A DNA stretch of 33,982 nucleotides from the IMG/VR virus record IMGVR_UViG_3300001848_000476, positions 1-33,982 of that record; one strand, written 5' to 3'. The DNA comes from a virus. Position numbers and translations under genes: made by a program. Under the pieces are notes generated by a model. It did no database searches. It had not been told where the DNA came from and saw only the letters and a program-made list of their open reading frames with translations. Shown in pieces: positions 1 to 33,982 of the stretch; the stretch's first letter is position 1, and every line of letters begins with the position of its first letter.

Positions 1-991
1 CAATTACTTTTTTAGGAGCAACGCCAGCTGGGTTTGACGCAAATCCTTTTGATTCAGAGATTTGAGATTTTCTATTTGATAAACTCTCTTTTAAAGTTTC
101 ATAGATGTTTTTTGCTTCTTTTGTATTTGAAGCTCTGTCTAATGCAGAAACAACATTAACTTTTTGTGACTCTGAAAGGTTTTTAGATTTAAAAATCTTA
201 TTCATGTAAAGAAGTTTAGCATTCAAAAGATTAACTTCATTCAACTCATGACGCAATACTTGAATAGTCTTGTTTGCTTCTTTAAGTTGTTTTTTAGCTT
301 CATCTTCCTCTTCTTTCTTCTCGTCCATTTCTTTTTTAGATTTTTTAACTTCTTCTTTCTTTGATTTAGATAATTCGGCTAGAATTTCGTCTAAGTTGAT
401 GTCTTTGTCTGAGGTTTCATCACCTGCAGGTTCTTCAGTAGCTTCTTCGCCTCCTTCAGTACCAGCTTCATCACCATCAGGTTCCATTCCACCACCATTG
501 ATAGATTGTAGAACTTGTTTAAGATCTCCTAAAGTAATATCAATTACCTTAGTGTCATCAGTTGGTTCTTCAGTTGATTCAGAGTCGTCACCACCTTCTT
601 CTTCAGATTCTTCCTCTTCACCTTCTTCTTCGCCTTTTTCAGCTTCTTCATCTGTTTCTTTTGCTTCATCAAAATCAGCTTCATCAAATTGATAGCTCAT
701 ATCAGCTTCATCTTTTTGAGAAAGTTCATCTAATTCAGCTAAAATTTCTTCTAGAGTTGCTTCGTCCATTTCCTCTTCTTTTTTTGCTTCGTCCATTTCT
801 TCTTCATGATGTTTCATTTCATCAAACTCTTGCATTTCTGCTTCATCTTCGAGTTCTTCTGAAAGTTTTAAACGAATCATTTCTTGAATTTTTGGTTCAA
901 AAGCTTCTTGAAGAGTTGCTTTAGCATTAGCCATAGCACTTGCACGAACTGCTTTAGCGTCTAGAATCGCTTGTTTGTACATGTCTTCCAT
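1..991 (-). CDS. 22: Prohead core scaffold protein, gp22-like (3' end outside window)
   Basis: The frame is open from an ATG at 991 to the left edge, giving 330 codons with no stop, so the C-terminus is missing. Residues 40-240 are extremely acidic, with Glu/Asp runs and Ser/Thr/Gly linkers. They carry two copies of an EILAEL motif (near 82-87 and 202-207). The C-terminal part, near residues 247-305, has the pattern LNEVNLLNAKLLYMNKIF followed by an SESQKVNVVSALDRA-type helix, which matches what I know of T4-like gp22 scaffolds. The family forms the internal core on which the prohead assembles and is degraded by gp21. The gene lies directly downstream of the protease, as in T4, so the major capsid gene is expected to the left. 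The leader at 992-1133 is 142 bases and contains two hairpins. Product call is firm; the missing end is the only gap. Confidence 0.85.
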   Translation of the reverse strand, partial: MEDMYKQAILDAKAVRASAMANAKATLQEAFEPKIQEMIRLKLSEELEDEAEMQEFDEMKHHEEEMDEAKKEEEMDEATLEEILAELDELSQKDEADMSYQFDEADFDEAKETDEEAEKGEEEGEEEESEEEGGDDSESTEEPTDDTKVIDITLGDLKQVLQSINGGGMEPDGDEAGTEGGEEATEEPAGDETSDKDINLDEILAELSKSKKEEVKKSKKEMDEKKEEEDEAKKQLKEANKTIQVLRHELNEVNLLNAKLLYMNKIFKSKNLSESQKVNVVSALDRASNTKEAKNIYETLKESLSNRKSQISESKGFASNPAGVAPKKVI

Positions 992-1055
992 CTTGTTCTT
1001 GATTGTTTTAATTGCTTATTGTAGAGTGAAGCAATATAAGGATTGTAATTGTATA

Positions 1056-1077
1056 GCGTTGCAATGAGAATCAACGC
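1056..1077 (-). promoter_or_regulatory. Leader hairpin upstream of scaffold gene
   Basis: A perfect 6-bp stem GCGTTG/CAACGC (1056-1061 with 1072-1077) closes a 10-base loop in the untranslated leader of the scaffold gene. It is unusually GC-rich for this region. It could stabilise or regulate the scaffold/capsid transcript. Function is inferred from position only. Confidence 0.35.
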
Positions 1078-1084
1078 ATGTAAC

Positions 1085-1093
1085 AATAAATAT
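1085..1093 (-). promoter_or_regulatory. ATATTTATT motif, candidate late promoter of scaffold unit
   Basis: Read in the direction of transcription the site is TATATTTATTG. It lies about 95 bases upstream of the scaffold ATG and just after the hairpin that follows the protease gene. It belongs to a recurrent motif seen before many genes on both strands. Unlike most copies it is far enough upstream to act as a promoter -10 element. Confidence 0.4.
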
Positions 1094-1098
1094 ACGTA

Positions 1099-1127
1099 TT
1101 TTTAGTAAAATATAAATTTACTAAAAA
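1099..1127 (-). terminator. AT-rich hairpin after protease gene
   Basis: An 11-bp perfect inverted repeat (TTTTTAGTAAA at 1099-1109 and its complement at 1117-1127) with a 7-base loop lies six bases past the protease stop. It lacks a clean U-tract on the leftward strand, so it may be a weak terminator or a 3'-end stabiliser rather than a full intrinsic terminator. Confidence 0.4.
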
Positions 1128-1133
1128 ATAATT

Positions 1134-1763
1134 TTAATTTATACAACAAACACCTGATAAACTACAAATAATATCTGATACTAGTCTATTAGATCTTTGA
1201 TATTTATTTGTCTCTTGTTGGAGATTATATGATTCATTAAGTCCTGAAACTGGTCTTACATAAGCTCCATAAGTTGATGGAGTGCTTACAAAATCCCAAC
1301 AAATTAATTCTAAATCGTCTTCTACTTGAACTAAACCTTCTCCAATAGGAGATACAGTTCCCATAGCTCTTGATGAAATACCCACAGTTATATTATTTGC
1401 AAATAGTTGTCTTAATATATTTCCTGAAGGAGTTGGTAAGATTTCAATATCACCAAATAGATTTTTACCATCCCACCAAAGCTTTAATATATTATGAGAA
1501 ACATTCTTTAAATTAATAACAGAAGTTTCTGGATGATCTAATTCTCCTAAAGCTCTATTTTCTGCAATAGGACCTTTTATATATAATTCTACTTGAGATT
1601 TTAATGTATCATATGGATAAATTCTTCTATTAGCATTAGGCTTATCGCATGCTTGAACTAATCCAGACACAATCATATTACCATTACCATTTGCAGTGCC
1701 TTCTGAAAGTCTACGTTTAGTTGGAGTAAATATACTATATTCTATTAAAAGGTCTTTATTCAT
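1134..1763 (-). CDS. 21: Prohead core protease, gp21-like
   Basis: This is the maturation protease that cleaves scaffold, capsid precursors and internal proteins after (L/I)xE in T4. The sequence has a His in GELDHPE (H77 from this start) and a Ser in TVGISSRAMG (S130/S131), the arrangement of the catalytic His and Ser of gp21-type, herpes-protease-fold enzymes. It lies between the head genes and the scaffold gene, the T4 order. I chose ATG 1763 (MNKDLLIE), just after the upstream stop in a TAATATG junction. An in-frame ATG at 1787 would add 8 residues and overlap the upstream gene. The N-terminus has two candidate self-cleavage sites, LIE (6-8) and KRRLSE (ending at 21). About 209 residues, close to T4 gp21 in length. 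Confidence 0.88.
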   Translation of the reverse strand: MNKDLLIEYSIFTPTKRRLSEGTANGNGNMIVSGLVQACDKPNANRRIYPYDTLKSQVELYIKGPIAENRALGELDHPETSVINLKNVSHNILKLWWDGKNLFGDIEILPTPSGNILRQLFANNITVGISSRAMGTVSPIGEGLVQVEDDLELICWDFVSTPSTYGAYVRPVSGLNESYNLQQETNKYQRSNRLVSDIICSLSGVCCIN

Positions 1764-1764
1764 A

Positions 1765-3339
1765 TTATTGTGTTGATTTTGCATCATCAGTGCCAGCTAT
1801 CTTAGTAAATTTTTGAGCTCTTAAAGTTGCATCAGATTTTGGAGAACTAGCTACTATTGTTTGTGTTTGTCCAGTTTGATCTTTTTTCTGATAAATAGCT
1901 TCTTTTTTTAGTGCTTTTCTAAGATATTCTTTTAATTTACTGTACTTATCTTTTTTTCCTTCACTTAAATCTTGTATAGATTTTATTTTTCTATCTTTTG
2001 GAGCTTTTTCATTATATATTCTAACTGCTTCCTCTTCTCCAATTGATTTTGCTAAAGCTTTAAGTTTTTTATTTACTTCTAAAGCGGCTTGATGTTTTCT
2101 GTCATCATCAGACATTTCATGATACCAATCATATTTGTCTACTAATGATTTAAATTCATCTTTTTGAGCATCAGTATTATCTTCAGATATATGACTACTA
2201 AGCCAATTTTGCCCTGCAGTTCCTAAATCTGGTAATTTACTAAAAGCAGCATCTCTATTCTTTTTTTCTTGAGCATCAAGTATATTAATTTGATAATCTG
2301 CAATAGTACCATTACCTAATTCAACAGATATTGTTCCACCTAATACTCCAACAACCTTTCCAGGTCCTTCTGGTGTGTCTACAGTAGTTCCTATATTATA
2401 CTTATAATGTGTGTCTTCAGCTAAAGTTTTTTTTAGAGATTTTATTAATTGCTCTAATACCTTTTCTTTACCAGGCATATCCATTACTGAGGTAATTCCA
2501 GGTGTTTTTTTAGGAGTTACTCCCATTTCTTTAACACCTTCTGGTTTGCCTTTTTTATTTTCAGTCTTAGGAGCAGACATAGCTTTTAAAGTCTCTTGTC
2601 CTTTAACTTTTTCCATCTGATTTTTATCATCCACAGTATTTTTTTCTTTTACTGCAGTCATTTGCATATTTTTATCTTGTGCATCTACCTCTTTCGCATT
2701 AGCGAATTGATATTCCTTATATGCATTCGGATCTTTATATAATTTTCTTGCGGCTATTTCTAAAGCTTTTTCATAAGAATCATTAGTTATATTATCAGGA
2801 TCTTTTAACTCAGTAGCTATACCAATTTTAAGAGTATATGGATTTAATCTATCTACAATTTGAGATAGTGTTAAATCTTCAGCTTCATTTAATGTTTCAG
2901 TCATACCTGGAAATCCTGCTGGGTATTTATCATCATCGTCCATCTTTGACCAATCATCTTGATCTTCATCATCATATGCACCATTAGTTTCTCTGCGATA
3001 TATCTCATCATCATGAGCGGCTTGCTTTTCTGCTTCTGCATCCATCCAACCATCTTTCCATAAACTAGCTTCCGTAGATCCTGGTCTAAACGGGCAATCA
3101 TTAAGAGAACTTCCATTTTCATTTTCTATATATCCTCTTACATATGGATCTTTATAATCCATATTTTCTGAGATTGATTCAGCTATGATTCTCTTGCTTT
3201 TAAGAATTTTAACAGCATCATCTATAGATGTTACAGGAGATACGTATTGAGGAAATTGTTGGCGACAGTTTCTTACGAAATTATCTCTACTCATTTTTCC
3301 CTCTAATAGATCTTGGTATTGCTTTGTTATATTTTTCAT
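1765..3339 (-). CDS. Head-region protein of unknown function with N-terminal LLE site
   Basis: 524 residues, highly charged and rich in Lys, Asp and Glu, with no fold I recognise. It begins MKNITKQYQDLLEGKMS, so an LxE protease site lies at residues 11-13. A conserved-looking segment follows (RQQFPQYVSPVTSIDDAVKI, near 26-45). The middle (about 85-145) is acidic and the tail is basic. More LxE/IxE sites (ILAE-, ISE- and LSE-type) are scattered through it. It sits between a 44-residue basic gene and the prohead protease, where T4 has small core proteins gp67 and gp68. I infer a head core or packaged protein, but no homology to gp67/68 is visible. An ATATTTATTA motif ends two bases before the ATG. 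Confidence 0.7.
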   Translation of the reverse strand: MKNITKQYQDLLEGKMSRDNFVRNCRQQFPQYVSPVTSIDDAVKILKSKRIIAESISENMDYKDPYVRGYIENENGSSLNDCPFRPGSTEASLWKDGWMDAEAEKQAAHDDEIYRRETNGAYDDEDQDDWSKMDDDDKYPAGFPGMTETLNEAEDLTLSQIVDRLNPYTLKIGIATELKDPDNITNDSYEKALEIAARKLYKDPNAYKEYQFANAKEVDAQDKNMQMTAVKEKNTVDDKNQMEKVKGQETLKAMSAPKTENKKGKPEGVKEMGVTPKKTPGITSVMDMPGKEKVLEQLIKSLKKTLAEDTHYKYNIGTTVDTPEGPGKVVGVLGGTISVELGNGTIADYQINILDAQEKKNRDAAFSKLPDLGTAGQNWLSSHISEDNTDAQKDEFKSLVDKYDWYHEMSDDDRKHQAALEVNKKLKALAKSIGEEEAVRIYNEKAPKDRKIKSIQDLSEGKKDKYSKLKEYLRKALKKEAIYQKKDQTGQTQTIVASSPKSDATLRAQKFTKIAGTDDAKSTQ

Positions 3340-3341
3340 AC

Positions 3342-3351
3342 TAATAAATAT
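3342..3351 (-). promoter_or_regulatory. ATATTTATTA motif before the 524-residue head gene
   Basis: One copy of the recurrent sense-strand motif, ending two bases upstream of the ATG at 3339. A transcript started from it as a -10 box would begin inside the gene, so a translation or RNA-processing role is also possible. Confidence 0.35.
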
Positions 3352-3352
3352 A

Positions 3353-3487
3353 TTATACTCTGCCTTGTCCGCAGTAATTTTTTTCTTTATGATCGTGTTT
3401 GTTATGACTTTTTTTAGCCTTTCCTTTTTTTCTTTTACCGAAACTTATCTTTATTGCAGTTCCGCCTCTTGATATTGCTTTTGCCAT
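3353..3487 (-). CDS. Small basic protein, 44 residues
   Basis: ATG at 3487, TAA at 3353. The protein is Lys/Arg/Gly/His-rich: it starts MAKAISRGGTAIKISFGKRK, continues through KKGKAKK and a His-rich stretch (HNKHDHKEK), and ends CGQGRV. Nothing else explains the 161 bases between its neighbours, and its codons and A-rich start context fit the block. Its basic charge suggests binding of nucleic acid or of the acidic scaffold core, as an inference. Function unknown. It is in line with the flanking head genes and reads in the same direction. Confidence 0.6.
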   Translation of the reverse strand: MAKAISRGGTAIKISFGKRKKGKAKKSHNKHDHKEKNYCGQGRV

Positions 3488-3500
3488 TTGTTATTATTGT

Positions 3501-3887
3501 TTAATCTCCTCCACGATAAAAATCTGAAGTTGGATCAGTCCATCTACTTGTATTACCTGGGGTTGGTTTATCTAAATTTTGAATAGGTTCCTCTTCTGGT
3601 TCTTGTATATATGATAATTCTACTGGCTCTCCATCAATTGTTAGTTGGGCATCACCATAAGCAATATCATCAATTTTATATCTACCACCATCAGTTCTTA
3701 ATAATCCCATTGATGCAACCCATAAATTTACAGGTTCACCATTAACAGCGATTTCTTGACCAGCTTTTTTTGCTGCATTTATTTTAGAAACCAAATCTCT
3801 AATATCTATCGACTCATGAAGACTCACTTGAGAATACATTCCCAATTTATTTTCTACTAAGAATTTTTTTAAATCAAAATTGTCCAT
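3501..3887 (-). CDS. Candidate packaged head protein with two LxE sites
   Basis: 128 residues. The N-terminus MDNFDLKKFLVE has the form of a capsid-targeting peptide ending in LVE (E12). A second site, LHE, ends at E25, thirteen residues on. The same spacing is seen in the gp21-like protease and in the protein at 11724-12077. The rest is an unrecognised small domain with a Pro/Glu-rich C-terminal part ending in FYRGGD. The ATG overlaps the upstream stop (TAATG), so it is translationally coupled to the 569-residue gene. Internal capsid location is inferred from the leader peptide only. Confidence 0.7.
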   Translation of the reverse strand: MDNFDLKKFLVENKLGMYSQVSLHESIDIRDLVSKINAAKKAGQEIAVNGEPVNLWVASMGLLRTDGGRYKIDDIAYGDAQLTIDGEPVELSYIQEPEEEPIQNLDKPTPGNTSRWTDPTSDFYRGGD

Positions 3888-5596
3888 TATTTTAATTTTT
3901 TTGTTTTTATATGTAAAGCTTTTACAGCCTCTTTTATTTTTTGAATTGCATTTTCAGTATATTTTTTATACTTAAGTCCATCAGCATCTTCACTTAACTC
4001 TAATTTAAGTCTTTCCATATATTCATAAAGTTTATGAATCTCTTCTACTTTACGCTTTACTGATTTAACTGCTTGATGGAATTGTTCTGGTTTAGTTCTT
4101 GTCTTAGTTTCACTTTTAAAACGAGAATAATTCTCATTTACTGCAACTAGTCTTTCAACTTCTTTATAATCATGTGGATATAAATCATCTACTAAATCCA
4201 TAATAGCATTATACAATTTAGTATTTGTATATTTTATTTTGTCTATGATCTGTAAAACTTTTTGATAATCTTGAGGACTAAATACCTCATCTACAATTTT
4301 ATTTATTTCATTAAGACGTTCTATTCTATCATCTTTACTTTTTGACGCATCAAAATGTAATTTAGCATTTGTTTTTCTAGCCGGTGATATATTAGGTTTT
4401 GCTGATGTTCCCTTAGATTTACCTGTCAATAAAGCTTGTGATGCGTCAGCGTGATCAGCAGCAGTAAAATCTTTATGGGCTGGGTTATTGAAGTCAAGGT
4501 AAATATCTTTACCAGATTTTGTTTTTCCTATTGGTTTAGCTTCATCTAAATTTTCTCCCATCCAATCTTGATCTAAGTCACCTGTTAATTGTCTTATAGG
4601 TTCACTTTGACTATTAATAATATAATCTACTATTTCAGTAGCATTAGCTAAGCCTCCAAGACGGCTGAATTTTACAGGTCCTGTATATCCTAATTCTTTT
4701 TTAAGATATTCTGAAAAATCCATTCCAAAAGGCAATTTAGGAAGTTGCTTTCCTAATTTTCTTTCAACCCAAACTAATAATTTTAATCTCTTAATACGAT
4801 TTTCATAAGAACTCATTACTGAGTAGTTATTATTTGCATTAGCATCGGCTAATAGTGCCTCAACTCTAGCTAATTCGTCTTGGTTTGCAGACGATGTAAT
4901 AGTTGACTCTCTCAACTTAGCAAGTTGCCTATCAATTTTATCTAATTGATCTCCGTACATATCTGCTATAGGTCCGCCTTCTGGTTCGGCTTCTTGTTCC
5001 ATATCCCTCATAATCTCAGCTCTTTTCTTAAGAAGGCTATCGATATATGATTTTGATGCCGAGGATTGTATTGGGGTATTTGAAATTTTTGTAGGCAAAT
5101 CTTTTTTGGCTCTTAACTTCATTAGAATTGGATCATTAATGTCCATTTCCCATAATTCTTTATATTGAAATCCTCCTCTATCAGGAGTATGACCAGGTTT
5201 GAATCCTTTTAGTTCTTTGTACCCAGACAAAACATCTTCTTTGAATGGATTTTGTTTTTTAGAAGGGGCATTTAGTGATGCTAAATAACCTCCAGCATTA
5301 TTAGTAATATTCCCGCCTAAATCTTCTTGGAAATTAGTAACAGGTTTAATTGAATTTGGATCTAAACCCATACTTTGAATCATGTCTACGAATCTCTCTA
5401 ATTCATTTTGATCAGTAACATAATAAACATCTGGTCCATCATGTATGTAATCTACATCAGCTTCAAAATCATTTAAAAATAAATCATCAACTTTCTGATC
5501 ATCAATTGTAAACATTACTCTGCCTTCATTAATAGGCTCTCTTAATTTAAGAGTTGCTAATTGTTGATTAAATTCGTATTTTTTATTTTTAGCCAT
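3887..5596 (-). CDS. Head-region protein of unknown function, 569 residues
   Basis: Large, charged, mainly helical-looking protein with no domain I recognise. The N-terminus has an INE site at about residues 21-23 (LREPINEGRV), a possible (L/I)xE cleavage point. A Gly-rich segment (GGNITNNAGGY) lies near 115. The C-terminal 150 residues are Lys/Glu-rich and probably coiled coil. The start overlaps the upstream gene by 8 bases and the stop overlaps the next ATG, so it is embedded in a tightly coupled head-gene run between portal and protease. A prohead core or packaged structural role is inferred from position. Confidence 0.65.
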   Translation of the reverse strand: MAKNKKYEFNQQLATLKLREPINEGRVMFTIDDQKVDDLFLNDFEADVDYIHDGPDVYYVTDQNELERFVDMIQSMGLDPNSIKPVTNFQEDLGGNITNNAGGYLASLNAPSKKQNPFKEDVLSGYKELKGFKPGHTPDRGGFQYKELWEMDINDPILMKLRAKKDLPTKISNTPIQSSASKSYIDSLLKKRAEIMRDMEQEAEPEGGPIADMYGDQLDKIDRQLAKLRESTITSSANQDELARVEALLADANANNNYSVMSSYENRIKRLKLLVWVERKLGKQLPKLPFGMDFSEYLKKELGYTGPVKFSRLGGLANATEIVDYIINSQSEPIRQLTGDLDQDWMGENLDEAKPIGKTKSGKDIYLDFNNPAHKDFTAADHADASQALLTGKSKGTSAKPNISPARKTNAKLHFDASKSKDDRIERLNEINKIVDEVFSPQDYQKVLQIIDKIKYTNTKLYNAIMDLVDDLYPHDYKEVERLVAVNENYSRFKSETKTRTKPEQFHQAVKSVKRKVEEIHKLYEYMERLKLELSEDADGLKYKKYTENAIQKIKEAVKALHIKTKKLK

Positions 5597-6443
5597 TTGC
5601 TTTTTTTATTTCTTCAATTAAATCATAGCATTGTAAAATTCCAATAACTACCTCATCTCTAATAGATTTATTTTCGTCTAATGGAGAGATTAGTTTTGAT
5701 ACTTCTTGAAGTTTTATCTTGAGAACTTTATCTGGGGTTGTTTTCTGTAATGCGCTTAATTCGTCTTTAACATTATTAATTTTTTCATTTAAATAAAGAG
5801 TTAAAGATTTTGTATCTGTGATTGTACTTATATATTTACTAAGAATTTCTTTTTGTATTTCACTCAATACTTGATATTTGTCATTAAATTTATCTACTAA
5901 CATTTTGTAAGCTAATAATCTAATCTCTTTATCCTCTTTCATAAAGTCTTCCATTATAGATTGAGGAGCTTTTTTATCAGATATAGACTCTTTAGTTAAA
6001 TGCTCTAGTAAACTTATTTTATTCAGAATTAATGATTTAGTATCTACTGATTTAGAATTTTGAGATTCTAATATCATATAAACACAAGCATACGGTTTAT
6101 AGTTATCTATTTTAGCTTTAAAAAACTCATCTAAATCATAATTAGATTTTATCTCTTTAATTAAGTTATATTTCAACTTATTAAGTTTTTCAATATCTAA
6201 TTTTTTATATTGCTCAATTATCGTAGTCATCATTATTTCTGCTTTTGACTCAGATAATTTAGGGCTTGTTATAATAGTATTGTATAAACTATACTCCCTA
6301 CCTAATTCAGTATTGCTAAAATACTTCTTTAGAATTTTTACAGATTTAGAATCTTTATTATTTAACAGATCAGACGTTGTTTGTCTAACTAATAATTCAA
6401 ATAAGATCCCAGTATTTCTGTATTTGCTATGTTTAAGTGCCAT
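5589..6443 (-). CDS. Conserved-looking alpha-helical protein next to portal
   Basis: 284 residues. The start has a distinctive SKYRNTGILFELLVRQTTSD segment (about 6-25), followed by predicted helices rich in Lys, Leu, Ile and Glu. There are no signal peptide, membrane segment or catalytic motifs. I do not recognise the family. It lies directly downstream of the portal gene and overlaps the next gene by 8 bases, which argues for a role in head assembly. An ATATTTATTA motif ends 18 bases before the ATG. Its lack of LxE at the N-terminus sets it apart from the CTS-bearing genes. Confidence 0.65.
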   Translation of the reverse strand: MALKHSKYRNTGILFELLVRQTTSDLLNNKDSKSVKILKKYFSNTELGREYSLYNTIITSPKLSESKAEIMMTTIIEQYKKLDIEKLNKLKYNLIKEIKSNYDLDEFFKAKIDNYKPYACVYMILESQNSKSVDTKSLILNKISLLEHLTKESISDKKAPQSIMEDFMKEDKEIRLLAYKMLVDKFNDKYQVLSEIQKEILSKYISTITDTKSLTLYLNEKINNVKDELSALQKTTPDKVLKIKLQEVSKLISPLDENKSIRDEVVIGILQCYDLIEEIKKANG

Positions 6444-6461
6444 GTATTGTTGTTATACTGT

Positions 6462-6471
6462 TAATAAATAT
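6462..6471 (-). promoter_or_regulatory. ATATTTATTA motif between portal and downstream head genes
   Basis: Sense-oriented copy of the recurrent motif in the 36-base gap after the portal gene, 18 bases before the ATG at 6443. It is nearly identical to the copies at 3342 and 16762 (TAATAAATAT on the + strand). Confidence 0.4.
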
Positions 6472-6479
6472 GCGAATCT

Positions 6480-8390
6480 TTATTTTAAATCTGGTTTTAT
6501 GTTATCCTCATTTAATAGACTAGGTTCTTTATATAATTCTGTGCGTCTTCCTAATTTTGATAAAGCTTGTTGATTCTTTAAAAATTCAGTCATTGTGTTT
6601 TCATATGTTAATGGACCTCCTTTATATTGAACTTTTAATTTATCTTCAGATCCTTTTCCAGCAGATCCTAATTCTTTTTTACCAATACTATCTCTACCAA
6701 ATGCAGATGCATCTGTGCCTATTTTTGATTGATATTCTTTAGGTCTTCCAACATCTTCTTTTTCATCTTCATTATAACCAGTAGGTAAATCTAATGGACC
6801 ATCTCCTTTACCACCATATAGACTTGCTAATTGATGTGGTGTTCCAAATACTTGACCTGTTTCTGATGGATCATTTCCTTCCTCTTCAATTTGTTTTAAT
6901 CTAAAGGCTTTTTTCTTATCTTCGGCAATTAAATCTTCCATCTCAGAGTATTGATCTTCAGAGAATTGGAATATTTTATCATAAATAAAATCTTTGGGTA
7001 ATAAATTTCCTTCCATCGCATCTTTAGCCAAAGCAACTTTTTCTTTAAATAAAGCAATTCTCTCTTGCTCGTATATAATTGAAGGATTAGTTAATGATAA
7101 TGCAAAGTTTGCTGCTGATTCATTTGTGTAACCATGAGCATATAAATGTACTAGAGCTACTTTTGTTAATTCAGATATAATAATTCTTTGAATTCTCTCA
7201 ATAGTTCTTGCGAAACGAATATCTTCTGCGGCTAATGTAGCTTTACCAGTTAAATCTTTCTCATATCCCATGAAAGCTTTTGGTATTTTTAACGCCGCAA
7301 ATAATTTCTCTCTAAAATACTGAACGTCTTCAATTGCGTTATATTCTAATCCTTTTGCTGTATCAATACGAGTTGATTGATCATTGCCTCTTACAGGAAT
7401 AAAGAAATCTTCTAATAAATTCTGTTGGTTATATTTCAAATTATATTGACCAGTTTGTGGATCTATTAGTGGTGTTTTCTTCATTTTACCAATCATCCTC
7501 TGGATATAATTCTCAACTTCATTTGGAGGAATGGCTCCTACATTTACATAGAATGTTCTACGTTCTGGGGCTCTTGTAATACGGTGAATTAACATCGCAT
7601 CCTCAATAAGTGTATATTGTTTAAATAATTTTCTTCCTGGCTCTAAATAAGATCTTCCATAAGGCAAATAGTTAACGTCTCCAGTTAATCTAAGATGCGC
7701 CATTTCATAATTATCAAAATAAACACCTGGATCTTCATTATTATATGCAGATGAGAATCCTGAAGTAGTTCCTAATGCTCCTAATGGATCATATTTGAAT
7801 CTCACTTCATTAGGATTTTCTGGATTATATCCTTCTTGCCTAATAATATTATAGGCTGAGAAAGGAATTACATTATAAACACCATATTTTTCTGCAATCT
7901 CTAATTTTAAATAGAAATCACCGTATTTACACATGTTTCTAATCCATCCCCATAAAGTAAATTCAATATTTAGTACTGAATAGAATAGATTATATAATAG
8001 TTTTTGGATATTTTCATCTGAAGATCTGATTTGCAATACCTCTCCTTGTTCATTTTTTAAAGTACACTCATCAGCAATAATATCTAAAGCAGAAGATACA
8101 ATTGCATCAGTATCCATAGCATCATAATCTGCATAAATTTGAATACGAGCTGATTGGTAGTTTTGCGCTAAGTTTAGATTTACTCCATAAGCTGTTGATG
8201 TAGTATATATTTTATGGAACCTATCTACTAATGAATTATTTTGAACTACACCATTGTTTTGGATACGATCTATATCCATTACTTTAAGCATGCCATCACC
8301 GTCATTTCTTATAATAACATCAGTGGAAAACAATCTTCTTAATGTAGAGAATAAATTGTTTCTAGGTTGTTGTTTTTGCTCTTCTGCCAT
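6480..8390 (-). CDS. 20: Portal vertex protein, gp20-like
   Basis: 636 residues, somewhat longer than T4 gp20. The portal dodecamer sits at the head vertex, nucleates prohead assembly and conducts DNA. Recognisable parts include a DAMDTDAIVSSALDIIADE segment near 90, WGWIRNMCKYGDFYLKLE near 147, an RAPERRTFYVNVG segment near 277, and PKAFMGYEKDLTGKA near 375, all typical of T4-like portals. The last 130 residues are Gly/Lys/Glu-rich and look disordered. It follows the terminase with a 13-base gap, the T4 order. Confidence 0.92.
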   Translation of the reverse strand: MAEEQKQQPRNNLFSTLRRLFSTDVIIRNDGDGMLKVMDIDRIQNNGVVQNNSLVDRFHKIYTTSTAYGVNLNLAQNYQSARIQIYADYDAMDTDAIVSSALDIIADECTLKNEQGEVLQIRSSDENIQKLLYNLFYSVLNIEFTLWGWIRNMCKYGDFYLKLEIAEKYGVYNVIPFSAYNIIRQEGYNPENPNEVRFKYDPLGALGTTSGFSSAYNNEDPGVYFDNYEMAHLRLTGDVNYLPYGRSYLEPGRKLFKQYTLIEDAMLIHRITRAPERRTFYVNVGAIPPNEVENYIQRMIGKMKKTPLIDPQTGQYNLKYNQQNLLEDFFIPVRGNDQSTRIDTAKGLEYNAIEDVQYFREKLFAALKIPKAFMGYEKDLTGKATLAAEDIRFARTIERIQRIIISELTKVALVHLYAHGYTNESAANFALSLTNPSIIYEQERIALFKEKVALAKDAMEGNLLPKDFIYDKIFQFSEDQYSEMEDLIAEDKKKAFRLKQIEEEGNDPSETGQVFGTPHQLASLYGGKGDGPLDLPTGYNEDEKEDVGRPKEYQSKIGTDASAFGRDSIGKKELGSAGKGSEDKLKVQYKGGPLTYENTMTEFLKNQQALSKLGRRTELYKEPSLLNEDNIKPDLK

Positions 8391-8403
8391 GTTTATTTTT
8401 TTA

Positions 8404-10002
8404 TTATATTAACCAAGTTATATCCATATTTTGTTCACCATTATTTGTTGGGATTTGAATATTCCATGGATTTTTATTAAATGTACTATTTGAATTATAA
8501 AATTGATTATCTTGTGATGTTTTAGAAAAATTACTTAATGCACTATAAGTTAGACTTTCAGCAGTTTTTTTATACCTAAAAGAGGTTTCTCTTAAATACA
8601 TAGAAATTGCAAAAGACATTACTAAATCATCATTGTAACCATTCATTGCTTGTTGTTTATTATTTTTCCAAATAAACACCCTCAACTCTTCTAAAAGTCT
8701 TATAGACTTTATTGTAGCTACTTTATTTTCAATAACGTCTCTCATTTTTTCTATGACATTAGGTCTAGTTTTTTGAGAGGTAGTAAATCCTGGAACTAAT
8801 CCATCAGTTCTTTCAGATCTAGTTAGATATGTATTAAAATCTGAATTTCCTTCAGATCTCATGCTATAATACATATTAGAATAACCAGTTTCTAAAATAG
8901 ATTGTACCACGTCCCAACCTATATTTGCATTTTCTACTACAAGTAAAGCTTGATTATATTCAGTTGCTGCTGCCACTAAAACATTTGCGTATTCTCTAGT
9001 TCCAATTTGAGATTTATATTCTGCAACTTGAGTCATAGTGTCTATATCTATAACGTGGAATGCAGAAAAGTCAGAACCATCACCACGAGCCACATCAGCC
9101 ACAAGAACATAGTATTTTTGTGGATCGGGATATTCCCATATCCAATAAGCTTTATCAAAGCCACGCTTCTCTAATGGATCTGTAATCATATTTTGTTCGT
9201 ACCAAGTTAAAATCTCAGGCTCAATAACTGTATTACCTGAGCTTAGGAATGAACAATCACACTCTTGAGCAGCATTTCTTTTTCCTAAATCTATATCCTG
9301 TTTATCTCTCCAGCTTTGATCTCTTTCTGGATGCACTGTCCATGGTAATGAGATAGGAATAAAGTTATTATCTTGCTTTTGAGCATCTGAATATGTTTTA
9401 TGGAACCAGTTACCAACGCCGTTGGGAGTAGATAAAGCTATACAACCACCACCGGTAGCCAATGTCATTTTTGCGGCTGTATAAATCTCTTCAATTTTAT
9501 CAATAAATGCAGCCTCATCTATTACTAGTAGAGACACGGCTTCAGAACGACCTGAGTCACCAGCTGCAGAAACAGCTTTGATCTGAGATCCATTCGATAA
9601 TCTTAAACTAAGTCTATTATTTTCAATTGCTGTGGTTCCTATTTTTAGCCAGACTGGTAAATTATCGTATGCAAAGCGTACTTTAGTTACCATGTTCTTT
9701 GCCGTATCTTGCTTGGTTGCAATAACAAGAATATTTTTATCCTTATTAAAAACCATTAGCCATAAAGAATACGCAGATACTAGTGTAGAGATACCTAACT
9801 GCCTTGATTTATTAATCACAGAGTCAGGATATTTTTGAAATAATCTTAAAACTTTTTCTTGAAAAGGATAGAGATCAAATAATTGTCGACCTCTTTGTGG
9901 ATGTTGGATCATGTAATACTTTCTCATAAAGTACACAGGATCTTGAGAGCATTTAATAAACTCTTCTTTTATTCTCTCTTTTATATTTATTTGTTCTGAC
10001 AC
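8404..10002 (-). CDS. 17: Terminase large subunit, gp17-like
   Basis: DNA-packaging motor with an N-terminal ATPase and a C-terminal RNase H-like nuclease, 532 residues. The Walker A region is SRQLGIST (66-73), Walker B is LLVIDEAAF (E163), and the coupling motif is STPNG (191-195). Nuclease acidic residues are in ADVARGDGSD (D303), VVENANIG (E357) and GYNDD (D458/D459). The Walker A lacks the usual GK lysine; R67 or K65 may replace it. The start is GTG at 10002. The next Met lies inside the conserved N-terminal part, so GTG is preferred. No small terminase gene is visible nearby. An ATATTTATAA motif precedes the start. Confidence 0.94.
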   Translation of the reverse strand: MSEQINIKERIKEEFIKCSQDPVYFMRKYYMIQHPQRGRQLFDLYPFQEKVLRLFQKYPDSVINKSRQLGISTLVSAYSLWLMVFNKDKNILVIATKQDTAKNMVTKVRFAYDNLPVWLKIGTTAIENNRLSLRLSNGSQIKAVSAAGDSGRSEAVSLLVIDEAAFIDKIEEIYTAAKMTLATGGGCIALSTPNGVGNWFHKTYSDAQKQDNNFIPISLPWTVHPERDQSWRDKQDIDLGKRNAAQECDCSFLSSGNTVIEPEILTWYEQNMITDPLEKRGFDKAYWIWEYPDPQKYYVLVADVARGDGSDFSAFHVIDIDTMTQVAEYKSQIGTREYANVLVAAATEYNQALLVVENANIGWDVVQSILETGYSNMYYSMRSEGNSDFNTYLTRSERTDGLVPGFTTSQKTRPNVIEKMRDVIENKVATIKSIRLLEELRVFIWKNNKQQAMNGYNDDLVMSFAISMYLRETSFRYKKTAESLTYSALSNFSKTSQDNQFYNSNSTFNKNPWNIQIPTNNGEQNMDITWLI

Positions 10003-10015
10003 GAATCTCTTTAAT

Positions 10016-10025
10016 TTATAAATAT
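10016..10025 (-). promoter_or_regulatory. ATATTTATAA motif upstream of terminase
   Basis: Sense-oriented copy of the recurrent motif, 13 bases before the GTG, inside an 81-base non-coding gap. This gap is among the longer ones in the block, which favours a real promoter here. Confidence 0.42.
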
Positions 10026-10083
10026 ATATACTATTCGGTCATTATTATCATATATCTATCTAGTGCTATATAATTGTATAGAT

Positions 10084-10941
10084 TTATGTAAATGGTGTAT
10101 CAGCTGTCCATCCAGCACTATGATTTACCAAGTTATTTGTTTTTGTTGCATCATATACAGGGTTAGTAACACCACCACCTAACATTAATAATTTAGTAGT
10201 TGCTGTTTTAGTTAATGGAGAAGTTGGTACTGTTAATGAACTACCCGTATATAGTGCCGAGTTATCCCAACGGAAATTAGTTAATTTACCAGCCCACCAG
10301 TTTGGTGCAAATGCTGCTGGATTATCAACACCAACATTTAAGTCAAAGCCAGGATTGATTGAATCTGTAATATCTCTAGTATCTCCAGTCTTAGTAGCTT
10401 TCAATACTCCGTTCATAAATAATTTTGTAGTTGTTCCGCTTCTAGAAATTGCAACATGCATCCAAGCACTTCCATTATTGTAAGAGGCCGGTGTTGTTCC
10501 TCTTAAATCGCTTCCATAAGGCCATACATAAACATAACCGCCTTCAATTGAAATTCCAATAGTTGCACCAGTATCAAATCCTAATGAGAATACTCTAGGA
10601 GCTCCAACCGATTGTGTTCCGTTTTTAATAAAAAACTCAATGGTAAAATCTCCAGTGCCAGGTAACCAATTTATCACATCAGAATTTAATGCAGTAAAAT
10701 ATTGTGATGTTCCATTAAATGTTAATGCACCACTACCACCACCAGGAAATTCCTCTACAGTATCTGCTACTGAGCCACCAGCTGAGGCAATAGCCTGCAT
10801 TGATTGCATCATTAACATTTGCTGTGTATATTGATTAGCCTCTGCTAAATACTTACGTCTCATAGCATCAGTGGATAATCCTATATTATCTACTCTATTT
10901 ATATAATATTGCCAAGGGCCTGGGTCATTTACTAAAAACAT
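10084..10941 (-). CDS. LamG/concanavalin-like virion protein
   Basis: 285 residues. Residues 1-70 are a helical N-terminal region (NDPGPWQYYINRVDNIGL, then an Ala/Met/Gln-rich helix). A Gly-rich linker leads to a jelly-roll domain of about 190 residues. LTFNGTSQYF, GDFTIEFFIKN, WMHVAISRSGTTTKLFMNG and WWAGKLTNFRWD are characteristic of the LamG/concanavalin A-like lectin fold. The family binds glycans or acts as an exposed adhesive domain. I infer that the N-terminus anchors it in the virion and the jelly roll is displayed. It lies between small membrane-protein genes and the terminase. Whether it is a capsid decoration or a tail protein cannot be told from sequence. Confidence 0.72.
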   Translation of the reverse strand: MFLVNDPGPWQYYINRVDNIGLSTDAMRRKYLAEANQYTQQMLMMQSMQAIASAGGSVADTVEEFPGGGSGALTFNGTSQYFTALNSDVINWLPGTGDFTIEFFIKNGTQSVGAPRVFSLGFDTGATIGISIEGGYVYVWPYGSDLRGTTPASYNNGSAWMHVAISRSGTTTKLFMNGVLKATKTGDTRDITDSINPGFDLNVGVDNPAAFAPNWWAGKLTNFRWDNSALYTGSSLTVPTSPLTKTATTKLLMLGGGVTNPVYDATKTNNLVNHSAGWTADTPFT

Positions 10942-10952
10942 TCTTTATTTTT

Positions 10953-11387
10953 TTATTTTGTGATATATAAATAAGTTAGTCCTCCTATAATAGCGCTCAA
11001 ACTTATCTTAGTAAATATTAATTTTACTTTAAGTTTTTTATTTTGTTTACGTAATTCATCAACCCACTTGCCTTGAGTTTCAAATTTAAGTTGCTCATTT
11101 TTAATGCGCTCTTCATATAAAATTCCTTTTTGGATATGTTGAGAAATTATACTATCTTTTAAAGCTACCTTTTGCTCAGTCAAAAATAATTGCTCTTTTG
11201 TTAACTCATGTATCTCTTTTAAACTATCACAAGATACTAATTCTTTAGCCACTGTTTTAGCTACTGAATAAGGTAATTTAATTGTGTCACTATAATAAAC
11301 ATTGCCTAAACTATCATAAGTTGCAATTGTTTGTGATTTTGATACTATTGGTAGGATTGATATTATTATGATTAATAAGTATTTCAT
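10953..11387 (-). CDS. Membrane or secreted protein with coiled coil and C-terminal membrane helix
   Basis: 144 residues. A signal-peptide-like start (MKYLLIIIISILPIVSKSQ) is followed by a polar region, a long Lys/Glu-rich coiled coil (about 50-120) and a hydrophobic C-terminal helix (LSAIIGGLTYLYI). This topology resembles unimolecular spanins, but no lipobox Cys follows the signal segment, so that call is not supported. The ATG overlaps the stop of the next upstream gene (TAATG), which also encodes a membrane-anchored coiled coil. The pair may be lysis or envelope proteins. Function unknown. Confidence 0.6.
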   Translation of the reverse strand: MKYLLIIIISILPIVSKSQTIATYDSLGNVYYSDTIKLPYSVAKTVAKELVSCDSLKEIHELTKEQLFLTEQKVALKDSIISQHIQKGILYEERIKNEQLKFETQGKWVDELRKQNKKLKVKLIFTKISLSAIIGGLTYLYITK

Positions 11388-11740
11388 TAGTAGTTATATC
11401 TTGATTTAAAAAATGAGTCAATTTGAGCTGCATTATAATGAGTGACCTTATCATTTATTTCATGATAATACTCTTTTATTACTACAGTTTTTTCTTTTAT
11501 ATTATCTATTTGATGATCCACTTGTTTAACTTCTGTTTCATAAACAGATATTGTGCTATCAATTTGTTTTTGGTGTTCTATTAATTGTTTATTAACATTT
11601 GTTAGTGAATCAATTGTAGCTTTAAGATCTGCAGGCATTTGGGATTTTCTAGTTGTAATCCAGATAATACCATATAATAAAAATAAACCTAGTATAACAT
11701 ATAATATAGGCTTATAATTTTTTTTAATCTTCACTATCAT
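11387..11740 (-). CDS. Membrane-anchored coiled-coil protein, possibly spanin-like
   Basis: One N-terminal membrane segment (ILYVILGLFLLYGIIWI) is followed by a coiled coil rich in Gln, Asp, Lys and Val, and a Tyr/Phe-rich end (FFKSRYNY). The layout matches inner-membrane spanins (Rz type), and the adjacent gene also encodes a membrane coiled coil. I chose ATG 11740 (MIVKIKKNY); ATG 11764 would lengthen the overlap with the upstream gene. Spanins are too diverse for sequence proof here, so this is an inference from topology and pairing. Confidence 0.55.
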   Translation of the reverse strand: MIVKIKKNYKPILYVILGLFLLYGIIWITTRKSQMPADLKATIDSLTNVNKQLIEHQKQIDSTISVYETEVKQVDHQIDNIKEKTVVIKEYYHEINDKVTHYNAAQIDSFFKSRYNY

Positions 11741-12077
11741 CGACTTTTGGATTTTCGACTGCATCTATTTTCTTTTTTAATTGTTTAATTTTATTTGGAA
11801 TATCACCTATTGCTTTTTTGTAACCTTCTACGTCAGTTAGTTCTTTTCCTTTAGGTGTATCTTTTGTAAATTTCATTATTACATCTTTCACTTTAGCTTG
11901 TAATTGAGCTAATTCTTTTTTGTTTTTTTGAAGATCACGCATCTCTTTATCAGTCTGCTTCATATCAGCTTTTGTAGGTTCTGGTGTTTCATCAGGATCT
12001 ACATCTTCTGATAGTCTTCTTTTACCAGTTAAAGTTAAACTGTTTTCTATTAAATATTTTTGTAAATTAAATGACAT
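11724..12077 (-). CDS. Candidate packaged coiled-coil protein with LIE and KRRLSE sites
   Basis: 117 residues. The N-terminal MSFNLQKYLIE is a capsid-targeting-like peptide (E11). A second site, KRRLSE, ends at E24. The gp21-like protease has the same LIE...KRRLSE pair with identical spacing (E8 and E21), which suggests a shared leader module. The rest is Lys/Glu/Gln-rich and probably one long coiled coil, with an acidic Pro-rich spacer (about 25-38). Function unknown; a capsid-internal protein is inferred. Confidence 0.65.
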   Translation of the reverse strand: MSFNLQKYLIENSLTLTGKRRLSEDVDPDETPEPTKADMKQTDKEMRDLQKNKKELAQLQAKVKDVIMKFTKDTPKGKELTDVEGYKKAIGDIPNKIKQLKKKIDAVENPKVDDSED

Positions 12078-12088
12078 ACAATATTATT

Positions 12089-14398
12089 TTATCTATTTAT
12101 AAAAACTTTTGATAAACTTTCTCCATTAATTATAGAATCTCCTTCTGCCACAAAAGCAAAATCTGATCCACTATTACACTTAAATGCTACTTGTGTATAA
12201 TTAAGATCCTTTAATGTTGTAGCGCCAGTTTCAGAAGGATTTATTGACGATAATGTATACATAGTCATTGCATAATAATACGGTTTAATACCTGAAGCAG
12301 ATGATTTTCCTTGAGATGGCTCTATCCTAAGACCTATTATTGGAACTTGAGATTTTGTTTCTGTTGATTTTATCATTGACCCTAAATCTTTTTTTGTTTT
12401 TTCTATGTACTCTTCTTTTTTACCATAATTTTTTAAACTAGTACCTGTATATTTAACTAATGGTAAATTTCCAGATTTTCCATAAGTTGCTTCTGCAGAA
12501 ATAGTTACTGATAATTGTAATAAAGAATCCCTCATTTTTTGAGCATCTTTTATTTTCACATTTTTTAGTACATCTTTAAACATTCTGTCTAAAAGAGTTA
12601 GTGATAATGCATTTGAATAATTAAATAATAAGTTTTTAATTTCATCTCTTGTAAAAGATATTGGAGATCCTTTTGAATCTACAATTACACTACATCTGCC
12701 TTTTTTTGGCGGAGTATTTGAAGACTCTTTACCTTTTAAAATTTTATCTTCTACTATTTTTAATTGTTTTTTTGCTTCACTACTAAAAATGTTTCTTCCA
12801 TTATCAAATCTAGTTTTTAAATATGAACCCTTACTATATTTTTCCATAAAAGAGAAAAAATCATCTAATGCAGTCCCACTAATTGCTGAGTCCAAATATG
12901 GTTTTATTGATTTTACAACATCACGATGACAAGTAGTACATATAATATTTGAAGAGTCTGCTTCTTGTAAGTCTCCTTGATTAAATTCATTTTCTAATTT
13001 AGAAAACTCTTCATTAGCTTTTTCCCAATCTTTTACATTTTGGTTATTTTTAGAAAATATTGTTTTAATGCTATTAACTAAATCATCAAAAAAAGATTTT
13101 GCTTTATTATATAATGATATTACAGTTTTTCCTACTGAGGAATTTTTTAATTTTTCTATAAAATCATTAATTAAACTTTCTGTGATTTCGGATTTTTCGT
13201 GAATATAGCTTTCAGTTGCTACACCATATGCTCCACCAAAATACTTTGTTAATTTTCCGATTCTTCCTGTGTTGGCTTTTAAACTAACGCAAGCCATAGA
13301 TATTCCATTTCCCAAATCTACAACTGATGTTGTTCCTTTTTTTATTTTTGGATTATTTACTGATTTTTTAATAGCATCCACTATTTTTGAATCAGATAAT
13401 GGATCATTGGGAACAGGTCCCCAAAATACTACTACGTCTGCTGTAAATACTTTATTTGCTGATTTATTTTTATCAGCTGCTTCAATAATTTTATAAAAAT
13501 CTTTTATTTTTCCATGTATAAATGAACTAATAGTTTTATTATTATTTAATGATCTTAAATTATTTTTTGAATTAGCTATAGGAGATGAATCCTCTTTCCC
13601 CATTAAATAACTATTATTTATAAAATCAACGCTTTTTTTATCTTTATTAACTATTTTTTGTAATTCTTTTATTCTTTCTACTGCTACTGGATTCCAATCA
13701 TAAGATGGATTTCCTAATACTGTTGATATTAAATTTTGTGCAGTTACTTTTTTATCTATTAGTGCTTCAACTATTGGTGGAGTTTCTAAAAATGGAGTTA
13801 TGTTAGTAGCGTCTATAGTTTCATACCAATTATGAAAAGCTGTTGAATCAGATTTTTTTATAACTTCAGCTAATATATTTAAATCTATTAATTTTGATTC
13901 TGCTAATTTTTCTTCTTCACCTCCTGATGTTTCTTCTCCTCCCGTTTCTGAACTTTCAGCTGGTGGTGTTTCAGGAGTCTCTCCACCTTCTGTACCAGAT
14001 TGCTCTGCACCTTCAGCTCCTTTAGTTTTAAGAGGGCTTCCCCATCTTAATAACTTTTTAATAGCTAGCATGCATCTCTGCTTCTCACCAGTAGTTAATA
14101 AAAAATATCTTTTGCCTGCAACTGTGGCTTCGTAAGCCTCTCCCATGAATGTTAAAAAGAAATATTGACCATTATGCAAAACTATTTTAAATTCTGTAGG
14201 TTTATCTGCTATAATATAAATTCCAGTTAAATATTCTTCAAAATTTTCAGACATTAATTCAATTAAAATCTCTTTTAAACTTACATATTTGTTTAAAATA
14301 AAATGCATTGGATCATCCTCAAATGTTTTTGGGGCTGGTTCCATTCGATCGGCCTCTTCCTCTGTCAATAAAAATTTTAATATTTCTAAATTATTCAT
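12089..14398 (-). CDS. Large candidate packaged protein, 769 residues
   Basis: The N-terminus MNNLEILKFLLTE fits the capsid-targeting pattern (LTE, E13). A small mixed domain follows (about 30-120), then a Gly/Glu/Pro/Thr-rich linker (about 125-165), then 600 residues of unrecognised sequence. In that part are FTADVVVFWG and, further on, GISMACVSLKANTG, an arrangement loosely like the Asp...(S/E)xK core of PD-(D/E)XK nucleases. I do not rely on that. A CTTCH motif is also present. T4 packages one large protein, the Alt ADP-ribosyltransferase, but I see no clear ADP-ribosyltransferase motifs here. It is the largest gene between primase and terminase. Confidence 0.65.
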   Translation of the reverse strand: MNNLEILKFLLTEEEADRMEPAPKTFEDDPMHFILNKYVSLKEILIELMSENFEEYLTGIYIIADKPTEFKIVLHNGQYFFLTFMGEAYEATVAGKRYFLLTTGEKQRCMLAIKKLLRWGSPLKTKGAEGAEQSGTEGGETPETPPAESSETGGEETSGGEEEKLAESKLIDLNILAEVIKKSDSTAFHNWYETIDATNITPFLETPPIVEALIDKKVTAQNLISTVLGNPSYDWNPVAVERIKELQKIVNKDKKSVDFINNSYLMGKEDSSPIANSKNNLRSLNNNKTISSFIHGKIKDFYKIIEAADKNKSANKVFTADVVVFWGPVPNDPLSDSKIVDAIKKSVNNPKIKKGTTSVVDLGNGISMACVSLKANTGRIGKLTKYFGGAYGVATESYIHEKSEITESLINDFIEKLKNSSVGKTVISLYNKAKSFFDDLVNSIKTIFSKNNQNVKDWEKANEEFSKLENEFNQGDLQEADSSNIICTTCHRDVVKSIKPYLDSAISGTALDDFFSFMEKYSKGSYLKTRFDNGRNIFSSEAKKQLKIVEDKILKGKESSNTPPKKGRCSVIVDSKGSPISFTRDEIKNLLFNYSNALSLTLLDRMFKDVLKNVKIKDAQKMRDSLLQLSVTISAEATYGKSGNLPLVKYTGTSLKNYGKKEEYIEKTKKDLGSMIKSTETKSQVPIIGLRIEPSQGKSSASGIKPYYYAMTMYTLSSINPSETGATTLKDLNYTQVAFKCNSGSDFAFVAEGDSIINGESLSKVFINR

Positions 14399-14415
14399 AA
14401 TTTTATATTCTAATA

Positions 14416-15111
14416 TTAACGATCAAAATCCTCCTCGCTATCACTATAATCATCATAATCTTCTTGATCATAATCATAACTATCTTCATCATCTGGCGCT
14501 TCTAAATCCATTTCAGCTGTTTTTTCTGCCATATATTCTTTAACAGAATGCATATAATCGGATGCTAAAGTTATATATGAACTAATCCAAGCAGGTAATT
14601 CAGTTCCTACTTCAATCATTTCGTAAATATCTTGAGAATTTTCAATCATATCTCTTAATTCCGCTTTTGCCATTGAAGCCTCATGATCGCTAGATGGTTT
14701 TCCTAATACATCAATGCCTTCTTGCATATATCCGCACTCTGTACACAATTTATTTTCCATTTTAGCACCACATTGACATGTTTCTTCTGCTTCTTTTATG
14801 CGAATACACTTATCTTTTCCATTTTCTGTGCCAGCATATCTATATCCTTTCCAACAACCTTTACCATCACCACCTTTTATTTTTTCAGTTTCATTTTGTG
14901 ATAATTTAGGTTTTGTTACACTATACTTTTTCATTCCAATATTATACTGATCCTCAGGGATTGACTCATCTATATTTTTTTCTATATTTTGACCAACTTT
15001 TTTCTCCCAAGAAGAGATTTTATTGTCTTTATCTCTATCAGCCAGCTTTGGATTTTTTAATCCTGATTTATCATAAGAAACTTCGTTGAGTAAATGTTTT
15101 AATTTTATCAT
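14416..15111 (-). CDS. Candidate packaged protein with EF-hand-like loop and zinc ribbon
   Basis: 231 residues. MIKLKHLLNE is the clearest capsid-targeting-like leader (E10). Residues 25-36 (DRDKDNKISSWE) match an EF-hand/dockerin calcium loop, with acids at positions 1, 3 and 5, Ile at 8 and Glu at 12. Position 6 is Asn rather than Gly. A Cys-containing segment (GCWKGYRYAGTENGKDKC) follows, then CQC...CTEC (C112, C114, C123, C126), a probable zinc-binding knuckle. A helical region (about 143-200) with an ELPAWISSYITLASDYMHSV-like pattern comes next. The tail is strongly acidic (Asp/Tyr/Ser). I recall similar helical segments in marine T4-like phages. Exact role unknown. Confidence 0.68.
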   Translation of the reverse strand: MIKLKHLLNEVSYDKSGLKNPKLADRDKDNKISSWEKKVGQNIEKNIDESIPEDQYNIGMKKYSVTKPKLSQNETEKIKGGDGKGCWKGYRYAGTENGKDKCIRIKEAEETCQCGAKMENKLCTECGYMQEGIDVLGKPSSDHEASMAKAELRDMIENSQDIYEMIEVGTELPAWISSYITLASDYMHSVKEYMAEKTAEMDLEAPDDEDSYDYDQEDYDDYSDSEEDFDR

Positions 15112-15115
15112 TTTT

Positions 15116-15412
15116 TTATTTTAAAAATTCTGGATATTTTTCTAATACTCTATCTTGCATTGCTTTTTTAGCAGCTTTTAGAGCTTTAATACTTTGATTT
15201 ATAACTGGATCAGATAAATGTTCATCATCTTCTGCATCTTGTATATTATGGATAATATCATCAAGTTTTTTAAATATAACATTAAAATCTGGTTTGTATT
15301 TAACATCCCAAGTTATTTTACCAGTCTCTGGATTAACATCTGTTTGGGTTGTTGTAGCCGCAGTATAATCTCCTATCTCTAAAAGATCAATTAATTTATA
15401 CATTTTTTTCAT
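15116..15412 (-). CDS. Small candidate packaged protein, LLE leader
   Basis: About 98 residues from ATG 15412, which directly follows the upstream stop (TAAATATG). Starts at 15421 or 15403 are possible. The leader MKKMYKLIDLLE fits the (L/I)xE pattern. The remainder has a small Thr-rich part and a helical C-terminal half (about 45-98) rich in Asp, Lys and Ala. No family recognised. It sits between the Cys/Trp-rich protein and the EF-hand-like protein. Confidence 0.6.
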   Translation of the reverse strand: MKKMYKLIDLLEIGDYTAATTTQTDVNPETGKITWDVKYKPDFNVIFKKLDDIIHNIQDAEDDEHLSDPVINQSIKALKAAKKAMQDRVLEKYPEFLK

Positions 15413-15414
15413 AT

Positions 15415-15741
15415 TTACCATTTTCTACAAGACCAATAACGTGCTTTCCATCTTGGTCCTGGATTTGTATCACAATGATGTCTTGCTCTGAAGCTTTTTC
15501 TCCTTTTAGGATTGCTTTTTTTAATTTTAACACCTTTTTGGCCGAAATTAACTTTAACCACATTCCCTTTATTGTTTTTAACATACACTTTGAATTTTTT
15601 TACATCACCAGCCATAGGTTTTCCTAACTGCACTGTTCTACCTTTATATTCTGCCTCTTCTAATTTATTATAGTGCTCTAAAATATACTCTTTTAAGCAC
15701 ATCGGACAGAATTCACCCTCATTTAATTCATGTTTATGCAT
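15415..15741 (-). CDS. Small basic Cys/Trp-rich protein
   Basis: 108 residues. Short leader MHKHELNE (LNE, E8), then CPMC, a beta-like middle (GKPMAGDVKKFKVYVKN), and a basic C-terminus KSNPKRRKSFRARHHC ending PGPRWKARYWSCRKW. The two CxxC/HxxC-type clusters could bind zinc. KRRKSFxAR recalls small basic proteins seen in other marine T4-like phages, from memory and unverified. Function unknown. Basic charge suggests DNA contact in the capsid, as an inference. Confidence 0.62.
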   Translation of the reverse strand: MHKHELNEGEFCPMCLKEYILEHYNKLEEAEYKGRTVQLGKPMAGDVKKFKVYVKNNKGNVVKVNFGQKGVKIKKSNPKRRKSFRARHHCDTNPGPRWKARYWSCRKW

Positions 15742-15744
15742 ATA

Positions 15745-16116
15745 TTAATGTAAAAACTTAAGTTTATATTTAGTAGATTCTATTAAAGCAACTACATTGT
15801 CTATTTCATTTTGAATATAGCTATCTTGAGGTAGTGTTTTTCTTACACTTTCTACATATTGACATAGTGCTTCAAAATATATTAATGGCTGATTATCTTC
15901 TTTAAACTGTGCTGGGCTTGTATATCCATAGATAATTCCATATCTACCTTGAAAACTTTCTACAAGTCCATCAGCTAATTCTACAATTTCATCATAGTAC
16001 TCATTTAGAGCTTTATGAGCAGCATATGATCCTTCTCCAGTTGTCTGTAAATGGAATATATGAGCTTGAGTACGACTAGAAAATAATGTTGATATAAATT
16101 TTGCGTATTGTTCCAT
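15745..16116 (-). CDS. Dps/ferritin-like four-helix protein
   Basis: 123 residues, all helical by appearance. The stretch AHIFHLQTTGEGSYAAHKAL followed by NEYYDEIVELADGL (about 18-51) resembles the Dps/ferritin-like core, with His at 19, 22 and 34 and acidic residues at 42-49 where ferroxidase ligands occur in Dps. In that family, proteins bind iron and protect DNA. The protein is shorter than typical Dps (about 150-170). The ATG and upstream stop overlap (TAATG). No CTS-like leader. It could be an inactive structural relative; iron binding is unproven. Confidence 0.55.
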   Translation of the reverse strand: MEQYAKFISTLFSSRTQAHIFHLQTTGEGSYAAHKALNEYYDEIVELADGLVESFQGRYGIIYGYTSPAQFKEDNQPLIYFEALCQYVESVRKTLPQDSYIQNEIDNVVALIESTKYKLKFLH

Positions 16117-16751
16117 TATTTTTTATCTTTTTTGTCTTTATCAGATTCTTTTTCTATTTCTTTTTTTGATTTTTCTATTTTTTCTAACTTAGTCATTAAA
16201 TCATCTATCTTAGATGTTATTAATGCTATTTGTTCTCTATGTTTAGAAGCATTTTTTGGATCTTCTTTAGCCATATCCATATACTCTTTTCTCTTTTTCT
16301 CTAGAGTATCTAGTACAGTTTTAACTTTTTTACTAGTTTCTTCTTTTTTCTCTTCTAAAGCGGCTTGTTTTTTAGAATACTCTTGAAATAGATTATCAGC
16401 TACTGACTGAGCCATTGGTTGGTCAGCATAAACTGAGTGAATTTGATCAGGTTGTATTTGTTGAAGACCTACTAATGGATCAACTGGTTTAACAAGATCA
16501 GTTACTTGGCATCCTGAATAAGGATTTTGTACTGCATATACATTTGATAAAGACATGTCAGCAGCTTCTTTTATAGTTTTTTTAGTTTTCATCTTGTTTT
16601 CTGCATGTATTTGTAATGCCGCTATATAATCATCTAGACTTCCTTTTGTACATCCTACTTTTTCTCCTCTTACTGTTATCTTCTTACCGTCTTTTACTTT
16701 TTTAATTTTCTTATATACGCACTTATTTTTATAGTCTATAGAATACGGCAT
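16116..16751 (-). CDS. Charged coiled-coil protein of unknown function
   Basis: 211 residues. A basic N-terminal part (KKIKKVKDGKKITVRG) is followed by VGCTKGSLDDYIAALQIH, a segment that looks conserved. A Pro/Gln-rich middle (about 73-115) leads to a long Lys/Glu coiled coil ending in KKDKK. No enzyme motifs are visible. An ATATTTATTA motif ends 10 bases before the ATG. The end overlaps the next gene (TAATG). Function unknown. Confidence 0.6.
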   Translation of the reverse strand: MPYSIDYKNKCVYKKIKKVKDGKKITVRGEKVGCTKGSLDDYIAALQIHAENKMKTKKTIKEAADMSLSNVYAVQNPYSGCQVTDLVKPVDPLVGLQQIQPDQIHSVYADQPMAQSVADNLFQEYSKKQAALEEKKEETSKKVKTVLDTLEKKRKEYMDMAKEDPKNASKHREQIALITSKIDDLMTKLEKIEKSKKEIEKESDKDKKDKK

Positions 16752-16761
16752 AATTTGTTTT

Positions 16762-16771
16762 TAATAAATAT
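16762..16771 (-). promoter_or_regulatory. ATATTTATTA motif in a 21-base gap
   Basis: Sense-oriented copy of the recurrent motif filling most of the 21-base gap between two genes, 10 bases before the ATG at 16751. Confidence 0.38.
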
Positions 16772-16772
16772 T

Positions 16773-17342
16773 TTAAATTTGAATCTTTTTTAAATTTTCT
16801 ATATTTGATTTTAATTCGTTATATATTTTAGTCTTATCTACTTTACTCCAGCTCTCGATATCTCCATTTTCAGTTATAAAAGAATCATTTTGATTCATCC
16901 AAGACTCAACTGCATTTTCAAAATCTTCTAAAGAAGCATTTTTACTTGCATTTCTTTGTTTAGAAACGTACTCATCCCACTTTCCATCTATTCTAATTTT
17001 TGTTTCCATGTCAATAACACAATCAAAACACATGTTATGTAGAGTATACATTTTTTTATTCAAATCATGTATTTTCATAGGTTTATTACAACAAGGACAT
17101 GTTAAAGGCAATACAGCTAATCTTTTTATACCATCTAATTTAGTAATTGTCTGCTTAATACCATTCTTTATAGTCCACTGTTTTCCATTTTCTTCCCAAA
17201 TGTCTCCTTCTGAATAATCTGTGTTTTTCTTTTCCCAACCTGATTGAATTTGAGTTCTATCACCAGCATTACCTGTAATAATATTCCTCATTCTTTGTAC
17301 TGTACTTTTCGAAAACTCTTTTTTTAAATTTGATTGGCTCAT
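16773..17342 (-). CDS. Zinc-ribbon-like protein of unknown function
   Basis: 189 residues. The N-terminal part has RMRNIITGNAGDRTQIQSGW, then GDIWEENGKQWTIKNGIKQ, then LPLTCPCCNKPMKIHDLN and MCFDCVIDMETK (two CxxC knuckles, about 30 residues apart), which would form a zinc ribbon. The C-terminal part is helical. I recall similar proteins in T4-like phages of marine bacteria but no function. No CTS-like leader. It starts in an intergenic gap preceded by an ATAAATTAAAATAATT run. Confidence 0.62.
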   Translation of the reverse strand: MSQSNLKKEFSKSTVQRMRNIITGNAGDRTQIQSGWEKKNTDYSEGDIWEENGKQWTIKNGIKQTITKLDGIKRLAVLPLTCPCCNKPMKIHDLNKKMYTLHNMCFDCVIDMETKIRIDGKWDEYVSKQRNASKNASLEDFENAVESWMNQNDSFITENGDIESWSKVDKTKIYNELKSNIENLKKIQI

Positions 17343-17361
17343 AACAATTATTTTAATTTAT

Positions 17362-17778
17362 TTATATTATTTGTACTACTTTTAAGGCTTCAGGATTAAT
17401 AAATTTAGGGAAAAATAATTTATATATTCTCCTACGTTTTTCATTCGTGCCATCAATAATAATCTTATCTACTTCTTCTTCATATTGATAGTAAAAATCA
17501 TTAATTATTTCAGCTATTGTTTCTAAAATATTTCTAGCATCTCCTTCTCCTGTCATTTGAAATGTATCTATTTTATTCAATTCTCCAGTATCTACTCCAA
17601 ATGATAGTTCAAATTCTTTTTCTTTTTGTTTAGAATCAAAAATGACTTTGTATTTATTTTGTTTTGTATTAAAAGTATATTCAACTACTAATAAACTATT
17701 ATCCTCATCATCATATAGAACATCATGTTCTGAAAATGGATAAGCTGATTCTTTTAGTATGTTTAATAACTTAATCAT
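17362..17778 (-). CDS. Small candidate packaged protein, MIKLLNILKE leader
   Basis: 138 residues. The leader MIKLLNILKE (E10) is nearly the same as those at 14416-15111 and 19254-20054 and fits a capsid-targeting peptide. The rest is a mixed alpha/beta domain with an acidic stretch and an Arg/Lys cluster (NEKRRRIYKLFFPKF). No family recognised. The ATG overlaps the stop of the zincin-HAD gene (ATGA), so the two are coupled. Confidence 0.65.
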   Translation of the reverse strand: MIKLLNILKESAYPFSEHDVLYDDEDNSLLVVEYTFNTKQNKYKVIFDSKQKEKEFELSFGVDTGELNKIDTFQMTGEGDARNILETIAEIINDFYYQYEEEVDKIIIDGTNEKRRRIYKLFFPKFINPEALKVVQII

Positions 17779-18668
17779 AATCTAAATTTTTGTAAAATAT
17801 TTATAGTATTTTCAGCACTTTTATGTACAATTCCAATTGCACCAATCGCTTTCCAAGGCATTATATTTCTGTAATAATCATCTATTAATATAGATTTTTT
17901 AATTTCAGACTCTGGTAAATTACTTATAGCATCTTCTTTATGTCCTGTTTGTTTAAAAATAATATTGCTAGGACCTGGTCTTAAGTTTTCTTTTATCCAG
18001 ATTAATTTACCTTTTTCAGCGTATTTAAAACTACTAGGACTTGATAAAATAATAGGATTGTATTGAGATATATAAGACCATAGATCTAAAGCTCCAGGGA
18101 AAAGTGGCATTTTTGACCAAAAAGTCACTCCAATATCATCAACAGCTTTTTTAAATATTACTGGACCTTTCTCATTTGTATATTCTCTAGGAGTCATACC
18201 ATAATAATGTTCAAATTGACCATCAAAATCAGTTAAAACTCCATCCATATCAGAATAAATGGTATATGTATTTGATATTACTTCATTTAGTATTTTATGA
18301 AGTTTTGATTCATATATCAATTCATTTTTTTTACCATAATTTCTCATAATTACTCCAGATATTGAATTTGCTTGATTCTCAATATCAGATCCAGCTTTTC
18401 CTGAATCTGGATGTAATAGGCCTAACTCATTTTGTCTATGGTGAACTAATTCGTGTGATAATGTTCTTAATGTATCAGCAAGATTTCTATTTCCTATATA
18501 GACTTTTAAACTTTTAGAGTCATTTTTATATTGACCAAAACTGTGTATACTTAATACCCAGTCTTTATCTTTTGTAAATTCAATTTTAGGTAGATTTTCA
18601 ATCTGTAAACTGTATTCACAAAATTTTATAAAATCTTTTACAATACCTATTTTTTGTTCTATTGTCAT
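17775..18668 (-). CDS. Zincin metallopeptidase-like domain fused to HAD hydrolase
   Basis: 297 residues, two domains. Residues 1-110 carry HELVH (H72, E73, H76) with a possible third ligand in DIENQAN (E97), the pattern of a zincin metallopeptidase. Residues 132-297 have a HAD phosphatase core: DMDGVLTDF (D140, D142), LSSPSS (motif II) and LIDDYYRN (motif IV). Between them lies SKLHKILNEV (LNE ending at E129), which resembles the MIKLKHLLNEV leader of another gene here. Cleavage there would release the HAD domain starting VISN. HAD substrate unknown. Neighbours are a nucleotidyltransferase and a P-loop kinase. Confidence 0.75.
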   Translation of the reverse strand: MTIEQKIGIVKDFIKFCEYSLQIENLPKIEFTKDKDWVLSIHSFGQYKNDSKSLKVYIGNRNLADTLRTLSHELVHHRQNELGLLHPDSGKAGSDIENQANSISGVIMRNYGKKNELIYESKLHKILNEVISNTYTIYSDMDGVLTDFDGQFEHYYGMTPREYTNEKGPVIFKKAVDDIGVTFWSKMPLFPGALDLWSYISQYNPIILSSPSSFKYAEKGKLIWIKENLRPGPSNIIFKQTGHKEDAISNLPESEIKKSILIDDYYRNIMPWKAIGAIGIVHKSAENTINILQKFRL

Positions 18669-18670
18669 TT

Positions 18671-19261
18671 TTATTTTATAATCTTTGTTAACAATCCGAA
18701 AACATCTTTTGTTATTCCTTTATTATATGCTGCAACAGGAACAAACTTGGAAAATTCATCAAAGTTTCCATCTTTTATTGCCTGCCTCATTTGTGTTGCT
18801 GAAATTCTACCAAATTGATCTGGTATTTCAATTGGTTTAATAACCCCAGGAAATTTCTCTTTTAATTTATCAAAATATCCTAATTCATCAGACTCTTCTT
18901 TTGCTGCACCCACATATATACTTTTTAAGTCTGGATTTTGAGATGCGTATCTAAAAATATCTTTTATAGGAGTTGATTCAGTTGATTTTTGTATAACAAT
19001 TTTTGAATTTGGTTCTGCTTCTAAATAATCATTCCAAATAAGCACACTATCATCAGGAGTTATACCAAATTTTGTTACATTACTTATAATAACATAAACT
19101 TTATTTACATAGGTTTGACTAGCTAAATATTTTGCTGCCTCAAAATGTCCTTTATGTGGAGGTTTAAATTTACCAGGATAAAAACATGGGCCTGTATTAG
19201 CATCTACTTCATATAGTATTTGCTGCATTATAATTTTACCTATTTGACTATAATCACGCAT
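18671..19261 (-). CDS. Nucleotidyltransferase-like protein (HxGH type) with LYE leader
   Basis: 196 residues. GKFKPPHKGHF is the HxGH phosphate-binding motif of the cytidylyltransferase/NMN adenylyltransferase superfamily, and ISATQMRQAI is the conserved ISxTxxR-like motif. Such enzymes transfer a nucleoside monophosphate from NTP to a phosphate-bearing substrate. The substrate cannot be read from sequence. The N-terminus ends in IIMQQILYE, an (L/I)xE site (LYE), before VDANTG. ATG 19261 overlaps the kinase stop by 8 bases (ATGCGTGA); ATG 19228 (MQQILYE) is a second choice. Packaging into the capsid is inferred. Confidence 0.78.
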   Translation of the reverse strand: MRDYSQIGKIIMQQILYEVDANTGPCFYPGKFKPPHKGHFEAAKYLASQTYVNKVYVIISNVTKFGITPDDSVLIWNDYLEAEPNSKIVIQKSTESTPIKDIFRYASQNPDLKSIYVGAAKEESDELGYFDKLKEKFPGVIKPIEIPDQFGRISATQMRQAIKDGNFDEFSKFVPVAAYNKGITKDVFGLLTKIIK

Positions 19262-20054
19262 TTACCAATCTATTTATTTTTGTTTTTATTTCAGTCGGAT
19301 CATCAAAATGTAAATCATTTATTTTGCTAATTTGTATAGCTATTTGATTATTTAAATCTTTAAATTTTTGAAGTCCTTTTGCCATCTCTTCAGGAGATTT
19401 TTCTTTACCTTTTACCTTGAATGGATCAAAAAATTGTTTTCTTACTTCAGGATCTGTTGGATCAAATTTAGGAAATACCACATCTTTTTCATCATATGCT
19501 TTATATAATATAAAACTATCTCCAAATTCTTTTTTATACAAATCTATATTACTAAACATATTAGACCAACTTCTCAATATAATAGACGGCATAAGAGTTC
19601 TACCACCCTCATCACCTCTTTTGATATTTCTACTAAGAGATATATCTGGTGGTACAAATATTAGCACCATTGCAGTTTTATATCCTAACTCTTCTAGTTC
19701 TTTTTTCTTTTTTAATATTTCTCTAGAAGATCCACCAGTTCCGTCTATAATAATATGAGACATATCTACTTTTGATTTCTCATATTTTGATCTATGTATC
19801 TTTTGAGCCTGGGCCATTGCACTTCCTGCCGCAGATAAATCCTCAGGACCTTGAAATTTTCTAAAATCTAATGGTAAACCGGCTTTTTGAAGTAGTGGTT
19901 CATATTCATCATCTACATTTAATACAGTAAAATCTGCTACAGGATCTAAAAACTCGGTTCTAAATGTTGATTTCCCAGCTCCTGCCGATCCCGCTAAGAA
20001 TATGGCTATTGGACTTGATGTTACTTCCAATAAAAGTTTAGACAGTTTAATCAT
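19254..20054 (-). CDS. P-loop kinase, zeta-toxin-like, with MIKLSKLLLE leader
   Basis: 266 residues. MIKLSKLLLE (E10) is a capsid-targeting-like peptide. The enzyme core follows immediately: Walker A LAGSAGAGKST (about 20-30), then LNVDDEYE, HIIIDGTGGSSR, and an Arg-rich lid (RNIKRGDEGGRT). This arrangement resembles zeta-toxin/polynucleotide-kinase type P-loop kinases, which phosphorylate sugars, nucleotides or RNA ends. A C-terminal helical extension is unassigned. The substrate is unknown. Coupled to the nucleotidyltransferase gene. An ATATTTATAA motif ends 3 bases upstream of the ATG. Confidence 0.78.
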   Translation of the reverse strand: MIKLSKLLLEVTSSPIAIFLAGSAGAGKSTFRTEFLDPVADFTVLNVDDEYEPLLQKAGLPLDFRKFQGPEDLSAAGSAMAQAQKIHRSKYEKSKVDMSHIIIDGTGGSSREILKKKKELEELGYKTAMVLIFVPPDISLSRNIKRGDEGGRTLMPSIILRSWSNMFSNIDLYKKEFGDSFILYKAYDEKDVVFPKFDPTDPEVRKQFFDPFKVKGKEKSPEEMAKGLQKFKDLNNQIAIQISKINDLHFDDPTEIKTKINRLVNA

Positions 20055-20057
20055 ATC

Positions 20058-20067
20058 TTATAAATAT
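20058..20067 (-). promoter_or_regulatory. ATATTTATAA motif before kinase gene
   Basis: Sense-oriented copy of the recurrent motif in the 21-base gap between nuclease and kinase genes. It lies at the boundary between replication genes and the CTS-bearing enzyme cassette, which would suit a separate late transcription start. Confidence 0.38.
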
Positions 20068-20075
20068 TAGTATTA

Positions 20076-20867
20076 TTAAACTAATTTTATAGTATTTGGG
20101 AGGGTTGTTAACTCAATTTCCTCTTCAGGATGCATTATTTTATATGTGTTATATGTGTGTAAAAACATATTGAAATACTCCTCTTGAGTCTTATCACCCT
20201 CTTTTAGTTCCCAGCCAGAGCCCTGAATCCTTTTACCATACTTGTCTGGACCGCGTTTACTGGACTTTAACCACAAAACTGCTGATTTGTCTATCTTTTC
20301 ACCAAAACGTTCTGTATACGCATTAGAATAGGCCGCCATTTGTAAAAAATAACTAGTATGGACAGCAGTAGATGTTTTTATATCTATTAACCATTTTTGA
20401 CCATTTAATTCAATAAGTAGATCTAGAGTTCCAGAGTATTTATACTCATCAGAAAACATAAATTCCTCAGATAAAATTAAAGTGGGTTTATAAGTAGACC
20501 AAAATTCATAAAAACCTAGAATCATTTTCCAAACATGCGTATTATAATTGACTCTACCATCTGACTCAATCCACCTAATCTCTTCCCCTTTTAATATTTT
20601 CTCTACTGCTTCATGAACTTGTGTGCCTTCATCACCGGCTCTTCTCATAATATAATCTGCATTATGCCCTGTGTCTTTTAACCAAGTTTCAAAGAAAGCT
20701 CCTTTGGGAAAATAAGATAAGATAGTTGTTACTGAAGGATAAAATACTCCTGGAGATCTCTGATAATATCTAGAATCGTGTAAAGTGATCTGTCTTAATT
20801 CTGGGTCTGTTTCTACTACTCTTTTAAGAGATTTATTATTGTAGATATTGTTTGTTTTTTCTATCAT
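20076..20867 (-). CDS. PD-(D/E)XK nuclease, RecB/Cas4-like
   Basis: 263 residues. The nuclease core is visible: GTQVHEAVEKIL (helix with His), YSGTLDLLIEL (Asp), then KWLIDIKTS (D-x-K) and LQMAAYSNAY (QxxxY), the signature of the RecB/Cas4-type PD-(D/E)XK exonucleases. It likely acts in DNA recombination or replication. It starts inside the primase stop (ATGA overlap), so the two form a replication pair. The N-terminal part has RYYQRSPGVFYPSVTTILSY, a common feature in phage members of this family. Confidence 0.78.
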   Translation of the reverse strand: MIEKTNNIYNNKSLKRVVETDPELRQITLHDSRYYQRSPGVFYPSVTTILSYFPKGAFFETWLKDTGHNADYIMRRAGDEGTQVHEAVEKILKGEEIRWIESDGRVNYNTHVWKMILGFYEFWSTYKPTLILSEEFMFSDEYKYSGTLDLLIELNGQKWLIDIKTSTAVHTSYFLQMAAYSNAYTERFGEKIDKSAVLWLKSSKRGPDKYGKRIQGSGWELKEGDKTQEEYFNMFLHTYNTYKIMHPEEEIELTTLPNTIKLV

Positions 20868-21799
20868 ACTAGTTGCATTTTTTTGATCAAAAGATCGGTG
20901 AAAGTTAATTGTGTTGCTTTATGTAATAATTTTGTTATATTCTCAAATCCCAAATCAGAAGGATCTTTTCCTTCTAACTCCACTAAATAGACTTCTTTAC
21001 CCATATTAATCAAATTCTCTGCATAAGTCATAGATTCTTTAATAGCATCTTTATCTAGAGCTAAATAAACAGTTTTTACTTCAGATTCTACTAATTTCAT
21101 CATTAGAGCTTTTGGAATTGTCTTACCAAATAGAGGAATTGCGTTTCTTTTTATGGCTATGGCATCAAATGATCCTTCACAAAGAACAACTGGAATCTTC
21201 CAATTAATAAAATATTCAAATCCTATAATATCTGTTTTAGAAACACTAGGTGCATCGTATTTTAAGCTAGCCTCTTTCTCAAAAGATCTTGCAATAAAAT
21301 AATTTATACTTCCATTTTTATCATATGATGGAATTATTATTCTATTTTTAAATCTGCCTGATGCACAATATCCTATATTATATTTTTTTATATCACAATC
21401 AGTTATATTTCTTTTTTTAAGATATGCCATAGCATGTCTGAATTCTAACTGATTCTTTTTTGGTGTGATATTTAATGATATAAACTCTTCTGGTAGTGTT
21501 ACTGTTGTTGGTTTATGATTTTCAATAGATGTTTTATCAGATTTGAAATATTTTTTCATTTCTAATATCTTATCTGTGCTAACTCCTAGTTTTTTTAATA
21601 ATGTTACTGGGGTTTTACCCTTTGTAGGTGGGTGACACGTCCAACAATTATATTGACCAGATACCACATTAATAATAAGCTTAGGATTCTTATGTTTACA
21701 AATAGGGCAATGGAATGAGTAATCTTTGCCATTCTTATCTGCTTTACCAGTTCCTAATACAGATTCTAATAATCCAAGTATATATTTGCTATTATCCAT
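20864..21799 (-). CDS. DNA primase, DnaG-like zinc and Toprim domains
   Basis: 311 residues. An N-terminal zinc ribbon is seen in HCPICKHKNP (C31, C34) and NCWTC (C52, C55). The Toprim fold has VVLCEGSFDAIA (Glu) and YLALDKDA (DxD). It makes RNA primers for lagging-strand synthesis; T4 gp61 is the functional equivalent. The protein is shorter than full DnaG and lacks the helicase-binding part, as in phage primases. First gene of the leftward block, starting beside the divergent gap. A motif variant ATGTTTATAT lies just upstream (21801-21810). Confidence 0.85.
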   Translation of the reverse strand: MDNSKYILGLLESVLGTGKADKNGKDYSFHCPICKHKNPKLIINVVSGQYNCWTCHPPTKGKTPVTLLKKLGVSTDKILEMKKYFKSDKTSIENHKPTTVTLPEEFISLNITPKKNQLEFRHAMAYLKKRNITDCDIKKYNIGYCASGRFKNRIIIPSYDKNGSINYFIARSFEKEASLKYDAPSVSKTDIIGFEYFINWKIPVVLCEGSFDAIAIKRNAIPLFGKTIPKALMMKLVESEVKTVYLALDKDAIKESMTYAENLINMGKEVYLVELEGKDPSDLGFENITKLLHKATQLTFTDLLIKKMQLV

Positions 21800-21933
21800 A
21801 ATATAAACATACTAATATATTTTGACTTATAAAAATTTATTTTTAATGTGTAATTTAAAATACTTTAAAAAAGATTTTTTTATTATGAAACTTTTTTGTA
21901 TATTAGTAGTATAATGTAAAGCTTTAAGCTCTA

Positions 21934-22080
21934 TACCGTAGCTTGGTGTGATTCCATGAGCGCGTCTTAGATTAAAGAATAACTTTACTACCAGGAGCTA
22001 AGATCAAGGCAACAATGCTTCAGGTATATAAACATAATAATTTAAAAAAAACTGTTGAATATTGGTTCAATCCAACGGTA
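21934..22080 (+). ncRNA. Candidate structured RNA in the divergent gap
   Basis: Complementary segments nest as in a folded RNA. TACCG (21934-21938) pairs with CGGTA (22076-22080). Directly inside, TAGCTTGGT (21939-21947) pairs with ACCAGGAGCTA (21990-22000) with a GG bulge. AAGGCA/TGCTT forms a small hairpin near 22006-22020, and TTGG/CCAA (22062-22065 with 22072-22075) closes a TTCAAT loop directly before the outer strand. The segment is more GC-rich than its flanks. No known RNA family is recognised; it is not a normal tRNA. A 32-codon reading frame overlaps its 3' half, so coding is the rival explanation. Orientation is uncertain because helices read on both strands. Confidence 0.3.
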
Positions 22081-22113
22081 AGAAAATTCCGACAGGGCTA
22101 CAGTAATAATTAG
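22015..22113 (+). CDS. Possible 32-residue peptide in the divergent gap
   Basis: ATG at 22015 to TAG at 22111. The peptide starts MLQVYKHNNLKKTVEYWF and ends NPTVRKFRQGYSNN. It is basic and aromatic-rich, which is less typical of random AT-rich frames. There is no homology I recognise and no clear start signal, and it overlaps the possible structured RNA. The frame stays open about 13 codons upstream of the ATG without a better start. Low confidence. Confidence 0.25.
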   Translation: MLQVYKHNNLKKTVEYWFNPTVRKFRQGYSNN

Positions 22114-22186
22114 ATTAGGAAAAATAAAATCAAACACTTAAAAGATTAACAGATACCCTGTTAAAAATTTTTATTATATTTGTAAT

Positions 22187-22339
22187 ATGGAAGAAAATAA
22201 AATTGTTGCAACAGAAGAAGAATTGAATGCAATATATGATTATTTAGGATTAATGATTGAAAAAATGAGTGAAGAAGAAAAAGATTTTTGGTATAATATA
22301 TTAAGTAAAGTCGATCCGGATTTTGAAAAAGAAAATTAA
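22187..22339 (+). CDS. Small acidic protein, 50 residues
   Basis: ATG at 22187, TAA at 22337, just before the glutaredoxin-like gene. Sequence begins MEENKIVATEEELNAIYDYL and continues with a Glu/Lys/Asp-rich helix ending VDPDFEKEN. It is acidic and probably a single helix pair. The 5-base spacing to the next gene and the same direction support it as the first gene of the rightward block. Function unknown. Confidence 0.55.
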   Translation: MEENKIVATEEELNAIYDYLGLMIEKMSEEEKDFWYNILSKVDPDFEKEN

Positions 22340-22344
22340 AACTT

Positions 22345-22671
22345 ATGAATAAAAAAATTGAAATTTTAACAATTAAAGGATGTAATTCATGTTTAGAATT
22401 AAAAGACTTTTTAAATTCTAATAATAAAAAATATATAGAATACGAAAGTTCAATAGATAATACTAATAATGATCACATATTTGATAAATTTGAATCTATA
22501 TCAAAAAATAAAATTAGTCCAAAAATTATTATTGATAATAAAATAATAATATCTCCAACAAATAATATTAGTTTCCTTGAAGGAAATCCTAAAATTGTTG
22601 ATGACTATGAAATTTATTATGCTACAAATATGAGTGCAATAATAGAAATTATTAAAAAAATAATATTTTAA
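22345..22671 (+). CDS. Glutaredoxin/thioredoxin-like protein
   Basis: 108 residues. KGCNSCLELKDFL holds a CxxC active site (C13, C16) at the start of helix 1 after a beta strand (IEILTI), and KISPKIII supplies the cis-proline strand (P59). These are features of the glutaredoxin fold. It is probably a redox partner, for example for ribonucleotide reductase, or a general thiol reductant. The C-terminal part is unusually Ile/Asn-rich. No reductase gene is in the window. Confidence 0.65.
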   Translation: MNKKIEILTIKGCNSCLELKDFLNSNNKKYIEYESSIDNTNNDHIFDKFESISKNKISPKIIIDNKIIISPTNNISFLEGNPKIVDDYEIYYATNMSAIIEIIKKIIF

Positions 22672-22680
22672 AAATAAATT

Positions 22681-23316
22681 ATGAAAAAATTAACAATTGA
22701 TGAGATTGCTGGTAATGTGAGTAAATTCTACGAGTATATTGAAAAATATATTACTGGCACGCGTAAAGATGATCTATTAAAATTCTACAAATCAATAGAG
22801 GAGACGCTTGCAACTTCACCGGCCTCAACAAAAGAAGCGCACCATAATTGTTTCCCAGGTGGTTATTTAGATCATGTTCTTAGAGTTACTGAAATGGCTT
22901 TAGTTATTGATAGGGTTTGGGATAAATTTAATCAGAAAAAGAATTATACTTTAGAAGAGCTTGTATTTTCTTGTCTCAATCATGATCTAGGTAAATTAGG
23001 TACAAATGATGAACCATTTTATATTCCTAATGATTCAGAATGGCATATTAAAAATCAAGGAGCTCATTATAAGTATAATACTAAAATGTCTCATATGAGA
23101 ATTTCTGATAGAAGTCTTTTTGATTTACAAAAAGCAGGTATTTCTATCTCAGAAAATGAATTTTTAACAATTAAATTGCATGATGGATTGTATGAAGAAT
23201 CAAACAAATCGTACTATGTAACATATTCACCTGACACAGAATTAAAAACAAATCTACCATATATAGTACATCAAGCAGATTTAGCAGCTTCAAAAATTGA
23301 AAACCAAAATAAATAA
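22681..23316 (+). CDS. HD-domain phosphohydrolase
   Basis: 211 residues. Metal-binding motifs of the HD superfamily: GGYLDHVLRV (H65), LNHDLGKLG (H101, D102), KLHDGLYEE, and HQADLAAS near the C-terminus. Such enzymes hydrolyse nucleotides or other phosphoesters; the substrate is not visible. Related HD hydrolases are common in T4-like phages of marine bacteria. In operon with the glutaredoxin-like gene, 9 bases apart. Confidence 0.75.
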   Translation: MKKLTIDEIAGNVSKFYEYIEKYITGTRKDDLLKFYKSIEETLATSPASTKEAHHNCFPGGYLDHVLRVTEMALVIDRVWDKFNQKKNYTLEELVFSCLNHDLGKLGTNDEPFYIPNDSEWHIKNQGAHYKYNTKMSHMRISDRSLFDLQKAGISISENEFLTIKLHDGLYEESNKSYYVTYSPDTELKTNLPYIVHQADLAASKIENQNK

Positions 23317-23319
23317 TAT

Positions 23320-23592
23320 ATGTTAACAACAATCATGGTTATATTATGGCCAGCAACAATAATAGGGTGGGTAATATACAATTTATATAGTAAAAATATA
23401 AAATTAGAAAAAAGTATAATTAGGCAATCAAATTTTATAAGTTTGCTACTTTCCACAATGAAAGATATGGATAAAACTGTTGAAAAAATAGATTCTACCA
23501 TTTGGGTTCAATCAGATCCAGAATTACTTGCATTATTTGATTCTGTAAAACAAATCCAATCACAAATTCAAGACTTTATAGATGGAGAATAA
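23320..23592 (+). CDS. Small single-pass membrane protein
   Basis: 90 residues. One N-terminal membrane helix (TTIMVILWPATIIGWVIYNL) is followed by a charged helical region ending in QDFIDGE. No cysteine lipobox and no enzyme motif. The end overlaps the next gene's start by 11 bases. Function unknown. A role at the host membrane is inferred from topology only. Confidence 0.6.
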   Translation: MLTTIMVILWPATIIGWVIYNLYSKNIKLEKSIIRQSNFISLLLSTMKDMDKTVEKIDSTIWVQSDPELLALFDSVKQIQSQIQDFIDGE

Positions 23593-24343
23593 TATAATAG
23601 AAATTGAAACTACTCAAGAAGTTGCGCTAACTAAAAAAGGATCTCCTAGAAAAAGAAAGCCAAAAACAAAAAATGTTTATTTCACAGAGGAAACTGAAGA
23701 TGCTATTTTACAATATAGAAATGCTACAACATTTTCTGAAAGAAATCGATTATATAATGAGAAAATTCATAATGCGTTTTATAAATTAGCTGAGAATATT
23801 ATTCACACATTTAAATTCTACTATACTGATGTTGATAATATAGAAGATTTAAAGTATGAAGTGATTTCTTTTCTTTTACAGAAAATAGATTTATACGATC
23901 AATCAAAAGGTAAGGCTTATTCTTATTTTGGAACTATAGTTAAAAGGTATTTAATTCTTTACAACCAAAAAAATTATAAAAGAGTTTTATCAAAAACAGA
24001 CTTTAGCGAGATTCATAATGATGAAAAAACTATTGATAAACTTATAGAACAACCAGAACCAGAAGAGTATGATAGATATGATATTGTGGATGCATTTATA
24101 AAAGAAATTGACAATAACTTATTAGAATTATTTGATAAACCTGAAGACATTAAAACAGCTGATGCTATATTAGAAATCTTCAGAAAAAGAGACAATATTG
24201 ATATATTTAATAAGAAAGCAATTTTTATCTATGTTAAAGAAATTGCAGATGTACAATCAGCTACAATAACCAAAGTTATTAAAAAGCTCAAGACTATCTA
24301 TAAGAAGATGCTATCTCACCATATAGAAAATATGGATAATTGA
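23582..24343 (+). CDS. 55: Late-transcription sigma factor, gp55-like
   Basis: 253 residues, longer than T4 gp55 (185). The middle (about 60-125) has KLAENIIHTFKFYY, then IEDLKYEVISFLLQKIDLYD, then QSKGKAYSYFGTIVKRYLIL. This matches the gp55 pattern of a helix pair leading to 'F/YD-x-x-K-x-x-x-YSYF' and a region-2-like segment. gp55 directs host RNA polymerase to late promoters. A basic N-terminal stretch (KKGSPRKRKPKTK) is extra. No sigma region 4 is evident, as in T4 gp55. A candidate late motif lies directly after its stop. Confidence 0.7.
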   Translation: MENNIIEIETTQEVALTKKGSPRKRKPKTKNVYFTEETEDAILQYRNATTFSERNRLYNEKIHNAFYKLAENIIHTFKFYYTDVDNIEDLKYEVISFLLQKIDLYDQSKGKAYSYFGTIVKRYLILYNQKNYKRVLSKTDFSEIHNDEKTIDKLIEQPEPEEYDRYDIVDAFIKEIDNNLLELFDKPEDIKTADAILEIFRKRDNIDIFNKKAIFIYVKEIADVQSATITKVIKKLKTIYKKMLSHHIENMDN

Positions 24344-24352
24344 TATTTATTT
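24343..24352 (+). promoter_or_regulatory. ATATTTATTT motif after sigma gene
   Basis: Sense-oriented copy of the recurrent motif in the 16-base gap between the gp55-like gene and the first tail gene, seven bases before the ATG at 24360. It marks a change from regulatory to structural genes. Confidence 0.4.
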
Positions 24353-24359
24353 AAAAACA

Positions 24360-24716
24360 ATGGATTTAGATAAGGAAATATTCAAAGGAAAAAAAATATC
24401 AGATCTTGTTAAAGAGGTTTATGATAAACAAAAAAACCAAGATAGTAGGATAACTGGAGAGATTGAAAGACTATCTGAATTAATATCATCTCCTGGCGAT
24501 GCAATTATTATTGTCCCTTTACTAAAAGGATTTTTTGATTCTAGCCTAAAAAATGATGAGGTTTTAATGAAAATACTCCAATTGTTCCAAAAAGCTGCTG
24601 AGAAAAGTCAAGGTGGTGATGCTGATTCTAGTATTTTATCTGAAAAGGATTTAGCACAATTATTTAGTGATGTTAATACAGTTATTACTAAAGATCAAGA
24701 AAAACTTATTGGATAA
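24360..24716 (+). CDS. Unknown 118-residue protein before spike genes
   Basis: Helical, charged N-terminal half (EIFKGKKISDLVKEVYDKQ), then IERLSELISSPGDAIIIVPL and helices rich in Lys, Leu and Asp. It follows the gp55-like gene and precedes the spike genes. I checked for a gp33-like coactivator because it neighbours gp55, but nothing in the sequence supports it. Function unknown. Confidence 0.58.
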   Translation: MDLDKEIFKGKKISDLVKEVYDKQKNQDSRITGEIERLSELISSPGDAIIIVPLLKGFFDSSLKNDEVLMKILQLFQKAAEKSQGGDADSSILSEKDLAQLFSDVNTVITKDQEKLIG

Positions 24717-24718
24717 TA

Positions 24719-25597
24719 ATGGCAGGCTTTTTTGACAAATATGAAGGCTCTTATGGAAAATCTACAGGACACTATTATATTATTGGTAGAGTTAAAAGAA
24801 TTGTATTAGGTGCAAATCTAAAAAGTGGTCAACCCAATCCTGACTATAACCATGAAAAAGATTTAGGTGCTGTATATTTTGAAACTCTTTACAGTAATAA
24901 ATCTGGAGTAAAAGGTACATCTTCAACATCAAGACCGGCATACCCTATTCATTCATTTGTAAGACAATACCCCACAATTGGAGAGATCGTTTTAATATTC
25001 CCAGGACCATCATCAGATTTAAATGATGGAACTGATAGACAAGATTTATGGTATATGCCTCCTTTTGGTATTTGGAACTCACCTAATTCTAATGTTTTTC
25101 CAAATATGGAAGAATATGCTAAATATATTAAAAGTAATCAAGAATCCACTTCTATACCTCAAGGATATACATTCCAAGAGAATGATAATATAAAAACACT
25201 AAGACCATTTGAAGGAGACACTATTATACAAGGAAGATTTGGTCAATCAATTAGATTTGGTTCAACAGTTTCAGATTTAAAAGATGTTAATAATTGGTCA
25301 AATAATAGTGTTAATGGTAAGCCAATTACAATGATTGTTAATTCTCAAAAAATTCCAAATAAAGTTGAATCTGAATCTCCAACAACTATTGAAAATATTA
25401 ATAGAGACGGATCTTCAATCTATTTAACTTCTGGACAAGAAATTACTATGGTTGATTTAAATAATTTTCCTAATAGATCTTATGGAAATACAAACTCTAT
25501 CAATCCTCAAGTAGATCAGGTTATTATAATAGAACAATTACCAATAATAAATGATTTTGTACCACCAGCAAATCAAGATAATAATTCATTTGCTTAA
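24719..25597 (+). CDS. Baseplate spike OB-fold protein, gp5-like N-part
   Basis: 292 residues. An OB-fold-like beta domain (IGRVKRIVLGA ... YPTIGEIVLIFPG, about 20-110) is followed by a segment ending in a repeating beta element, RPFEGDTIIQGRFGQSIRFG (about 161-180). That element typifies spike/hub proteins linking the tail tube to the needle. T4 gp5 has OB, lysozyme and beta-helix domains in one chain. Here no lysozyme domain is seen and the needle is in the next gene. The start at the TAATAATGG junction is clear. Confidence 0.65.
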   Translation: MAGFFDKYEGSYGKSTGHYYIIGRVKRIVLGANLKSGQPNPDYNHEKDLGAVYFETLYSNKSGVKGTSSTSRPAYPIHSFVRQYPTIGEIVLIFPGPSSDLNDGTDRQDLWYMPPFGIWNSPNSNVFPNMEEYAKYIKSNQESTSIPQGYTFQENDNIKTLRPFEGDTIIQGRFGQSIRFGSTVSDLKDVNNWSNNSVNGKPITMIVNSQKIPNKVESESPTTIENINRDGSSIYLTSGQEITMVDLNNFPNRSYGNTNSINPQVDQVIIIEQLPIINDFVPPANQDNNSFA

Positions 25598-25611
25598 ATA
25601 ATTTATATCTA

Positions 25612-26055
25612 ATGTTAGTACCAGATTTTCCATATAAAGACAATCAGATTATATTATCATCTAATAGAGTTTTATTAAATTCAAAATCAGATGGTATTTT
25701 TTTATTTGGTAAAAGAATGGTGGCTTTATCATCTACTGAAACTATTAACTTAGATGCTAAAGAAAAGATATTAATAGATTGCGATAAAATAGAATTAGGG
25801 CATCAAGCAGAAATTTTAGGAGAGCCTGTTATTTTAGGAAATAAAATGATAGATCAATTAAAATTATTAGTTAAAGAACTAAAATTCTTAGGTAATATGT
25901 TACAAACTGTTTCTAGTACTGGCGATGCTAAATCATGGATTAATATACAATCAGGTGGATTAAGATTATATAATGCTTGTAATGTTCTTAGTAATATATT
26001 AAAAGATATGAATCATCCACAAAATCCTTTATCAAAAAATACATATACAAGATAG
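25612..26055 (+). CDS. Spike needle beta-helix protein
   Basis: 147 residues. The first 90 show short alternating beta repeats (NQIILSSNRVLLNSKSDGIF, ALSSTETINLDAKEKILIDC, GEPVILGNKM), the hallmark of the trimeric beta-helix of gp5-like cell-puncturing needles. The C-terminal part is helical. It follows the OB-fold spike gene and overlaps nothing, while the next gene starts directly after its stop. The tip probably pierces the host outer membrane. Confidence 0.65.
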   Translation: MLVPDFPYKDNQIILSSNRVLLNSKSDGIFLFGKRMVALSSTETINLDAKEKILIDCDKIELGHQAEILGEPVILGNKMIDQLKLLVKELKFLGNMLQTVSSTGDAKSWINIQSGGLRLYNACNVLSNILKDMNHPQNPLSKNTYTR

Positions 26056-27999
26056 ATGGCATTAAGTTATTATATAAGCAATAATGGTCTATTTAAGACA
26101 ATACACGTATTAAAAGATGGTACTCGTGTATATTATAATACAGGTAGTGATGAAAAATCATTATTAGAAAATGCTAGATACGAACTTAGACCATCTGAGG
26201 GTTCAGCTGTAGACACAATGTCTGAACAACCAGCTCCTCCTATGCCAAGTCCTGCTCAATCAGTAGCTGAAAAAGCATCGCAATCTAATATTGGTGCTAG
26301 CTTTTCTTCTGTTCCTAAAATAGAAGTAGATCCTGAAACACCAGTAAATTTACAATCTAATACTTCATCAGGATTTAATAAAATTACAACAACTATTAAT
26401 GATAGTATTAGTAAAACACAAGATGCAATAAATAAAATATATTATGGAAAACAACCAGATGCTAATTCAAAACACCAAAATCCATTAGACTATGGATTAG
26501 TAAATGTTGCAGATTTATTAGCATCAGTAGATTTATGCGCAATTGCTAATTACGCTTTAAACCAAATCCCTGGAGCTAAAAAATTTGATCCTAAAGATAA
26601 ATCAGAAACTAATACTCCATTAGGAAAAATAAAATATAATATACAATATTCTGCATATAAAATTCAAACTTATATAGATGCATATTATACAAGTAATGGA
26701 GGACCAGATACACCCCTAAGTAAAACTGCATTACAACCACTAATTACGCAGCTTACTAATGCTTTAGGACAAATAGTAGGTCCATCATCAGATAATTTAT
26801 TAAAGAATCCTGAATTTAAAAAAGCATTTCCAGCATCTTCTGTAATGGACAATCTTTTTGAAAACTGTTTGGGAATGTTTAATAATTATACAGATTTAAG
26901 AAATATTCCTGATGCAGAATTACAAAGAGTTATTTCTTTTATAGATAAGACTAGAGACACTTGTATAGCTATACAATCATTAACTAATCCTGCAGATTTG
27001 ATTGCATTAGCAGATTCTTTTCTTGGAGGTGCAATTGCACAACAAATAGCTAAATTAAATAAATTAATAGATCCTAAAAAGATAGCGCCTGTAGTAAAAC
27101 AAATGGTAGATGCTTGTCAAAAAGTACAATCTATCATAGATATTTTATTAAATTTTGTAAATTTAGCCGCAACTATAATAGAATTATTAATAACCTTAAT
27201 TAATATATTCCAAATAGTTCTTAAATTTATTTATGCTTTACCGATACCAAATATGGTGACTACTATAGGAATATCAACACTTTTTGCTGATTTATATGCC
27301 GGTATTAAAGATGTATTAGACGCATTTAAAAAAAGATTAGAAGAGTTTAGTGCTATACTTGGAAATATAGTTAATTTATTACAAGATATTTCTTTTAAAT
27401 TACAAAGTCTAATACAAAAATTTGGATTAGTAATTCTAAATTTAGAAAATTGTGAAAATTTAGATCCTAATTTAGCAGAGAAAACAAAAAAAGCAACAAA
27501 AAAATTAGAGGATACTAATAAAAAAATTGAGCAATTCCTATCTAATTACAATGAAAAAAAGAAAAAATCAGATACAACTTTAGGAGATTATACAATAAGT
27601 ATTTTATCAGAGGAATTAACCGATGAAGGTATAATAAGAAAAAGAAGATATGGTGTTGCATTAGATAGTAGTCAAGTAGAAGTAGTTAAAACAACTCCTA
27701 CATTTGCTTCAGATGATAATATCATAATAAATGAAGTAAAATCATTACTATCTAGAAAAATTGGTATAGATAAAGACTCACAATTAATACAATCAGCTGC
27801 TAATTTCTTATCTTCAGCTCCATCAATTGGTGCATCTCAAAAAACCACATTTGATAATGGATTTTCAGTAAATGGATTAAATTTATCTGGATTTCTCAAT
27901 AATCAGAGGGGATCTACTGCATTAAAAAATAAAACAAAAACTGCTTTAAAGAGTAATAAAAACAAACTATCAAAATCTTTAAGCGGATTAAAAAAATAA
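26056..27999 (+). CDS. Large virion protein with hydrophobic helical core
   Basis: 647 residues. A short beta-like N-terminus (YYISNNGLFKTIHVLKDGTR), a Pro/Ser/Ala-rich linker, and a helical domain, then a very hydrophobic stretch around 360-420 (IIDILLNFVNLAATIIELL, LINIFQIVLKFIYALPIPN). A Lys-rich coiled coil and a C-terminal domain with GIIRKRRYGVALDSSQ follow, and the tail is basic. I do not recognise the family. Its place among baseplate genes argues for a tail or baseplate protein; the hydrophobic part could insert in a membrane or be a helical bundle core. Confidence 0.6.
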   Translation: MALSYYISNNGLFKTIHVLKDGTRVYYNTGSDEKSLLENARYELRPSEGSAVDTMSEQPAPPMPSPAQSVAEKASQSNIGASFSSVPKIEVDPETPVNLQSNTSSGFNKITTTINDSISKTQDAINKIYYGKQPDANSKHQNPLDYGLVNVADLLASVDLCAIANYALNQIPGAKKFDPKDKSETNTPLGKIKYNIQYSAYKIQTYIDAYYTSNGGPDTPLSKTALQPLITQLTNALGQIVGPSSDNLLKNPEFKKAFPASSVMDNLFENCLGMFNNYTDLRNIPDAELQRVISFIDKTRDTCIAIQSLTNPADLIALADSFLGGAIAQQIAKLNKLIDPKKIAPVVKQMVDACQKVQSIIDILLNFVNLAATIIELLITLINIFQIVLKFIYALPIPNMVTTIGISTLFADLYAGIKDVLDAFKKRLEEFSAILGNIVNLLQDISFKLQSLIQKFGLVILNLENCENLDPNLAEKTKKATKKLEDTNKKIEQFLSNYNEKKKKSDTTLGDYTISILSEELTDEGIIRKRRYGVALDSSQVEVVKTTPTFASDDNIIINEVKSLLSRKIGIDKDSQLIQSAANFLSSAPSIGASQKTTFDNGFSVNGLNLSGFLNNQRGSTALKNKTKTALKSNKNKLSKSLSGLKK

Positions 28000-28008
28000 A
28001 CAAAAACA

Positions 28009-28018
28009 ATATTTATAA
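28009..28018 (+). promoter_or_regulatory. ATATTTATAA motif before gene at 28022
   Basis: Sense-oriented copy of the recurrent motif in a 22-base gap, ending 3 bases before the ATG. The same spacing occurs at the kinase gene on the other strand. Confidence 0.38.
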
Positions 28019-28021
28019 AAA

Positions 28022-28480
28022 ATGGCAAAAATAGACTTACTTAGGAAAATTATTAGAGAAGAGCTTATAATAGCTTTAAGGCAAGAACTACCTAAAGTTA
28101 TATCAGAAATACAACAAAGACCTGCTGGTAAAGAAAATATAATAAAGGAAATGAAAAAAACGCAAGTTCCTTTAACATTAAATACAGCAGAAACATATAA
28201 GAAAAAACCTGAAATGATTTTTTCAAAATCATCACCTCTAAATGATTTGTTAAATGAAACAGCACAATCAATGGGAAGTGATGATATAGAAACATTAAGT
28301 TTTTCAACAGATAATATTAATCCAACATCATTTTTTCAACCCACTGAGGCATCAGTTGGTGATATAAATGGAATGTTATCAAGTGCAAGACCTAGTTCTG
28401 ATATTTCAATGGTACAAATAAATGAAGTTCCAGATTACTCAGGTCTTATGAAAAATTTAATGGCAAAAGGTGCAATATAA
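28022..28480 (+). CDS. Small protein of unknown function upstream of gp25-like gene
   Basis: 152 residues. An amphipathic helical N-terminus (IDLLRKIIREELIIALRQEL) is followed by a low-complexity Ser/Thr/Asn-rich middle. IIRE gives an IxE site near residue 14, but the helix continues straight through it, so packaging cleavage is doubtful. No known domain. Between the large virion protein and the baseplate wedge genes; a baseplate or assembly role is inferred from position. Confidence 0.58.
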   Translation: MAKIDLLRKIIREELIIALRQELPKVISEIQQRPAGKENIIKEMKKTQVPLTLNTAETYKKKPEMIFSKSSPLNDLLNETAQSMGSDDIETLSFSTDNINPTSFFQPTEASVGDINGMLSSARPSSDISMVQINEVPDYSGLMKNLMAKGAI

Positions 28481-28481
28481 A

Positions 28482-28895
28482 ATGGCATACGGATTAAAAC
28501 AAATATCACCTCTTGATTTAAAACCTTCAACTGCAATTGGAGTACAAATCCCATTTTCATCCCCATCTGTATTTACTTCAGTATATACTACTAAAGAGCA
28601 AACTAAATTTAATATAATAAACTATTTATTAACAGATAAAAGAGAAAGACCTTTTAATCCCTCTTTTGGGGCTGGATTAAGATCAAGATTATTTGAACAA
28701 ATAACTCAAGAGTCTATTTCTAATCTAGAGGATACTCTTTCAAAACAAATAGAATCAAATTTTCCTAATATAGAAGTTACTGAATTAAAAGTGGTTGGTC
28801 AACCAAACTATAATTCTATAACAATAAAATTTAGTTACAAAATAATAAACACATCACAAACTGATACAGCTACTATAGTAGTTCAAAATGGATAA
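28482..28895 (+). CDS. 25: Baseplate wedge protein, gp25-like
   Basis: About 137 residues, the usual gp25/W length. LLTDKRERPFNPSFGAGLRS (about 48-67) is the conserved gp25 core, followed by a helix (IEQ-type) and a beta segment (ITIKFSYKII). It forms the inner wedge and sheath-initiation contact of contractile tails. I chose ATG 28482 because a GTG at 28470 would overlap the previous gene. The next gene is gp6-like, the order seen in T4-like and P2-like baseplates. Confidence 0.85.
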   Translation: MAYGLKQISPLDLKPSTAIGVQIPFSSPSVFTSVYTTKEQTKFNIINYLLTDKRERPFNPSFGAGLRSRLFEQITQESISNLEDTLSKQIESNFPNIEVTELKVVGQPNYNSITIKFSYKIINTSQTDTATIVVQNG

Positions 28896-28897
28896 AA

Positions 28898-30754
28898 ATG
28901 GCAGAAGAAAAAGACATAAAATATTTAAATAAAGATTTTTCTACCTTCAAGTCTGACTTGATAGAATACGCTAAATCTTATTATCCGACAGTATATAATG
29001 ATTTTAGCCAAGCATCACCAGGATCAATGTTTATTGAAATGGCGGCTTATGTAGGTGATGTTCTATCATTTTATTTAGATAATCAATTACAGGAGACCTT
29101 CTTACAATATGCTAAACAACCTAATAATTTATATACAATGGCATATATGTTAGGTTATAGACCAAAAGTAACGTCTGCAGCAATTGTTGATTTAGATGTT
29201 TATCAAACTGTGCCAGCTACAATAGACCCAATTTCATTTGAGTATATACCAGATTTTCAATATGCATTAATAGTGGAACCTGGAATGCAAATAAAATCTA
29301 ATGTTAATAATTCTAGTTTTTTTTATATACCAAATAAAATTGACTTTACTACATCATCATCATACGATCCTACTACAATAAACATATTGACTACAGCAGG
29401 AGGTAATCCAAATAGCTATTTATTTACAAAAAAAGCAAGAGCTATTTCAGGAGAAGTAAAAACAGCAACTTTCTCATTTGGTGCTGCACAAAGATTCCCT
29501 AGTATAACAATACAAGATTCTAATATAATTAATATTTTAGATGTAACTGATAGTGATGGAAATAAATGGTATGAAGTCCCCTATTTAGCTCAAGACACTA
29601 TAATAGATGCTATACAAAATACAGATCCAAATACAAATAATCAAGTACCATATCTATTAGATAGAATAAAAGTTCCTAGACGTTTTACAAGTAGGTTTTT
29701 ATCTAATGAATCTTTAGTTTTGGAATTTGGACCTGGTATAAATACTGTTGCAAATCAATTTATACCAGATGAATCTATATTACCTAATCCTAGTTCAATA
29801 AGTATGGGTATGACTGTTGGAGGTGATTCATTTACTGCATCATTTGATCCAACAAATTTTGTAACAACGCAAACATACGGATTAGCTCCTAGAAATACAA
29901 CATTAACAATTCAGTATTTAGCAGGTGGAGGTGCAAGTGCAAATGCTTTATCAAATGAATTAACAATACCAGTAAGTTTTAAAGCTACTGGTTTATTTGA
30001 TACATTTAAAACGACTATAGCTACAAACAATCCTGGTCCTGCTAATGGAGGAGGAGATGGTGATACTATTGAGGAATTAAGACTAAATACATTAGCACAA
30101 TTTCCATCTCAATTAAGGGCAGTTACTCAAGAGGATTATATGGCAAGAGCATTGAGTATGCCATCTAGATTTGGAAAAATATCTAAAATCTTTATAACTA
30201 AAGATGATTCAACTTTTATAAATTATATTGGAAAAGATTTAACACAAAGAGATCAAGTATTAGTTAGTTTATATGTTCTTGGATTAGATGTTAATGGAAA
30301 ACTATCAAAACCAACACAACCTTTACTAGAAAATTTGCAATCTTATTTATCTGATTATAGATTATTAACTGACGCTGTAGATATAAAGTCTGCATATATA
30401 GTTAATATTGGTTGTAATTTCCAAATAGTAATTAGACCTAATTATTCAGGACAAGATGTATTAGCTAGATGTATATTAGTATTAAAAGAATATTTTGATA
30501 TTAAAAATTGGCAGATTAATGAACCAATTATACTATCAAATATATATTCTTTACTAGATCAAGTTGCTGGAGTACAAACTGTAAAAAAAGTAGAAATTGT
30601 TAATAATGTTGGCGAATCAAGCGGATATTCTAAATATTCTTATGATATTCCTGGAGCAACTATAAATGGAGTTATATATCCATCATTAGATCCATGTATC
30701 TTTGAATTAAAGAATCCAGATATAGATATTCAAGGAAGAATAGTAACTTTTTAA
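28898..30754 (+). CDS. 6: Baseplate wedge protein, gp6-like (J family)
   Basis: 618 residues, near T4 gp6 (660). The N-terminus has the typical SQASPGSMFIEMAAYVGDVL segment and FLQYAKQPNNLYTMAYMLGY, and RAVTQEDYMARALSMPSRFG near 405-425 is the baseplate J-like core motif. gp6 is the main structural subunit of the baseplate iris ring. It begins 2 bases after the gp25-like stop. Strong call. Confidence 0.9.
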   Translation: MAEEKDIKYLNKDFSTFKSDLIEYAKSYYPTVYNDFSQASPGSMFIEMAAYVGDVLSFYLDNQLQETFLQYAKQPNNLYTMAYMLGYRPKVTSAAIVDLDVYQTVPATIDPISFEYIPDFQYALIVEPGMQIKSNVNNSSFFYIPNKIDFTTSSSYDPTTINILTTAGGNPNSYLFTKKARAISGEVKTATFSFGAAQRFPSITIQDSNIINILDVTDSDGNKWYEVPYLAQDTIIDAIQNTDPNTNNQVPYLLDRIKVPRRFTSRFLSNESLVLEFGPGINTVANQFIPDESILPNPSSISMGMTVGGDSFTASFDPTNFVTTQTYGLAPRNTTLTIQYLAGGGASANALSNELTIPVSFKATGLFDTFKTTIATNNPGPANGGGDGDTIEELRLNTLAQFPSQLRAVTQEDYMARALSMPSRFGKISKIFITKDDSTFINYIGKDLTQRDQVLVSLYVLGLDVNGKLSKPTQPLLENLQSYLSDYRLLTDAVDIKSAYIVNIGCNFQIVIRPNYSGQDVLARCILVLKEYFDIKNWQINEPIILSNIYSLLDQVAGVQTVKKVEIVNNVGESSGYSKYSYDIPGATINGVIYPSLDPCIFELKNPDIDIQGRIVTF

Positions 30755-30766
30755 TTGAAATAAAAA

Positions 30767-31828
30767 ATGGCAATATATAAAATATTCCCCTCAGCAGACT
30801 CCACAATATATTCATCAGCGCCTATAAAAAATACAGGGCTCGATGAAATTTTAGAGGTGTCTGTAAAAAATAATGGAATATCTCAAGATGATATAAGAAG
30901 AGCTCTAATTAAATTTAGTGACTCTGATCTTGAAATAATAAATAATCTAAAATCTGAATACTCTTGGCAAGCTAATTTAAAATTATATTTAGCAAATGCT
31001 GAAGGATTATCTATTCCATATACTTTGGAATTTAATCAAATAACAGATGATTGGTTAATGGGCACAGGTAAATTTTTAGACAGTCCACAGACTACAAATG
31101 GTGTTAGTTGGTATAGTACCGGATCATACATAGGAGGTTCAAATACATGGTCTAATCCATCATATTATATCACTCCTGGAGGTGGTTCCTGGTCAAATGG
31201 GGTGGTTCAATCATTTGATTATAAAGATGATAAGGATATTAATGCTGATATAACACAAATAGTCCAGAATTGGTTTAATGGAGATAATAACTATGGTATT
31301 ATTATAAAACATGAAACTGCTATTGAAAATAATCAAGATAGTTTTATAACACTAAGTTATTTTAGTGTTGATACTCATACAATATTTCCTCCTTGTTTAG
31401 AAATAAGATGGGATGATAGTACTTATAATAATGGAGATTTAGCAATTATAGATAATTCTAATACTATAATAACTATAGCTAATAATCCATATAAAATTAA
31501 AGCCAATGATGGTAAATATCAATTTAGAGTTTCTGCAAGAGATAAATACCCAGTTAGAACTTTCTCTACAGCTTCAATTTATACTGTAAATAAAGCTCTT
31601 CCTGAAACATCATATTGGTCAATTCAGGATGTGAAAACAGAGGATATAATATTTGATTTTGATGAAGATTACACAAAGATTAGTTGTGATGAACAAGGAA
31701 GTTTTATAAATATTTTTACAAATGGATTAGAACTAGAAAGATATTATAAAATATTAATAAAAATTGTATTAGATTCTGGGGAATCTTATATTGTCGATAA
31801 TAATAATATTTTTAAAATAATTAGATAA
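30767..31828 (+). CDS. DNRLRE-type beta-sandwich virion protein
   Basis: 353 residues. SADSTIYSSAPIKNTGLDEI and RRALIKFS near the start, and ADITQIVQNWFNGDNNYGII (about 160-180), match the DNRLRE/CBM-like domain, a beta-sandwich usually found in secreted or cell-surface proteins. The C-terminal half (about 230-353) is another beta-rich part without a name. It is located in the baseplate operon, so it is likely a virion protein with carbohydrate- or surface-binding capacity. Function inferred. Stop and next ATG overlap (TAATG). Confidence 0.65.
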   Translation: MAIYKIFPSADSTIYSSAPIKNTGLDEILEVSVKNNGISQDDIRRALIKFSDSDLEIINNLKSEYSWQANLKLYLANAEGLSIPYTLEFNQITDDWLMGTGKFLDSPQTTNGVSWYSTGSYIGGSNTWSNPSYYITPGGGSWSNGVVQSFDYKDDKDINADITQIVQNWFNGDNNYGIIIKHETAIENNQDSFITLSYFSVDTHTIFPPCLEIRWDDSTYNNGDLAIIDNSNTIITIANNPYKIKANDGKYQFRVSARDKYPVRTFSTASIYTVNKALPETSYWSIQDVKTEDIIFDFDEDYTKISCDEQGSFINIFTNGLELERYYKILIKIVLDSGESYIVDNNNIFKIIR

Positions 31829-32163
31829 TGCCAAAAGTAGACTTAATCAAAGATGTAAAAGGTATTAGCACATATAAAAATGTAATAGATACTAATTTTC
31901 ATGAATTTATTAGCGCTCCCCAACCTGTTCAAACTCCAACAGTTACAGTTGAAAGTTTTTTCTCTTATTATGATCAATTATTTTATGATATACCAGTAAC
32001 AGGTGATAATTCTCACGAACTTTTAGTGAAAAGAAGTCAACAATATATTGGCGGTGCAGTAGAGGATGCAGAAAAAGCAGCTCTAATAGAGGAAATCAAT
32101 TCACTAAAACAACAGATAATAGATTTAAGTGATACATATTTGACAATATCTAACTTAACATAA
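31828..32163 (+). CDS. Small unknown protein in baseplate operon
   Basis: 111 residues. A charged N-terminus (PKVDLIKDVKGIS), a Pro/Thr/Val-rich middle, and a helical C-terminus with ALIEEINSLKQQIIDLSDTY, probably a coiled coil. No family recognised. Translationally coupled to the DNRLRE gene and followed by the gp7/gpI-like gene, so a tail or baseplate part is likely. Confidence 0.55.
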   Translation: MPKVDLIKDVKGISTYKNVIDTNFHEFISAPQPVQTPTVTVESFFSYYDQLFYDIPVTGDNSHELLVKRSQQYIGGAVEDAEKAALIEEINSLKQQIIDLSDTYLTISNLT

Positions 32164-32176
32164 TAAATAAAAATTA

Positions 32177-33982
32177 ATGGAAGTAGTTAATATACTATAT
32201 AATGGTTCAGGTATTAATGAGCAAACATATTCTAGTAAAGATTTAGCCTTAATAAATAGTAATTTCATAAATAATTCATTCGGTGATACAAATGATTATA
32301 TAGAATTTTTTATTACTGATGAAAATTCTAATTTATTAGATTATAGTTACAATTCTAAAAATTATTATGTTGCAGGAGAGATAAGTGCAGTATCAGATAA
32401 ATCAACAGCTGTAATAGTCGATCCTGAAAAAGATGTCAAATCAAAGGGTATAAATAGAGGTGTTGTTAATATACAATATAACTTCTTAAAGAATATACTT
32501 AATTCTAGTTTTAATAGTACTTATTGGATTAAAGAGATTTCAAATAGTAGATTAGAATTAAAACTCTCTTCACAAGCTATTAGTGGAGAATCAATGAGAA
32601 AAGGAGTTTCTCAATTTCAAACTTATACAGCTCAAAAAAATTATTTTGGTGATTTTTATTTAAATTTTGGTAACAATAAATTAATTATAGCTGTAAATGC
32701 GGCATATGTTAATCAAAATGGTGAAAATTATGTTTTAATTAAATTATATGAACCTCTACCTGTTGAATTTGATTTAAAGTCTACATTATGGATAGTTGAT
32801 AAAATAGCAGAGTCTACAAGTTTTAAAGTTGATATACAAGTTCAAGCAGAGCAGGTAGTAGTCGATAATAGATTAAGAGGTCCTAATTTTAAAGTAGAAG
32901 TAACAGAGAAAATAGGACAAACTACACCATATTATTCTTATTCAACATTATTTTCGTCTACAGTTTCATCATCTTTACAACAGTTGATGTCTTATTATGA
33001 CGATAAAGCGGTATCAATAAATGTAGATTATACTAATTTCAATAATTTTATTCATTTTTCTAGTGCGACTGAAAGAATAAACAACTTTGTGTATAAGTTA
33101 GGATTAATAGAATCATATAATGAACAAATCCTATCTCAATCACTAATACCTGGCAATCAAAGCATAACATCTGCATCAATACAAATTATACAAAATAGTA
33201 TTGATAACATTATACAAAAATTTGATACCTATGAGTATTATTTATATTATGCTTCTGAATCATTTGCTTGGCCAAAAAGTAATATAACTAAACCATATAC
33301 TTTATATTCTGTAACATCTTCTGAGGCATATAACTGGTTAGGGTCTGAATCAACCTTACCTTCTGTGTTAGGGGTATCAATGTTATATTCAGCATCTTTT
33401 TATGATCAAACAAATAAAGATTTATTAAAATCAATTATTCCTCAATATATTTTAGATGATCCACAAAATGAGCCATATACAGTATTTCTTGATATGATTG
33501 GCCAACATTTTGATAATGTTTGGATTTATTATAAAGATGTAACAAATAGATATAATGGTACTAACAATCCAAACACTGGTATTTCACTTGATCTAGTTGC
33601 TGATGCGTTAAAAGGATTTGGTGTACAACTATATACAAACACAAATCTATCAGATAATGTTTTTTATAGTTTATTTGGTTTTGATCAAAATGGAAGTAAT
33701 CTTCCACCAACAGGCTCTGAAGGATCTCCAACATATCCTATTAGTTATGTAACTTCTAGTATACAAACGTTACCATATGATCAAATTCAAAAAGAAATAT
33801 ATAAAAGATTATATCATAACTTACCCTATTTATTAAAAACAAGAGGTACTGAGAGAGGTATAAAAGCCCTTATATCTTGTTATGGTATACCAGATACTAT
33901 ATTAAGAGTGAATGAATTTGGTGGAGAGCTAATTTCTGGATCTTATGATTTAGAGCAGTTAAATAATAATAAAATAAATATT
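32177..33982 (+). CDS. gp7/gpI-like baseplate protein (3' end outside window)
   Basis: Open from ATG 32177 to the right edge, 602 codons and no stop, so the C-terminus is missing. Residues near 535-580 read LYHNLPYLLKTRGTERGIKA and ISCYGIPDTILRVNEFGG. This is the LPxLxKxKGTxxG...LxxxxGIP...E pattern of P2 gpI-type tail proteins, which correspond to part of T4 gp7. It follows gp25-, gp6- and DNRLRE-like genes, as gp7 follows gp6 in T4. The N-terminal 500 residues are mixed beta and helical and unassigned. The full length is probably over 650 residues. Confidence 0.65.
   Translation, partial: MEVVNILYNGSGINEQTYSSKDLALINSNFINNSFGDTNDYIEFFITDENSNLLDYSYNSKNYYVAGEISAVSDKSTAVIVDPEKDVKSKGINRGVVNIQYNFLKNILNSSFNSTYWIKEISNSRLELKLSSQAISGESMRKGVSQFQTYTAQKNYFGDFYLNFGNNKLIIAVNAAYVNQNGENYVLIKLYEPLPVEFDLKSTLWIVDKIAESTSFKVDIQVQAEQVVVDNRLRGPNFKVEVTEKIGQTTPYYSYSTLFSSTVSSSLQQLMSYYDDKAVSINVDYTNFNNFIHFSSATERINNFVYKLGLIESYNEQILSQSLIPGNQSITSASIQIIQNSIDNIIQKFDTYEYYLYYASESFAWPKSNITKPYTLYSVTSSEAYNWLGSESTLPSVLGVSMLYSASFYDQTNKDLLKSIIPQYILDDPQNEPYTVFLDMIGQHFDNVWIYYKDVTNRYNGTNNPNTGISLDLVADALKGFGVQLYTNTNLSDNVFYSLFGFDQNGSNLPPTGSEGSPTYPISYVTSSIQTLPYDQIQKEIYKRLYHNLPYLLKTRGTERGIKALISCYGIPDTILRVNEFGGELISGSYDLEQLNNNKINI

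Follow-up and report, generated by a model that had tools for sequence, protein, structure and literature searches.

A putative enlarged prohead-core gene slot between portal and protease in an aquatic group of T4-like phages

In phage T4, the slot between the portal gene (gp20) and the prohead protease gene (gp21) is occupied by gp67 and gp68, two proteins of 80 and 141 aa that carry L/I-x-E sites. This cleavage motif is documented for T4 gp21 in excerpts of PMC9026906, which also describe the giant phages phiKZ, 201phi2-1 and SPN3US, where a gp21-like protease cuts many head proteins, the inner protein mass is large, and the cleavage motif is short and ends in E, with S/A-x-E as the phiKZ version. 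The T4 internal proteins IPI-III and Alt, which are known to be packaged and injected, carry a short N-terminal L/I-x-E leader on unrelated bodies, and this leader is all that they have in common according to excerpts of PMC12373910 and PMC3012670.

Here we analyse the corresponding slot in a viral DNA of 33,982 nucleotides (IMG/VR record IMGVR_UViG_3300001848_000476), referred to below as the window. With a T4-type portal gene upstream and a T4-type prohead protease gene downstream, an interval of ~4.7 kb holds five minus-strand frames of 284, 569, 128, 44 and 524 codons (Table 1). A preliminary description had reported large genes where T4 has gp67 and gp68; the T4 gene content and the sizes of the five frames are exactly as it gave them. 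Relative to gp67/gp68, the block is modular, has about six times the coding length between p284 and the protease (1265 versus 221 codons), and adds p284, a further conserved gene, and a basic peptide of 44 residues. Overall, synteny, long and short gene forms, motif enrichment, conservation of a leader-end site, block shuffling and a shared leader make it likely, in our judgement, that this block is an enlarged T4-type prohead-core slot, encoding protease-cleaved core proteins that grew by module insertion and are perhaps partly cargo.

Gene order and size variation of the slot

We compared 84 loci, consisting of the window itself and loci fetched by p284. Because p284 is present in all of these loci, and in the closest relatives it is followed by homologues of p569, p44 and p524 with their order conserved, we regard the frames as conserved genes; p44 homologues occur in 20 loci (15 distinct sequences) and those of the gp22-like gene in 44. 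None of the five proteins matched a described phage family in Pfam or PHROG, where weak Pfam matches (RST, Mmc1_N, RasGEF, SiaC and others) stayed below cut-off, and the gp22-like protein likewise had no Pfam or PHROG match. The p524 frame overlaps the first ATG of the protease frame by 23 nt, and homologues suggest a later protease start that would avoid this overlap.

Table 1. Features of the portal-to-protease region, in window coordinates
Feature	Position	Strand	Description
gp22-like main scaffold protein	2..991	-	acidic, runs off window end; position as in T4 and immuto
Prohead protease, gp21 type	1134..1787	-	Peptidase_S77 3.9e-22; phrog_207 4e-49
p524	1765..3339	-	modular core-type protein, directly upstream of protease gene
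p524 optional helical module with DWYxxMSDD motif	1981..2160	-	
p524 SH3/Tudor-like barrel module, residues 309-386	2182..2415	-	preceded by LAE↓D at 308
p524 RMF-family (PF04957) module	3031..3144	-	between sites 54 and 152
p524 N-terminal 54-residue three-helix domain	3178..3339	-	end IIAE↓S
p44	3353..3487	-	small, very basic conserved peptide, end GQGR(V)
p128	3501..3887	-	small protein with transferable N-terminal leader
p128 leader, NFDLKKFLVENKL type	3810..3887	-	profile A6 match
p569	3887..5596	-	enlarged core-type protein; N-terminal INE↓G (residue 24), rearranged middle blocks, constant helical domain at the C-terminus
p569 C-terminal helical domain, residues 485-569	3890..4144	-	common to compact 137-209-codon genes of relatives
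p284	5589..6443	-	conserved all-helical, directly after portal gene; putative head-core or portal-associated protein
Portal protein, gp20 type	6480..8390	-	Portal_T4 1.1e-71

Comparison of gene content across loci, a check proposed in the preliminary description, revealed both compact and enlarged forms of the slot. The interval ranges from 755 to 5456 nt in the 54 loci, out of 84, where the protease can be seen, and coding between p284 and the protease from about 250 to >1200 codons among otherwise related head modules. Compact slots, similar in size to gp67/gp68, consist of 158+172 codons (L054, L057, L068 and L069) or 79+174 codons (L063), and a huge phage has p284-protease genes of about 1540 codons, with uncertain small frames among them. 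Reading TAG as Q opened no long frames in the 5.4 kb interval of LR756508. The group had been called flavobacterial, a label whose only basis is that the closest relative in culture, at 40% p284 identity, is a Flavobacterium phage; the p284 identity to a Microcystis phage is 37%.

A profile of the p569 C-terminal domain, built from 20 homologues, retrieved ten 158-codon genes (1.8e-14 to 1.4e-13) and a 178-residue protein of Mel-JY01 (1.1e-8); it gave no match among the slot genes of L058, L063, L074, LR756508 and the cultured Flavobacterium phage immuto, or in the 80-codon gene of L076. The laboratory host of immuto is Flavobacterium sp. LMO8, and the p524-type protein of this phage is gp071. 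Since the C-terminal domain of p569 is, by this profile, that of the 158-codon genes, a single gene occurs in long and short versions. Further upstream in p569, relatives differ by permutations and duplications of blocks. We aligned the p524 N-terminal domain, p284 and p569 with gp67/gp68 by hhalign and obtained probabilities <1% in each case, at the low sensitivity of a single sequence on the T4 side. The best reading by analogy is that the block proteins would function like gp67/gp68, and they are not assigned to those families because no sequence relation is detectable.

Candidate cleavage motifs in the slot genes

To quantify candidate cleavage sites we counted the T4 protease motif, [LI]xE↓[AGS], against an expectation from shuffles of the same composition. 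The 51 slot-gene proteins of 21 divergent loci contain 83 sites versus 30.3 expected (2.7x; 0/200 shuffles), a total inflated, as for the other core families, by conserved sites repeated among homologues, whose counts are not independent. Removal of the huge-phage locus L004 left 78 versus 27.2 in 39 proteins (0/100 shuffles). In the same 21 loci the motif is also enriched in the gp22-like genes (78 versus 27.5) and the protease genes (51 versus 11.5), with 0/200 shuffles in either case. In contrast, the portals are not enriched (25 versus 30.1; 178/200 shuffles), and the terminase has 22 versus 17.5 (36/200 shuffles). IxE[AGS] alone reaches 20 versus 7.6 in the terminase, probably one conserved site counted per homologue (IDE↓A at 163 in the window), and the core-family counts are taken to be inflated because sites repeat among homologues in a similar way.

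Only LxE (51 versus 15.7) and IxE (32 versus 14.5) are raised in the slot genes; VxE (17 versus 12.7) is not, nor are the control motifs FxE, AxE, KxE, LxD and LxK, so that the slot differs from the S/A-x-E pattern of phiKZ. Within the window, 19 sites versus 5.4 expected (0/1000 shuffles) fall in the seven frames that run from the gp22-like gene through p284, compared with 1 versus 2.4 in terminase plus portal and 2 versus 6.8 in the 14 plus-strand genes. A second minus-strand gene block, at 10084-21799, is likewise rich in these sites, and in immuto the stretch from p284 to the major capsid protein (MCP) contains 18 versus 7.3 (0/300 shuffles).

We also considered the MCP propeptide as proof of the motif. 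Among 29 distinct MCPs of this group, its presumed end is VxE in 25 and IxE in 4, which weakens this argument, and a strict L/I at P3 is not confirmed. The gene that follows p284 encodes, in several relatives, a peptide similar to the N-terminus of the mature MCP of the same phage.

This enrichment also bears on the reading that these are not head proteins at all and that an accessory-gene hot spot lies between portal and protease, its LxE runs arising from composition only; the large size variation and the lack of convincing database relatives outside the RMF module would suit such a hot spot, but we consider it very improbable, given an L/I-x-E enrichment that is measured over same-composition shuffles and is seen neither for five control motifs nor in portals from these loci, a gene order kept in the closest relatives, and three module-border sites of p524 kept in 8/8 close relatives.

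Modules and leaders of the slot proteins

Structure prediction, suggested earlier as a check, was applied to p284 and p524. For p284, which is 276-302 residues long in complete copies and lies at most 208 nt from the portal gene in 84/84 loci, the AlphaFold model shows a fold of 14 helices with a mean pLDDT of 84, and the only leader-like site, LFE↓L at 16, falls inside a predicted helix. Foldseek against the PDB gave no convincing match (best E 2.5), the best VIA-align hit (Z 7.3, 2.1 A, 72 residues of the C-terminal helices) is middling by the tool's scale, and BFVD returned two uncharacterised phage proteins (E 2.5e-14 and 8.9e-4). One well-folded protein that always adjoins the portal gene, with no leader-like N-terminal site outside a helix, could serve portal assembly, in a chaperone or connector function, and not the core. 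We regard this as possible, if on the unlikely side: the motif count of p284 homologues is raised like that of core proteins (39 versus 15 in the 21 loci; 0/200 shuffles), although the homologues may repeat the same sites.

Sites near the N-terminus are found in p524 (LLE↓G at 13 and the conserved IIAE↓S at 54), p128 (FLVE↓N at 12 and LHE↓S at 25) and p569 (LRE↓P at 20 and INE↓G at 24), bearing out the statement that at least two of the proteins carry LxE leaders; p44 has no such site. A leader end of the form [ILV]xE occurs in 31 of 47 distinct pre-protease genes, with I or L at P3 in 30 of these 31, and the pattern is absent from the other 16/47.

The model of p524 is weak overall (pLDDT 61.6, pTM 0.25), with better values for residues 1-50 (pLDDT 76-86) and the DWYxxMSDD region (residues 391-460, pLDDT 83-92), and it shows folded modules separated by [LI]xE at 54, 152, 308, 386 and 460. 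Likely cut sites thus lie at most of the predicted module borders. Sites 54, 152 and 308 are kept in 8/8 close relatives, the last falling outside the counted motif because it precedes D, and sites 386 and 460 are poorly conserved; of the nine [LI]xE in p524, three (13, 435 and 471) fall within or beside helices. The DWYxxMSDD module is present in 5 of 8 close relatives, the window included, and in 3 of 17 records. Foldseek with whole p524 gave no match <0.001, and only the barrel at 309-364 aligned, with Tudor/SH3 barrels (best Z 6.7, 3.2 A, 55 residues); PDB sequence profiles gave nothing <0.05.

We examined whether the N-terminal domain of p524 could be a general capsid-targeting tag and rejected this, since its profile (A1) finds a single place in 14 of 15 positive records. 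It matched in 15 of 17 records, with none in Mel-JY01 and G006; a second match in G003 is weak (17 residues, 0.034), and the LR756508 match at 414690 (E 3.4e-4) is far from the slot and of doubtful meaning. Unlike the T4 capsid targeting sequence, this 54-residue domain is family-specific.

The leader of p128, in contrast, is common to otherwise unrelated proteins, four in immuto and two in the window, where the second copy lies at 12003-12077. Profile A6 scores the two window leaders at E 7.5e-18 and 2.2e-14, both having been rows of the profile; each matches immuto leaders on its own, and the two do not match each other at 0.01. Among pairs of the first 40 residues, 14/15 match at 0.005 or better, whereas the bodies from residue 27 gave one weak pair (0.002; 44 residues, 27%) and otherwise nothing <0.1. 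The arrangement resembles that of T4 IPI-III and Alt, with a different leader sequence and with packaging and injection putative here.

RMF binds the 16S rRNA of the ribosome. One p524 module matches the RMF family (PF04957, Rmf/CrpP fold) at or near the cut-off of 27.9 bits, with 29.4 bits in the genome search, 25.6 bits within the whole protein, and 30.8 and 30.4 bits for the orthologues in L007 and L010. Matches occur in 8 of 22 records, 4 of them over the cut-off; the module stays below the cut-offs of the NCBIfam RMF models, and a single-sequence PDB search with p524 found only RMF 2jrm, at 0.034. Unlike RMF, the module is embedded in a large core-type protein and is acidic: fragment 55-152 has a net charge of -18 and residues 67-108 of -4, compared with +1 for the aligned stretch of 2jrm. 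This negative charge argues against an RMF-like binding mode, and for the same reason we did not take the module to be a standard ribosome-binding factor. A ribosome theme by way of phage bS21 was also set aside, as bS21 is found in 2/23 records only (Mel-JY01 and LR756508). Late transcription is reported for bS21 phages in an excerpt of PMC9723584, which serves as analogy only because bS21 is absent from the window and its close relatives.

Proposed core proteins and possible cargo

An enlarged prohead core, as proposed in the preliminary description, fits the shared slot, the long and short gene forms and the L/I-x-E enrichment; presence in the head we infer from these. p569 and p524 would join the inner prohead core alongside the gp22-like scaffold, probably with p284, p128 and p44, and the gp21-type protease would cut the core proteins after L/I-x-E. 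p524 and p569 most likely grew from forms of ~160-175 residues as small folded modules were inserted between fixed ends, a direction that we infer. Because likely sites lie at most module borders, maturation may cut p524 into short fragments. Its 54-residue domain and the p128 leader would be incorporation signals that are later removed. The majority of fragments would exit the head or remain as filler, and some modules are possibly cargo for the next host. The T4 late-promoter octamer TATAAATA occurs 14 times in the window versus 13.8 expected, which is chance level and uninformative on late expression, and we found no virion proteomics for these phages in the literature.

The packaged protein set that had been suggested as an alternative is plausible from the genes, given the p128 leader on unrelated proteins and the second site-rich minus-strand block. 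In its strong form, the slot would mainly encode proteins that are injected as effectors or to counter defences, comparable to T4 IPI-III and Alt, and its size would reflect cargo and not scaffolding. Modules that come and go among close relatives, a leader on otherwise unrelated bodies as in T4 and an RMF-family module between two conserved sites all agree with this. We nonetheless judge it unlikely: many relatives retain the terminal domains of p569 and p524, and the compact forms approximate gp67/gp68 in size, as fits a structural role; no module has a recognised effector activity, and the RMF module is acidic. A related and quite unlikely variant is an expandable cleavable polyprotein platform, from which maturation would free modules and the RMF-like fragment 55-152 would be packaged, delivered and act on host translation or another early target.

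The enlarged core slot remains our preferred reading. Knowledge of head sizing by a scaffolding core and of protein loading comes mainly from T4 and a small number of giant phages. In this aquatic T4-like group, the insertion, permutation and duplication of blocks are visible, and likely cut sites separate the modules. Should the proteins prove to be core components, these phages would form a natural series in which head size and cargo can be related to core mass and cut sites, and the leaders would allow candidate packaged proteins of the group to be listed from sequence only.

Content and size of the portal-protease interval

The window spans the entire source record, and on its minus strand the portal gene is followed by five genes named here by codon number (p284, p569, p128, p44 and p524), by the prohead protease and by a gp22-like scaffold gene; neighbouring genes overlap slightly or stand a short distance apart. 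As the preliminary description had it, T4 has the prohead core genes gp67 and gp68 between portal and protease; they encode 80 and 141 residues. The interval from p284 to the protease is called the slot below. None of the five proteins has a PHROGs family below 0.01 (best 0.021, p524), and hhalign of the p524 N-terminal domain, p284 and p569 against single T4 sequences detected no relation to gp67 or gp68; by detectable sequence similarity these genes therefore do not belong to the gp67/gp68 families.

Landmark genes flanking the slot in the window
Feature	Position	Strand	Basis
Portal	8390-6480	minus	T4-type by Pfam and PHROGs
Prohead protease	1787-1134	minus	T4-type by Pfam and PHROGs
gp22-like scaffold gene	991 to past window end	minus	gene order

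A p284 protein search over 50,697 phage records gave six matches at 37-41% identity: four records of Flavobacterium phage immuto, the uncultured huge phage LR756508 and Microcystis phage Mel-JY01. Scanning of viral contigs gave 86 confirmed stretches, the best 80 of which, with L002-L004 (immuto, Mel-JY01 and LR756508) and the window, form a set of 84 loci, all selected through p284. In all 84, p284 lies no more than 208 nt from the portal gene. The protease frame is in view in 54, the window among them, at a distance from p284 of 755 nt (L063) to 5456 nt (L004), with 3802 nt in the window. The closest relatives keep the order p284, p569, p128 (in some), p44, p524, protease; in compact relatives the slot is two small genes, of 79 and 174 codons in L063 and of 158 and 172 codons in L054, L057, L068 and L069. 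On the same strand, a ribosomal protein bS21 gene lies between the protease and scaffold genes of Mel-JY01 (L003:8848-9075); bS21 occurs in 2 of 23 records, Mel-JY01 and LR756508.

A profile built from 20 p569 homologues, using their C-terminal 110 residues, recovered ten 158-codon genes (1.8e-14 to 1.4e-13) and a 178-residue Mel-JY01 protein (1.1e-8), all from frames outside the profile input, and matched no slot gene of immuto, LR756508, L058, L063 or L074. Judged by these matches, p569 is a version, three to four times longer, of the same gene as the short forms; the short form is probably ancestral, with p569 derived by growth. BLAST blocks shared between p569 and its homologues are non-collinear: in L017 the block matching residues 349-446 stands ahead of that matching 237-301, and region ~54-121 is matched twice in each of L007, L008, L016 and L017. 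The L076 gene preceding the protease joins a p524-type N-terminus to p569 block 147-228.

Protease motifs and a capsid-like peptide

According to PMC9026906, T4 gp21 cleaves after L/I-x-E. The seven core frames of the window contain 19 [LI]xE[AGS] motifs against 5.4 expected, and 17 minus-strand genes at 10084-21799 contain 21 against 7.9 (0/1000 shuffles each); terminase plus portal has 1 (2.4 expected) and the 14 plus-strand genes 2 (6.8 expected). Clustering at 90% p284 identity gave 28 clusters, and in 21 representative loci that show the protease, 51 slot proteins of at least 60 residues carry 83 motifs versus 30.3 expected (0/200 shuffles), these being non-independent sites counted over homologues in frames picked by length, of which some small ones may be spurious, above all in L004. 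The portals of these loci have 25 (30.1 expected) and the terminases 22 (17.5 expected). By motif, the slot proteins hold 51 LxE versus 15.7 expected and 32 IxE versus 14.5 (0/100 shuffles each), with VxE at 17 versus 12.7 (9/100 shuffles) and no excess of FxE, AxE, KxE, LxD or LxK; omitting L004 made no notable difference. Terminase IxE alone reaches 20 versus 7.6, probably through a single conserved site (IDE followed by A, at 163, in the window) recounted per homologue.

In immuto, counts over 233 plus-strand genes (six minus-strand genes omitted, one gene in two blocks, S/T/A/G permitted after E) gave 18 sites versus 7.3 expected from p284 to the major capsid protein (MCP) gene (0/300 shuffles), 29 versus 18.8 in the pre-terminase block (P 0.013) and 30 versus 22.9 in the glycosyltransferase/small-gene block (P 0.05), the remaining four blocks showing no enrichment. 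MCPs of this phage group retain an N-terminal stretch whose conserved site, at residue 58-66, is VxE in 25 of 29 distinct sequences and IxE in 4 and thus supports an E-ending site, not a strict L/I.

The gene after p284 in some relatives, though not in the window, encodes a peptide resembling the mature MCP N-terminus. A post hoc pattern, run on every plus-strand frame of 35 or more codons across the 84 loci, matched only MCPs and this gene (L019, L021, L022, L033, L034, L058, L074, L076); the peptide of the L036 group was spotted by eye. An LxE or similar site stands directly ahead of it in L019, L022, L058, L074, L076 and the L036 group; the visible stretch of L033/L034 has no LxE-like site before it. 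The peptide's DNA in L074 is nearly identical to that of the MCP, with 13 of 14 third positions alike at identical residues. The corresponding figures are only 4 of 10 in L019 and 6 of 12 in L037, where the peptide is similar nonetheless, which suggests selection acting on the peptide there. This resemblance supports a head role for the slot. Slot genes of L002, L003, L004, L049 and L063 encode a related peptide (core TG..GYxTxxAF) behind an E-ending start; in window p569 no more than a weak relic of this peptide is seen, around residues 91-112.

Modules of p524

With a pTM of 0.25 the whole p524 model is weak, and the borders of the modules therefore lean on the alignment too. The predicted N-terminal domain has three helices (pLDDT 76-86) and gives way to a stretch of low confidence. 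The model then shows helices at 89-118 and 158-225, a barrel spanning 319-350 and, at 388-460, a module of helices (pLDDT 83-92 from 391 on). Values fall below 50 at 55-77, 120-155, 244-292, 304-311, 368-371, 380-386 and 480-524. Five of the nine [LI]xE sites (54, 58, 152, 308 and 386, the last modelled as helix) fall within or next to such stretches; 460 lies at a module end, and the others, 13, 435 and 471, are inside helices or adjoin them. Sites 54, 152 and 308 are conserved in all eight close relatives, always with D after 308; 386 and 460 are mostly not conserved. A DWYxxMSDD module is present in five of the eight and absent from three.

Among 47 distinct pre-protease genes, 31 show the leader end pattern, and 30 of these have I or L at P3 (the L/I position). 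The p524 leader-domain profile was positive in 15 of 17 records, at a single place in 14 of the 15; on this sequence evidence the domain is therefore gene-specific and no general tag. By eye, the C-terminal ~35 residues encoded ahead of the protease gene (window 1768-1959, and relatives' pre-protease genes) fall into several dissimilar types. Such C-terminal types seem to have been exchanged between loci.

Pfam RMF (cut-off 27.9 bits) matches residues 66-103, scoring 25.6 bits in a whole-protein scan and 29.4 bits in a genome search; p524 orthologues score 30.8 (L007), 30.4 (L010) and 15.8 to 25.4 (L005, L006, L009, L014, L075). The match is found in 8 of 22 records searched, the window's clade of eight, with four over the cut-off; among 14 control genomes E. 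coli was the sole match. Given the net charge of -18 on predicted fragment 55-152, ribosome binding by this module is not claimed.

The p128 leader and candidate packaged proteins

A profile of six leaders (two window, one immuto, three p128 homologues), whose own rows match by construction, was positive in 7 of 16 records: two places in the window, four in immuto, three in G001, two in G002 (one at 0.014), two in G006, one in G003 and six in G012, of which four are short partial matches and two very weak. The four immuto proteins with this leader have 99 to 333 residues. Over the first 40 residues of these and the two window proteins, 14 of 15 pairs match at ≤0.005, the exception being the two window proteins with each other; from residue 27 the bodies yield one weak pair (0.002, 44 residues, 27%) and nothing else below 0.1. 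Leader DNA is 90-96% identical over 24-40 nt in three of the four immuto genes. PMC12373910 and PMC3012670 describe the leader as all that T4 internal proteins have in common, and p128-type proteins show a like pattern of common leader and unrelated bodies.

The 17 genes at 10084-21799 may belong to a larger set of packaged proteins. In nine of them, against 3.6 expected, an [LIM]xE falls between residues 4 and 22, and several have starts of the type MIKLxxLLxE. A zeta-toxin/P-loop kinase-like gene (19254-20054; Pfam 2.3e-9) has the leader-like start MIKLSKLLLEV; a nucleotidyltransferase-like gene (18671-19261; phrog_395 6.4e-7) has a leader-like start with an ILYE end; and 15745-16116 matches DUF5856, a family of unknown function, well (1.7e-20).

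A limited literature search found no virion data for this phage group. Place, compact-form size and motif enrichment support the view that the slot genes work like gp67 and gp68, and the slot is best read as encoding a prohead core that is enlarged and modular, is processed by the protease and may include cargo.
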